Virus record (IMG/VR): IMGVR_UViG_3300022868_000005
Location: 1 to 39,366 of that record
Length of the DNA: 39,366 nt
Source of the DNA: a virus
Direction: 5' to 3' (one strand)
Below the pieces are notes generated by a model. That model saw only the letters and a list, made by a program, of their open reading frames with translations. It ran no database searches and was not told the DNA's origin. Each line of letters starts with the position of its first letter. Within the stretch, counting starts at the first letter, position 1. Of this stretch, positions 1-39,366 are shown one piece after another. The position numbers and the translations under genes are program-made.

Positions 1-127
1 AAAATGATGATGGTAAATTATTGCATTCTAATGCTGATAAGCGTAGTTTTGCGGTTTCAAAGATTTTGGAAGAGGATGCAGAGTTTCAGAAAAACTTGTG
101 TATTGTTGAAAATAATCGAAAGCTAGT
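1..127. repeat. Terminal overlap identical to the last 127 bases
   Basis: Bases 1-127 are identical to 39240-39366. The same 127 bases occur a third time inside the window at 37929-38055. A terminal overlap of this exact length is typical of a de Bruijn contig of a circular or circularly permuted molecule cut at a repeat branch point. Removing one copy leaves about 39,239 bp and joins two gene fragments in frame. It is therefore probably an assembly overlap and not a biological terminal repeat. Confidence 0.9.
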
Positions 128-212
128 GTTTGCTTTAGAACTAGAATTGTCTAAGTTGCGTTACGAGTTTAGACTTTTTGAGATTGTGAGTAAGTGGGAG
201 GTAGAAGAATGA
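3..212 (+). CDS. C-terminal part of the junction-spanning hypothetical protein
   Basis: This is the 3' part of a gene that starts at 39083. Continuing from 39366 into base 128 keeps the frame and gives a 122-aa protein ending in the acidic stretch KWEVEE. The C-terminal half (LELELSKLRYEFRLFE) looks helical. The stop overlaps the next start (ATGA at 209-212), so it is translationally coupled to the annealing-like gene. The function is not recognised. Bases 3-127 are also present at 37931-38055, fused there to different downstream sequence. Confidence 0.75.
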   Translation, partial: NDDGKLLHSNADKRSFAVSKILEEDAEFQKNLCIVENNRKLVFALELELSKLRYEFRLFEIVSKWEVEE

Positions 213-820
213 AAACTAATGTAAAAGATAAAATATTGTGTGTTGCTAAGACTGGTGGTTTAAAGTTTGTTAGTAGTGATGTGTGGGTTAATCCTGCATC
301 AGACATGGCTAAGAATATGGTTTTAAGACAATCTGAGGAACTAAAAGGTACAAGTGTTAATGTTGTATTAGAGGATGGTAAGTATTTAAGCGTGGCTGTT
401 TTAAGTGAAATGCAAGGGGAGCCTGTTAAGGTTACTGAAGAAGATTTTGATAGTGCAATAAAAATTAGTAATACTTTGAAAAGTAATATTGACAAAAAAT
501 ACATTATTAACTTGCAAGGTAAAGAGTTTATCACTGCGGAAGGTTTATTGTTAATGGCTCATGATATAGGTTTGCAAAGTATAGAAACAGAACTAATACA
601 GAACAATCCTGAAATGTACATTTTCAAAAGTACTGCAACTGATAAGAATGGTAGAAGTTTTTCTGGTTATGGTGATGCTAATAAGCTTAATGTTAATTCT
701 TCTATTGGTAAGCACATGTTGAGAATGGCTGAAACAAGAGCTATAAATCGTAGTTTAAGGTTGTTGACTGGTGTTGGTATGTGTAGTGCTGACGAATTAG
801 GTGGTGATGACAAAAAATGA
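209..820 (+). CDS. Putative single-strand DNA annealing-like protein (Rad52/DdrA-like)
   Basis: 203 aa. The middle to C-terminal part carries FKSTATDKNGRSFSGYGDAN followed by KHMLRMAETRAINRSLR. The pairing of a GYGDA turn with an RMAETRA-x-x-R-x-LR helix is what I know from phage and bacterial proteins grouped with Rad52/DdrA-type DNA-end or ssDNA-binding factors. The likely role is strand annealing or end protection during viral replication and recombination. The start at 209 is set by a GGGAGGT Shine-Dalgarno (SD) sequence and an ATGA overlap with the previous gene; the downstream gene overlaps its stop. The family assignment comes from motif memory and is moderate. No catalytic motif excludes another DNA-binding role. 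Confidence 0.5.
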   Translation: MKTNVKDKILCVAKTGGLKFVSSDVWVNPASDMAKNMVLRQSEELKGTSVNVVLEDGKYLSVAVLSEMQGEPVKVTEEDFDSAIKISNTLKSNIDKKYIINLQGKEFITAEGLLLMAHDIGLQSIETELIQNNPEMYIFKSTATDKNGRSFSGYGDANKLNVNSSIGKHMLRMAETRAINRSLRLLTGVGMCSADELGGDDKK

Positions 821-960
821 AGTACGAAGAAATAGTTAAAAAAATTGAAGGCTTAAAAAGTAGGGTTAAATGGAAGAAATCTGACCTTGTTGAAACTGAG
901 AATGATTTAGAAATGGCGGAAGATTATTTAGATAAAATGATAGACAAAGGGAGAAAATAA
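817..960 (+). CDS. Small charged helical protein
   Basis: 47 aa, strongly charged (MKYEEIVKKIEGLKSRVKWK at the N-terminus) and probably one long amphipathic helix or short coiled coil. It overlaps the annealing-like gene by ATGA (817-820), and its TAA shares a base with the next ATG (TAATG at 958-962), so it sits inside a tightly coupled operon. No family is recognised. Coding status rests on coupling at both ends and on unbroken lysine/glutamate-rich composition. Confidence 0.6.
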   Translation: MKYEEIVKKIEGLKSRVKWKKSDLVETENDLEMAEDYLDKMIDKGRK

Positions 961-1214
961 TGGCGTTAAACCACAAGTTCGTTAATGGGAAACACTTTTT
1001 TGAAAGCTTTGAATATCAACAATTCATTACAATAATGGTGGATGCTCATTGTGCTTGTGAAGCTCAAGGATGGAAAAAAGGAGTTATTTGTTATCATTTA
1101 AAGAATTGTTTAAGGTATTTGTGGATGAAACCAAAAACTAGGTTAAAAGTAAAGTTTGGTAATGCGGTTTTGGAAAGAAAGAATGCGGTTCTTGGTTTGG
1201 GGAGGAAGATATGA
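960..1214 (+). CDS. Small protein, remotely DUF3310-like
   Basis: 84 aa. The region HCACEAQGWKKGVICYHLKN followed by CLRYLWMKPK is loosely like the 'G.KGN.IKYLWR' helix of phage DUF3310 proteins, whose function is unknown. It contains three closely spaced cysteines (HCAC, ICYH) that could bind a metal. It starts in a TAATG overlap and ends in an ATGA overlap. The DUF3310 resemblance is weak and the gene should be treated as hypothetical. Confidence 0.6.
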   Translation: MALNHKFVNGKHFFESFEYQQFITIMVDAHCACEAQGWKKGVICYHLKNCLRYLWMKPKTRLKVKFGNAVLERKNAVLGLGRKI

Positions 1215-1270
1215 GATTGAACGAGGACAGGGAAGAGAAAGAAAGAATAGGAGATGATTTAAATGATTAA
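1211..1270 (+). CDS. Very small charged ORF (19 aa)
   Basis: A 19-codon frame (MRLNEDREEKERIGDDLND) overlaps the preceding stop by ATGA, has GGAGGAAG upstream, and overlaps the next start by eight bases. It may be a true micropeptide or only a translational bridge that carries ribosomes to the next gene. Nothing about function can be said. Confidence 0.35.
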   Translation: MRLNEDREEKERIGDDLND

Positions 1271-1394
1271 AGAATTAAAAGTTAAAATAATATTAAATGA
1301 AAACAATTCTGAAGAAGAAATATATCATTTACTTTCATATATGAAATTGAATGATCGTATTAAAGATTGGGAATGTTTAGAGGAGGTGTTTTAA
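1263..1394 (+). CDS. Small hypothetical protein (43 aa)
   Basis: MIKELKVKIILNENNSEEEI at the N-terminus, ending WECLEEVF. The pattern looks like one beta strand followed by one helix. Its last codons contain GAGGAGGTG, which serves as the SD for the gene starting directly after its stop at 1395, so the two are coupled. No family is recognised. Confidence 0.5.
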   Translation: MIKELKVKIILNENNSEEEIYHLLSYMKLNDRIKDWECLEEVF

Positions 1395-1565
1395 ATGAAA
1401 GCATACATATTTGGATTGTTTGAAAACAATGAAGAAATAGACAGAACATCATTAGATGAAAATAATGTAAACCTTGCACACACCATAATGGTTATTGATG
1501 AAGGTAGAATCGATTGTAAACATTTAAGTGTTAGCTTAATTGATGAGGTTGAAGAAAATGAATGA
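1395..1565 (+). CDS. Small hypothetical protein (56 aa)
   Basis: Starts MKAYIFGLFENNEEIDRTS, with an SD (GAGGAGGTG) seven bases upstream, inside the end of the previous gene. Acidic overall, with predicted strand-helix-strand character. A second reading frame (from 1558) overlaps its stop. No family is recognised. Confidence 0.55.
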   Translation: MKAYIFGLFENNEEIDRTSLDENNVNLAHTIMVIDEGRIDCKHLSVSLIDEVEENE

Positions 1566-1689
1566 GATGAGTAATTTATTATATAATACCATACGCAGAA
1601 AACTTAATGGAAGAACAAAAAAAGGAAAGAGAAAGATGGGTGAGAATGAGAAAAAGATGATGCAGGTAAATAAATTGGGGGGAAGTAAA

Positions 1690-1863
1690 ATGGAAGATTA
1701 TGTTATTAGTATATGTATAGAAGAACCTTTTAGTGAACGTAAAAGGGTTAGAAGTAGAATTACTGGTTCAATGTTTGATTGTTGTAAAAGTGATGAGGTT
1801 AGGAAAGATATTTTGTTCAAAGAAACTAAGGATGCTATTAAGACTTTCAGGGAAGCACAATGA
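1690..1863 (+). CDS. Small hypothetical protein (57 aa)
   Basis: The start at 1690 is chosen for the strong GGGGGGAAG ribosome site just upstream. The same frame is open back to ATG 1558, which would add 44 lysine-rich residues of low plausibility. The protein begins MEDYVISICIEEPFSERKRV and contains an FDCC motif. The stretch 1566-1689 also holds short competing frames and may contain a decayed gene. The TGA shares bases with the next ATG (ATGA at 1860). Confidence 0.5.
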   Translation: MEDYVISICIEEPFSERKRVRSRITGSMFDCCKSDEVRKDILFKETKDAIKTFREAQ

Positions 1864-1910
1864 AAATAACAACAGAAGATTTTGAAAAAGAGTTATTTGG
1901 AGGTGACTAA
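1860..1910 (+). CDS. Possible 16-aa micropeptide
   Basis: ATG overlaps the previous stop (ATGA). The frame reads MKITTEDFEKELFGGD and encodes GGAGGT near its end, which is the SD for the following TTG start. It may mainly couple translation between flanking frames. Confidence 0.3.
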   Translation: MKITTEDFEKELFGGD

Positions 1911-1911
1911 T

Positions 1912-1992
1912 TTGGTTAAGTTGTTAACTCCTTCTTTTAAGAAGAGGGTTGTGTTTGAAGGGTTAGGATTGGATATGAAGGTGGTAAGATGA
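1912..1992 (+). CDS. Possible 26-aa basic peptide with a TTG start
   Basis: TTG at 1912 lies eight bases after GGAGGT. The frame (MVKLLTPSFKKRVVFEGLGL, then DMKVVR) is basic and hydrophobic and ends in an ATGA overlap with the 1989 gene. Support is positional only: an SD at the right distance and coupling to the next gene. Confidence 0.35.
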   Translation: MVKLLTPSFKKRVVFEGLGLDMKVVR

Positions 1993-2381
1993 ATGTTTTG
2001 TTTGAGAATAGTGCGGTAAAAATTGTGTGTCAAAAACTAAAAATATTACCACAAAGTGTAGAATATATCAATCATAATAGGTATGCTATTATAAAACACG
2101 ATTTTGAAACAATAGCAATACTTTTGAAGAAGGAACCTTTTTTCAATTTTGGTTATCAGTTTCAAGATTTGGGAGAGTCTGGTGTTGGTGATTCAGTTAA
2201 TGTTGAGCATTTAAAGGTTATGCTTGAAAAGGGTGTTGAAACGGTTTATACTTTGTTTAAGAATGGTGTTCTTTATAAGATTGAGTTGAGTAAGTTGTTG
2301 AGTAATAGTCATCGTTGGATGCAGAAAGAAGGTACTATGGTTCGTAGTTTTAGTATTCATTTGTATGAGAGAGTAGAATAA
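1989..2381 (+). CDS. Hypothetical protein (130 aa), last gene of the first operon
   Basis: A globular mixed alpha/beta sequence, for example HNRYAIIKHDFETIAILLKK near residues 30-50 and VETVYTLFKNGVLYKIELSK near 80-100. The C-terminus SHRWMQKEGTMVRSFSIHLY is amphipathic. No confident family. It is the last gene before the AT-rich repeat region and so closes the transcription unit that crosses the contig junction. Confidence 0.6.
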   Translation: MNVLFENSAVKIVCQKLKILPQSVEYINHNRYAIIKHDFETIAILLKKEPFFNFGYQFQDLGESGVGDSVNVEHLKVMLEKGVETVYTLFKNGVLYKIELSKLLSNSHRWMQKEGTMVRSFSIHLYERVE

Positions 2382-2530
2382 ATAATGGTTATTTAAATAA
2401 TGGTTATTTAATGTCTTTTTTGTGAATTGCGAATAAATAAATAAATAAATAAAAATAAATAATTTTTTTTTAGTATAGTAGTAGTAGTAGTAGGTAATAA
2501 TGATTATTTAAATAATGGTTATTTACAAAC
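2382..2530. repeat. AT-rich repeat region: operator-like or origin-like
   Basis: Contains the 15-base motif ATAATGGTTATTTAA and close variants at 2383-2411 and again at 2500-2525. Each has inward-facing AAATAA/TTATTT arms. Between them lie tandem AAAT/TAAA tetramers (about 2433-2461), a T-run (about 2464-2472) and a TAG triplet tract (about 2473-2497). It separates two transcription units and ends at a TATA box. Plausible readings are a terminator plus operators for the ribbon-helix-helix protein encoded just downstream (2753-3148), a replication origin with iterons, or both. The repeats are seen directly; the role is inferred. Confidence 0.55.
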
Positions 2531-2592
2531 ATTTATATATAAGCTATATTTAGGAGTGTTTAAAGACAACTTTTTAATGAGGGAATGATATG
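2527..2592 (+). promoter_or_regulatory. Archaeal promoter and leader for the 2590 operon
   Basis: CAAACATTTATATATAAG includes a TATA box at about 2532-2539, so transcription is expected to start near 2560, about 28 bases before ATG 2590. GAGGGA upstream of the ATG serves as SD. The element matches the promoters at 7884 and 37808 (AAACATTTAWATATA). It lies beside the repeated ATAATGGTTATTTAA motifs, consistent with repression of this operon. Confidence 0.65.
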
Positions 2593-2766
2593 AAACGAAT
2601 AGAAATAAGCAAAAACAATGGTAACTTTTTCTACACTGGAAAAATAAGAATAACTGAAAACCAAATACATATTGATACTATTAAAGGTGAAAAACTTACT
2701 TTCAGATTAGAACAAGTTCAACAAATTGAAGAATATGATATGGGTGAAAGGAATGGAAGAGTTTAA
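2590..2766 (+). CDS. Small hypothetical protein (58 aa), first gene of the operon
   Basis: MKRIEISKNNGNFFYTGKIR at the start, then ENQIHIDTIKGEKLTFRLEQ. The alternating pattern suggests a small beta-barrel or sheet. The SD is GAGGGA. It overlaps the ribbon-helix-helix gene by 14 bases. No family is recognised. Confidence 0.6.
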   Translation: MKRIEISKNNGNFFYTGKIRITENQIHIDTIKGEKLTFRLEQVQQIEEYDMGERNGRV

Positions 2767-3148
2767 TAAAAAGATAACTACTGTTTATATTGATGAAGAA
2801 ATTAAAAAGTTTTGTAAGTCTAATAAGTTGAATCTTAGTGATTGGATTAATTTAAGGTTTAATGAAGAGTTTTTGACTACTCAGACTAAGCTTAGAAGGG
2901 TTATTAAGTTGAGAAGTGATGCTAACCTTATTGAGAAGGAAGTTAAAGTTTTGAAGAAGAATGTTAGGAATATTATTAAAACTTTTAGTAGTGAGCAATT
3001 GGGTTTTGTTTGTGAGGTTAATAAGTTGGTTGATGGTGGTTTTGATTTGCAGGCTATTCGTAGGCGTTTTAATTCTGGTTTTGGTTCTAGTTTTAGTTTG
3101 AGTGAGTTTGAGCAGATAGTTTTAGAAATAGAAATGGGGGATAATTAA
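2753..3148 (+). CDS. Ribbon-helix-helix DNA-binding protein with long helical tail
   Basis: 131 aa. The N-terminus KKITTVYIDEEIKKFCKSNK then LNLSDWINLRFNEEF is a typical archaeal ribbon-helix-helix (MetJ/Arc fold): one strand (TTVYI), helix (EEIKKFCKSNK), S-x-W/F helix (LSDWINLRF). Residues 45-100 are charged helices, probably a coiled coil for oligomerisation. It is encoded right after the promoter and the inverted-repeat motifs at 2382-2530, which suggests it binds there and controls its own operon. The start at 2753 is preferred over 2726 because GGGTGAAAGGA precedes it and the domain begins at once. Confidence 0.65.
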   Translation: MEEFNKKITTVYIDEEIKKFCKSNKLNLSDWINLRFNEEFLTTQTKLRRVIKLRSDANLIEKEVKVLKKNVRNIIKTFSSEQLGFVCEVNKLVDGGFDLQAIRRRFNSGFGSSFSLSEFEQIVLEIEMGDN

Positions 3149-3152
3149 AAAA

Positions 3153-3473
3153 ATGAAATATACAACACAAATAAGAAGAGATACATCTTATAATTGGGTG
3201 AAAGAAAATCCTATACTTTTGTTAGGAGAGTTAGGTTTTGAACAAGATACTAATAAATTAAAAATAGGGAATGGTGTGTTTTCTTGAACTAGTCTTGATT
3301 ACTTAAATGTTTCTTCAAAACATAAAGTTTGGAGTATAACTATAAAATTACCTTTTTTGTTAAGGTGGTTGAAACGTTTTATTAAATTAGAGTATAAAAA
3401 ACATGTATTACCTGGTTTGAAAGGTTATAAGTGTGATTTTGTGATGTGTGATGATGTTAAGAAATTGTGTTGA
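3153..3473 (+). pseudogene. Tail-fibre N-terminal-type domain interrupted by an in-frame TGA
   Basis: The 44 codons before the TGA at 3285 read as the common phage fibre 'major tropism determinant N-terminal' type motif: TQIRRDTSYNWVKENPILLL followed by GELGFEQDTNKLKIGNGVFS. In that family the next residues are normally W-x-S/x-L-x-Y-L. Here the sequence continues stop-TSLDYL, so the TGA occupies the position of the conserved tryptophan. The frame stays open to TGA 3471, adding 61 codons including a hydrophobic VWSITIKLPFLLRWL segment. It may be a nonsense mutation (TGG to TGA), readthrough, or a relic acquired by recombination. Nothing nearby is a tail gene. Confidence 0.55.
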
Positions 3474-3540
3474 ACCAGAATCAGGTTTGCATATTTTTAA
3501 TATGGTTTATAATGATAAACAAATGAGGTTGTTAGAATGA
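3451..3540 (+). CDS. Possible 29-aa peptide
   Basis: The frame from ATG 3451 (MMLRNCVEPESGLHIFNMVY, then NDKQMRLLE) overlaps the end of the interrupted fibre-like frame and ends in an ATGA overlap with the 3537 gene. It may equally be the frameshifted end of the previous gene. Evidence is coupling only. Confidence 0.3.
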   Translation: MMLRNCVEPESGLHIFNMVYNDKQMRLLE

Positions 3541-3815
3541 AGGAATTAAAAACGTTAAAAGATTTAGAAGTATCTAATAATCAAGCATTATTTAGTCTTG
3601 GTGCTAAAATTCAAAGAGAAGAATTAATTAAAGAAGCTATTAAATGGGCAAAAGCAATATCTAAAGGAGGATTTAATAAAGTTCCTGAAATAAAATTTGA
3701 ATCAGGAGAACTAGATTGTTCTGAAGTTACAAAAGCAATACTAACTCAAGAATCTAGTATTGTTGTTGATTGGATTATGCACTTTTTTAATTTATCTGAA
3801 GAGGATTTAGAATGA
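3537..3815 (+). CDS. Hypothetical helical protein (92 aa)
   Basis: Begins MKELKTLKDLEVSNNQALFS and continues with REELIKEAIKWAKAISKGGF, then an acidic tail (LSEEDLE). Mostly alpha-helical. It starts in an ATGA overlap at 3537 and ends in an ATGA overlap with the first zinc protein at 3812. No family is recognised. Confidence 0.6.
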   Translation: MKELKTLKDLEVSNNQALFSLGAKIQREELIKEAIKWAKAISKGGFNKVPEIKFESGELDCSEVTKAILTQESSIVVDWIMHFFNLSEEDLE

Positions 3816-3991
3816 GTGTTCCTAGTAAGTGTGCTGTTTGTAATAGACATATGGGTTTTTATGTTGAACCTAATGAAATAGTGTTTTGCATTAGTTGTGA
3901 GTGTATGCATAATCGTAAACAAAACTATTTAGAAGACCATCCAGAAATATTTTTGGATGATAATGGATATTATTGGAGGCAGAAACTATGA
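3812..3991 (+). CDS. Small zinc-binding protein (59 aa)
   Basis: CAVCNRH near residues 7-13 and CISCEC near 32-37 form paired CxxC knuckles with extra Cys/His ligands, a single treble-clef or ribbon-like zinc site. It ends with a helical and acidic tail. It overlaps both neighbours by ATGA and is the first of a run of small cysteine-rich genes (3812-4986). The likely role is nucleic-acid binding or protein contact; no named family. Confidence 0.6.
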   Translation: MSVPSKCAVCNRHMGFYVEPNEIVFCISCECMHNRKQNYLEDHPEIFLDDNGYYWRQKL

Positions 3992-4176
3992 TGTTTAATA
4001 AAAAGTGTAAAACGTGTAAAAGGTTTTTTTTGACTAGTAATGATAGTAGAAAGTATTGTGATGATTGTAAGAATGGTGTTAAAACGTGTTTGGAGTGTAA
4101 AAAAGTTTTGTCAAAAGGTTATAATGGAAGGGTTTGTGAGGCGTGTTTAGAAAATGCAAGAAAAAAGTATTTCTAA
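3988..4176 (+). CDS. Double zinc-ribbon protein (62 aa)
   Basis: Four CxxC pairs in order: CKTC, CDDC, CLEC and CEAC. CKTC with CDDC and CLEC with CEAC can each hold one zinc, giving two short ribbons separated by about 8 residues (KNGVKT). The first ribbon with RKYCDDC resembles ribbons found in many phage and archaeal small proteins. It starts in the stop of the previous zinc gene (ATGA), and its 3' end overlaps the next frame by 23 bases. Confidence 0.65.
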   Translation: MMFNKKCKTCKRFFLTSNDSRKYCDDCKNGVKTCLECKKVLSKGYNGRVCEACLENARKKYF

Positions 4177-4351
4177 GAGTGATTGTCCTTTTACTATTGA
4201 TGAGTGTAGGCTTGATTGGAGGAAGAAGTTAGCGTATGATGAGTGGTTGAGAGAGGAGAGGCGTAAGGATAGGCTTGTGTTTGTTTGTTCTCAGCGTAGT
4301 GCTTATTATTTTAATAGGTATAAGAAAAAGTGTTTGGAGGAACAAAAATGA
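4154..4351 (+). CDS. Small basic protein (65 aa)
   Basis: Starts within the end of the zinc-ribbon gene. Rich in Arg/Lys and aromatic residues (LDWRKKLAYDEWLREERRKD) with three separated cysteines. Possibly a helical nucleic-acid-binding protein; no family is recognised. Its stop overlaps the next start (ATGA at 4348). Confidence 0.5.
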   Translation: MQEKSISKSDCPFTIDECRLDWRKKLAYDEWLREERRKDRLVFVCSQRSAYYFNRYKKKCLEEQK

Positions 4352-4485
4352 AAACAACAAAAGAAATAAGAGAATATAAATTAGTGCCAATACCTGCAAA
4401 AAAAGAAACACTAAGTGATAAAATAGCATTAATACATATTCGCAAGGATGAATTGAATAAAATTTGGAGTAGTATTTCAGATTAA
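4348..4485 (+). CDS. Small hypothetical protein (45 aa)
   Basis: MKTTKEIREYKLVPIPAKKE, then a helix ending IWSSISD. TTTGGAGGAAC upstream is a strong SD lying in the previous gene, and the start is an ATGA overlap. No known family. Confidence 0.5.
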   Translation: MKTTKEIREYKLVPIPAKKETLSDKIALIHIRKDELNKIWSSISD

Positions 4486-4504
4486 ACCTTTAGTTAATTT
4501 AGAA

Positions 4505-4618
4505 ATGGGTGGAGATAGAATCAGGTTTGAATTAAAAAAAGCAGTAATTGATATTGAAGAAGAGATGAAGTGGTGGGAAATAAATGTTAGAAACGAATTG
4601 GAAGAGATGCAAAACTGA
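4505..4618 (+). CDS. Small helical protein (37 aa)
   Basis: MGGDRIRFELKKAVIDIEEE then MKWWEINVRNELEEMQN, one long charged helix. No clear SD; the frame is open upstream to about 4460 without a standard start codon. Low to moderate support. Confidence 0.35.
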   Translation: MGGDRIRFELKKAVIDIEEEMKWWEINVRNELEEMQN

Positions 4619-4643
4619 AAATAAAAGATTTGGGGTGTGAAAA

Positions 4644-4832
4644 GTGGGGCAGAGAGAGATTTTGTTTTATATGAAAAAGCATAGGGGTGTTGAGTTTAGT
4701 ATTAAGGATATTGTTGAAGTGTTTGGTACTTGTGAGAATAGTGCGAGTAGGTGTTTGAAAAAGTTGTGTTTGAGTGGTTTTATTGTTAGGGGTGTTTTGA
4801 AGGATAAGAGTGTGAGGTATCGTTATGTGTGA
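4644..4832 (+). CDS. Winged-helix DNA-binding protein (62 aa)
   Basis: GTG start, seven bases after GGGGTG. The fold reads as a compact winged helix: REILFYMKKH (helix 1), SIKDIVEVFG (helix 2), CENSASRCLKKLCLSGFI (recognition helix and following turn), then the wing VRGVLKDKSVRYRYV. MarR/ArsR-like small archaeal regulators have this size and order. Probably a transcriptional regulator of the early genes. It overlaps the next gene by 8 bases. Confidence 0.65.
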   Translation: MGQREILFYMKKHRGVEFSIKDIVEVFGTCENSASRCLKKLCLSGFIVRGVLKDKSVRYRYV

Positions 4833-4986
4833 GTTTGTTACTAAGAAGGGTAAGAAGTGTAGTAATAGGAGTGTTGTTAAAAATTTGTGTTTGCAGCATT
4901 ATTTTATTGTTTATAATAAGTTTACTTTGAAGGATAGGAAGTGTTGTGTTGGGCGTTTGAAAGAGCGAAGAAGTTTAAGGAGGTAA
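4825..4986 (+). CDS. Small Cys/His protein resembling DUF5763-type zinc motifs
   Basis: 53 aa. CEFVTKKGKKCSNRSVVKNL then CLQHY has the spacing of the 'C-x-x-x-T-x-x-G-x-x-C...C-x-x-H' motif I know as DUF5763-type small zinc-binding proteins in viruses and microbes. A second CC pair follows. Highly basic C-terminus (GRLKERRSLRR), in keeping with nucleic-acid binding. AGGAGGT at its 3' end is the SD of the next gene. Confidence 0.5.
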   Translation: MCEFVTKKGKKCSNRSVVKNLCLQHYFIVYNKFTLKDRKCCVGRLKERRSLRR

Positions 4987-4989
4987 AAA

Positions 4990-5166
4990 ATGGATAAGTG
5001 GCAAGAATTAAAAGAACATTGTGAAAAACAAAAAGAAAGATATAATAAATTAGAAAGTGGTGGAGCTATTAGAGGTTTAGGAACTCATATTTGGCAAGAT
5101 GTACTAAATAAGATGTGGAGTTTAGAAAATAAAAGAATTAAGAAAGAAATTAAAAGCTACGCATAA
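4990..5166 (+). CDS. Small helical protein (58 aa)
   Basis: MDKWQELKEHCEKQKERYNK, then a turn (ESGGAIRGLG) and a second helix WQDVLNKMWSLENKRIKK: a helical hairpin. A strong AGGAGGT SD is present. The stop codon overlaps the first CGCATAAC arm of the structured leader at 5160-5270. No family is recognised. Confidence 0.55.
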   Translation: MDKWQELKEHCEKQKERYNKLESGGAIRGLGTHIWQDVLNKMWSLENKRIKKEIKSYA

Positions 5167-5270
5167 CAATAGTTATAGCGAACTTTTGAGTAAAAACTCA
5201 AAAGCGACAAAAAGGTGTCTTTCGCATAACACACATTAACAAAACCTTAAACTAAAGGTTCGGTTAATGC
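5160..5270 (+). promoter_or_regulatory. Structured leader element, copy A (three hairpins)
   Basis: Hairpin 1: CGCATAAC (5160-5167) pairs with GTTATAGCG (5172-5180), 8 bp with one bulged A and a 4-base loop, followed by AAC. Hairpin 2: CTTTTGAGT (5183-5191) pairs perfectly with ACTCAAAAG (5196-5204) around an AAAA loop. Hairpin 3: CGCATAAC (5223-5230) is followed by nested arms ATTAAC/GTTAAT (5235-5240, 5263-5268) and AACCTT/AAGGTT (5243-5248, 5255-5260). The SD of the 5285 gene lies just after it. The same order of elements recurs at 5752-5819. Candidate cis-regulatory RNA or processing site. Confidence 0.6.
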
Positions 5271-5284
5271 ATATGGAGGTAAGG

Positions 5285-5728
5285 ATGGTAAAAGTAAAAA
5301 AAGAAATAAATAAAAAAGTAAAAAAAGAATCTAAAGTTATTAAGAAGAAATTAAAAGATATAGGTATTATGACCGCATGTAACGTTGCTTTATTATTTAA
5401 AGTTAATAGGGTTGTAGAAGATAAAATTTTAATTAAAGATTTTTTTGAAGATGTTGATTTTAATGGAAGTGATTATAAACTCGTAAATAATAGAGAGATT
5501 AGAGTTAGTCTGGATAATAGGTTACTATATATTAATAATACAATTGTTTCAAAGGAATATGTTGATGGATTTTTGCAACTTATGAAACATATAGCTTATG
5601 ATAAATGTAAAATAGAAGATTTATTAATATATGAAGATGAAAAATCTAAAAGTAGTAAGATGTTACCTATCTTTTTTGTTCGTGGAGATTATGCTTATAT
5701 GGTTGCACCAAGACAAGAATTATTTTAA
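5285..5728 (+). CDS. Hypothetical protein downstream of structured leader A (147 aa)
   Basis: The N-terminus is extremely lysine-rich (KVKKEINKKVKKESKVIKKK), then a globular part (DIGIMTACNVALLFKVNRVV onwards) with mixed strands and helices. The start at 5285 is chosen over 5267 because TGGAGGTAAGG immediately precedes it. The basic tail suggests nucleic-acid or ribosome association. No family is recognised. The gene is bracketed by the two copies of the hairpin leader, so its expression and that of the next gene may share control. Confidence 0.6.
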   Translation: MVKVKKEINKKVKKESKVIKKKLKDIGIMTACNVALLFKVNRVVEDKILIKDFFEDVDFNGSDYKLVNNREIRVSLDNRLLYINNTIVSKEYVDGFLQLMKHIAYDKCKIEDLLIYEDEKSKSSKMLPIFFVRGDYAYMVAPRQELF

Positions 5729-5751
5729 TAATAGGGTTGATAATATTAATT

Positions 5752-5819
5752 CGCATAACTAATGTTCATGCGAACAATTTGTAATAAAACAAATTAATCG
5801 CATAACATCATGTGTTATG
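5752..5819 (+). promoter_or_regulatory. Structured leader element, copy B
   Basis: Hairpin 1: CGCATAAC (5752-5759) pairs with GTTCATGCG (5764-5772), 8 bp with a bulged C and loop TAAT, followed by AAC as in copy A. Hairpin 2: AATTTG (5776-5781) pairs with CAAATT (5790-5795); this sequence is unrelated to hairpin 2 of copy A but takes the same place. Hairpin 3: CGCATAAC (5799-5806) pairs through CATAAC with GTTATG (5814-5819). Then comes a leader and SD (AGAGGT) for the 5842 gene. Conserved order with changed stem sequences points to a selected structure. Confidence 0.6.
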
Positions 5820-5841
5820 AAAACTAAAAACAGAGGTAAAG

Positions 5842-6099
5842 ATGGGAAAAAAATCAACATTACAATTAATTGAAGATGTAACTAAATATGCTAATAAAGG
5901 TATTTTTTCAAATAAGGAAATAACTGAGACTCTAAATCATGATAGGGGTGCGATAAGACGAATACTTAAAATATTAATAAGAAATAATTGGTTAAAAGAA
6001 GAAAAAATAGGTGCAAGTATTATTTATGTTAGAAACTTTTTTACAAGACAAAGTTATTTAGATAATATGATTAAATTAGAAATTATAAATAGAAAATAA
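5842..6099 (+). CDS. Winged-helix DNA-binding protein (85 aa)
   Basis: Winged-helix pattern: STLQLIEDVTKYANKG (helix 1), FSNKEITETLNHD (helix 2), RGAIRRILKILIRNNW (recognition helix) and LKEEKIGASIIYVRN (wing). The tail TRQSYLDNMIKLEIINRK may dimerise. SD AGAGGT at 8 bases. It follows leader copy B. Probably a transcriptional regulator; the target is unknown, but the inverted CGCATAAC arms around it could be DNA operators instead of RNA hairpins. Confidence 0.6.
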   Translation: MGKKSTLQLIEDVTKYANKGIFSNKEITETLNHDRGAIRRILKILIRNNWLKEEKIGASIIYVRNFFTRQSYLDNMIKLEIINRK

Positions 6100-6113
6100 A
6101 AAATATTGTGTAA

Positions 6114-6143
6114 TTATGAGAACTAAAATAAAGGTAAAATAAG
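6114..6143 (+). promoter_or_regulatory. Repeated short leader TTATGAGAACTAAAA
   Basis: TTATGAGAACTAAAATAAGG-like leaders occur at 6114-6134 and 6295-6315, with a closely related TTATGAAAACTAAAA at 5815-5829, each directly upstream of a gene start. Each also contains a tiny ATG frame (MRTKIKVK, MRTKNKELIK) that ends at or near the next gene. They appear to be duplicated 5' leaders; a translational role is possible. Confidence 0.4.
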
Positions 6144-6293
6144 ATGAATCATAAAAAAGTTAAAGGTTTTATTAACGTGGATATAACCATAATCAATAAG
6201 GATGGAGACGAATTAATAGTTGTAGAGATTAGATTACTAGGATTCTTGATAAAAAGAAAAACACAACACTTTATTACGGCGATAATAGGATGA
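6144..6293 (+). CDS. Small hypothetical protein (49 aa)
   Basis: MNHKKVKGFINVDITIINKD, then GDELIVVEIRLLGFLIKRKT: three predicted strands, probably a small beta-sheet protein. Weak SD (AAAGGT) within the repeated leader. No family is recognised. Confidence 0.45.
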   Translation: MNHKKVKGFINVDITIINKDGDELIVVEIRLLGFLIKRKTQHFITAIIG

Positions 6294-6355
6294 ATTATGA
6301 GAACTAAAAATAAGGAGTTGATAAAATGAATAGACACAGATAAGGAGGAAGAAGA

Positions 6356-7309
6356 ATGATTAATGAAATAAAAATTGAATTAACTGAAAAAAGTAAAATT
6401 GATACTTATGGAATTACTAAACTATTTCAAATAAGGGCTAAAGTAGATATTAAAAACAAGTTTGGACTTATACCAAAAGGAACTATTGGTGGATGGGTAG
6501 AATCATTAAAACTAAAAAATGGTGATGCTAGAGTTTCTGGTAATGCTTGGGTTTATGGTGATGCTATGGTTTATGGTGATGCTTGGGTTTCTGGTGATGC
6601 TATAGTTTATGGTGATGCTATGGTTTATGGTGATGCTAGAGTTTCTGGTAATGCTATAGTTTATGGTAATGCTAGAGTTTCTGGTGATGCTTGGGTTTAT
6701 GGTGATGCTATGGTTTATGGTGATGCTTGGGTTTATGGTGATGCTATAGTTTATGGTGATGCTAGAGTTTATGGTGATGCTAGAGTTTCTGGTAATGCTT
6801 GGGTTTATGGTGATGCTAGAGTTTCTGGTGATGCTAGAGTTTATGGTAATGCTATAGTTTATGGTGATGCTTGGGTTTATGGTGATGCTTGGGTTTATGG
6901 TGATGCTAGAGTTTATGGTAATGCTTGGGTTTATGGTGATGCTATGGTTTATGGTGATGCTAGAGTTTATGGTGATGCTAGAGTTTCTGGTAATGCTTGG
7001 GTTTATGGTGATGCTATGGTTTATGGTGATGCTAGAGTTTATGGTAATGCTATAGTTTATGGTGATGCTAGAGTTTCTGGTAATGCTATAGTTTATGGTG
7101 ATGCTAGAGTTTATGGTGATGCTAGAGTTTCTGGTAATGCTAGAGTTTATGGTGATGCTAGAGTTTATGGTAATGCTAGAGTTTCTGGTAATGCTAGAGT
7201 TTCTGGAAGAATTAATTTAAAAATATCTTGCAATTTTGAAATATCCAGAATAACTATTGATACAAAAAAAAAGTTACAAAAACTTAAAAGTTTTTTAGAT
7301 AACTTTTAA
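6356..7309 (+). CDS. Hexapeptide-repeat beta-helix protein
   Basis: 317 aa. Residues 1-55 are a cap (SKIDTYGITKLFQIRAKVDI, ending PKGTIGGWVES) of the type that precedes such repeats in phage proteins. Residues 56-283 are 38 exact-register hexapeptides G-[D/N]-A-[R/W/M/I]-V-[Y/S]. The last 34 residues form a charged cap. The six-residue periodicity with small/aliphatic residues at fixed places predicts a parallel beta-helix, as in YdcK-like and hexapeptide-transferase folds. No catalytic residue is visible. A strong AAGGAGGAAG SD is present. It could be a scaffold, DNA-mimic or host-interaction rod; the location among early genes argues against a virion spike. Function unknown. Confidence 0.75.
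   Translation: MINEIKIELTEKSKIDTYGITKLFQIRAKVDIKNKFGLIPKGTIGGWVESLKLKNGDARVSGNAWVYGDAMVYGDAWVSGDAIVYGDAMVYGDARVSGNAIVYGNARVSGDAWVYGDAMVYGDAWVYGDAIVYGDARVYGDARVSGNAWVYGDARVSGDARVYGNAIVYGDAWVYGDAWVYGDARVYGNAWVYGDAMVYGDARVYGDARVSGNAWVYGDAMVYGDARVYGNAIVYGDARVSGNAIVYGDARVYGDARVSGNARVYGDARVYGNARVSGNARVSGRINLKISCNFEISRITIDTKKKLQKLKSFLDNF
6521..7204 (+). repeat. 38 tandem 18-bp coding repeats
   Basis: The unit GGTGATGCTAGAGTTTAT is repeated 38 times without interruption. Variation is confined to GAT/AAT, to one codon that is AGA (18 units), TGG (9), ATA (6) or ATG (5), and to TAT/TCT. I saw no synonymous change in any unit. This implies recent expansion or homogenisation by slippage or recombination. 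Confidence 0.9.
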
Positions 7310-7333
7310 TAATTACATATAGAGGAAAACAAA

Positions 7334-7522
7334 ATGGATATGTATAAAGAAAATGGAAAAAAAGTTGGTTTGTATGATGTTTGTGAATGGTTTGATTATC
7401 ATTATCCATCTGATATTTTTAGAGATTTAGGTCATCCTGTTACAAGAATAACTTTAATGTGTAGAGATATTTTAAGAGAACATAGAAAATTAGGGAAAAG
7501 ACTTAATAAGAAAAAAAACTAA
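7334..7522 (+). CDS. Small hypothetical protein (62 aa)
   Basis: MDMYKENGKKVGLYDVCEWF, then DYHYPSDIFRDLGHPVTRIT and a basic helical tail (REHRKLGKRLNKKKN). A GAGGAAAAC ribosome site precedes it. Probably a small DNA- or RNA-binding helical protein from its charge; no family is recognised. Confidence 0.55.
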   Translation: MDMYKENGKKVGLYDVCEWFDYHYPSDIFRDLGHPVTRITLMCRDILREHRKLGKRLNKKKN

Positions 7523-7531
7523 AGGTGAAAA

Positions 7532-7876
7532 ATGAGGGAAATAAAGTTTAGAGCATGGGCTAAAGGAAAAATGAATTATGGTGACGATTTAGTTATTATT
7601 AAAGAAGATTTATTAAACCCTATAAATTTTATTTTTATGGATAATAGATTTGAGTGGATGCAGTTTACTGGTTTGAAAGACAAAAACGGCGTTGACATTT
7701 ATGAAGGAGACATTATTGAGTATGAAGAAATATTAGAAGATAATACAATATATAATAATCATGATAGAAAAGAAGTTAGATGGATGAGAGGATATTTTTC
7801 CACATTTACTTTAAATTTATCTTATTGGAAAGTTGTTGGTAATATTTATGAAAATCTAAACATGATAAAAGAGTAA
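7532..7876 (+). CDS. YopX-family protein
   Basis: 114 aa. Hallmarks of the phage YopX family (PF09643): N-terminal MREIKFRAWAKGKM, central MQFTGLKDKNGVDIYEGDII, and C-terminal VVGNIYENLNMI. These beta-rich proteins are widespread in phages of Firmicutes; their biochemical role is unknown, and this would be an archaeal-virus member. Length is slightly shorter than usual (about 120-140). It closes the early operon, with the next promoter only 8 bases after its stop. Confidence 0.85.
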   Translation: MREIKFRAWAKGKMNYGDDLVIIKEDLLNPINFIFMDNRFEWMQFTGLKDKNGVDIYEGDIIEYEEILEDNTIYNNHDRKEVRWMRGYFSTFTLNLSYWKVVGNIYENLNMIKE

Positions 7877-7883
7877 AAGGCAG

Positions 7884-7900
7884 AAACATTTAAATATAAG
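7884..7900 (+). promoter_or_regulatory. Archaeal promoter for a leaderless mRNA
   Basis: GAAACATTTAAATATAAG places the TATA box at 7889-7896. The ATG at 7921 lies about 28 bases from the box centre, the usual TATA-to-start distance in archaea, and no SD precedes it. The transcript is therefore expected to begin at or next to the start codon. Confidence 0.65.
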
Positions 7901-7920
7901 TAAAAACACTAAAAACACAA

Positions 7921-8049
7921 ATGACAACAAAAACAACAAAAAGCATAAGAATAGAACTAGATTCAGAAACACATTCAAAATTAAAAAGTGAGAGTTGTTT
8001 AAATAAAATGTTTTTAAAAGATTACATTAAACAAAAACTAAAACAATAA
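7921..8049 (+). CDS. Ribbon-helix-helix protein (42 aa)
   Basis: TTKSIRIELDSETHSKLKSE, then SCLNKMFLKDYIKQKLKQ: one strand (KSIRIEL), helix, turn and second helix, the minimal CopG/Arc-type ribbon-helix-helix. It is the first gene after a leaderless promoter and directly upstream of the terminase genes, so it may control late transcription. The sequence is notably A/C-rich compared with the G/T-rich genes around it. Confidence 0.65.
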   Translation: MTTKTTKSIRIELDSETHSKLKSESCLNKMFLKDYIKQKLKQ

Positions 8050-8064
8050 TATATATAAAAGAAA

Positions 8065-8229
8065 ATGCAAAAAACAACACAAAACGCAATAAACAACCTA
8101 TACTGGCTACAAGGAAAACTAGACAACATAGAAGACAAAGAACTAAACCTTAAACTAAACGAAACAATAACCTTGCTGGAAAAAGAAAATGAAAGTAAAA
8201 CAAATACAGTTTCTAAAAAACTACGTTAA
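8065..8229 (+). CDS. Small helical protein (54 aa)
   Basis: MQKTTQNAINNLYWLQGKLD, then two charged helices ending TVSKKLR. It overlaps the start of the small terminase gene by 41 bases in another frame. ATATATATAAAAG just upstream resembles a TATA box but is too close to serve this start. Probably co-transcribed from 7889. No family is recognised. Confidence 0.5.
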   Translation: MQKTTQNAINNLYWLQGKLDNIEDKELNLKLNETITLLEKENESKTNTVSKKLR

Positions 8230-8593
8230 AAACAATTACAACATTGGAAAAACATGTGATAGTATTAATATTACTAGAAGCACTTATAGGTCTTGGATGG
8301 ATTCTCATGCAGAGTTTAAACAAGCTTTTAACGATTTTAAAGATAGGGTTCTTGATGTGGTTGAAGAAGGACTTTTAGAACATGCTAAAAATGGTAATTT
8401 CAAAGTTCAAATGTTCTTAGCAAAAACTTTAATGAAAAATCGTGGTTATGTTGAAAAACAAGTGATTGAACATGAGGGTCAAGCATTTAATAATGTGACT
8501 TTCGAAATATTAACTTCCGCTAATGAAAATACAATTAAAACCAACGAAGAAACAAAGCCAAGCATGGAAGATAACTCAGAACAAACAGACTGA
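8189..8593 (+). CDS. terS: Terminase small subunit
   Basis: 134 aa. The N-terminus is a helix-turn-helix (QIQFLKNYVKNNYNIGKTCD, then NITRSTYRSWMDSHAEFKQA) as in Terminase_2-type small subunits, followed by helices with KVQMFLAKTLMKNRGYVEKQ that form the oligomer core in the family. The C-terminal tail is acidic (KPSMEDNSEQTD). It recognises viral DNA and hands it to the large subunit. The gene lies immediately before terL and overlaps it by 71 bases. Confidence 0.8.
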   Translation: MKVKQIQFLKNYVKNNYNIGKTCDSINITRSTYRSWMDSHAEFKQAFNDFKDRVLDVVEEGLLEHAKNGNFKVQMFLAKTLMKNRGYVEKQVIEHEGQAFNNVTFEILTSANENTIKTNEETKPSMEDNSEQTD

Positions 8594-9845
8594 CTTTTTA
8601 CTTTTCGGTGGTGGCGCTGGAGGGGGTAAGAGTTGGTTTGGTTGTGAATGGCTTATTGTTATGTGTTTAGCTTATCCTGGAACTAAATGGTTTATGGGTA
8701 GGAATGAGTTAAAACGTTTGATGGCTAGTACTTATGTTACTTTTCAGAAAGTTATGCGTTTTCATAATCTTCCTAAGTCTTGTTATAAGCTTAATGGTCA
8801 GTATAACTATATTGAGTTTGTTAATGGTAGTCGTATTGACTTGTTGGACCTTAAGTATTTGCCTAGTGACCCGTTGTATGAGCGGTTTGGTAGTTTGGAG
8901 TTTACTGGTGGTTTTATTGAAGAGGCTGGTGAGGTTCACTTTGGAGCTTTTGACACGCTTAAATCTCGTATTAATAGGCATTTTAATAAAGAGTTAAACA
9001 TTCATGCTTTTATTTTTTTGAGTTGTAATCCGAAAAAGAATTGGTTGTATACTGTGTTTTATAAGCGTTGGAAAAATAAGACTCTTCCAGATAATTATTG
9101 TTTTATTCAAAGTTTGTATTTTGATAATCCTTATACTGCAAGCAGTTATAAGGCTAGTTTGTCTCAGCTTAGTGACCCGAGCAAAAAGCAGAGGTTGATG
9201 TTTGGTAATTGGGAGTATGATGATGACCCTAATAGCATTTTTGAGTATGATGCCATTATTGACATGTTTAGTAATGAGTTTATTCTTGAATCTGATGAAA
9301 GATATATTAGTTCGGACCTTGCTATGAAGGGGCGTGATAAGTTTGTTGTTAGTAGTTGGAAGGGTTTGGTTTGTGAGTTTCCTATTGTTCAAAGTATTAG
9401 TGATGGTAAGAGTATTGAACAAGCTTTGAAGTTGACTAGTAAGAAGTGTCATGTTCCTAGGAGTCATGTTGTTGCTGATAGTGATGGTATGGGGAACTAT
9501 TTGGAATCGTATATGGAGGGTATTAAAACTTTTCATGGTGGTGGTAAGGCTGTTAACTCTGAGACTTTTGCTAATTTGCGTAGTGAGTGTTATTTTAAGC
9601 TTGCCGAAATGGTTAATCAGAGGCGGATTCGTGTGAAGACTGGTGACCCTGGTGTTAGGGAGCAGATTGTTAATGAGTTGAGTATGATTAAGAGTTTGGA
9701 TATTGATGATACTGAGAAGAAGCAGCGTATTATGAAGAAGGATGATATTAAGGAGAATTTGGCTGGTAGTCCTGATTTTGCTGATACGTTAATGATGCGT
9801 ATGGTGTTTGAGTTGGAGGCTAAGGCTATTATGGGGTTCATATGA
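8523..9845 (+). CDS. terL: Terminase large subunit (ATPase-nuclease)
   Basis: 440 aa DNA-packaging motor. Walker A GGGAGGGKS at residues 29-37, Walker B FIEEA at 131-135 and the coupling motif SCNP at 167-170 make the ATPase half. The RNase H-like nuclease half shows D265 (YISSDLA), D319/D321 (VADSDG) and D418/D421 (SPDFAD). All key residues are present at normal length. The start at 8523 lies inside terS; no later start leaves the Walker A strand intact. It ends in an ATGA overlap with a zinc-ribbon gene. It docks on the portal encoded at 11292. Confidence 0.95.
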   Translation: MKIQLKPTKKQSQAWKITQNKQTDFLLFGGGAGGGKSWFGCEWLIVMCLAYPGTKWFMGRNELKRLMASTYVTFQKVMRFHNLPKSCYKLNGQYNYIEFVNGSRIDLLDLKYLPSDPLYERFGSLEFTGGFIEEAGEVHFGAFDTLKSRINRHFNKELNIHAFIFLSCNPKKNWLYTVFYKRWKNKTLPDNYCFIQSLYFDNPYTASSYKASLSQLSDPSKKQRLMFGNWEYDDDPNSIFEYDAIIDMFSNEFILESDERYISSDLAMKGRDKFVVSSWKGLVCEFPIVQSISDGKSIEQALKLTSKKCHVPRSHVVADSDGMGNYLESYMEGIKTFHGGGKAVNSETFANLRSECYFKLAEMVNQRRIRVKTGDPGVREQIVNELSMIKSLDIDDTEKKQRIMKKDDIKENLAGSPDFADTLMMRMVFELEAKAIMGFI

Positions 9846-9934
9846 AAAAGTATTTTGGTGAGTGTAAAATGTGCAAACAAGAACAAAAAAAGGAGAAAAA
9901 GTACTGCAATTATTGCGGGAAAAAGTTAAGGTGA
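9842..9934 (+). CDS. Tiny zinc-ribbon protein (30 aa)
   Basis: CKMC at residues 8-11 and CNYC at 22-25 with a following GKK form one zinc ribbon, with lysine-rich linkers. Its ATG overlaps the terL stop and its TGA overlaps the GTG of the next gene (GTGA), the same coupling used at 37426. Probably a nucleic-acid or terminase partner; function unknown. Confidence 0.6.
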   Translation: MKKYFGECKMCKQEQKKEKKYCNYCGKKLR

Positions 9935-10161
9935 GCAGGTTCGTAATAGAAACCTTTTTAGAAGAACATGTTTGTCAATGGTTTAGTGGAAAACAATTAA
10001 TAGAAGAATTGAGTTTGAATCCTAAAAATGTTTATAAGGATTTAAGAATTATTGGGCGTTTGGAAGGTTTTGAAACACAAATCTGTGATACGCGTATTGT
10101 TGGTAAAAAGTTTGCTAATTGTTATAAGTTGGTAACTTTTTATAGATACAAAAAAGTATAG
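9931..10161 (+). CDS. Winged-helix-like protein (76 aa)
   Basis: The GTG start at 9931 overlaps the zinc-ribbon stop; the frame is open further upstream but starts inside that gene. SRFVIETFLEEHVCQWFSGK, then QLIEELSLNPKNVYKDLRII (helix-turn-helix) and a wing with CYKLVTFYRYKKV. Probably DNA-binding; it could regulate late genes or assist packaging. Confidence 0.55.
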   Translation: MSRFVIETFLEEHVCQWFSGKQLIEELSLNPKNVYKDLRIIGRLEGFETQICDTRIVGKKFANCYKLVTFYRYKKV

Positions 10162-10175
10162 TGAGGTAAAAACAA

Positions 10176-10616
10176 ATGAGTGAAAAAGATAATAGCACAA
10201 AGAATTATGGAGTTATAGAAAAAGCTGCGGAAGCAATAGACGTTAACATTTTAATGCCTGTACATTCAAGACTCAAAAAAAGGTATAAACAATTAAGAGA
10301 GTTGAGTAGTGCTAAACATACTAAGATTCCTATGGGAACCATTAATGTTTGGAAGACTGAACCGCCTAAAATGTTTGTTTGTGGTCTTAGTGCTACTATG
10401 AGTAATGGTGTTGGCGTTATAAATTACAAGGTTTACAAAAAAGATAAAACTGGTAATAAAGAAATAAACAAACGATACTCTGTGTTTACTAATGACCGTG
10501 GTGAAACAAGAAAAACGTTGGTTGATGCTAATTACGTTTTGGAAAAGATTGTTATTGAAAGAATAGAGTTTAGAAAATCTTTAAAGAAAGAAGAGTTTAA
10601 GGAGAGTGAATTATAA
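10176..10616 (+). CDS. Hypothetical protein (146 aa)
   Basis: SD GTGAGGT. N-terminal helices (VIEKAAEAIDVNILMPVHSR, then LKKRYKQLRELS) precede a beta-rich part with PKMFVCGLSATMSNGVGVIN and a basic C-terminal helix. No family is recognised. It lies in the terminase operon and overlaps the next start (TAATG). Confidence 0.65.
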   Translation: MSEKDNSTKNYGVIEKAAEAIDVNILMPVHSRLKKRYKQLRELSSAKHTKIPMGTINVWKTEPPKMFVCGLSATMSNGVGVINYKVYKKDKTGNKEINKRYSVFTNDRGETRKTLVDANYVLEKIVIERIEFRKSLKKEEFKESEL

Positions 10617-11086
10617 TGAGAAGAGTGTTTAAACAAAAAGGTAACAAGATTGTTATGAAGACTAGTATTGAAGATGAAGAAATGGATAGTAAACAAGTGT
10701 TGCAGGCTGTTAAGGGTTGTAGACAAAATGTTGATAAGCTTGTTAAGGATTTGCAGAATGCTAAGGATAATATTCCTAAGATTGAGCAGAACTTGAAGGA
10801 TTGGAAGGAGGAGTTTGCTAAAATTGTGAAGTTTGAGGAGTGGGCTAATGAGGTTCAGGTGTCTAAGTTGAAGAATATTATTGAAGAAATTGTTGGTGTT
10901 GTTAAAGAAGAGTCTATTAAGGGTTACTTGTTTGATAAGGGTATGAGTGATAAGGATAATGGGATTCAGTTGTTTGCTCAGTTTAGGCAGCGTATTTTTA
11001 CTCATCCTCGGATTGTTTTTGAGATTGAGCAGGATGTTGTTAAAAGGTTTGTTTTTGTTGATAGGTTGTTGGTTAATCCTTTTTAG
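10616..11086 (+). CDS. Coiled-coil protein (156 aa)
   Basis: Residues 15-90 are a long charged helix (KQVLQAVKGCRQNVDKLVKD and onward) with heptad-like hydrophobics, then a second helical part and the C-terminus VKRFVFVDRLLVNPF. Predicted to oligomerise. It is the last protein gene before the tRNAs. No homologue is recognised; a structural or DNA-associated role is possible. Confidence 0.65.
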   Translation: MRRVFKQKGNKIVMKTSIEDEEMDSKQVLQAVKGCRQNVDKLVKDLQNAKDNIPKIEQNLKDWKEEFAKIVKFEEWANEVQVSKLKNIIEEIVGVVKEESIKGYLFDKGMSDKDNGIQLFAQFRQRIFTHPRIVFEIEQDVVKRFVFVDRLLVNPF

Positions 11087-11099
11087 TTTTTTTGTTTTT
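11080..11099 (+). terminator. T-run terminator at the end of the terminase operon
   Basis: Three runs of T (TTTTT, TTTTTTT, TTTTTT), each broken by one or two bases, cover the stop codon of the 10616 gene and end two bases before tRNA-Pro. Archaeal terminators are such T-runs without a hairpin. If it acts fully, the tRNAs need another promoter, and none is visible; partial read-through is likely. Confidence 0.5.
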
Positions 11100-11100
11100 T

Positions 11101-11171
11101 GGGATATTGGTGTAGTGATAGCATCTGGCACTTGGACTGCCAAGACCTCAGTTTGATTCTGAGATGTCCCA
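11101..11171 (+). tRNA. tRNA-Pro (UGG)
   Basis: 71 nt cloverleaf. Acceptor GGGATAT pairs with ATGTCCC (one G-U). Anticodon stem TGGCA/TGCCA with loop CTTGGAC gives anticodon TGG. T-stem CTCAG/CTGAG with loop TTTGATT. Discriminator A. Two oddities: the T-loop has T where C56 is nearly universal, and the D-loop (AGTGATA) lacks the usual GG. It carries no encoded CCA. It would serve CCA/CCN codons in late genes. Confidence 0.75.
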
Positions 11172-11172
11172 T

Positions 11173-11243
11173 GCATTCGTAGTTCAACGGTAGAACGTCA
11201 GCCCTGTAAGCTGAAAATCCCAGTTCAAATCTGGACGTCTGCT
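11173..11243 (+). tRNA. tRNA-Thr (UGU)-like gene, imperfect
   Basis: One base after tRNA-Pro. D-stem GTTC/GAAC with loop AACGGTA, anticodon stem TCAGC/GCTGA with loop CCTGTAA (anticodon TGT by position), T-loop TTCAAAT, discriminator T. Faults: acceptor GCATTCG against CGTCTGC has two mismatches (T-C, T-T), position 33 is C instead of T, and the T-stem has one C-A mismatch. It may be decaying, edited after transcription, or a mimic that serves another purpose. Confidence 0.55.
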
Positions 11244-11250
11244 CTTAATA

Positions 11251-11279
11251 AGGCAACACTTTAAATAATAAGTTAATCA
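11251..11279 (+). promoter_or_regulatory. Late promoter copy 1, upstream of portal
   Basis: A 29-base block beginning AGGCAACACTTTAAATAAT is identical to 26633-26661. The TATA-like TTTAAATAAT (11260-11269) lies about 28 bases before the portal ATG (11292), and no SD is present, so the mRNA is probably leaderless. It sits directly after the tRNA-Thr-like gene. The exact repetition in front of two structural modules suggests a shared late-gene factor. Confidence 0.7.
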
Positions 11280-11291
11280 TTACATTTAAAT

Positions 11292-13499
11292 ATGGCTCCA
11301 TCTAAACAAAAAACTAGTTTAAAAGAAACAATTTCTAAATTCGTAAGTGGAGTTAAAGATTTGGCTTTCTTCACAGGAAACTTCGGAAAAAGTAGCGATA
11401 AACTACCAGTGTTTCCTGAATGGTTTTTCACAGCAAGAATAGGACAACCAAGAAACCTTAACGTTACAGAAATAAGAGATTTTAGCAAAAGCGCATGGGT
11501 ACAAATGGTGTTAAGCACTATTAAAAAAGAAGTTACCAATACTAAATGGGACCTTGTGAAAAAAGATTCTGAAGACGAAACAGACTACACTAACGAGATT
11601 GAAGAAGCTAAAAACTTTTTGCTTGACCTTAACACTAACCATAACTCGATTAACGATATTCATTCAATGATTATTACCGATTTAGGAGAGATTGATGCTG
11701 GAACAATTGTTAACGTGTTTAGTGCTGATAGTTATGAAGAAAAAAGTGTTGAAGTAAGAGACGAGCTCGGTAGAGAAAAAGGAAAAGAGTTAAGAATTGT
11801 TCTTAAAGACTTTGGTGATAGAGAACTTGTTCAAGTGTTTCCTGCTGATTCTGGAACGTTTCTAAAACAAATTGATATTTATCGTAGGCTTCAAGCTTAC
11901 TACCAGTATAGTTTTAAGAATCCTAAAACTAATCCCATAATGTTTTATCCTGACGAAGTAGTTTATAGTATGATGAATAAGCGTAGTTATTCTTTGTACG
12001 GTTTTAGTCCTGTTCAAAGCATTGTGCAAGTGTTAGAACTTTTGATTCAGAGTACTAGGTATAATAAAGATTTTTTTAAAGATAATGCTATTCCTGCTGG
12101 AATGCTTACTCTTCCTGGTGCTAACCCTGAAAGTTTGGAAAAGATGAAAAAGTCTTGGGTTAATCAAACAAAAGGTAAACCTCACAGGTTATTGTTTAAT
12201 AATCTTAAGGATGCTGTTTTCCAAAACTTTAATATGACTCAAAGAGATATGGAATGGTTGGATGGTCAAAAATGGTATCATCATTTAGTGTTTGGAGCGT
12301 TTGGTGTTAGTCCTACTGAAGCCGGTTTTCATGAGAATGTTAATCAAGGTAATCAGGCTGGTCAAGAACGTATTACTGTAAAGAATGCTATTAAGCCTTA
12401 TTATAAAGAGTTAGAAAGAATAACAAATATTATATTGAAAGAAAGGTTTCAGGATAAAGAATTGGGTTTCGTTTTTAAGTATGTTCCTAAAGACCAGGTT
12501 GAAGAACAGGTTGAGTTTGACCAGGCAATGCAAGAGCTTGATAAGGGTGCTCTTACTATTAATGAGTATCGTAGAAGTAAAGGTAAAGAACCTGTTGAGT
12601 GGGGTGATGAACCTTATAATAAGACTCCTAGCTTGTTTGGTGGAGATAACCCTTTTGATAATAAGCCTGAAGATGATTCTAAAGATAATGATATGGAAGA
12701 TAAAAGTTTCAAATTAGAAAAAAGTTTTAATGATGATGTAAAAAACATTATGAATGATTCTAGTGACTATTACGATTTTTATAAAAAAGTTTACAAAAAA
12801 TGGGAAAAAGAGGCTTTGAAAGCTGTTGACAATTTGGATGTTGGCAAAATGCATAAAGAGTTTGGTGACTTTATTAGAATACTTTTTAGTGGTATTAACA
12901 GTTTTCCTTTTTTGGTTGCTGTTAAACATTTTGTTAAGCAAGGAATGGTTAGTGGTTTAGATAGTGCAGAAAAAGAGTTAGATGTGCAAATTGGTTTCAC
13001 TGATAAAATGAATGAGAAGCTTAAGAGTTTGACTTATCAACAAGTTGAAGGTTATATTACTCCTATTGGTAAACAATGGAGTGGTATTAAAGGTGCGACC
13101 AAAGTGTTGCAATTAAAGATTTTGAAACAGGTTGAAACAGATTTGAAAAATGGTGCTACAAAAACTGTTATCAAAGACCATATTAAAGACTTGTTTAAAG
13201 GTAGTGTTGATTCTCAGGCTGAAAGAATTGCCAGGACTGAAACGTCTCGTTTTTTTAATGAGAATAAGTTGTTAAGTAGTAAAGAGTCTGAGTTGGAATT
13301 AGAAAAGTATTTGATTATTACTTATGATGCTAGGACTAGTGAAGTTAGTAAGCTTATGGGTGAAAGTTATGGTAGTAAAGAAAAGAGTATTCCTCTTGAT
13401 GAAGAGTTTGTTGTAGAGTATAATGGTAAGCAGTATAGAGGTCAGAACCCTCCGTTTATGCCTAATGACCGTGATACTGTTGTGTTTGTGCAAGTATAA
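11292..13499 (+). CDS. Portal protein fused to a MuF-like minor head protein
   Basis: 735 aa. Residues 1 to about 430 are an HK97/SPP1-type portal: IMFYPDEVVYSMMNKRSYSL then YGFSPVQSIVQVLELL near residues 215-245, NQGNQAGQERITVKNAIKPY near 350-370, and the crown helix GALTINEYRRSKGKEPVEWG near 418-437. A charged linker follows. Residues 475-735 match the phage Mu F-like minor head domain, ending AERIARTETSRFFNEN (about 643-658) and NPPFMPNDRDTVVF. The portal is the twelve-fold DNA gate at one vertex; MuF proteins are packed inside the head. In most phages these are two genes; here they are one polypeptide. Probably translated from a leaderless mRNA. Confidence 0.9.
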   Translation: MAPSKQKTSLKETISKFVSGVKDLAFFTGNFGKSSDKLPVFPEWFFTARIGQPRNLNVTEIRDFSKSAWVQMVLSTIKKEVTNTKWDLVKKDSEDETDYTNEIEEAKNFLLDLNTNHNSINDIHSMIITDLGEIDAGTIVNVFSADSYEEKSVEVRDELGREKGKELRIVLKDFGDRELVQVFPADSGTFLKQIDIYRRLQAYYQYSFKNPKTNPIMFYPDEVVYSMMNKRSYSLYGFSPVQSIVQVLELLIQSTRYNKDFFKDNAIPAGMLTLPGANPESLEKMKKSWVNQTKGKPHRLLFNNLKDAVFQNFNMTQRDMEWLDGQKWYHHLVFGAFGVSPTEAGFHENVNQGNQAGQERITVKNAIKPYYKELERITNIILKERFQDKELGFVFKYVPKDQVEEQVEFDQAMQELDKGALTINEYRRSKGKEPVEWGDEPYNKTPSLFGGDNPFDNKPEDDSKDNDMEDKSFKLEKSFNDDVKNIMNDSSDYYDFYKKVYKKWEKEALKAVDNLDVGKMHKEFGDFIRILFSGINSFPFLVAVKHFVKQGMVSGLDSAEKELDVQIGFTDKMNEKLKSLTYQQVEGYITPIGKQWSGIKGATKVLQLKILKQVETDLKNGATKTVIKDHIKDLFKGSVDSQAERIARTETSRFFNENKLLSSKESELELEKYLIITYDARTSEVSKLMGESYGSKEKSIPLDEEFVVEYNGKQYRGQNPPFMPNDRDTVVFVQV

Positions 13500-13506
13500 A
13501 AAAAAA

Positions 13507-14535
13507 ATGGTAATTAATATGGAAAAAAGAACTCAAGGTTATGATAATATTGAATTGTTCCAAACGCTTATGAAACAAGGAGACTCTTATATTGCTGTTC
13601 TTAGCGATAATAGTGTTGACCGTGATGGAGAAATCGTTGGTGTTGAAGCATTGAAAACTTTAAGTAAAGATGATGGTCGTGTTAGCATTTTGGTTAATCA
13701 TGAGAACAAAGTTGAGAACATGGTTGGTGAGTGGACTAATCGTCGTGTTAAAAAGATTGGTGAGCATTATGCTTATATTGCTGAACCTAAATGGTTTTTG
13801 AGTAATCCTTTGGCTAGAATGATTAAAGGAATGCTTGATGAGGGTGCAATTATAGGTATTAGTATTGGTGCTATAGTTAAAGATTTTGTGGAAAAAGAAG
13901 TGGATGGTGTTAAAAGAACCGTTTATACTGTTCTTGAACTTTTAGAAGCAAGCTTTGTTGCTATTCCTAGTAATAGGCATGGTCAAGCAATGGCTGTTGC
14001 TAAAATGTTTATTAATAATAAAAAAAGTAAGGAGGTCAATATGGCTAGTAAAGAATATGAAAAATTGAATGTTGTGATTAATGGTTTGAAGAAAGATTTA
14101 GAAGATTTGAAAGAAGTTGTTAATCCTGACAAAAAAGAAGAAGTAGTTGTGGAACCTGAAAAGGTTGAACCTGTTGAACCAGTTGTTGAAGAACCAGTAG
14201 TTGTTGAAGAACCCGAAAAGGTTGAACCTGTTGAACCAGTTGTTGAAGAACCAGTAGTTGTTGAAGAACCCGAAAAGGTTGTAGAACCAATTGTTGAAAC
14301 TGAACCAGTTGTTGAAGCAGAAAAAGGCAAAAAGCCTAAAGAAAAACCAAAAGACGACGAAGACGAAGATGACAAAAAAAAGTTGTTATCCGAAATTGAC
14401 AGTTTAAGAAAAGAAGTTGATAACTTAAAAAAGAGTCCTGTTTTTAAAGCAAGATTCGAGTCAAGTGATGACTTAAACAAAGATATTAAAACAAATGATA
14501 ATACGGGTGAACTCCCTATTATACAAACAAATTAG
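13507..14535 (+). CDS. Prohead protease with C-terminal scaffold region
   Basis: 342 aa. Residues 1-175 are an HK97-type prohead protease: SYIAVLSDNSVDRDGEIVGV, catalytic histidine H65 in LVNHENK, and serine S119 in GISIGA, then LLEASFVAIPSN. Residues 178-342 are scaffold-like: a short coiled coil, a long Glu/Pro/Val-rich segment with two identical 19-residue repeats, a Lys/Asp-rich segment and a second coiled coil. The start at 13507 is favoured over an upstream frame inside the portal gene; ATG 13519 is possible too. It matures the capsid encoded next. An internal start at 14041 would also make the scaffold alone. Confidence 0.85.
   Translation: MVINMEKRTQGYDNIELFQTLMKQGDSYIAVLSDNSVDRDGEIVGVEALKTLSKDDGRVSILVNHENKVENMVGEWTNRRVKKIGEHYAYIAEPKWFLSNPLARMIKGMLDEGAIIGISIGAIVKDFVEKEVDGVKRTVYTVLELLEASFVAIPSNRHGQAMAVAKMFINNKKSKEVNMASKEYEKLNVVINGLKKDLEDLKEVVNPDKKEEVVVEPEKVEPVEPVVEEPVVVEEPEKVEPVEPVVEEPVVVEEPEKVVEPIVETEPVVEAEKGKKPKEKPKDDEDEDDKKKLLSEIDSLRKEVDNLKKSPVFKARFESSDDLNKDIKTNDNTGELPIIQTN
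14041..14535 (+). CDS. Internal in-frame start: capsid scaffold protein
   Basis: ATG 14041 is in frame with the protease and is preceded by AAGGAGGTCAAT, one of the strongest SDs in the window, exactly at the border between protease and scaffold regions. The product would be 164 aa (MASKEYEKLNVVINGLKKDL at the start), acidic and coiled-coil, as expected for a scaffold. This is the arrangement of lambda C/Nu3, in which the scaffold is the C-terminal part of the protease gene read from its own start. The major capsid protein has no N-terminal delta domain, which fits a separate scaffold. Confidence 0.75.
   Translation: MASKEYEKLNVVINGLKKDLEDLKEVVNPDKKEEVVVEPEKVEPVEPVVEEPVVVEEPEKVEPVEPVVEEPVVVEEPEKVVEPIVETEPVVEAEKGKKPKEKPKDDEDEDDKKKLLSEIDSLRKEVDNLKKSPVFKARFESSDDLNKDIKTNDNTGELPIIQTN
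14164..14277 (+). repeat. Two identical 57-bp tandem coding repeats
   Basis: 14164-14220 and 14221-14277 are identical and encode VEPVEPVVEEPVVVEEPEK twice in the scaffold linker. The identity at all third positions indicates a recent duplication. It extends an unstructured acidic/proline spacer. Confidence 0.9.
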
Positions 14536-14551
14536 AAGGTGCAAAAATAAA

Positions 14552-15616
14552 ATGGAAAGTATGTTTAAAAGTGCTCCAAGTGAATTTGAAGCAGACAAAT
14601 GCTATGACATGTTTGGTAGTGCATTCGCTATCGAATTAGCTAGAAGAGATTCTACTGGCGGTTACAGTGTTGAGTATTCAAATCCTTGGACAAAAAATAA
14701 TAGGCTAGATGCCTTAAAGAAACATGTTATGAGTAAAGCAAGTATTGATACTCAAACAGGTGGTGCAGGTACTGTTGGTACAGCTTTAATTCCAGTATAC
14801 GTTGATAGTACAATAGTTAATAGAACAATAAGGCAAACTCCTATGAGAAACTTGACTCCTCGTAGAGCTATTAAAGGTCAAACTTATGATTATATTCCTT
14901 TAACTGCTAAAGGTGGAGCTGCATGGTATGCTGAAAACGCTGCTATCGCTGACCAGGTTGATACTTATGATAGAATAAGTGTTTTTGTTAAGTTTTTGTA
15001 TGCTAAAGGTAGAATTAGTGGACCCTCTATTGCTAGTATGAAAGGTTTTATTGACCCCTCACAACTAGATTTGAGTGTTAAAACTGCTAGTATGATGGAA
15101 GCTGAAGAAGATGCTATTATTAATGGTGATGCAAGTACTAACCCTGAAGAACCAAACGGCTTAATTACTAGTATTACAACTAATACTACAAATTTGTCTA
15201 GTGCTTATCCTACACTTGCACAAATAAGGGCTGAGTTCGCTACTAGTTTCAATGCTAATGGTCAAGTAAACCTTGCTGTTACAGATGCTAGTACACATAA
15301 CTATATTAAAGGTTTACTTCTTGACTTACAAAGACAAGTTACTAATCCTAGTATGGCAACTCTCGGTTTTGGTATTCCAGACGCTTTCGAGTTTGATGGT
15401 GTAATGTTTATTAGAGACCGTTTTATGCCTACAACTAGTGCTAGTCGAAGAATCTTGTTTTTAGATATGAGATACTTTTTTATGGCTGTACTACAAGATA
15501 TGACTTATGAAGAAAAAGCTAGTGAGAACGATACATACGTTTATATTCTAAAAGAGTATATAACTCCTGTTCTTACTTTCGAAGGTGCTTGTACACAAAT
15601 GTACGGTATCTTGTAA
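14552..15616 (+). CDS. Major capsid protein, HK97 fold
   Basis: 354 aa. The layout is HK97-like: N-terminal arm, then SIDTQTGGAGTVGTALIPVY with VDSTIVNRTIRQTPMRNLTP, the E-loop/P-domain region YDYIPLTAKGGAAWYAENAA, the long spine helix SQLDLSVKTASMMEAEEDAI followed by INGD, and C-terminal A-domain strands ending VLTFEGACTQMYGIL. Position directly after protease/scaffold confirms it. The start at 14552 follows AGAAGGTG. No delta domain, in keeping with a separate scaffold. Expected to form the icosahedral shell. Confidence 0.92.
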   Translation: MESMFKSAPSEFEADKCYDMFGSAFAIELARRDSTGGYSVEYSNPWTKNNRLDALKKHVMSKASIDTQTGGAGTVGTALIPVYVDSTIVNRTIRQTPMRNLTPRRAIKGQTYDYIPLTAKGGAAWYAENAAIADQVDTYDRISVFVKFLYAKGRISGPSIASMKGFIDPSQLDLSVKTASMMEAEEDAIINGDASTNPEEPNGLITSITTNTTNLSSAYPTLAQIRAEFATSFNANGQVNLAVTDASTHNYIKGLLLDLQRQVTNPSMATLGFGIPDAFEFDGVMFIRDRFMPTTSASRRILFLDMRYFFMAVLQDMTYEEKASENDTYVYILKEYITPVLTFEGACTQMYGIL

Positions 15617-15631
15617 GGGAGGTAATATAAA

Positions 15632-15913
15632 ATGACAGCAGTAGTAGAAACTTTTAGGAAAATTGCGGTTGCAGGAGACTTAAAAATAATTACTATACAG
15701 ACAAGTGCTGCTTGTGATACAGGACACACTATCGATTTAGGTAGTGATTCTGCTAACGCAAAAGGCGTAGTTATAACTGAAATTTTGAACACTCTTGTTC
15801 AAGATGATGCAGGTGCAGATGAAGAAGCAACTTGGAGTCCATCAACAGGAATTATTACTATGGGAACTTTAGCGGCAACAGGTATTCATAATATAACTAT
15901 TGTGGGGTATTAA
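15632..15913 (+). CDS. Capsid decoration-like protein 1
   Basis: 93 aa, beta-rich, directly after the capsid gene with a strong GGGAGGTAAT SD. It is clearly paralogous to the next gene: both read [T]-x-x-F-R-K-I then a strand (KIITIQTSA), TIDLGSDSANAKGVVI, EILNTLVQDDAGAD and a C-terminal TGIHNITIVGY. Position and size suggest a protein added to the capsid surface; no family is recognised. The pair arose by tandem duplication. Confidence 0.7.
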   Translation: MTAVVETFRKIAVAGDLKIITIQTSAACDTGHTIDLGSDSANAKGVVITEILNTLVQDDAGADEEATWSPSTGIITMGTLAATGIHNITIVGY

Positions 15914-15914
15914 G

Positions 15915-16193
15915 TTGACAGAAGTAACTGAAGTATTTAGAAAAATTGGCGTTTTTGGAAGTTTAAAGTTTATAACAATTCAATGTGCGGCAACAACGGC
16001 AACAAGTTACACTATTGATTTAGATAGTGATGTTACTGATGGTAAAGGTTTAGTGATGACACAAATTTTGAATACTTTAGCACAAGATGATGTAGGTGCA
16101 GATGTTGATGGTACTTTTGACCCGGCAACTGGAATTTACACTTTTGGAACGCTTTCGACAGGTATTCATAACATAACTTTTATAGGATATTAA
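15915..16193 (+). CDS. Capsid decoration-like protein 2 (paralogue), TTG start
   Basis: 92 aa. The TTG at 15915 is chosen because the protein then aligns from its first residue with the previous one (MTEVTEVFRKIGVFGSLKFI against MTAVVETFRKIAVAGDLKII) and GGGGT lies in the previous gene's end. The shared C-terminus is TGIHNITFIGY. DNA identity is clearly reduced, so the duplication is old. It is followed at once by a T-run terminator. Confidence 0.7.
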   Translation: MTEVTEVFRKIGVFGSLKFITIQCAATTATSYTIDLDSDVTDGKGLVMTQILNTLAQDDVGADVDGTFDPATGIYTFGTLSTGIHNITFIGY

Positions 16194-16195
16194 TT

Positions 16196-16309
16196 TATCT
16201 TATTTTTTTTTTTTTAGTGATGACTGTATCATGCCAACTCAGAGTGGTATGGTGAAAAACGATTCATAAAAATTTGAATTGTTATTGTGCTCTGAGGGAG
16301 AAAACAAAA
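16196..16309 (+). promoter_or_regulatory. Terminator and leader region between capsid genes and beta-helix gene
   Basis: A run of 13 T (16203-16215) follows the decoration genes and should terminate the capsid transcript. Then come GTGATGA (16216-16222), CTCAGAG (16238-16244) and its complement CTCTGAG (16290-16296), which can form a 7-bp stem closing a 45-base loop, and an AT-rich CATAAAAATTT (about 16265-16275) that could be a TATA box for the 16310 gene. GAGGGAG is the SD. The GTGATGA box and the CTGA inside the 3' arm recall C/D-box sRNAs, but the flanks do not pair. Confidence 0.45.
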
Positions 16310-17329
16310 ATGGGTAATGGTTTTAGAACAATTCCGAGTGGTGGAATAGCTGCTCCTCCGTACACTAACGGACCTTATAGTTTTAGTGAAGATATAACTT
16401 TTGCAAATGCTTCTCTTGGTGGAAGTGGTGAAGGTGCAACTTGGTATGTTGATGGTACTAATGGTGCTACAACAAATGATGGTAAAAGTTGGGGTAAAGC
16501 TTTTAGTACAATACAGTTAGCTGTTACGGCTGCTGGTCCTGGTGACACAATTTATGTTACTGCAAAAGACTTAACTGACTTTACTGGTGACCCTACTAGT
16601 TATGCTGAAACAATTATTATTCCTGCTGCAACAAGTAGTTTATCTATTATTGGTGTTAGTCGTGGTAACACTCAAGGTGGTTTGCCTCAAATAAAGATTG
16701 GTGCTGGTACAACTGCTATGCTTACTGTTAGGGCGCCTGGTTGTTTAATAGCAAATTTGGGTTTTAATGGTGCTAGTAGTACTGGTGGTGGAATATTGCT
16801 TGATGATGATTACGCTGCTAAGTGCGCTTTTGGTACTATGATTGTTGGTTGTCATTTTAAGAATTGTAAAGTTACAACAACTGTGGCTGCATCAGGTGGA
16901 GCAATTTATACAACTAGTGCTGGTAACTGTTGGCAATGTAGTTTTGTAGGAAATCATTTCTATAAAAACGAGATAGATATTTGTTTAGTAGGAACAAGTA
17001 ATACGGTGCCACAGGATTGGGTAATTAAAGATAATTTGTTTAGTGGTCCTGCAGCAAACGTAAATTGTAATTTATACCTTGCTGGTGGAAGTGGAGTGAA
17101 TGGTGTTATTATTGATAATAATATTTTTCCTTGTGACCCGGCACTTAGTTCAGGTGATGAGAATGTTAATTGTGAATTGACTGGTTGTGTGGGAGTATAC
17201 TCTAATAACATGCATGGATTTACGGGTTTAACACTTGGTGATGGAACAGTTACTGGTGGAGTGATTCCGACAACAGTTTTCATGGTGGCTAATTATCAAG
17301 AAGACGCAATAATAACAAGAACTAGTTAA
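16310..17329 (+). CDS. Right-handed beta-helix protein, virion surface candidate
   Basis: 339 aa. WYVDGTNGATTNDGKSWGKA, then FSTIQLAVTAAGPGDTIYVT is the typical entry to a parallel beta-helix of the pectate-lyase type, followed by coils with recurring NN/GN turns (IVGCHFKNC, FVGNHFYKNEID, VIKDNLFSG, VIIDNNIF). No lyase catalytic set is evident, so binding or decoration is more likely than cleavage. It lies between capsid decoration genes, which fits a head spike or fibre. The start at 16310 follows GAGGGAG; an upstream in-frame start at 16274 lies in the leader. Confidence 0.7.
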   Translation: MGNGFRTIPSGGIAAPPYTNGPYSFSEDITFANASLGGSGEGATWYVDGTNGATTNDGKSWGKAFSTIQLAVTAAGPGDTIYVTAKDLTDFTGDPTSYAETIIIPAATSSLSIIGVSRGNTQGGLPQIKIGAGTTAMLTVRAPGCLIANLGFNGASSTGGGILLDDDYAAKCAFGTMIVGCHFKNCKVTTTVAASGGAIYTTSAGNCWQCSFVGNHFYKNEIDICLVGTSNTVPQDWVIKDNLFSGPAANVNCNLYLAGGSGVNGVIIDNNIFPCDPALSSGDENVNCELTGCVGVYSNNMHGFTGLTLGDGTVTGGVIPTTVFMVANYQEDAIITRTS

Positions 17330-17335
17330 ACCTAG

Positions 17336-17365
17336 TTCATTTTTTTATTTTTTTATTTTTTAAAT
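17336..17365 (+). terminator. T-run terminator
   Basis: TTTTTTTATTTTTTTATTTTTT follows the beta-helix stop, an archaeal-type terminator. It merges into AAATATATA, which could be a TATA box, but the next ATG (17384) is too close for it to serve that start, and that gene has its own GAGGT SD. Confidence 0.5.
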
Positions 17366-17383
17366 ATATACGAGGTAAAAAAC

Positions 17384-17851
17384 ATGGCTGATGCAAGTAA
17401 TTATTTTCATAAAGAATCATATAGGACAATCACAAAAGAAATCACTTTTGTTGGTGGAACAGCTAACGCTACTGGAGACTATGATGGTACGGGTAATCCT
17501 TTCGCTATATTCACCGTTGTTGGTAATGTTAAAGTAAAAGTTTATGCTATTTGTACTACTACTCTTGTTGGTGGAAGCTCAACTCTCGAAATTGGCACTG
17601 CTACTGCTACTGCGGCTATTATTGCTCAAACTACGGGAACAGATATTGATGTTAGCGAGTTATGGCATGATGCTAGTCCTGATACTAACGTTGAAGCTAG
17701 TAGTGTTGTTGCAGAAAAAATCATTGTTACTGGTGCTGCTAATAGTGGTGACATTATTGGAACTGTTGCCACTGCTAATATTACTGCTGGTGTTATAAAG
17801 TTTATTTGTGAATGGGTTCCTATTGATGGTCAAGGAAACGTAACCGTTTAA
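17384..17851 (+). CDS. Beta-sandwich structural protein (155 aa)
   Basis: Starts MADASNYFHKESYRTITKEI. Rich in Thr/Val/Ala strands (EITFVGGTANATGDYDGTGN, then FAIFTVVGNVKVKVYAIC, ATATAAIIAQTTGTDIDVSE). Such small beta-sandwich proteins beside capsid genes are usually head decoration or fibre-base proteins; no named family is recognised. SD GAGGTAAAAA. Confidence 0.6.
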   Translation: MADASNYFHKESYRTITKEITFVGGTANATGDYDGTGNPFAIFTVVGNVKVKVYAICTTTLVGGSSTLEIGTATATAAIIAQTTGTDIDVSELWHDASPDTNVEASSVVAEKIIVTGAANSGDIIGTVATANITAGVIKFICEWVPIDGQGNVTV

Positions 17852-17868
17852 GGAAAGGAGTGTGTAAA

Positions 17869-20418
17869 ATGATGAAAAAGTTTTTTTTATCAATAATAGT
17901 GTTTATAATAATATTATCGATTAGTGTTTGTGCTGTGGATTTTACTCCTCAGGGAAATATTAATCTTCGTAGTGTTTACTCTATTATTAATGGGGTGGAC
18001 ATTAATGCTTCTAACTTTTATGGTAACTTTACTGGTGACCTTACCGGTACTGCTAGTATTGCTACTCTTTGGGCTAGTGTAACAAGTTTTGCTAGTGATT
18101 GGTTTTATGATAGTGGTAACGTTTTAAGTTTTAATGAAACATTAATGAATTCTACTATTGATGCTAGAAATAATGATACTAAGTATAGTGCTGGTGACTA
18201 CTTGTACCTTAATAGTACAGAGTTTAATGTTAACGAATCTGATTTGAATAATACTATTGATGCTCGTAGCAATTTTGATTCTAAATGGGCTTTAGATGGT
18301 ACTTGGATTTATAATAAAAGTGATAGTCTTAGTTTTAATACTACTAGTGGAGATAATAGGTATGCTAATATTACTGATTTAGCATCAGAAATAAGTCTTC
18401 AAGCTGCTAATAATGTTACTCAAGCAACTTTAATAAATTTAAAAATAAATACTTCTAGTGAAGGAGACTTAAACGTTAATCACTCTACTACTTCCGGTAT
18501 TGCTGATACAGCTACTACTTGGGATGGTGAAACAAGTCAGGCTGATTTGAATGTTAATAGTAGTGATTATTGGGATTCTTTAAACACTCCTAGTGATATT
18601 GGAAGTGATGATATCACTGATGATGGAACTTGGATAGTTGTAGGTGATGAAGCTAATCTTAATGTTAACTCTAGTGATTACTGGGATGACCTTGGTTCAC
18701 CTAGCGATATAAACGCAGGGGATATTACTGATGATGGTACTTATTATAATACAACTGCTAATATTAATGCTACAGGTTATAGTGTTACAGCTGATAACTT
18801 TTATGGTAGTTATGATTGGACTAGTGGTGATACTTGGAACACTTTTGATGGTACAGAACTATTGTTTAATGAATCCAAATTGGAAGTTAATTATTTTAAT
18901 GCTAGTTCTGTTGATGTCGTAACTGGTACTGGGACAGGGAATTTGGCAGATATTCAAACGTATAATGGTGTTCCTTATAATGTAACCGAAACAAATTCTG
19001 ATTATGAATTAATAGTCAATTTTACTGGTGTTACAGAGTTTTCAACATTAATAATAAGACATAAAACTAATTTGGATTCAGGACACGCAACGTCTATTCA
19101 AATATGGGATTATTCAGATTCTTCATGGGAAGATTATGGAATATTAACTGAATCAACAACTTACAAAATTAAAACATTAGGTGTTTATAATTATGCAGAC
19201 CATGTAAATGGTAGTAATCCTATCAGGGTTAGGTTTTATCAAGTGGCTGGTCCCCCTAATACTGCTCATGTTCATAATTTTGATTGGGTAATATTGAGTA
19301 AAGGTTTTGGAACACCTGTTGGGCAAGAGATTGACCCTTTAAGTATTCATAAAGACGGTAATAATGAATTAACTGCTAATTGGGATGCGGGAAGCTATAA
19401 TATAACTGCAACAAGTTTTATAGGAAATTTAACAGGAACATCAGACATTGCAACAACTTGGGACTCAGAAACGAGTCAAGCAGACTTAAATGTTAATAAT
19501 AGTGATATGCTTGAAGGAACAGACCTTGGAACACTTACAGATGGAAAAACTTGCATTTATGATTTGTCTAATACAGAAATTGATTGTGATACTACACTTA
19601 CAGTTGGAACTGTTACGAGTGTGGCTACAGATGATATTTATTTGACTGGTGGAGCTATAACTAGTTCTGGAACTATAACTTTTAATGAAACAGTTCTTAA
19701 TGTTACTATTGATGCTAGAGACACTGACACAACTTATACTGCTGGTAATGGAATAAATATTTCGGGCACAACTTTTAGTGTTGCAGGAAACACTGCGTTA
19801 ACACAAGACTCTGATGGTCTTTCAGTTACTGCCGACGGTATTGGTGATACCCAGTTAACGTATAATACGGGACAAGCATTAACCACAACCAGTAATCCAG
19901 AATTTGCAACATTAAACACGGGACAAGGAAATTATGAACTTTATTCTATGGACCAAGATGTTTTGGAAAAAAGTGAAGTGGTGTTTGCTCAAATAAACGT
20001 GACTGACAATTTAACACTTAATAATAATGTTTGGCTTAGAGCATTAAATAACGCTGGAACAAGTTTTGTTAATATGTTTAAAGTTAATACTGATGATGTT
20101 ATCGAGGCTGGTGCCAATTTTAGTATTGGGGCTATTAGAATTGTTGAAGACTCGGGAGTTATTAATCTTGTTGACATGAGTGTTTCTTCAACACCCGCTA
20201 TAAACACTGAAGAAGGTTACAATTTTAGTATTGATGGTGAACCTTTTTTAAAAATATTTGCTGGTGCGGATGGTAGTGGTGGTTTAAAAGATAAAGCTAT
20301 TTGGATTAGTGATAATGTTAGTGTTAAGTTCGATAATGGTGCTAAAATAAGTGTTAATTCTACTTGCATGTCAATGTATAGTCCTAATGGAACTGGAATT
20401 ATTGATGTGTGTGATTAA
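17869..20418 (+). CDS. Secreted fibre-like repeat protein with signal peptide
   Basis: 849 aa from ATG 17869 (AAAGGAG upstream). The N-terminus MMKKFFLSIIVFIIILSISV then CAVDF is a signal peptide. The body is Asn/Ser/Thr/Asp-rich with many N-glycosylation sequons and repeated modules: DLNVNSSDYWDSLNTPSDI, NLNVNSSDYWDDLGSPSDI and DLNVNNSDMLEG, each preceded by TWD-GETSQA-like strands, plus NxTIDAR and TTYTAGNGINISGTTFSV, which recall trimeric tail-fibre shafts. The NVNSSDYWD module is familiar from DPANN archaeal secreted proteins. A Sec signal on a fibre is unusual for a tailed virus: it may be displayed on the host surface or be acquired by virions at exit. Confidence 0.7.
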   Translation: MMKKFFLSIIVFIIILSISVCAVDFTPQGNINLRSVYSIINGVDINASNFYGNFTGDLTGTASIATLWASVTSFASDWFYDSGNVLSFNETLMNSTIDARNNDTKYSAGDYLYLNSTEFNVNESDLNNTIDARSNFDSKWALDGTWIYNKSDSLSFNTTSGDNRYANITDLASEISLQAANNVTQATLINLKINTSSEGDLNVNHSTTSGIADTATTWDGETSQADLNVNSSDYWDSLNTPSDIGSDDITDDGTWIVVGDEANLNVNSSDYWDDLGSPSDINAGDITDDGTYYNTTANINATGYSVTADNFYGSYDWTSGDTWNTFDGTELLFNESKLEVNYFNASSVDVVTGTGTGNLADIQTYNGVPYNVTETNSDYELIVNFTGVTEFSTLIIRHKTNLDSGHATSIQIWDYSDSSWEDYGILTESTTYKIKTLGVYNYADHVNGSNPIRVRFYQVAGPPNTAHVHNFDWVILSKGFGTPVGQEIDPLSIHKDGNNELTANWDAGSYNITATSFIGNLTGTSDIATTWDSETSQADLNVNNSDMLEGTDLGTLTDGKTCIYDLSNTEIDCDTTLTVGTVTSVATDDIYLTGGAITSSGTITFNETVLNVTIDARDTDTTYTAGNGINISGTTFSVAGNTALTQDSDGLSVTADGIGDTQLTYNTGQALTTTSNPEFATLNTGQGNYELYSMDQDVLEKSEVVFAQINVTDNLTLNNNVWLRALNNAGTSFVNMFKVNTDDVIEAGANFSIGAIRIVEDSGVINLVDMSVSSTPAINTEEGYNFSIDGEPFLKIFAGADGSGGLKDKAIWISDNVSVKFDNGAKISVNSTCMSMYSPNGTGIIDVCD

Positions 20419-20420
20419 AA

Positions 20421-23400
20421 ATGGTTGATACGAAGAAGTTGATGATTGTATTATTTTTTCTTTTATTATTTGGTATTATAGTGTACGCTGAGTTATCGGT
20501 TTCTAACGTTGTTTTAGTGTCTACTTCAGGTAATAATTTAAGCATTGATAATTTGAGTGTATCGTTTACTTCTGGAAATAATTATAATGTTACAGATTGG
20601 AGAAAAGAAGGAGTGAGTATAGCAGTTTTAAATATGCCATTTGAACTTAGTGATTCTACTACTACTGTAAAGGATTATACAACGTTTGAAAATAATGGAA
20701 ATGTAACAGGACATTTACCTACTTGGTCTTCTTCAGGTAAAATCGGAGGATGTTACGATTTTGATGGAACTGATGATTATATTCAATTACCAAGCATGCC
20801 GAGTATAGAAGAACCAACAGCTATTACTGTTTCTGCTTGGATTAAAACCAGTACACAAGGTTCTGATAGAATAATAGAAAGTAGAGAGACTAGTTCTCCA
20901 AATAATGGTTGGACTTTATGGATAGATGATAACCCCGTAGGTCAAATTAATTTTTTTGTAGACACTGATTTAGGAAGTGTTAATGGTATTGTTTCTGAAG
21001 ATATTACTGATGATGAATGGCATCATGTTGTTGGAACTTGGGATGGCACTACAGTAAACGCTTATGTTGATGGTTCTGTAGGAACACCTGGAAGTATTGG
21101 TGGAACTATTACTAATGCTCAAAACCCAAGAATAGGAGTGGGCACACAAGCAACAAGTCTTTTTTATACTGGGTTGGTCGATGAATTTAAAATTTATAAT
21201 TATTCTTTAAGTCCTGAGCAGATTAATGTTTCTTATCAGGCTGGTTTGGCTAATCATTCTTTGCAAACTATTGTTTCTGAGGAGACTGTTAAGGGAGATA
21301 ATTGGACTGTTTCAGTTACACCTGTTAATAGTACATATAGTGGAATTGCTGTTATAAGTAATGTTTTGACTATTAAGAATTCTCCCCCATCTATTCCTAC
21401 TCAGAATAGTCCTGTGAATGATTCAAATATTGATATTAATTTTACTTTGTTGAATTGTTCTGGTTCAATAGATGAAGATGGTGATGCAATTGTTTATTAC
21501 TATTTTGGAGATAATTCTACTGGAGAAACTTTACTTGGTGTAAATGATACTTCAACTGCTTATAATTGGACTGGATTAATAACTGGTCAAACTTATTACT
21601 GGAAGTGTTTAGCTAATGCTGGAATTTATAATTCTTCTAATACTAGTATTTGGCAGTTTAATTATACTGGTGATTCTCCTATTATGAATACAGTTAATAT
21701 TTTACCTGTAATCGTAAGTTTTACTGATGACTTATTAGGTTATTGTAACGCTAGTGATGTTGATGGTAATAATTTAAGTTATTATTATGAATGGTATAAA
21801 AATGGAGTTTTGAATGTTAGTGGTTATAATAATAATTCAGGTGATGGTTTCACACAAAATATTAAATATAATATTAATAATCTTAGTAGTTCTTTGACTT
21901 CTGAGACTGAGAATTGGACTTTTAATTGTAGAGCAAATGACGGTTTATTAAACAGTTCTTGGTTAAATACAAGTATAATAATAGGACCAATTATAACAGA
22001 CCCCACACAAAATAGTCCTTTAAATAGTTCAAGTGTTGATACTTCAGTATATACTTTACTTAATTGTTCTGGTTCAGTAAATACATTAGGTAATCCTCTT
22101 ACTTATTATTATTATGGTAGTAAGGATTCTACTAATTTAGTTTTATTAGGAACTAATAATACAGGTACAGCACTTAATTATACTCTTGATTTATCTGTTA
22201 CTGATACTTATTATTGGTATTGTTTGGCTGGTGATGGTAATTATAATAGTTCTAATAGTAGTGTTTGGAATTTTAAAGATGATGGAATGTTTACTTACGC
22301 TGTTTTAGATGTTGTTAATAATTCTGCTTCAAGTAGTATAGATAATGTTTTTAAACAAGCAATTGTATATAATTATTATGGTGTATATAATCGTTCTTAT
22401 TTTACTTACAGTTCTCCTCCTTATGGTTCAGGACTACCTTCTAATGATGGTATTGATGTTCATATTTCTTATTACGATTTAGATACTAATACAATGGGTG
22501 GTGATTATATATTACCTAATGCTTTGGAACATGTAATAGATACCCATAGAATGGGAGTAATATCTAGTGATGATAGTGGTAATATTCTTGTTTGTTACGA
22601 GAAGCTTTATGGTACAGGTTCTAATCAGCATAATTCTCCAATGATGTTTTATAAAAGTAATTCTCCAGAAACTATAACAGATGCAGCTACATGGTCTGGT
22701 GTAGAAGTTGGTAGTCATACATCATATCCTCATCTTGCTTGGAAGTCTAATTTTGGTGATAATGGTAAATTTGTTTTTACTGCTAGATTTGGGTATAGTT
22801 CCTCTGACCATAGTAGAATTATTTATTATGAATCTGAAAATGGTATTAATTGGACACCATTAATTGCAGGATATGATGGTGTTGGTAGAATTATTGTAGA
22901 TGTTGATGATGGTACAAATGTTTGGGCTTATCATCATTTTCCAGCACAAAGTAAAACAGACCCTTTAGTTATAGGTATTAATCCTAATTTTAAAACTTTA
23001 CCTTACTCTAATTATAATAGAGATTATTACATAAAATCTTATGATGGTGGTAATTGGTCTAATATGAATGGTAGTTTTATCAAAGATGTAGACGTTGACG
23101 GAGCAGTTACTTTTGATGAATTAGAAGCATATTGTAATATAGTAAATTATAGTGCAACTACAAATCAACCTTTAATGAGAGGTTTTAGTACAGGAAGTGA
23201 TGATAAATTATATACTTCATGGACTTTAATTAATTCAACGGGAGGAGTTCTTGATTATTATATTAAATATTTTAATGGAACTGCTTGGGGAGAGGATATT
23301 AATATTAGTAAAATATTTTCTACACCACCAGGTTCTTCTAGTGAATTTTCAGAATCTTTATATGTAGGAACAAGAGCATTTTTTGAAATACCTGATAGTA

Positions 23401-23879
23401 ATGCAATTGACATTATAACATCATCACTTGATATTATTAATGAAGTTGAAGGTGATAATTCTACAATGAAAGTTCAAAGATGGAGAACTGATAATTCTTT
23501 TACAGATTTTACTTTAATGGCAGAATCAAAATTGAATAATAGGTTGAATTGGATTATACCAACTTTTAATTGGAGAGATTATATCAGTAATGATTGGACT
23601 TTTTTAGTTGGTTGGGAAGAATCTTATGGAGCTGGATTAAATCTTACAATGTATAAATTTATGGAGATTATTAATTCTTGTATTTATAGTGGAAGTGGAG
23701 ATTGGATTATTACTAATAATTGTAATGCAACAATAAATACTGATGTTTTAGGTAATGAATTTACTTTAACAAGTGGTTATACTTTTTACACAGCGTTTAA
23801 TATTACTAATATGAGTAAAGTTACGGTTAATGGTGGTAGGCTTACTATTAGTGGTGCAAGGTTTGGGGTGAAAGGATGA
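20421..23879 (+). CDS. Large secreted LamG / Ig-like / propeller-like surface protein
   Basis: 1152 aa. Signal peptide LMIVLFFLLLFGIIVYA near residues 7-23. Residues about 60-275 are a concanavalin-like LamG domain (VLNMPFELSD ... YDFDGTDDYIQLP ... WHHVVGTWDGT ... VDEFKIYNYSLS). Residues about 320-620 are three Ig/FN3-like repeats, two with the shared pattern LLNCSGS..TYYWKCLA..YNSSN. Residues about 670-1060 resemble a BNR-type beta-propeller found in glycan-active proteins (MGVISSDDSGNILVCYE, SYPHLAWKSNFGDNGKFVF). The 'VLNMPFE' LamG with Ig-like repeats is what I know from DPANN archaeal adhesins. Probably binds glycans; enzymatic activity is not shown. It overlaps the next gene by ATGA. Confidence 0.75.
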   Translation: MVDTKKLMIVLFFLLLFGIIVYAELSVSNVVLVSTSGNNLSIDNLSVSFTSGNNYNVTDWRKEGVSIAVLNMPFELSDSTTTVKDYTTFENNGNVTGHLPTWSSSGKIGGCYDFDGTDDYIQLPSMPSIEEPTAITVSAWIKTSTQGSDRIIESRETSSPNNGWTLWIDDNPVGQINFFVDTDLGSVNGIVSEDITDDEWHHVVGTWDGTTVNAYVDGSVGTPGSIGGTITNAQNPRIGVGTQATSLFYTGLVDEFKIYNYSLSPEQINVSYQAGLANHSLQTIVSEETVKGDNWTVSVTPVNSTYSGIAVISNVLTIKNSPPSIPTQNSPVNDSNIDINFTLLNCSGSIDEDGDAIVYYYFGDNSTGETLLGVNDTSTAYNWTGLITGQTYYWKCLANAGIYNSSNTSIWQFNYTGDSPIMNTVNILPVIVSFTDDLLGYCNASDVDGNNLSYYYEWYKNGVLNVSGYNNNSGDGFTQNIKYNINNLSSSLTSETENWTFNCRANDGLLNSSWLNTSIIIGPIITDPTQNSPLNSSSVDTSVYTLLNCSGSVNTLGNPLTYYYYGSKDSTNLVLLGTNNTGTALNYTLDLSVTDTYYWYCLAGDGNYNSSNSSVWNFKDDGMFTYAVLDVVNNSASSSIDNVFKQAIVYNYYGVYNRSYFTYSSPPYGSGLPSNDGIDVHISYYDLDTNTMGGDYILPNALEHVIDTHRMGVISSDDSGNILVCYEKLYGTGSNQHNSPMMFYKSNSPETITDAATWSGVEVGSHTSYPHLAWKSNFGDNGKFVFTARFGYSSSDHSRIIYYESENGINWTPLIAGYDGVGRIIVDVDDGTNVWAYHHFPAQSKTDPLVIGINPNFKTLPYSNYNRDYYIKSYDGGNWSNMNGSFIKDVDVDGAVTFDELEAYCNIVNYSATTNQPLMRGFSTGSDDKLYTSWTLINSTGGVLDYYIKYFNGTAWGEDINISKIFSTPPGSSSEFSESLYVGTRAFFEIPDSNAIDIITSSLDIINEVEGDNSTMKVQRWRTDNSFTDFTLMAESKLNNRLNWIIPTFNWRDYISNDWTFLVGWEESYGAGLNLTMYKFMEIINSCIYSGSGDWIITNNCNATINTDVLGNEFTLTSGYTFYTAFNITNMSKVTVNGGRLTISGARFGVKG

Positions 23880-24436
23880 GTAAAAGAATTTATTCTCAAA
23901 CAATTATTAAATGGGCTAAAATAGTTGGAATTAGTAGCACATCAATCATTTTTTTAATATTTTCATACTTATCATTGACAGGTTGTATAACAATAAATAG
24001 TGTGTCTGGTGACATGGTTTGTGCTGGAACAATAGAAGAACCTTGTTATGCTTATGTTAGTTTCACTGCGAAAGAGGATGTGTTTATTTATCCTACTGGT
24101 TATGACCCTTGGGGTAGAAGTGTTGGTTTCGATTTTGACCCTGCACCAAAAGAAGCTATTTTGCAACGAAGTTGGGGTGAGGGTTGGAGAACTATCGATT
24201 TGAGCAAAACTTGGAGTGTTAAGGTTAAGTATGCTATCAAGTTTAGTAAAGGAACAACTTACAATATTAGAATAAAAGCTTACAAAAATAATCCTACCGA
24301 TGTTATTAAGTGGGGTTTTGGTAGTGACGAGTTTGGAATAAACGCTTATGAAGACCCTTATTGGTTAAGTGTTGATGATTCTGCAAGTGTCAATATTGTT
24401 ATTAATAGTTCATCACAGTATAATTGGGTTATATAA
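23876..24436 (+). CDS. Membrane-anchored extracellular protein (186 aa)
   Basis: One hydrophobic segment at about residues 17-36 (GISSTSIIFLIFSYLSLTGC) preceded by basic residues, then a beta-rich outer domain with aromatic motifs (IYPTGYDPWGRSVGFDFDP, GEGWRTIDLSKTW). LTGC resembles a lipobox. It is translationally coupled to the LamG protein (ATGA), so the two probably act together at the cell surface or in a membrane-linked complex. No family is recognised. Confidence 0.6.
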   Translation: MSKRIYSQTIIKWAKIVGISSTSIIFLIFSYLSLTGCITINSVSGDMVCAGTIEEPCYAYVSFTAKEDVFIYPTGYDPWGRSVGFDFDPAPKEAILQRSWGEGWRTIDLSKTWSVKVKYAIKFSKGTTYNIRIKAYKNNPTDVIKWGFGSDEFGINAYEDPYWLSVDDSASVNIVINSSSQYNWVI

Positions 24437-24437
24437 A

Positions 24438-24680
24438 ATGGTTAATGGAGATAAAGATTATCAAAACTGGAAAGTTAGTCAAGCAGAGTTCAGGGGTTTT
24501 ATGAAAGCAAAAGTTGAAGACATTTGCAATAAGCTTGATGTTGTTAGTAAGCATAATGGTGAACAAGATACTAGAATTAATAGTATGGAAAAGAGTTTGA
24601 TTGCCGTCAAAATTAAAGGCGGAATATTTGGAACGATTGGAGGATTAATTGGTGGATTCGTTAGTGGTTTCATAAAATAA
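24438..24680 (+). CDS. Coiled-coil protein with C-terminal hydrophobic tail (holin/XhlA-like)
   Basis: 80 aa. Residues 10-55 form a helix/coiled coil (RGFMKAKVEDICNKLDVVSK, then QDTRINSMEKSLIAVKIK) and residues 58-80 a Gly-rich membrane helix (GGIFGTIGGLIGGFVSGFIK). This order, with the 'R-x-x-x-ME/LE' heptads, resembles XhlA-type phage lysis-associated proteins and other tail-anchored viral proteins. It may be the holin, or it may anchor the surface cassette. The start is one base after the previous stop, with no clear SD. Confidence 0.55.
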   Translation: MVNGDKDYQNWKVSQAEFRGFMKAKVEDICNKLDVVSKHNGEQDTRINSMEKSLIAVKIKGGIFGTIGGLIGGFVSGFIK

Positions 24681-24701
24681 ATGTTTTAGAGGTAAAAAAA
24701 G

Positions 24702-25034
24702 ATGATGTTTAAAAATGTGAGTGGAAAAGTTGTTTTCCTTAAAATTGATAAAGAGTTTGTTAGTGTTCAATCTAATAAAGTTATTGATTTGGGTATTGGT
24801 TTTTTGGAAGATGAAAGGTTTAGTGTAATGGTTGATGAACCTGTTAAAGAAATAGTTGAAGAAATAGTTAAAGAAGAACTTGTAGTTAATGAACCTGTTG
24901 AAGAAATAGTTCTTGAAAACATGACAAAAGATGAACTTAACGATTTTGCAGCAAAAATAGGTTACGAAACAGAAATAAAAGCAAGTTGGAAAAAAAGCAA
25001 AATAATTAGTATTTTAAAAAAGTTAATAAATTAA
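24702..25034 (+). CDS. Small protein with C-terminal HeH/Rho-N-like helix pair (110 aa)
   Basis: A beta-rich N-terminus (KNVSGKVVFLKIDKEFVSVQ), an acidic Val/Glu linker with EEIVKEELVVNEPVEEIV, then NMTKDELNDFAAKIGYETEI followed by KASWKKSKIISILKKLIN. This is the helix-extended-helix pattern (M-T-K-x-E-L-x-x-x-A) often found in small phage proteins between capsid and connector genes. Probably a head or connector accessory that binds DNA or protein. Confidence 0.6.
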   Translation: MMFKNVSGKVVFLKIDKEFVSVQSNKVIDLGIGFLEDERFSVMVDEPVKEIVEEIVKEELVVNEPVEEIVLENMTKDELNDFAAKIGYETEIKASWKKSKIISILKKLIN

Positions 25035-25047
25035 GAGGTACAAAAAA

Positions 25048-26634
25048 ATGGTGAATACGATAAGACATGAAGATATAACAGGTGCGAGCTTGACAGGTAG
25101 TGATGGTGATGCTAATAGAACTTATAGTTTAGATAATACTCCTGCAATAATTGGTGGTTTTAATATTATAATATCTAATGCTGCACTTCAATATAGTGTT
25201 GATTATACTTTGTCTAATAGTGTTTTAACATTTATTAATCGTGTTTGGGATAACCAAAATATCACTCTTAATTATTTCACTCTTGGCGGAACCGATAGTG
25301 TTAGTAATACTTATACTACAACTTTAAAAGTTGCTGAAACTGTTGGACTTAGCATTTTGGTTGTTAACGAAAATGTTGGAACAGGCACTAGTAGTGCTAC
25401 AAGTTTTGATTTAGATAATGGTCAAGTGCTTGCTAGCTCTTACACTCTTAAATATAGTTCTGGAACTAGTGATAACTCTTTCACAGAGCTTACAGAAACA
25501 ACTCATTATGTTATGAGTAAAGATGGTGGAACAATAGAGTTAACAAGTGCTGGTGTCACAGCTCTTTCGACTAACGTTTTGTTTGCTGATTATTCTTATT
25601 CTAAAGACATTAGTGATTCAGAATTGGCTTACATTATTAGTTTGGCTGAAGCAGAAGTTGATAAACTTACTGGCAACTATTGGGGTACTGGTTCTGATGA
25701 TTATGAATTGTTTGATGGTCAAGCAAATTTTCAATATCCTACTACTGATTACCCTTACGCTAATGATTGGGATGAGCCTGACAGGTTTGTTCTTAGCAAA
25801 AAAGGAATACTTAATGTTACTCGTGTTAGCGTTTTAGCTACAAATGTTGGTCTTGGAAGTGTTCAAAGTTATGATAGTACTCTTAGTTCTTACGCGAATA
25901 ATACTAGTGAAGCTAACAGTTTTGAAGGTACGAGTTTTAAACCTTTTGGAAGCACTACTGCTAATGGTGATTACTTGTATGTTGGAAGCATTTACAAGTT
26001 TTTAGGGTTAACAATAAACCTTTTTACTGAAGGAGTTACTACTGGTACTAACACGATTGAGTATTGGAATGGTAGTGCTTGGACTGCTCTCACACCCACA
26101 GAAAGCGTTACGGGAGTTCTCGATATTGAGTCTAGTGGAAAGCTTAGTTGGGATAGTCTTGATTCTTGGAGTAAAACAAGTGTTAATGATAGTGACTCTT
26201 TATACTTTATACGAGTTGTTGCAAACACAACTTATAGTACTGAAGCAAAAATAGATAATGTTTATATGGACCAGGATAGCGTTTTTAGTTATAATGTTCC
26301 TTTATTCAAAGTAAGAATTGATGGTTCAGAAATTATTGTTAATGATTATCGTTTTCCTAGAGGAAGAAACAATGTGCGTATAGATTATAGTCATGGTTAC
26401 TCTAGTGTTCCTACTAGTGTTGAAGAACTTACTAGTGTGGTTGCAGGAATAGTTGTTTTTGTTAGGATTACTGGAGGAAGTTTTGACACGCCTAGTGTGT
26501 ATACTCTTCCTGAGGGAAGTGTTAGTGTTGGTCAGGTTTACGTTAATGTTCGTGAGGCTGTTAACCAGTTAGAAGCTAGAAAAAATAGTTTGCTTGATAG
26601 TGTTGGAAGAAAGATGGATATTTTTGTTTCTTAG
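25048..26634 (+). CDS. Head-tail adaptor with inserted beta domains
   Basis: 528 aa. Residues 1-80 and about 105-186 are two beta-sandwich modules of the type 'x-L-x-x-x-x-DYT-x-x-x-x-x-x-x-F'. Residues 187-215 (ISDSELAYIISLAEAEVDKL then TGNYW) look like the first helices of gp6/gp15-type head-tail adaptors. Residues 250-267 and 416-455 carry matching strands (VLSKKGILNVTRVSVL; NVRIDYSHGYSSVPTSVEEL), with residues 275-410 a large beta insertion (GTNTIEYWNGSAWTALT). The C-terminal helix fits the adaptor family. Adaptors are usually about 100-150 aa, so this one is greatly enlarged. It attaches to the portal. Confidence 0.65.
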   Translation: MVNTIRHEDITGASLTGSDGDANRTYSLDNTPAIIGGFNIIISNAALQYSVDYTLSNSVLTFINRVWDNQNITLNYFTLGGTDSVSNTYTTTLKVAETVGLSILVVNENVGTGTSSATSFDLDNGQVLASSYTLKYSSGTSDNSFTELTETTHYVMSKDGGTIELTSAGVTALSTNVLFADYSYSKDISDSELAYIISLAEAEVDKLTGNYWGTGSDDYELFDGQANFQYPTTDYPYANDWDEPDRFVLSKKGILNVTRVSVLATNVGLGSVQSYDSTLSSYANNTSEANSFEGTSFKPFGSTTANGDYLYVGSIYKFLGLTINLFTEGVTTGTNTIEYWNGSAWTALTPTESVTGVLDIESSGKLSWDSLDSWSKTSVNDSDSLYFIRVVANTTYSTEAKIDNVYMDQDSVFSYNVPLFKVRIDGSEIIVNDYRFPRGRNNVRIDYSHGYSSVPTSVEELTSVVAGIVVFVRITGGSFDTPSVYTLPEGSVSVGQVYVNVREAVNQLEARKNSLLDSVGRKMDIFVS

Positions 26635-26661
26635 GCAACACTTTAAATAATAAGTTAATCA
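26633..26661 (+). promoter_or_regulatory. Late promoter copy 2, upstream of neck/tail genes
   Basis: Identical over 29 bases to 11251-11279, overlapping the adaptor stop codon. The TTTAAATAAT box (26642-26651) is about 27 bases before ATG 26673, with no SD: a leaderless mRNA is expected. It divides the structural genes into two transcripts. Confidence 0.7.
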
Positions 26662-26672
26662 AAAAGAGTAAT

Positions 26673-27050
26673 ATGGTAACAACACACGTTTTCAAACTAG
26701 GTATTACTAATCGTCCTTTTGAAAAAATGATTGACGCTTTCAGTAAAAACTTGGCTTTCGTTGTTGTTACTAAGACTATTAAAAACATTAGTGGTGATGA
26801 AGTTTTGAGTGATGCTAGTAGCGTTACTATTCAAGGTCCTTTTTTTCGTAAAGAAAGTGATTGGAGTCAGGATAATGAAGGTTTGTTTCAGGGTGCTGAT
26901 GCGGTTTTGCTTGTTAAATCAGGTGTTGATATTAATAAGGATGATAAGGTAACTTATGATTCAGAAACTTATCGTGTTGAAAAGGTTGTTCCTAGACGGC
27001 TTGGAAAAATATTTTTTTATAGGGTTGCAAGATTGTTCTTGAACTCTTAA
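26673..27050 (+). CDS. Neck / head-closure-like protein (125 aa)
   Basis: Beta-rich: LAFVVVTKTIKNISGDEVLS, GPFFRKESDWSQDNEGLFQG, then ADAVLLVKSGVDINKDDKVT and the C-terminal SETYRVEKVVPRRLGKIFFY. The 'V-x-x-D-x-V-x-Y-x-x-x-x-Y-R-V-x-x-V' ending is typical of SPP1 gp16-type stopper/head-closure proteins. Position between adaptor and tail-completion genes agrees. First gene of the second late transcript. Confidence 0.65.
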   Translation: MVTTHVFKLGITNRPFEKMIDAFSKNLAFVVVTKTIKNISGDEVLSDASSVTIQGPFFRKESDWSQDNEGLFQGADAVLLVKSGVDINKDDKVTYDSETYRVEKVVPRRLGKIFFYRVARLFLNS

Positions 27051-27065
27051 ACTCTCAGAATAGAG

Positions 27066-27093
27066 TATAAATTGAAAACCTGGAGGTTAAAGA
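27066..27093 (+). promoter_or_regulatory. Possible TATA element and strong SD before the leader peptide
   Basis: TATAAATT at 27066-27073 is followed by TGGAGGTT (27081-27088), one of the best SD sites in the window. A small stem ACTCT/AGAGT (27051-27055, 27062-27066) precedes it. Whether the TATA is used is unclear because the upstream late promoter already covers the region. Confidence 0.35.
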
Positions 27094-27150
27094 ATGAGTG
27101 TTAAATTAATGTTTATTAAATTTTCTTCTAGTTGGTGGTTTTTAATATGA
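27094..27150 (+). CDS. 18-aa hydrophobic leader peptide coupled to the tail-completion gene
   Basis: MSVKLMFIKFSSSWWFLI follows the strong SD TGGAGGTT by five bases, and its TGA overlaps the next gene's ATG (ATGA at 27147-27150). The downstream gene has only a weak SD, so the peptide probably serves translational coupling. It could also be a tiny membrane peptide. Confidence 0.5.
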   Translation: MSVKLMFIKFSSSWWFLI

Positions 27151-27530
27151 GCGAAATAGTTGGTTTTGAAAAGTTTATTGCTGGAATCGCTAACGATTTG
27201 AACACTGAGTTAGTAATTGCTTGTCCTGTTGATACTGGTAACTTAAAACAACATATTAGGGTTGAAGCTAATGGTAATAAAATAGTTGTTTACATGCCTG
27301 AGTACGCTTTGTATTTAGAGTATGGTACTGGCATTTATGGTCCTTTGAAAAGACCTATTACTCCTAAAGAGGCTAAAGCTTTAAAGTTTAGTATTGGTAA
27401 TAAAACGGTTTTTGCTAAGAGTGTTAAAGGAATGACTCCTCAACCATTTATTAGACCTGTGTTTTTTTCAAAATTTAAAAAGATTGTTCAACAAAACGCT
27501 GAACTACACTTACAAGAGGTGGAAGTATGA
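27147..27530 (+). CDS. HK97 gp10-like tail-completion protein
   Basis: 127 aa. CPVDTGNLKQHIRVEANGNK, then YMPEYALYLEYGTGIYGPLK and MTPQPFIRPVFF are the three hallmarks of the HK97 gp10-like family (PVDTG-x-L, Y-A-x-x-x-E-x-GT, PFIRPA). It acts at the neck, joining tail tube to head. The start at 27147 is chosen for its overlap with the leader peptide; an in-frame start five codons upstream (27132) is possible. It overlaps the next gene by ATGA. Confidence 0.85.
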   Translation: MSEIVGFEKFIAGIANDLNTELVIACPVDTGNLKQHIRVEANGNKIVVYMPEYALYLEYGTGIYGPLKRPITPKEAKALKFSIGNKTVFAKSVKGMTPQPFIRPVFFSKFKKIVQQNAELHLQEVEV

Positions 27531-28189
27531 CTATAACAAATTTGTTAGATGAAGAACTTATTAAACAAGAGTTCGTAGTGTTTTTAAGGAATCAAGATGT
27601 TTTAACTATTACTCAAAGGGGTGTTACTACTCAGAGTGATACTGGAACTTTTAGTGCTGCAAGTTCTCACACGTTGGCTACTAGTCCGACTCTTGTTAAG
27701 AATGTTCGTAGTATCGTTGTTGGTGGAGTAACTCTTAAACTAAAAACTAATTACACTGTTGCTTATGATACGGGAGTTATAAGTTTTGTTGCAGCACAAA
27801 CTGGTGCTTACACTATTGGTTATGATACTGGAGCTACAGACAAAATATTTCCTGATTTTCCTAAAACAGAATTAAAAATTAGTAGTTATCCTCGTATTAG
27901 TGTTGATATTACAAGCATTGTTACTGACGATAACGATTTGAGTGGTTCTAGTAATATTAGTGGTATTTTAATAAGTGTTTATGTTTATGGTATTGGTAAA
28001 GAGCAAACGATGGATATGATGAAAAGTATTAGACAAAGCATATTGGTGAACAAAAAAAGTTTTTTTTATGTTCGTTATGTTACTCCTATTAGTGTTGGTC
28101 CAATGATTAATGAACCTTTTAGGGGTACAAAAGTTTTTACGAAAGTGTTGGAGTTAAGTGCTCCATTAAATGTTGAGGTAATTAGTTAA
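27527..28189 (+). CDS. Tail terminator-like protein with inserted beta-sandwich
   Basis: 220 aa. N-terminal helix and C-terminal part (PRISVDITSIVTDDNDLSGS, then ISVYVYGIGKEQTMDMMKSI and KVLELSAPLNVEVIS) fit tail-terminator/completion proteins at this place in the gene order. Residues about 40-105 (SIVVGGVTLKLKTNYTVAYD then TGVISFVAAQTGAYTIGY) are a beta-sandwich module also seen in the adaptor and the hub. It would cap the tail tube at the head side. Confidence 0.6.
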   Translation: MTITNLLDEELIKQEFVVFLRNQDVLTITQRGVTTQSDTGTFSAASSHTLATSPTLVKNVRSIVVGGVTLKLKTNYTVAYDTGVISFVAAQTGAYTIGYDTGATDKIFPDFPKTELKISSYPRISVDITSIVTDDNDLSGSSNISGILISVYVYGIGKEQTMDMMKSIRQSILVNKKSFFYVRYVTPISVGPMINEPFRGTKVFTKVLELSAPLNVEVIS

Positions 28190-28190
28190 A

Positions 28191-29192
28191 ATGAGTCAAG
28201 GAAGTATGTTCACAAAAATACAATATGGTACAGAAGATAGTGCTTACGGAACCGAAGCTGGTTCTTGGAGTGAAGCTATTCGTGTTCAAAGTGCAAGTAT
28301 TGAAGCTGAGAACAATTTTATTTATGATGCAGGATTAGGAGAAGGGTTGAATGCTGTTAGCACAACTTATGGTCCTTTTGATGCTAATGGTAATGTTGTT
28401 TTTAGTGTTGTAGATTTTGATATGTTAAAACACTGGATTGGTCCAAAGAGTGGTGCTGGTACGAGCGGAGACCATTACAAGCTTACTGAAGCTACAGCTC
28501 TCAGTGTTAGTAGTAGTCACTTGCAACCTTTCAGTATTGAAATGTTGAATGATGATGGTAGCGATAGTGATAGTTCAGATTTTGGTTGGGGTTGTGTTGG
28601 TAAAGATTTTAGTTTGAGTGGAGAAATTGGTGGAAAGCTTGAGTTTAGTGGAAACTTTGTTGCTCAAAAGAGTGGTTTTCGTAGTAGTGGAGAAACTTAT
28701 ACTCCTAATACTAATAGTGCTTTTGTCATGATTAATGGTACTTGGAAGTGGGGTGCTAGTCCTAGTGCTTTGAGTGGTGTTAGAAGTTTTACTTTGAATT
28801 ATGATAACAAGTTGAATACGGATACTCGTGGTTTAGATGGTCGTTTTATTGGTATTCCTAAGCTTGGTGCTCCTCGTGGTTACACTTTTGAGGTTGGTAT
28901 TATTATGGCTAATGGTTTGAAAACAACTATTATTAATGATTTTTATGGTTATGTTAATACAGGTGTTTACACTCCTGAAGATGGTAGTGTTAGTATTAGT
29001 CCTACTAGTAGTTTAGAGTTTGAGATAGAGTTTGTTAATGGTAGTAATTATGGTAATATTCAGCTTGATGAGTGTAGTATTGATAGTATTAGTAAAAGTA
29101 TTAGTTTAGGTGGTGACTTAGTATTATTAACATTTAGAGGCACTGCTAGAAAAGGTCTGGGTAATGTTCCTATTGAGTGGTGGACTGTATGA
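28191..29192 (+). CDS. Tail tube (major tail) protein
   Basis: 333 aa. MSQGSMFTKIQYGTEDSAYG is the typical start of phage tail-tube proteins (a strand followed by 'T.E..YGT'). The body contains GKDFSLSGEIGGKLEFSGNF and RSFTLNYDNKLNTDTRGLDG, matching the 'S-G-x-x-G-x-x-x-x-x-G' and 'n-N-x-x' features, and ends with NVPIEWWTV. Long for a tube protein, perhaps with an outer domain. Position after terminator and before chaperone/tape measure agrees. Confidence 0.8.
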   Translation: MSQGSMFTKIQYGTEDSAYGTEAGSWSEAIRVQSASIEAENNFIYDAGLGEGLNAVSTTYGPFDANGNVVFSVVDFDMLKHWIGPKSGAGTSGDHYKLTEATALSVSSSHLQPFSIEMLNDDGSDSDSSDFGWGCVGKDFSLSGEIGGKLEFSGNFVAQKSGFRSSGETYTPNTNSAFVMINGTWKWGASPSALSGVRSFTLNYDNKLNTDTRGLDGRFIGIPKLGAPRGYTFEVGIIMANGLKTTIINDFYGYVNTGVYTPEDGSVSISPTSSLEFEIEFVNGSNYGNIQLDECSIDSISKSISLGGDLVLLTFRGTARKGLGNVPIEWWTV

Positions 29193-29608
29193 GTTTGTTA
29201 AAGCTTTTTCGGAAAAAGAAAGAGTTGAGTGATTTTTTTGTTGATTTAAGTTTTGGAAAAGTTTATTTTAAAAAGTTGACTAACAAGGTTTTGAATGACG
29301 TGTTTAATAAAAGCTTTTTTGGTACTCAAGCGTTTAATATTAACTTGTTTTATCAACTTTTTGAGTATGAACTTTTAGATTTATCTAATAAAAAAATGGA
29401 TAACTTGTTTATTGATGATAGTAATTTGGTAAGAACAAAGATGAAAGAGTACTTATTGTTTTACAAGATTTTGCAGCCTGAAGTAAAGGTTGAAAAAAAG
29501 AGTGATGATGCAGACATTTTTCATAAAGAAGATGTTGAATGGTTTAATAACCAAAAAAGTGTTTCTCTAAAAAAATATGTTGTTGGGTTAAAAAATGGCG
29601 GAAAATAA
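29189..29608 (+). CDS. Tail assembly chaperone-like protein
   Basis: 139 aa, helical, with LLKLFRKKKELSDFFVDLSF at the N-terminus and a middle of short helices (NINLFYQLFEYELLDLSNKK). It lies exactly where lambda gpG-type chaperones lie, between tube and tape measure, and is coupled to both (ATGA upstream, 14-base overlap downstream). The next frame is +1 relative to it; an A-AAA-AAT stretch precedes the stop, but a -1 slip would terminate after about a dozen codons. Assignment by position. Confidence 0.55.
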   Translation: MSLLKLFRKKKELSDFFVDLSFGKVYFKKLTNKVLNDVFNKSFFGTQAFNINLFYQLFEYELLDLSNKKMDNLFIDDSNLVRTKMKEYLLFYKILQPEVKVEKKSDDADIFHKEDVEWFNNQKSVSLKKYVVGLKNGGK

Positions 29609-30449
29609 TATTGCTACGGCTGAAGTAACTATTAATACTAGTCGTGTTACTGGTAACGTTAAAAAGTCGGGCGGTAATAATAGTAAAGAATTAAAAGTGT
29701 TGACAAGTATTTTGAAGAGTATGAAACAAAGCACGGCTATCGCTGTTAAAAGTAGTAAGTTAAGTCTTAGTGGTTTGGCTGGTGCTGCTGGAATCGCTGG
29801 CGGTATTGGTAGTGTTTTAACAGGTATTGGTGTTGCAATAGCTGGTGCCGTTGTTGGAACTCAAGCAGCAATAAATGAGGCTGGTCGTACAGGTGGAACA
29901 ACTTTTAATGGGGTTAGTAGTACGGGGTATTTTCAAAAAGCTGTTATTGATGGCGAAGATAAAGTTATTGAAGTTAATGAGCGTACTGGAGAAATAGTTA
30001 ATATTTTGACTATGCGTGAAGCTCGTGAAAGAGGAATACTTGATGCTAATGATGAAGTTTATGCTAACGTATTAGCTAGTAAAGGTAAATGGGCTGAGAA
30101 TATTAAAAACTTGGATGTTCAAGGTGCTACTCTTCATTTAAGTCTTCAACAATTAATTGGTTTGCTTGATGAGGAAGAACTTGCTAAAAGAAACATGACT
30201 GAGTATAATCGTTTGTTGCAAATAAGGAATGAAAAGCTTGCTGAAAGTATAAGAAAAACTTATGGTGGAAGAACTGATGCTAATAACAATTTTGTTAGTG
30301 ATAGTTTACAAGTAACTTTTATTAATCCTACTTATATGGATTTGGTTCATTCACAACAAGCTTATTATGATGAACAGGTTGCTAGCGGACACACTGCTAG
30401 TATTCAAATGATAGAAAACGTTTTCCCTGAATGGGTTTGGGATATGTAA
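29595..30449 (+). CDS. Very short tape measure protein candidate
   Basis: 284 aa. N-terminal basic helix (NSKELKVLTSILKSMKQSTA), a Gly/Ala-rich hydrophobic segment at about residues 59-92 (GLAGAAGIAGGIGSVLTGIG, then VAIAGAVVG) like the membrane-active segments of tape measures, and helical regions to the C-terminus FPEWVWDM. By position (after chaperone, before distal tail) it is the tape measure. At roughly 0.15 nm per residue it would set a tail of only about 40 nm. Tape measures are usually over 600 aa. Confidence 0.6.
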   Translation: MAENNIATAEVTINTSRVTGNVKKSGGNNSKELKVLTSILKSMKQSTAIAVKSSKLSLSGLAGAAGIAGGIGSVLTGIGVAIAGAVVGTQAAINEAGRTGGTTFNGVSSTGYFQKAVIDGEDKVIEVNERTGEIVNILTMREARERGILDANDEVYANVLASKGKWAENIKNLDVQGATLHLSLQQLIGLLDEEELAKRNMTEYNRLLQIRNEKLAESIRKTYGGRTDANNNFVSDSLQVTFINPTYMDLVHSQQAYYDEQVASGHTASIQMIENVFPEWVWDM

Positions 30450-30462
30450 AGAGGTATGAATA

Positions 30463-30873
30463 ATGGCGAAACCAACTTTGAGTATTTTTACAGGAGACCA
30501 AAACTTTGGTCAAGTATATAAAGAAACTAATCAGATTAATGTTAAATTTGTAGAGTTCAACTTGTTGTTTAGTGATACTACTGGTAACACCGCGGTTAAT
30601 GCTCGTGGAAAAACTAGGCTTATAATGGTTCAGGGTGCTAATGATGGTGCTGGTTGGACTGGTGGAACGCCTGATTTAAAGATTAAAGCTTTTATTCAAG
30701 ATGTAGGGTTTTGGGTTAGAGGTGTTGGAGAGACTGGAAGCATTCAGCAACATATTGTTTATACGGATAGTTTTGGCACTGTTTACGATGTTTATTGTGT
30801 TGATTGGAGTTGGGTGAGAAGTTTTAATGATCCTAATAGGGTGTTGTGGAGTTTAATGTTAAAAGAAGCATAA
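30463..30873 (+). CDS. Distal tail protein-like (136 aa)
   Basis: Beta-rich: SIFTGDQNFGQVYKETNQIN, then KIKAFIQDVGFWVRGVGETG and YTDSFGTVYDVYCVDWSWVR. The size and the place between tape measure and hub match small Dit-type or tube-like ring proteins of siphovirus tails. SD GAGGTATG. Family assignment is positional. Confidence 0.5.
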   Translation: MAKPTLSIFTGDQNFGQVYKETNQINVKFVEFNLLFSDTTGNTAVNARGKTRLIMVQGANDGAGWTGGTPDLKIKAFIQDVGFWVRGVGETGSIQQHIVYTDSFGTVYDVYCVDWSWVRSFNDPNRVLWSLMLKEA

Positions 30874-30875
30874 AA

Positions 30876-32369
30876 ATGGTTTTGTATTATAGTTTTTTGT
30901 TGGATAGTGTAGAAGTTGGAGACCCAATACTTGATGGTAGTGGGTATTTGATTGATGGTACAGAAGTTGAACATACTCGTTTAAATAATGAGGGTGATGG
31001 TTGCACTATTGTTCTTAGTGAAAGTGTTGTTGATGTTAAAACTCCTTTGGTTGGTCAAAGCGTTATTATAAGTCGTGGAGAAACTACTTCTACGGATAAG
31101 TACATTTTTCGTGGTAACGTTAAAGAAGTAAAGTTTGAAAACAATTCTTATAAGGTTTTGTGTCGTAACCACTTGCATGCTTTAAAATATAAACTTTTAA
31201 CTATTAGTTATGATAAAAATACTGATACTGAAGCTGGAGAGTATAGTGCCATTTTTAGCGATATTATTACTAGAGCAGGATTAACTCCTAGCGTTGTTGC
31301 TAGTGGAACAGGTACGGGAAGCATTACTGCTGACAAGTTTATTAGTAATAAAAAAACTTATTTGAATAGGCTTAATAGTATTGCTGTTGTTCTTAATTGG
31401 TTTTTTTATGAAGATTATGATGAGGAGTGGATTCGTTTAGAACCTAAAGGCTATGTTGATTACGAAACGGTTTTGACTGTTGGAACTAATGTTGTTAATT
31501 ATTTAAAGTGGTCAAGCAATTTTGAACCTGTTAGAAACAATATTACTATTGAGGGTTTTTTTGAAGAAGACACAGAAGTTTTGAGCGAGACTGGTAATGG
31601 TATTACAACAACTTTCTTTTTTGGTTATACTCCTATTGTTACTAATTGTGATATTGATGGGACTCAACAAGTTAGGGGTATTAGTGGTGTCACAGAAACT
31701 TATGATTACACTGTTGATGTTGATAAAAAGAGTTACACGTTTGTTACGGCTCCAGCAATCGGAGAAGTTATTTCTATGAATTATTCTCATAAAATTTTGA
31801 GTAGTGTTAGTGGAAAAAATAGTAGTAGTATTGATACTTATGATTTGGAGCAAGAAGAAAGTTTTAGGTTTGAAGATATTTTCACTGTTGATGATGCAGA
31901 AAATCGTTTGTCACAATTTTTGAATGCTCTTGGAACACCTATTAGTAGTACTACTGCTTTTGTTACTGAAAGAGATGTTCGTCCAGGAATGCGTGTTCAA
32001 GTTGTTGATGCTAGTAATACTGATTTTAATGGTTTTTATATTGTTGAAAGGGTTAAAATGAAGTATGGTTTAGAGTATGATGTTGTTGATATTGGTATTC
32101 CTCGTTTTAAGCCTAGAGAGTTGTTGGATAGTATTAATGAAAGGCTTAACGATTTGAAGGGTACTGGTAGTGATTTCAACGAAATTATTCGTCAGCTTAT
32201 TCAATTGTTTCATAATATTAGTTATGAAAGAGATAATGTTACTGGAGAAAAAAGGGATAAAGGTCTTAGTTTCATTTTTGATGATCCTGATTCAGAGTTT
32301 GATGATGGTGTTCACTTGTTTGATTGGCAGGGTGATGCGTGGGAAGATTTTGTTAATACAGATTATTAG
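30876..32369 (+). CDS. Tail hub / baseplate protein (gp27/gpD-like)
   Basis: 497 aa. N-terminal barrel (DGCTIVLSESVVDVKTPLVG, ISRGETTSTDKYIFRGNVKE then VKFENNSYKVLCRNHLHALK), a middle IFSDIITRAGLTPS helix, and TYLNRLNSIAVVLNWFFYED, the pattern of tail hub proteins (gp27/gpD fold). An inserted beta-sandwich at about residues 225-315 (CDIDGTQQVRGISGVTETYD then YTVDVDKKSYTFVTAP) resembles modules of the adaptor and terminator. The C-terminal 'RDVRPGMRVQVVDAS' barrel completes the hub. It would cap the distal tail. Confidence 0.7.
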   Translation: MVLYYSFLLDSVEVGDPILDGSGYLIDGTEVEHTRLNNEGDGCTIVLSESVVDVKTPLVGQSVIISRGETTSTDKYIFRGNVKEVKFENNSYKVLCRNHLHALKYKLLTISYDKNTDTEAGEYSAIFSDIITRAGLTPSVVASGTGTGSITADKFISNKKTYLNRLNSIAVVLNWFFYEDYDEEWIRLEPKGYVDYETVLTVGTNVVNYLKWSSNFEPVRNNITIEGFFEEDTEVLSETGNGITTTFFFGYTPIVTNCDIDGTQQVRGISGVTETYDYTVDVDKKSYTFVTAPAIGEVISMNYSHKILSSVSGKNSSSIDTYDLEQEESFRFEDIFTVDDAENRLSQFLNALGTPISSTTAFVTERDVRPGMRVQVVDASNTDFNGFYIVERVKMKYGLEYDVVDIGIPRFKPRELLDSINERLNDLKGTGSDFNEIIRQLIQLFHNISYERDNVTGEKRDKGLSFIFDDPDSEFDDGVHLFDWQGDAWEDFVNTDY

Positions 32370-32381
32370 AGGTTGATATTT

Positions 32382-33311
32382 ATGGCAAATGGTGAAGTAG
32401 TTACAAATAATGGAAAGAATTGGTTACTTAACAGAGCGTATAAGGGTACTAGTGATTATGATGAAGTTTATTATATGAAAGTCGGTATTGGATTAACCAC
32501 GCCTGTAGTTACTGATACGGGTATGGAGATTCCTATTCCGATTACTGCTGGAACCGTTAATGATGATGGTGATAACATTTTTACTGGTTCAGATGGTGGA
32601 GATAATAGTACTGATAATGTTGTTCGTTATAAACCTGGTGCTGGAGTTGTTGATGTTACTGCTCAAAACTTGATTAAAAATGATACTAATGCTACGGCTA
32701 TTTGGACTATTGCCGATTTGAGTAGTGCAGGAACAGTTATTACTGGCACTAAGTATGTTGCTTTGTGGTTTTACGTTCTTGACGCTGCCGCTCTTGCAAA
32801 GTTTGTTAGTTCTGGTACTTGTTTAGAAATAAAGCTTGGAAGCGATTCTAGTAATTATTACAGTATTACAAAAGAGGCTAGTGACTTAGTGGTTGGTTGG
32901 AATTGGGTTTACAGTTTTCCTGATACTGTTGCTGATTTGACTGAAACGGGTACTGTGACTGGAAGTATTGATACTTTTATTATAGAGGTTACTACGAATA
33001 ATGCTACTGACGAGTTTACTGCTGCTACGGATGCTACTGCTGATATTGTTTATGATTTGCTTAGAACTTATGAGGATTCTGACTTGTTGAAAACGTTGGA
33101 ATCTGGTTTTCCTAGTTTTAACACTACTGATAAGACTGTGACTACTCGTATAAAAATTGCGGTTACTCAAGCTAACGGGTTTGACATTTCAGAAGTTGGT
33201 GTTTTCACTAAAGACACTGTTAATATAATGATTACGCATGACGTGTTCACGGCTGAAAGTAAAGGTTCGGGTGACGAGTTCGCTTTTAATATTACAGATA
33301 AAATTGTGTGA
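32382..33311 (+). CDS. Baseplate/tail-fibre protein with jelly-roll insertion
   Basis: 309 aa. The N-terminus (ANGEVVTNNGKNWLLNRAYK, then YMKVGIGLTTP) and C-terminus (TRIKIAVTQANGFDISEVGV) together form a fold seen in phage proteins that couple fibres to the tail tip. Residues about 85-225 are a jelly-roll-like carbohydrate-binding type module (TKYVALWFYVLDAAALAKFV, LEIKLGSDSSNYYSITKEAS). SD AGAGGTTG. Probably contributes to receptor binding. Confidence 0.6.
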   Translation: MANGEVVTNNGKNWLLNRAYKGTSDYDEVYYMKVGIGLTTPVVTDTGMEIPIPITAGTVNDDGDNIFTGSDGGDNSTDNVVRYKPGAGVVDVTAQNLIKNDTNATAIWTIADLSSAGTVITGTKYVALWFYVLDAAALAKFVSSGTCLEIKLGSDSSNYYSITKEASDLVVGWNWVYSFPDTVADLTETGTVTGSIDTFIIEVTTNNATDEFTAATDATADIVYDLLRTYEDSDLLKTLESGFPSFNTTDKTVTTRIKIAVTQANGFDISEVGVFTKDTVNIMITHDVFTAESKGSGDEFAFNITDKIV

Positions 33312-33321
33312 GGTATAAAAA

Positions 33322-34281
33322 ATGACAAATAGATTAAATGGGGATAATGCTAATTGGACTAGTGAAAACCCTGCTAGTGCTGATATGAATGATACTTTTG
33401 GTAGTGTTGTAAGTAACACTATTGCTGCTACTGAAACAATGATTCAAGCTACAAAAGTTAGTGCTGATGCTACTGTTACAGATATTACTAGGACTAATGC
33501 TCAAGTTGACGTGTTTAGTGATAGTGGTGGTTATAATAATACTTTAAACACTGGTAGCTCAACTGCTTTGTATGATGCTACTAATGATTATTATACTTGT
33601 CAAGATGGTGGAACTACTGAAACAGAAACGGCAGGAGGAACATCCACGACAGACACAGACCATACTGTTACTTTAACTGTTAACCAATTATCTTATATTA
33701 ACCAAGTAAAATTTGTTACAAACGGAAATTGTACTTGGGATGTTACTATTGCTATAAGTGGAACTGGAACTGTTGCGACCGATTCGGGTGCTGCAGGTGG
33801 TGCTGAAACCGTAACATCTACTTTTGTGTTTTCAGATTATAGTGCTATTTTTGCAGATGGTGATACTGTTACTGTTAGAATTGAAGTTACCGATAATATT
33901 AATGTGACTGCTGCCGCAGCTTATGATGGAACAATATTTGACCATACTAGTCAAGTTACACCCACTACTGATTGGGTTACTTTTACTTCAATAGTTTATA
34001 GTAATAGTATTTTATTAACTACTAGTTCCACTAAGGCGTCTAATATTGCTAGTTGTTTGGTTAATGCTGAAACAACAACGCCAACTGACACGTCTATAAC
34101 TGTTGATGTTAGTACTGATGGTGGAAGCGTTTACGATGTTAGTGGTCAAAGTTTGAGAAGCGTTTTAGCTTTGGATAATGATGATACCGATTTGGTTTTA
34201 AGATTCAATTTGGTAACTACGAATGATGATGCGACTCCTACTATTAGTAGTTATGCTGTTCAATTATTTAAAGGTGGATGA
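33322..34281 (+). CDS. Tail fibre/tip protein (319 aa)
   Basis: Ser/Thr/Asp-rich beta protein: N-terminal NGDNANWTSENPASADMNDT then helical linker ETMIQATKVSADA, followed by beta modules (DTDHTVTLTVNQLSYINQVK; TVTVRIEVTDNINVTAAAAY; TDTSITVDVSTDGGSVYDV). The last structural gene of the tail cluster, typical for a receptor-binding protein. SD TGAGGTATA. It ends in an ATGA overlap with the peptidase gene. Confidence 0.6.
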   Translation: MTNRLNGDNANWTSENPASADMNDTFGSVVSNTIAATETMIQATKVSADATVTDITRTNAQVDVFSDSGGYNNTLNTGSSTALYDATNDYYTCQDGGTTETETAGGTSTTDTDHTVTLTVNQLSYINQVKFVTNGNCTWDVTIAISGTGTVATDSGAAGGAETVTSTFVFSDYSAIFADGDTVTVRIEVTDNINVTAAAAYDGTIFDHTSQVTPTTDWVTFTSIVYSNSILLTTSSTKASNIASCLVNAETTTPTDTSITVDVSTDGGSVYDVSGQSLRSVLALDNDDTDLVLRFNLVTTNDDATPTISSYAVQLFKGG

Positions 34282-35093
34282 AAGTGAATGTGTTTCAAAA
34301 ACTTTGGAAACTTTTTATTGAAAGCGATAATCAATCATTACTTGATGATATTGAAAAGTTACGTATAAAACTTAGTAATGTTGAATGTTTGAATATTAAG
34401 CTGAATATTAGTTTGGGTAACGAACAAGAGCTTGTTGATGAATTAGAATTAGAGATTAAAGATTTAGTTAAACACAAAAAGACTTTATTATTAAGTGATG
34501 TGTTAAAACCTAAAGATATTATGTATAAATGGAAGCCTACAAAAAACACGTTTTTAAGGCACTCCTTAGATTCTTTTTCTAATGATGGTGAATATCAAGG
34601 TAAGTATTTAAGCTTCCTTATAGGGAAAGGATTAAAGGAAAAATACGCTTCTGAAAAAGAGTTAATTATTAAAACTTATTTGATAGCTAGAAAGTACTTG
34701 CAAAGCGATAATGACAATTACGATACAGACCAAGAAAGTTTTGGAACTGAAGAGTATTGGTTGACACCGCAAGAAGCGTTCAGTTACTACGTTAATGGTG
34801 ACGAGGGTGATTGTGATGACTATTCAGCGTTTATTTATGGGTGTTTAGTTACATCGCTGTTACACTTTGGTTACGATACTACTAACTTGTTTAGGGCTGA
34901 CATAAAAATTATTGGCAGTTGTGGTCACGCAGTAATACAATGGTGGAACGGAGAACAATTCTTGCACTTAGAATCAACGTTTGCTCCTGAAAGAGCATAC
35001 AAAATAATAAGTAGTGAAAGAAATATTGCTAAAAGCGTTTACACTGATGTTATACACTTTTTTAATGAAGAACAAGAGTATGTATTAAAATGA
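34278..35093 (+). CDS. Transglutaminase-like cysteine peptidase with coiled-coil N-terminus
   Basis: 271 aa. Residues 15-75 form a coiled coil (LLDDIEKLRIKLSNVECLNI onward). The C-terminal domain holds a papain/transglutaminase-type triad: C179 in GDEGDCDDYSAFIYG, H217 in CGHAVIQWW, and E232 (HLEST) as the likely third residue. YWLTPQEAFSYYVNG just before the Cys is typical of the family. Archaeal-virus pseudomurein endopeptidases belong to the same superfamily, so a cell-envelope peptidase for entry or lysis is plausible; protein processing is an alternative. It is coupled to the fibre gene, so it could also ride on the virion. Confidence 0.65.
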   Translation: MKVNVFQKLWKLFIESDNQSLLDDIEKLRIKLSNVECLNIKLNISLGNEQELVDELELEIKDLVKHKKTLLLSDVLKPKDIMYKWKPTKNTFLRHSLDSFSNDGEYQGKYLSFLIGKGLKEKYASEKELIIKTYLIARKYLQSDNDNYDTDQESFGTEEYWLTPQEAFSYYVNGDEGDCDDYSAFIYGCLVTSLLHFGYDTTNLFRADIKIIGSCGHAVIQWWNGEQFLHLESTFAPERAYKIISSERNIAKSVYTDVIHFFNEEQEYVLK

Positions 35094-35347
35094 TTGAAGA
35101 ACCAGAAGAAAAGCTTGAAGAAATAACAGAACAAGAGTTCACACACAGTTTAATGCTAGTACAAAAAAGTTATTTACAAGAAATTACTGAGTACACAAAA
35201 CTATATCATAACTGTGATGATATTGAACACCATATTAACTTTTTGCATGCTAACAATTATCAAGTAACATTTTATAAAACAGAAGAAGGAAGTATCACTT
35301 ATGAGTATAAAGAAAAGGAACCTGTTGGTTTTGGAAGAAGCGGATAG
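35090..35347 (+). CDS. Hypothetical acidic protein (85 aa)
   Basis: EEPEEKLEEITEQEFTHSLM, then helix with CDDIEHHINFLHANNYQVTF and a beta end (KTEEGSITYEYKEKE). It starts in the peptidase stop (ATGA). A second frame starts inside its last third. No family is recognised. Confidence 0.55.
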   Translation: MIEEPEEKLEEITEQEFTHSLMLVQKSYLQEITEYTKLYHNCDDIEHHINFLHANNYQVTFYKTEEGSITYEYKEKEPVGFGRSG

Positions 35348-35417
35348 GTTGAACGCTTTACCACACAGACCCTGTGAAAACGTAATACCTTTATTGGAGG
35401 ATGATTGGAATGATTAA
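35301..35417 (+). CDS. Possible overlapping small protein (38 aa)
   Basis: MSIKKRNLLVLEEADRLNAL, then PHRPCENVIPLLEDDWND. GAAGGAAG lies nine bases upstream of the ATG. It overlaps the 35090 gene by 47 bases in another frame and the next start by 8, filling an otherwise empty 60-base gap. Moderate support. Confidence 0.4.
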   Translation: MSIKKRNLLVLEEADRLNALPHRPCENVIPLLEDDWND

Positions 35418-35577
35418 AATAGAATTTTATAATCAGTGGAAAGATATTAAAAAAAACTTTTTTGGAATATCTCTCATAGAAATAAACTTTATGAGTTTTG
35501 AAAATAGGATTATTAGGTTAGTCCTTTTAGGATTGTGTTTTAGTTTATGTTTAAAAAGAAAAAGAAAATATTTTTAA
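35410..35577 (+). CDS. Small membrane protein (55 aa)
   Basis: An amphipathic first half (MIKIEFYNQWKDIKKNFFGI) and one C-terminal membrane segment (RIIRLVLLGLCFSLC) followed by KRKRKYF, so the basic tail should stay inside. SD GGAGG within the preceding frame. It could be an alternative holin candidate or a membrane partner of the peptidase. Confidence 0.45.
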   Translation: MIKIEFYNQWKDIKKNFFGISLIEINFMSFENRIIRLVLLGLCFSLCLKRKRKYF

Positions 35578-35603
35578 CTTAAAAATATGGAGGCAAAAAT
35601 AAA

Positions 35604-35813
35604 ATGACTAAAATAAAAAAAATACATATACCTTTAGATGTTGAACATTTAAAAGCTATAAAAAGTTGTGCAGAACATATGGAATCTGAAGTGGTTGGTG
35701 AAAAATGGAAAAAAGCATATTATAATTTATCAAAATCAGCTAAAATTTTAATAAATTTAATGCCTGGAACTGTTAAAGAAGAAAGTATTTATCAAAAGTA
35801 TGGAGAATGCTAA
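35604..35813 (+). CDS. Small hypothetical protein (69 aa)
   Basis: MTKIKKIHIPLDVEHLKAIK, then a helical body (KWKKAYYNLSKSAKILINLM) and PGTVKEESIYQKYGEC. The N-terminal strand and following helix loosely suggest a ribbon-helix-helix or regulator fold, but the pattern is not decisive. SD TGGAGGC. Confidence 0.5.
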   Translation: MTKIKKIHIPLDVEHLKAIKSCAEHMESEVVGEKWKKAYYNLSKSAKILINLMPGTVKEESIYQKYGEC

Positions 35814-35814
35814 A

Positions 35815-35970
35815 ATGTGGAAAGAATTAATGGTTAAATTTGGAAAACTTTTATTGATTTGGGGTGCAAACCTATTATGGAACTTTGCGGACACTGACAA
35901 AAATGGTGAACTGAGTCAAAAAGAATTGAAAAGCTTGTTTAATAAAATACAAAAAATATTAAAAAAGTAA
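35815..35970 (+). CDS. Membrane microprotein with a canonical EF-hand loop (51 aa)
   Basis: Residues 10-25 (GKLLLIWGANLLWNFA) are a hydrophobic helix. Residues 26-37 are DTDKNGELSQKE, a complete EF-hand calcium loop with ligands D26, D28, N30, backbone of E32, S34 and E37, and the invariant Gly at position 6 (G31). Helix LKSLFNKIQKILKK follows. The protein is therefore a helix-loop-helix with a membrane-like entering helix. A Ca-responsive switch next to the peptidase and membrane genes could time lysis; that is inference. Confidence 0.6.
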   Translation: MWKELMVKFGKLLLIWGANLLWNFADTDKNGELSQKELKSLFNKIQKILKK

Positions 35971-35971
35971 A

Positions 35972-36790
35972 ATGACAATACAAAACAATGTTGATAACAA
36001 AAACTCTTGGGAAAACATTATTGCTAATTCTAATATGGGTGTCAAGGTAAACTTTCACAAGTTCGATGTTGATAAACAAACTATTGTGTTGATGGGTGAT
36101 GAACATATTGGGTCTAATTTGTATGATGAGTATTCTCATAAAAAAAATATTGAGTGGTGTTTAGAGAATAGTATTCCTATTATTTTGATGGGTGATGAGT
36201 TAGAGACTGCTACTAAGACTAGTGTTGGTGCTGGAGTGTTTGAGCAGGACCAGATTGTTCAGGAGCAGTTGGAGAAGTGTGTTGGATTGTATAAGGATTT
36301 GGCTCATGAAGGTTTAATACTTGGAAACCATGTGGGTAATCATGAGGCTAGAGTTTACAAACATAGTGGAACTAATTTGTCTAAGATTCTTAGCATGATG
36401 CTTAATGTTACGTATTTGGGTGTTGGTGCAGTAACAATGTTTAGAATAGGAAAACAAACATACACTTTGTACACTACGCATGGAAACTCGGGTGCTAGAA
36501 TGCCTCATACAAAGATTGCTAATGTTATTAAGATGCAGTCAATGATTGATGTTGACATTTATGCTGCTGGTCACGTTCACCAACTTTCTCATCATGTGCA
36601 GAATTATTACGAGGTTGATAAGAGGAAAAGGATTATTGTTGAAGCTCAGAAGCATTATATTTTGACTGGTAGTTACTTGAAGCATTGGGGTGGTTACGCT
36701 CACATTATGAATATGGAACCTGCAAGAGTTGGCAGTCCTAAACTAAAACTTGGTGGTTTAGAGAGGAGTATACGGGTGAGTTTAGGATGA
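35972..36790 (+). CDS. Calcineurin-like metallophosphoesterase
   Basis: 272 aa. All motifs of the superfamily are present: D43-x-H45 (MGDEHIGS), G74-D75 (LMGDELE), G122-N123-H124-E125 (GNHE), H170 (YTTHG) and G200-H201-V-H203 (AAGHVH), giving a two-metal centre. Similar stand-alone phosphoesterases occur in many phages; substrates (nucleic-acid ends, nucleotides or phosphoproteins) are unknown. It starts one base after the EF-hand gene's stop and ends in an ATGA overlap, so it is in the same operon. Confidence 0.85.
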   Translation: MTIQNNVDNKNSWENIIANSNMGVKVNFHKFDVDKQTIVLMGDEHIGSNLYDEYSHKKNIEWCLENSIPIILMGDELETATKTSVGAGVFEQDQIVQEQLEKCVGLYKDLAHEGLILGNHVGNHEARVYKHSGTNLSKILSMMLNVTYLGVGAVTMFRIGKQTYTLYTTHGNSGARMPHTKIANVIKMQSMIDVDIYAAGHVHQLSHHVQNYYEVDKRKRIIVEAQKHYILTGSYLKHWGGYAHIMNMEPARVGSPKLKLGGLERSIRVSLG

Positions 36791-37008
36791 ATATTGGAGA
36801 AATTGTTAACAAGTTTTATATGAATGAGTTTCCTGATAGTACTGAACTCGTTATTAATTCTGAAGATAAAAAAGATTTGTTAATTGCTCAGAAGAAGTAT
36901 AATCATGCTACTACTGGTAATTACAAAATTTATACTAGTCTTAGTACGGTGGTTGAAGAGGATAAGAAGTATTATAGTTTAAGGTTTAGTTTTGATAAAA
37001 CTTATTGA
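36787..37008 (+). CDS. Hypothetical protein (73 aa)
   Basis: MNIGEIVNKFYMNEFPDSTE, then LVINSEDKKDLLIAQKKYNH and a beta end YKIYTSLSTVVEEDKKYYSL. Its ATG overlaps the phosphoesterase stop. No family is recognised. Confidence 0.55.
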   Translation: MNIGEIVNKFYMNEFPDSTELVINSEDKKDLLIAQKKYNHATTGNYKIYTSLSTVVEEDKKYYSLRFSFDKTY

Positions 37009-37010
37009 AA

Positions 37011-37088
37011 ATGATGTGGATTTCAAGAACGGATTATGTTGGATTCGTAGATAAATATGCTGATTTATTTAAACCAATATTAAAATGA
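37011..37088 (+). CDS. Possible 25-aa peptide
   Basis: MMWISRTDYVGFVDKYADLF then KPILK, ending in an ATGA overlap with the nuclease-like gene at 37085. It may serve coupling. Confidence 0.35.
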   Translation: MMWISRTDYVGFVDKYADLFKPILK

Positions 37089-37429
37089 ATGAGAAAGAAC
37101 AAATAAGTAGGTTAGAATACTGGATTAATAAGTGTCCAATGTTTAAAGATTATAAAGGAATATACACTAATGTTCAAATTAATAATAAAAGAAGAACTGT
37201 TCTAGAGCTTGACTATGTTGGTATTTATTCTTCTTTTGATTTAACTGTTGAGGTTAAAGGTCATTATAGTAGGGCTTCTATTAAAAAAAAGAATAAGCAG
37301 ATTAAAAAGTATAAGAGGAATGTTTATTTGATTCAGGATAAGCTTGGTCTCGAGAGGAGAACAATGTATTTTTTTAGTGCTTTTTTTGATAATGATTTAA
37401 TGCATATAGAGTATGAGGGTAAGAAGTGA
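37085..37429 (+). CDS. PD-(D/E)XK-like nuclease
   Basis: 114 aa. The core shows D43 (LELDYVG), then E56-V-K58 (LTVEVKG) separated by 12 residues, followed by a basic helix KKKNKQIKKYKRN: the strand-D, strand-ExK, helix order of PD-(D/E)XK nucleases such as Holliday-junction resolvases. It may resolve branched DNA before packaging. It overlaps both neighbours. Bases 37179-37429 are nearly identical to 38055-38305, where an in-frame TAG replaces the CAG for Q84. Confidence 0.6.
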   Translation: MNEKEQISRLEYWINKCPMFKDYKGIYTNVQINNKRRTVLELDYVGIYSSFDLTVEVKGHYSRASIKKKNKQIKKYKRNVYLIQDKLGLERRTMYFFSAFFDNDLMHIEYEGKK

Positions 37430-37545
37430 AGACTAAGTGTGTGTTTTGTGGATGTGAGAACGAGTGTTGGAATAAGTATAGTGAGTCTTGGCATTGTGCA
37501 GATTGTGGTAGAATGAAAAATTATGTTGCAGATGCTGAAGTTCTT
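37179..37545 (+). repeat. Source copy of duplicated nuclease/zinc-ribbon segment
   Basis: 37179 to about 37545 corresponds to 38055 to about 38421. The two are nearly identical through the nuclease 3' end and most of the zinc-ribbon gene. The only differences seen in the nuclease part are G37273 against T and C37334 against T. After about 37525 they diverge mainly at synonymous third positions, so this is not a simple assembly duplication. Confidence 0.8.
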
Positions 37546-37566
37546 GATAAGGTGTACAATGTCTAG
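37426..37566 (+). CDS. Small zinc-ribbon protein, copy 1 (46 aa)
   Basis: The GTG start overlaps the nuclease stop (GTGA). Cysteines: CVFCGC near residues 4-9, C14, and CADC near 26-29 following WH. A compact ribbon. An intact paralogue lies at 38302-38442 with a different C-terminus (KVNEL instead of KVYNV). It is coupled to the nuclease, suggesting joint action on DNA. Confidence 0.6.
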   Translation: MKTKCVFCGCENECWNKYSESWHCADCGRMKNYVADAEVLDKVYNV

Positions 37567-37753
37567 AGAAACGCCGCCAGAAATAAGATATGAGATGCAA
37601 AATGTTCTAGATGAGTACTATTATAATCGTGTTACTGACGACGAAGTTTTTAAGAAGTATAATTATTATAAAAGATTAAATTATTGTTATGAGGACTTTT
37701 TTAGTGCGTATTTGGGTTATATGGCTGAGAAAAAGTATGTTTCTGTTAAGTGA
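37559..37753 (+). CDS. Hypothetical protein (64 aa), last gene of the operon
   Basis: MSRETPPEIRYEMQNVLDEY, then YYNRVTDDEVFKKYNYYKRL, helical and aromatic-rich. The start at 37559 overlaps the end of the zinc-ribbon gene; the same frame is open to 37523. It is followed by a T-run terminator. No family is recognised. Confidence 0.55.
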   Translation: MSRETPPEIRYEMQNVLDEYYYNRVTDDEVFKKYNYYKRLNYCYEDFFSAYLGYMAEKKYVSVK

Positions 37754-37756
37754 TTG

Positions 37757-37780
37757 TGTTTTTTTACACTTTTTTTTGTT
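37757..37780 (+). terminator. T-run terminator
   Basis: GTGTTTTTTTACACTTTTTT: GTGT/ACAC flank a first T-run and a second T-run follows directly. It ends the operon that started upstream of the tail genes; the promoter repeat begins two bases later. Confidence 0.6.
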
Positions 37781-37781
37781 A

Positions 37782-37884
37782 GTATAGGTTTTACCATACC
37801 AGAAAGCAAACATTTATATATTACCTATGCGTAATAAGTATTGAAAAGTGTGAAAACACACACGAGAGGTAAAAAAATGGAAAC
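37782..37884 (+). promoter_or_regulatory. Duplicated promoter-leader, copy 1
   Basis: 103 bases identical to 38498-38600. They contain a near-palindrome TATAGGTTTTACCATA, the promoter AAACATTTATATATTA (TATA box 37813-37820), an expected start near 37843, a GTGTG-AAAA-CACAC hairpin (37848-37861) in the leader, the SD GAGAGGT and the first codons ATGGAAAC. It drives the chimeric ORF at 37877. Confidence 0.75.
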
Positions 37885-38212
37885 TTTAGGGATTAAAAAA
37901 AAGGTTGAATACCAAGTGTCAGTTATGAAAAATGATGATGGTAAATTATTGCATTCTAATGCTGATAAGCGTAGTTTTGCGGTTTCAAAGATTTTGGAAG
38001 AGGATGCAGAGTTTCAGAAAAACTTGTGTATTGTTGAAAATAATCGAAAGCTAGTTAATAATAAAAGAAGAACTGTTCTAGAGCTTGACTATGTTGGTAT
38101 TTATTCTTCTTTTGATTTAACTGTTGAGGTTAAAGGTCATTATAGTAGTGCTTCTATTAAAAAAAAGAATAAGCAGATTAAAAAGTATAAGAGGAATGTT
38201 TATTTGATTTAG
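37877..38212 (+). pseudogene. Chimeric ORF: junction-gene fragment fused in frame to nuclease core
   Basis: 111 codons. MET comes from the promoter repeat. Residues up to ENNRKL-V come from the middle of the junction gene (171-base identity to 39196-39366). From NNKRRT onward it is the nuclease with D, E and K of the active site. Both joins are in frame. The frame ends at TAG 38210, which replaces the CAG for nuclease Q84; 30 further codons of nuclease sequence remain after it (38213-38304). It is either a decaying recombination product or a new short fusion protein; the intact promoter and SD mean it could be expressed. Confidence 0.6.
37885..38055 (+). repeat. 171-base direct repeat of the junction gene
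   Basis: Identical to 39196-39366. Its last 127 bases are also bases 1-127. After the repeat the sequence continues differently in the two places (TAATAATAAAAG here, GTTTGCTTTAG after base 127), which explains why assembly broke here. Confidence 0.9.
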
Positions 38213-38301
38213 GATAAGCTTGGTCTCGAGAGGAGAACAATGTATTTTTTTAGTGCTTTTTTTGATAATGATTTAATGCATATAGAGTATGAGGGTAAGA
38301 A

Positions 38302-38442
38302 GTGAAGACTAAGTGTGTGTTTTGTGGATGTGAGAACGAGTGTTGGAATAAGTATAGTGAGTCTTGGCATTGTGCAGATTGTGGTAGAATGAAAGATTAT
38401 GTTGCGGATGCAGAAGTATTAGATAAAGTTAATGAATTATGA
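38302..38442 (+). CDS. Small zinc-ribbon protein, copy 2 (46 aa)
   Basis: GTG start, same CVFCGC / C / CADC pattern as 37426-37566. One substitution (N to D after GRMK) and several synonymous changes near the 3' end, then a different tail (KVNEL). It is intact although the nuclease copy before it is broken. It overlaps the end of the nuclease remnant (GTGA). Confidence 0.6.
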   Translation: MKTKCVFCGCENECWNKYSESWHCADCGRMKDYVADAEVLDKVNEL

Positions 38443-38444
38443 TT

Positions 38445-38470
38445 CTTTGTGGTTTTTTCTTGTTTTTTTG
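38445..38470 (+). terminator. T-run terminator
   Basis: TTTGTGGTTTTTTCTTGTTT followed by TTTT after the second zinc-ribbon gene. No hairpin; a typical archaeal T-rich end. It precedes the second promoter repeat. Confidence 0.5.
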
Positions 38471-38497
38471 GGTTGAATTCTAGGGTTAGAGGTGTCT

Positions 38498-38600
38498 GTA
38501 TAGGTTTTACCATACCAGAAAGCAAACATTTATATATTACCTATGCGTAATAAGTATTGAAAAGTGTGAAAACACACACGAGAGGTAAAAAAATGGAAAC
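38498..38600 (+). promoter_or_regulatory. Duplicated promoter-leader, copy 2
   Basis: Identical to 37782-37884 over 103 bases, including the TATA box (38529-38536), the CACAC hairpin leader, SD GAGAGGT and ATGGAAAC. It drives the early operon 38593-39077-junction-2381. The gene-specific sequence differs right after the fourth base following the ATG. Confidence 0.75.
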
Positions 38601-38919
38601 AAAACAAATATTGCAAATGAAAAAAACAAAACTAAAATTTATAAAATTTGATGGTGTTAAAATAGAAGACGGGTTATGTACAAGTTTACCAACAAGGATT
38701 CATTGTAACGATTTTCCTTTTTATACTTTGAGTTCTGTTAGTGCTTTTTTTAGTACAGATTTTAAAAAAACAGAAGATGGTAAAACTAAGTCTTCAGATA
38801 CAAGTTTGACTCATACTGAAATTCTTAAATGGTTAAATGAATCTGAAAGTTTTGAATATCGAAATGGCGAATTAGTTATTTATCATTCAAGGTACACTTT
38901 TTTTGTGGAGGTGCAATAA
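38593..38919 (+). CDS. Hypothetical protein (108 aa), first gene of the junction operon
   Basis: METKQILQMKKTKLKFIKFD, then a mixed alpha/beta body with CNDFPFYTLSSVSAFFSTDF and a C-terminal GELVIYHSRYTFFVEVQ. No family is recognised. The strong promoter and SD suggest high early expression. Confidence 0.65.
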   Translation: METKQILQMKKTKLKFIKFDGVKIEDGLCTSLPTRIHCNDFPFYTLSSVSAFFSTDFKKTEDGKTKSSDTSLTHTEILKWLNESESFEYRNGELVIYHSRYTFFVEVQ

Positions 38920-38921
38920 AG

Positions 38922-39077
38922 ATGGTTAATGAGATAATTATATACTCTAATGAGTTAAACAATGAAGATTATGATGAAATCAAAAGTTTTTTTGATAAAA
39001 AGTTGAACACAGACCTTGTTCTTAGTTTTGAGAATGCTAAGGGTTTGATGTGTTGTGTTCTTAATGATAGGGGGTAA
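38922..39077 (+). CDS. Small hypothetical protein (51 aa)
   Basis: MVNEIIIYSNELNNEDYDEI, then a helix and LVLSFENAKGLMCCVLNDRG. Strand-helix-strand pattern. GGAGGTGC at the end of the previous gene is its SD. No family is recognised. Confidence 0.55.
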   Translation: MVNEIIIYSNELNNEDYDEIKSFFDKKLNTDLVLSFENAKGLMCCVLNDRG

Positions 39078-39082
39078 AAAAA

Positions 39083-39366
39083 ATGAATAGAATAGAATTG
39101 GAAAAGTTTTTGAATAACAAAATCGTAAATATAGGTAATTTAAAAAGAAAGATTTTTGAAAATAGCATTCTTATGAAATCTATCGAGGATAACAATTTAG
39201 GGATTAAAAAAAAGGTTGAATACCAAGTGTCAGTTATGAAAAATGATGATGGTAAATTATTGCATTCTAATGCTGATAAGCGTAGTTTTGCGGTTTCAAA
39301 GATTTTGGAAGAGGATGCAGAGTTTCAGAAAAACTTGTGTATTGTTGAAAATAATCGAAAGCTAGT
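39083..39366 (+). CDS. N-terminal part of the junction-spanning hypothetical protein
   Basis: Starts MNRIELEKFLNNKIVNIGNL, charged helices, then the part shared with the chimeric ORF (GIKKKVEYQVSVMKNDDGKL). It continues in frame at base 128 to the stop at 212, total 122 aa (369 bases with stop). SD GGGGGT. No family is recognised; its coupling to the annealing-like gene suggests a replication or recombination accessory. Confidence 0.7.
   Translation, partial: MNRIELEKFLNNKIVNIGNLKRKIFENSILMKSIEDNNLGIKKKVEYQVSVMKNDDGKLLHSNADKRSFAVSKILEEDAEFQKNLCIVENNRKL

Follow-up and report, generated by a model that had tools for sequence, protein, structure and literature searches.

We describe a tailed virus that probably exports and sugar-coats three of its products, namely a fibre, a lectin-like sugar-binding protein and the anchor that would hold them at the membrane. 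The fibres of tailed viruses are usually taken to be cytosolic products, and exporting such a set is uncommon among these viruses, although it recurs in uncultured relatives. In the window (the whole stretch of 39,366 nucleotides analysed), ORF1 and ORF2 carry predicted Sec signal peptides and ORF3 a predicted signal anchor, and the three genes lie in one run with capsid and neck genes. The exported form of the fibre bears the statistical mark of N-glycosylation, and the anchor family recurs in 18 further virus loci. ORF1 to ORF3 may well form a late, membrane-tethered glycoprotein adhesin complex on the surface of the infected cell, a reading that we hold at about even confidence.

Results

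The cassette is a single + strand run between the capsid and the neck genes (all features given below are on the + strand). The original prediction of four consecutive genes at this position was borne out, ORF1 to ORF4 being contiguous, as was the coupling of the middle two, ORF2 and ORF3, which overlap by ATGA; the spacing is 2 nt between ORF1 and ORF2 and 1 nt between ORF3 and ORF4. Terminase, portal, protease and HK97 capsid genes lie upstream, connector and tail genes downstream. The left border is an HK97-type major capsid protein (14495..15616; Pfam Phage_capsid, 4.9e-12; PHROGs major head protein) for which no match was found among annotated phages. It is followed by a 351-aa protein without signal peptide (16274..17329), whose close homologues by phmmer occur in two anchor-bearing loci, L025 (3.1e-163) and L026 (9.2e-96). 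The right border consists of adaptor, head-closure, neck and tail-completion genes (25048..28189), homologues of which also come after the anchor gene in both L018 and L025. The proposed comparison of synteny in related viruses showed that the arrangement is kept in relatives. A scan for promoters and terminators gave counts at chance level (58 against 52.4; 4 against 3.0).

ORF1 (17869..20418) encodes an exported fibre-like protein of 849 aa that starts at the ATG at 17869, with a GTG at 17860, and has homologues in L014, L018, L025 and L033. Signal peptides were called from the sequence by hydropathy and cleavage motif. That of ORF1 is classical, 22 aa long (17869..17934), with a V-C-A cleavage site (between SVCA and VDF) directly before the conserved mature N-terminus VDFTPQGNINLR; V-x-A stands one residue ahead of DF in all 5 window-type fibres compared. 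The mature N-terminus, DFTPQG, was found in 21 distinct ORFs, ORF1's own virus included. Nineteen of these have a signal peptide and the other two begin directly as MSDFTPQG, so that the expectation of signals retained among homologues held for most of the family and failed for two members. A conventional fibre would be cytoplasmic and devoid of a signal peptide, and ORF1 carries one. By sequence similarity ORF1 is homologous to signal-less fibres, with matches to those of L125 (39% over 72 residues, E 3e-7) and L004 (50% over 26 residues, E 2.8e-4).

ORF2 (20421..23879) encodes an exported LamG protein of 1152 aa, with a classical 23-aa signal peptide (20421..20489) whose V-Y-A site, between IVYA and ELS, was read from the sequence. 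Of the three domain types originally proposed for this protein, LamG was confirmed: residues 115-269 (20763..21227) match the LamG/concanavalin-like domain Laminin_G_3 (PF13385) with an E-value of 1.8e-27 and 96.8 bits against a curated threshold of 27.6. The Ig-like assignment holds in part, as two clear tandem copies of a ~100-aa repeat (residues about 329-431 and 531-632, within 21405..22316; 49% identity, E 4e-25) look Ig/FN3-like by eye and matched no Pfam model. The propeller was not confirmed, having no Pfam or PDB sequence match; this region, which may have a BNR-like look, gave a single-sequence AF2 model with a pLDDT of 30, and the sole loci found for it in viral contigs are 100% identical and therefore the same virus. 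Contigs bearing the names of two further samples, 3300005939 and 3300025698, show 100% identity in the matched proteins. The C-terminal domain (23640..23843) has counterparts close to the C-terminal end of the proteins fused to the anchor in L018 and L025 (phmmer among five chosen sequences, i-E 7e-10 and 2e-8).

ORF3 (23876..24436), a signal-anchored membrane protein, is the founder of an apparently undescribed anchor family. It is built of a basic N-terminal tail (KRIYxxTxxKWAK), one hydrophobic helix and a beta-rich ectodomain of ~130 aa (AF2 model, pLDDT 80.8); the ectodomain model had no Foldseek match at E<=0.001 in PDB or BFVD, the best VIA Z was 5.0, and the anchor domain of L025 had no match in annotated phages and plasmids. 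In 13 of the 18 further loci the anchor heads a protein of at least 500 aa (the longest reaching 1844 aa), mostly sequon-rich, and in 8 a fibre gene lies directly 5' of it. Structural genes are found nearby on the same strand in 13 loci, and also in L016 by Pfam. Some viruses have the genes at the head-neck position and others in the tail region, and the ectodomains differ widely from virus to virus. Conservation, taken as how frequent the most common residue is on average, amounts to 0.66 in the cytosolic tail, 0.74 in residues 38-80, 0.63 in residues 81-170 and 0.52 in the hydrophobic segment, which rules out the tail as the most conserved part. The anchor might carry a class III (pilin-like) signal. 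We rejected a lipoprotein reading because the cysteine after the hydrophobic segment (TGC in the window) is not conserved, being missing in all 18 other alignment rows. A diversity-generating retroelement was considered because the L033 anchor protein has a sulfatase-modifying-factor domain, and was likewise rejected, with reverse transcriptase in 0 of 20 records.

ORF4 (24438..24680, from the ATG at 24438) is an 80-aa membrane protein of a common small type, with a C-terminal glycine-rich membrane segment. It is weakly XhlA-like (phrog_1193, E 0.0021; XhlA, 0.065, below the cut-off), and its assignment as an XhlA haemolysin or holin accessory was dropped, PF10779 giving 13.8 bits against a threshold of 34.7. 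No homologue of ORF4 was found in the loci by phmmer, while by eye ORF4-like small proteins occur in relatives without the cassette, which speaks against the four genes as a unit.

Sequons (N-x-S/T) were counted against expectation, with a p floor of 2e-4. Only ORF1 (36 against 19.4 expected) and ORF2 (46 against 23.8) were significantly enriched among the 39 window ORFs tested, both at the floor, the next best ORF reaching 0.07; export is therefore more than a guess. The remaining 37 ORFs pooled showed no excess (69 against 73.7), and ORF3 alone none either (1 against 1.4). Over the window and the 18 related loci, the exported class held 1015 sequons against 449.9 expected, with no enrichment of the reversed motif (418 against 455.5) or of the shifted motifs N-[ST] (431 against 463.7) and D-x-[ST] (285 against 314.7); in 171 other ORFs the count was 588 against 475.0. 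The distinct DFTPQG ORFs by themselves gave 556 against 257. As controls, 17 structural-region genes of HGTV-1, none with an N-terminal hydrophobic segment, gave 64 against 55.5, the LamG fibre of HRTV-25 gave 19 against 19.5, and 61 ordinary fibre proteins, two with an N-terminal hydrophobic segment, had a ratio slightly above 1 (732 against 623.8). Little excess was seen in the L025 anchor protein (10 against 7.7). The signal-less L125 fibre has an excess (27 against 17.0, p 0.004), so sequon excess and the presence of a signal peptide do not coincide in every case. Aspartate or glutamate at position -2 was not above expectation (96 against 111), so the sequons are not Campylobacter-like. 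The exported proteins show two features expected of archaeal exported N-glycosylated proteins, namely a predicted signal peptide or signal anchor, and sequons that exceed chance where the reversed motif does not.

Signal-less relatives of the fibre fall into loci L121/L125/L135 and L133, and into L004/L008, which share a GNINLK part; in all of them translation starts where the mature protein would, and a short way upstream there is a stop codon in frame. L125 has a fibre gene and a LamG gene, both signal-less, flanked by adaptor and neck genes; in L018 and L025, which are closely related to it, those flanking genes enclose an exported fibre and the anchor. Since the signal-less pair occupies the exact slot of the exported genes, a fibre/lectin pair of virion type seems to alternate between the cytosol and the cell exterior. 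One fibre family has both exported and cytosolic forms, and probably so has its lectin partner; members of the ORF1 and ORF2 families are made signal-less, probably as ordinary virion parts, by a close relative of other carriers. The mature N-terminus shared by the two forms suggests a retained virion partner.

Discussion

The prediction of a secreted, cell-surface cassette thus stands in part: export to the cell surface (signal peptides, anchor, and sequon enrichment with its controls) and a viral, recurrent module are supported, and either remodelling of the infected cell or a final place on virions would fit. We strongly infer that the products of ORF1 to ORF3 pass through the membrane, that the host oligosaccharyltransferase attaches N-glycans to them at N-x-S/T, and that ORF3 tethers the adhesin to the membrane, because the same anchor is fused to an adhesive ectodomain in relatives. 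More tentatively, we propose that the complex is made late and coats the infected cell, where a fibre with virion-type binding specificity would occupy or cross-link surface glycans or receptors. Progeny and rival virions might thereby be barred from re-adsorbing to the doomed cell, and the complex could also keep nearby cells within reach for another round of infection.

Against such a surface adhesin, genes in virion slots, whether head-neck or tail region, fit a virion part equally well. The main competing account, possible although on the unlikely side, is an appendage of the virion that is finished only after export: fibre and lectin would leave the cytoplasm, be glycosylated, possibly disulfide-bonded and held by the anchor, and, as particles exit, would dock by way of the DFTPQG N-terminus onto the head-neck region or the tip of the tail. 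The gene positions, the signal-less fibres that start at the mature N-terminus and the L125 pair all favour it, as do the cysteines: each of the 8 complete exported fibres contains an even number of them (and likewise the one signal-less fibre), and a C-terminal pair, present in ORF1, occurs in 6 of the 8. The existence of signal-less forms makes this option stronger than originally thought. However, lysis would need to free fibre and virion together, anchored proteins of the largest sizes seen are hard to fit on a membrane-less tailed particle, and we know of no tailed virus that adds fibres after export. In its boldest form, which we regard as unlikely, an archaeal tailed-virus lineage would assemble its virions partly beyond the cytoplasm, with a Sec-exported, N-glycosylated fibre and lectin parked on the anchor, whose conserved cytosolic tail would face the assembling particle, and joined at egress. 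If true, this would give a tailed virus a maturation step like that of spike glycoproteins, and would make the signal peptide an evolutionary switch between virion fibre and surface glycoprotein.

Cargo is another conceivable explanation, and an improbable one, whereby the virus acquired host surface-adhesin genes that alter the host surface (conversion) without directly serving the virus cycle. The cassette is patchy and hence dispensable: of the 9 capsid relatives that are informative, 1 has it complete and 6 lack it wholly; the diverse ectodomains and the presence of LamG in 5 of 14 control genomes would also suit cargo. Yet structural genes on the same strand accompany most anchor loci, a search of 30 window ORFs with Pfam and/or PHROGs recognised no integrase, and the anchor's many virus loci compare with a single 90-aa fragment, close to the end of its contig, in species genomes (searched with two short patterns). 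That lectin and fibre loosen the host envelope while ORF4 aids a holin, as a lysis or egress module, seems to us very doubtful: the ORF4 match to XhlA/haemolysin families lies under the curated cut-off, similar small proteins occur where the cassette does not, and no hydrolase domain was recognised in ORF1 to ORF3. If these were ordinary tail fibres made in the cytoplasm, their hydrophobic N-termini and sequons being due to chance, the fibre-like sequence and the Asn/Thr-rich composition would agree, but the lack of any excess of reversed and shifted motifs in these proteins, the conserved cleavage context behind the signal peptides of the DFTPQG family and the membrane-bound anchor family render this explanation extremely improbable.

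The surface adhesin complex has partial parallels among known systems. Cor/Llp-type superinfection-exclusion lipoproteins of tailed phages are small, single, receptor-blocking proteins; like the cassette they are virus-made, exported and thought to act at the infected-cell surface, whereas the cassette is a large fibre/lectin/anchor set in which the TGC motif of ORF3 is not conserved in homologues. The spikes of archaeal pleomorphic viruses are exported, membrane-anchored, N-glycosylated adhesive proteins, exported and anchored as in the cassette, but their virions have a membrane, and to our knowledge tailed virions have none. The fibres of haloarchaeal tailed viruses (hafunaviruses, PMC8651126; HRTV-25 gp7) are likewise large beta-rich/LamG adhesins beside structural genes and are expected to decide surface recognition; the terms 'signal peptide', 'transmembrane' and 'secreted' do not occur in the main text of that article. 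Unlike ORF2, HRTV-25 gp7 has neither a signal peptide nor a sequon excess. We know of no anchor partner for haloarchaeal tailed-virus fibres.

Spindle-shaped viruses of Thermococcales, according to a preprint (PMC12934983), encode membrane-anchored ConA/LamG lectins with a transmembrane helix and fast-changing domain content, resembling the cassette as virus-encoded lectin-domain proteins with such a helix. There the lectins are core genes of spindle-shaped viruses, whereas here the viruses are tailed, with an HK97 capsid and a separate exported fibre. The Woesearchaeales viruses WATPVs are tailed proviruses of a DPANN order (PMC11705971), and the main text of that article contains no 'adhesin', 'LamG' or 'signal peptide'. 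Our literature search, whose scope left out most subscription journals and bioRxiv, found no description of a fibre/lectin/anchor module. With the present data it becomes possible to test whether tailed viruses of archaea give the infected cell a new surface or complete their particles beyond it. The anchor profile and the DFTPQG motif offer a sequence handle for finding such viruses in metagenomes, and the comparison of sequons with reversed sequons a simple test for exported viral glycoproteins.

The host is likely an archaeon, of which the DPANN host originally supposed is one candidate. The tRNA-Pro(UGG) of the window (11100..11172) has the acceptor pair G1:C72, not the C1:G72 type of two bacterial phages; the archaeal control HGTV-1 has U1:A72, unlike the window, so the tRNA says only that its pair is not the one seen in those two phages, which slightly weakens the case for an archaeal host. 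Against such a host, the closest annotated terminases are from Bacteroidota phages. PCNA and DnaB were each found in 0 of 15 records and MCM in 1 of 15 (E 8.7e-6, below the cut-off), counts that favour no host. The species-genome scan, a miss in which says little because only two short patterns were used, returned no DPANN genome; the single anchor piece lay 199 bp from the contig end in a 'PVC group bacterium' MAG, the one match among two genomes searched from that phylum. This match is not read as pointing to a bacterial host; the other genes on the matched contig look ordinarily bacterial by eye. An archaeal host is favoured by a thermosome-type chaperonin, encoded in a record that has both the exported fibre and the anchor.

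Results

The four genes lie on the plus strand as a single run, ORF1 (17869-20418), ORF2 (20421-23879), ORF3 (23876-24436) and ORF4 (24438-24680), with gaps of 2, -4 and 1 bases. Head genes (terminase, portal with a Mu-F-like part, S78 protease and HK97 capsid protein) precede them, and adaptor, head-closure, neck and tail genes follow, in agreement with the original prediction of four consecutive genes between head and connector genes. The inclusion of ORF4, a small membrane protein, in this unit is not supported, as ORF4-like small proteins are found (by eye) in relatives both with and without the cassette.

The fibre-like ORF1 begins with MMKKFFLSIIVFIIILSISVCA followed by VDFTPQG, and ORF2 with MVDTKKLMIVLFFLLLFGIIVYA followed by ELS, both cleavage sites being read by eye. 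In ORF2, Pfam recognises a LamG domain (1.8e-27), and a repeat of ~100 residues occurs twice (49% identity between the copies, E 4e-25); the C-terminal half of ORF2 had no match among Pfam models or PDB sequences. In ORF3 a basic N-terminal tail is followed by a single hydrophobic helix and a domain rich in beta structure (pLDDT of the model, 80.8). It is unnamed by Pfam, PHROGs and NCBIfam, and a Foldseek search of PDB and BFVD gave no clear structural relative of the model.

Since hydrophobicity at the N-terminus is by itself no strong sign of export, export was tested through its expected consequence, N-glycosylation, by comparing observed with expected sequons (N-x-S/T). When each of 39 window ORFs was set against 5,000 shuffles of its own sequence, ORF1 (36 vs 19.4) and ORF2 (46 vs 23.8) both reached the floor p of 2e-4, while the lowest p among the other 37 was 0.07 (pooled, 69 vs 73.7). 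The secretion predicted for ORF1 and ORF2 is thus supported by signal peptides and by a sequon excess unique among the ORFs tested. Across the window and 18 related loci in viral contigs (L-numbers), 36 proteins were classed automatically as exported if they had a signal peptide or an anchor; this rule admits a few false members, such as a protease ORF with an overlong start. These had 1015 sequons vs 449.9, and composition does not account for this, since the control motifs showed no excess: reversed motif, 418 vs 455.5; N-[ST], 431 vs 463.7; N-xx-[ST], 376 vs 463.0; D-x-[ST], 285 vs 314.7. Depletion of N-P-[ST] was absent in this class (17 vs 13.4), and 985 sequons of 24 proteins had no acidic enrichment at -2 (96 vs 111.1), unlike the Campylobacter sequon, which has an acidic residue there. 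The 171 other ORFs had 588 sequons vs 475.0; an excess of more than 1.6-fold was seen in eight, of which four (in L016, L028, L029 and L030) resemble additional surface proteins. Controls gave 732 vs 623.8 for 61 ordinary fibres, 19 vs 19.5 for the HRTV-25 LamG fibre, and 64 vs 55.5 for 17 structural-region genes of haloarchaeal HGTV-1, none of which has an N-terminal hydrophobic segment. The products of ORF1 to ORF3 are very probably exported.

As a single query, ORF3 recovered two distant relatives besides its own virus, and a four-sequence profile found 20 anchor loci, of which 18 were distinct (after counting L014 once and leaving out duplicates and the virus of the window itself). Most anchors have an N-tail like K-R-I-Y...K-K-W, from which L030 and L032 deviate, then a hydrophobic helix and a ~130-residue domain. 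This domain heads a protein of at least 500 aa in 13 of the 18 loci (longest 1844 aa, L031), all sequon-rich except that of L025 (10 vs 7.7); in the other five (L014, L020, L023, L029, L030) the anchor is short or truncated where the contig stops. Ectodomains include NosD/beta-helix, CBM96, DUF2341 and FGE-like domains. The C-terminal domain of ORF2 is also C-terminal in the L018 and L025 proteins fused to the anchor (E-values being relative to five chosen sequences) and, by eye, in the L023 LamG protein and the L016 anchor protein. Some viruses therefore have adhesin and anchor fused in a single protein, and others, such as the window and L023, have them as separate proteins, which by the Rosetta-stone argument suggests that ORF2 and ORF3 act together.

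At its C-terminus the anchor protein of L033 (10001-14104) has a domain resembling sulfatase-modifying factors, whose fold also occurs in DGR targets; reverse transcriptase is absent from the L033 record. Long proteins in L155 (5983-10773; 49 sequons vs 19.4; Kelch) and L161 (11515-14613; 45 vs 21.3) have an N-terminal hydrophobic segment of a different type, adjoin a ~130-aa and a ~485-aa gene, and are perhaps a second anchor family.

A fibre gene stands directly 5' of the anchor in 8 of the 18 loci, counting two families together. By phmmer, ORF1 homologues hold this place in L014, L018, L025 and L033, through which the L023 fibre also joins the cluster; the second family is found in L016, L020 (only 92 aa) and L026 (5'-truncated). 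The mature ORF1 start, searched for at the DNA level as DF[TI]PQG[DN]I[DN]L, matched 25 stretches in viral contigs; the 24 analysed, one with a cut 5' end being excluded, gave 21 ORFs distinct in their first 60 mature residues. The expectation that homologues keep the signals was borne out in 19 of these, including the window's virus, L018, L025 and L033 (556 sequons vs 257.0; reversed, 219), and failed in two, which begin MSDFTPQG; in these an in-frame stop precedes the motif by 9 or 15 codons.

The locus L125 has, in the slot that holds exported fibre and anchor in L018 and L025, a signal-less fibre and an overlapping LamG gene (Pfam 1.2e-15), also without signal peptide. The adaptor 5' of the fibre is that of L018 and L025 (E 1.7e-89, 6.8e-106), and the 3' neighbours are their connector, neck and tail genes (e.g. 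1.9e-83, 1.1e-76). The exported LamG protein of L023 is a homologue of the L125 lectin (5.1e-21); the L023 signal peptide, ending in VHA before ALIDDLIAYYKFDESSG, is added ahead of a start common to the L125 protein (M-ALIDSCVAYWKMDESSG). The L125 fibre has 27 sequons vs 17.0 (p 0.004), which speaks against a clean switch between exported and signal-less forms; as this excess persists, its signal may have been lost recently. Farther down, the L125 tail region holds an anchor that resembles ORF3 only distantly (24% identical across 167 columns, E 1e-8).

Among 13 capsid-relative loci, one is the window's virus and three break off too early (L005, L009 and, taken without inspection, L012). Of the nine informative loci, L014 has exported fibre and anchor, L004 and L008 have a signal-less fibre start (MYLDSKGNINLKSRY, in-frame stop just upstream), and six (L003, L006, L007, L010, L011, L013; L006 and L007 look like a single virus) have neither. 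Fibre and anchor occupy the head-neck slot in the window, L014, L018, L023, L025 and probably L033. Elsewhere the anchor lies deeper in the tail region, in L017 adjoining a gene homologous to one of 507 aa in the tail region of the window, and in several loci (by eye) after two genes, one probably for the tape measure and the other of ~135 aa.

Discussion

The host is likely to be an archaeon. For this count the L016 terminase, closest to that of HGTV-1 (34.6%), and a chaperonin of group II (Cpn60_TCP1 3.1e-97; closest by sequence in PDB to group II chaperonins and thermosomes) on a tailed-virus contig (L158, 7456-8853) of G026, a virus record with an exported DFTPQG fibre and, elsewhere, an anchor. 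The sequon enrichment agrees with archaeal N-glycosylation. Against it count the window terminase, 50% identical to a Bacteroides phage terminase and with Bacteroidota or unnamed phages as best annotated matches, and the species-genome scan for the anchor with two short patterns, which found only a fragment, in a PVC-group MAG. This 90-aa piece (L035, 10001-10273) lies close to the end of a contig with otherwise bacterial-looking genes, and is a misassembly or a transfer. Between the terminase and portal genes, tRNA-Pro(UGG) and tRNA-Thr(UGU) stand side by side (11100-11244). The tRNA-Pro has G1:C72 (Rfam alignment), an archaeal mark, while phages T4 and pVp-1 have C1:G72, the bacterial mark; since HGTV-1 has U1:A72, this supports 'not bacterial' at most. 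Tailed proviruses of Woesearchaeales, a DPANN order, have been published (PMC11705971).

Judging from gene order, ORF1 to ORF3 would be made late in infection alongside capsid and neck proteins, then exported and glycosylated, with ORF3 holding the products at the membrane. The displayed fibre and lectin could occupy surface glycans, preventing re-adsorption and superinfection, or might hold neighbouring cells. We regard surface display in one of these roles as an evenly balanced proposition. That exported fibre and lectin instead join virions outside the cell is possible but rather unlikely; the gene slots and the mature N-termini shared by exported and signal-less forms favour it more than expected, whereas the large membrane-anchored ectodomains favour surface display.

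Spindle-shaped Thermococcales viruses are known to make membrane lectins (PMC12934983), and tail adhesins are described for haloarchaeal tailed viruses (PMC8651126). The literature searched, which covers few subscription papers, gave no description of the anchor family or of a fibre family both with and without signal peptide. Virus-encoded surface glycoproteins are known; their presence in this virus group is unexpected.

Other features of the genome

A 127-base direct repeat stands at both ends of the 39,366-base IMG/VR virus record (1-127, 39240-39366), so that the genome is perhaps closed or terminally redundant. An internal third copy (37929-38055) and a further 300-nt direct repeat (37179/38055) are also present; together these repeats are terminal redundancy or an assembly tangle. 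A 272-aa protein (35972-36790) has metallophosphoesterase-like motifs by eye (GDEH, GNHE, GHVH) and no Pfam match, and a 271-aa protein behind the tail genes (34278-35093) weakly matches transglutaminase-like peptidases (E 0.045). A 317-aa protein (6356-7309), nearly all 6-residue repeats (VSGNAWVYGDA...; 18-nt DNA repeat), is a bactofilin-like YdcK beta-solenoid (Pfam 3.1e-58). Directly after the capsid gene stand two similar genes of ~95 aa each (15632-16193), which have comparable small counterparts at this position in several relatives (by eye) and perhaps encode decoration proteins.

Follow-up and report, generated by a model that had tools for sequence, protein, structure and literature searches.

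Partial tandem duplication through illegitimate (unequal) recombination is known in phage genomes. Terminal repeats at assembler k lengths, with peaks at, for example, 55, 77, and 99, arise from circular templates (CheckV, PMC8116208). We analyzed the whole length of the 39,366 bp virus record IMGVR_UViG_3300022868_000005 (positions 1–39,366; the window), which encodes a terminase, a portal, and an HK97-type capsid gene, and in which bases 1–127 are identical to the last 127 bases. As the record closes on itself with exactly 127 bp, a typical assembler k-mer length, position 39,366 is not a biological end, and the closed circle measures 39,239 bp. The junction gene crosses the contig end: its 5' part occupies 39083–39366, and it runs on at 128–212 of the circle as an intact frame of 122 aa (MNRIELEKF...SKWEVEE). 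We consider it fairly probable that this is a circularly assembling, tailed-virus-like genome carrying a partial tandem duplication, most likely derived from a single unequal crossover with essentially no homology, in which two haplotypes of one virus took part.

The features of the locus all lie on the + strand in the block order X1-Y-P1-R1 | X2-Z-P2-W-R2, and its repeats, joints, and frames can be read directly from the record. The leader P (103 bp, including the first 8 coding bases) is present at 37782–37884 (P1) and 38498–38600 (P2), with 103 of 103 positions matching. R, a 171 bp middle part of the junction gene, is repeated equally exactly (171/171) at 37885–38055 (R1) and at the contig end, 39196–39366 (R2), and its last 127 bases are the contig's first 127 (the end overlap at 1–127, + strand). 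The 375 bp block X, which comprises the 3' part of a putative nuclease gene and a CxxC 'zinc-ribbon' gene, shows nine mismatches between X1 (37179–37553) and X2 (38055–38429) and contains an exact 184 bp core, Q (37335–37518, repeated at 38211–38394). X, P, and R follow one another in equal order and direct orientation in both copies, which lie side by side, as in a partial tandem duplication. These repeats are not due to chance, and a first, sequence-only reading of this stretch had placed the P and R repeats and the duplicated nuclease/zinc-ribbon block correctly. The remaining blocks are the small ORF Y (37559–37753), found in the first copy only, whose ATG overlaps the zinc-ribbon stop; the T-rich spacer Z (38443–38497) ahead of P2, plausibly an operon end judging from its sequence; and W, which holds W1 (38593–38919), a 108-aa ORF read from P2 for which the viral contig scans found no relatives, and W2 (38922–39077), an ORF of 51 aa.

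P1 carries a TATA-like, archaeal-type element (37812–37821) preceded by AAACA, a GTGTG-AAAA-CACAC hairpin (5 bp), and an SD-like GAGAGGT, while no sigma-70 signal above chance was found in the region. In each copy, P is preceded by the end of a set of genes and by a T-rich spacer, a position that would be expected of an inter-operon promoter, and we regard P as a putative promoter. The ACAAACATTTATATATA element of P has a second copy (20/22) at window 2526–2547, upstream of another gene, a hint that promoter and host may be of archaeal type. P ends just past the start codon, and it might be a recurrent exchange point at which first genes (R-type, W1-type) are swapped behind one promoter, with the duplication capturing one moment of this promoter-anchored cassette exchange; we consider this very unlikely.

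The sole novel joint needed to explain the arrangement is R|X2 at 38055/38056, where the two sequences share 1 bp (T). The difference at P|R is that W is missing in the first copy between 'ATGGAAAC' (P) and 'TTTAGGG' (R). Because one tandem-duplication joint, R|X2, and the absence of W in one copy account for all blocks, the stitching together of three pieces proposed earlier for this locus is unneeded.

The mismatches between X1 and X2 are clustered. The first 340 bp hold two, namely an R->S change and the stop described below (99.4% identical), and the other seven fall within 37519–37551, the last 33 bp, and comprise six synonymous changes and one N->D exchange. The probability that seven of nine mismatches fall among the final 35 of the 375 positions is about 1e-6. 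P and R are 100% identical between the copies, unlike the 3' end of X, and beyond X, Y and Z are unrelated to each other. The second zinc-ribbon copy (38302–38442, 46 aa) had been described as intact and diverged at synonymous sites; it is indeed open and its changes are mostly synonymous, but within X these changes occur only in the final 33 bp and include the N->D exchange, and the last three codons of the gene differ as well (YNV vs NEL). This pattern suggests a recombination boundary with a diverged relative and not clock-like or gradual divergence in place, and because the mismatches cluster at the 3' end of X, the two halves may come from two haplotypes. A similar distribution of mismatches could, as a variant, result from an older duplication whose copies were homogenised by gene conversion.

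The intact copy of the putative nuclease gene is a 114-aa ORF (37085–37429) with an EVK motif by eye and a match to NERD (PF08378) of 16.6 bits, which is under the 22.1 cut-off and makes the nuclease label a weak one. A PDB search with this protein was empty, and an AlphaFold model built with no alignment (mean pLDDT 40) was left unused. The first copy of the 'zinc-ribbon' gene (37426–37566, 46 aa, GTG start, TAG stop) gave no family match above cut-off, and its label rests on CxxC pairs.

The chimeric ORF P1-R1-X2 (37877–38212) encodes 111 aa (METLGIKKK...NRKLV|NNKRRTVLELDY...NVYLI*) and stays open across the joints until it ends at a new TAG. The sequence-only reading was right that both joins are in frame and that a CAG of the nuclease copy has become TAG (37334 C vs 38210 T); a second private change in X2, the R->S exchange (37273/38149), lies upstream of this TAG. 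Recoding of TAG as glutamine was rejected: seven of the 49 listed genes terminate in TAG, and six of these seven have another stop within 31 codons. Since TAG serves as an ordinary stop here, recoding cannot rescue the chimera. The same reading had seen in the locus an ongoing modular gene birth or decay; on the birth view, the chimeric ORF would be an expressed, selected new gene behind a copied promoter. The in-frame joins would agree with this proposal, as would the start codon and leader hairpin that P brings with it, but because both joins fall in frame by luck with a chance of 1/9, they are not evidence of design. Moreover, the chimera lacks the start and end of the nuclease, its frame being halted by the private TAG inside the nuclease-like domain, and viral contig scans found no homologues of either parent gene beyond copies of the same virus. 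No sign of chimera function was found. The birth of a selected gene appears highly improbable, and the chimera is most likely an accidental, truncated by-product that would have no function.

Whether the blocks are joined as printed depends on the assembly. In the k=127 graph of the circle, four branching vertices bound R (171 bp) and Q (184 bp), exact repeats that are longer than k and have two entries and two exits each, and enumeration at k=127 yielded exactly two single-circle orders that use the identical 127-mers. Because R and Q exceed 127, the order is ambiguous: short-read assembly cannot fully fix it, and it is partly unproven. One of these vertices, the end of R, from which paths lead into X2 and into the 3' half of the junction gene, coincides exactly with the contig break. 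This coincidence indicates that the graph, and hence the reads, contained both exits from R, and both joins were thus probably drawn from 127-mers in reads rather than introduced by scaffolding. IMGVR_UViG_3300005939_002148, a second assembly, matches window 21066–38004 with 100% identity and passes through Q into Y-P1 before ending 120 bp into R1; a third assembly, 3300025698_000066, matches window 1271–23232, again at 100%. X1-Y-P1-R1 (first 120 bp) is backed by two assemblies, which are possibly not of independent libraries. The second assembly stops 51 bp short of the R|X2 joint; this joint was found in no second record, and the end of R was absent from the other viral records scanned. Speculatively, the end of 3300005939_002148 (L004 12033), 120 bp into R, might fit a branch point there at k near 121.

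Misassembly had been named as the finding that would overturn the sequence-only reading. Here, the second assembly confirms X1-Y-P1 and the first 120 bp of R1, but 127-mers alone are also compatible with another order, where the chimera is not what lies fused behind P. With the duplication real and the printed order wrong, the blocks would run nuclease-Q-zinc ribbon'-Z-P2-W-R-X2-Q-zinc ribbon-Y-P1-R-junction gene 3' half. P1 would then drive a short intact junction gene (METLGIKKK...SKWEVEE), and the chimera would be the long junction gene (its 5' end) fused to X2. This order is among the two that the graph permits, and its P1-R-128.. frame is open to a natural stop; however, the second assembly connects the unique flank via Q to Y-P1-R, as printed, and paired reads normally bridge 171–184 bp. 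We consider the alternative order unlikely. It also seems distinctly unlikely that the circle blends at least two variants occurring together, some having and some lacking W or the duplication, so that no single genome has both copies as drawn. X1/X2 and Y/Z/W do resemble alternative alleles between shared blocks, and the 3300005939 contig ends within R, but the edge from R to X2 bears two private changes, which sets it apart from a simple chimera of the other sequence and means that some molecule must contain it. The private SNPs of X2 and the diverged zinc-ribbon tail, absent from every other known copy, likewise make it extremely improbable that R|X2 is a pure artefact, a library chimera kept by the assembler. 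The joint does occur in one record only and with a 1-bp microhomology, but low-depth chimeric edges are usually dropped by assemblers.

The terminase is about 40–53% identical to those of many IMG/VR, Bacteroidota, and candidate-phyla contigs. The duplicated locus was absent from the whole records of these terminase relatives, and the relative records examined contained short-period or closely spaced repeats only, with no duplication of the present kind. Viral contig scans with the phosphoesterase, P, the end of R, the junction gene, W1, and the nuclease, as well as a phage blastn for relatives of the region, returned copies of the same virus or nothing, and in the host contig scan, Bacteroidota and candidate-phylum contigs had only the terminase in common with the virus. 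No haplotype without the duplication (a separate alpha or beta genome, as defined below) was found among these records, and no relative carries the region. PADLOC gave weak RT-Toprim matches only, and literature searches found nothing specific. The signals in P would fit an archaeal host, but the terminase relatives are mostly Bacteroidota and candidate-phyla contigs. Such a duplication is unusual among the examined relatives, yet the type of event is well known, and the feature is real but ordinary.

Elsewhere in the window, a 208-aa protein (194–820) belongs to the phage family of unknown function phrog_22961 and has one distant viral relative (L041), which is 46% identical over the C-terminal half. 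A 317-aa ORF at 6356–7309 consists largely of an 18-bp (6-residue) repeat, e.g., VYGDARVSGNA, and resembles a hexapeptide-repeat beta-helix protein. Two tRNA genes, Pro(tgg) and Thr(tgt), lie side by side at 11100–11244, just ahead of the portal gene, and the frame at 13423–14535 begins, as judged by eye, like a prohead protease and continues with repeated EEPEKVEPVEPVV units.

For the single-crossover origin that we favor, we infer that the end of R in one molecule was joined to the middle of the nuclease gene in another molecule of this virus that differed slightly from the first. Haplotype alpha (nuclease, zinc ribbon, Y, P, R) would make up the left arm, and haplotype beta (truncated nuclease X2, zinc ribbon', Z, P, W1-W2, and the junction gene with R) the right arm. 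A single crossover of this kind would yield one new joint, R|X2, and the chimera behind P1 would be a by-product halted early at TAG. Because the beta downstream operon (P2-W1-W2-junction gene) and the alpha upstream operon would both be kept intact, nothing essential would be lost, and the extra copy would be free to decay. The locus may thus serve as a worked example of how one unequal crossover, combined with short-read assembly across repeats longer than k, can mimic multi-step modular gene construction. Its biological weight would depend on expression of the chimera or on recurrence of promoter-anchored module exchange among related viruses, both of which are hypothetical.

The 127-bp overlap at the ends of this circular contig resembles the k-length terminal repeats described with CheckV (PMC8116208), but the present contig's break is non-random and lies exactly at the end of R. 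The virus shares its terminase with the tailed-phage terminase lineage of Bacteroidota phages and candidate-phyla contigs, whereas almost no other gene matches. As in phage partial tandem duplications by illegitimate recombination, the locus has a direct multi-gene repeat, one near-microhomology-free joint, a truncated gene fusion at that joint, and a second copy that is decaying. Unlike those duplications, the present case comes from one metagenome-derived record only, and the central modules (Y/Z, W) are not the same in its two copies, a difference that suggests two parental haplotypes.
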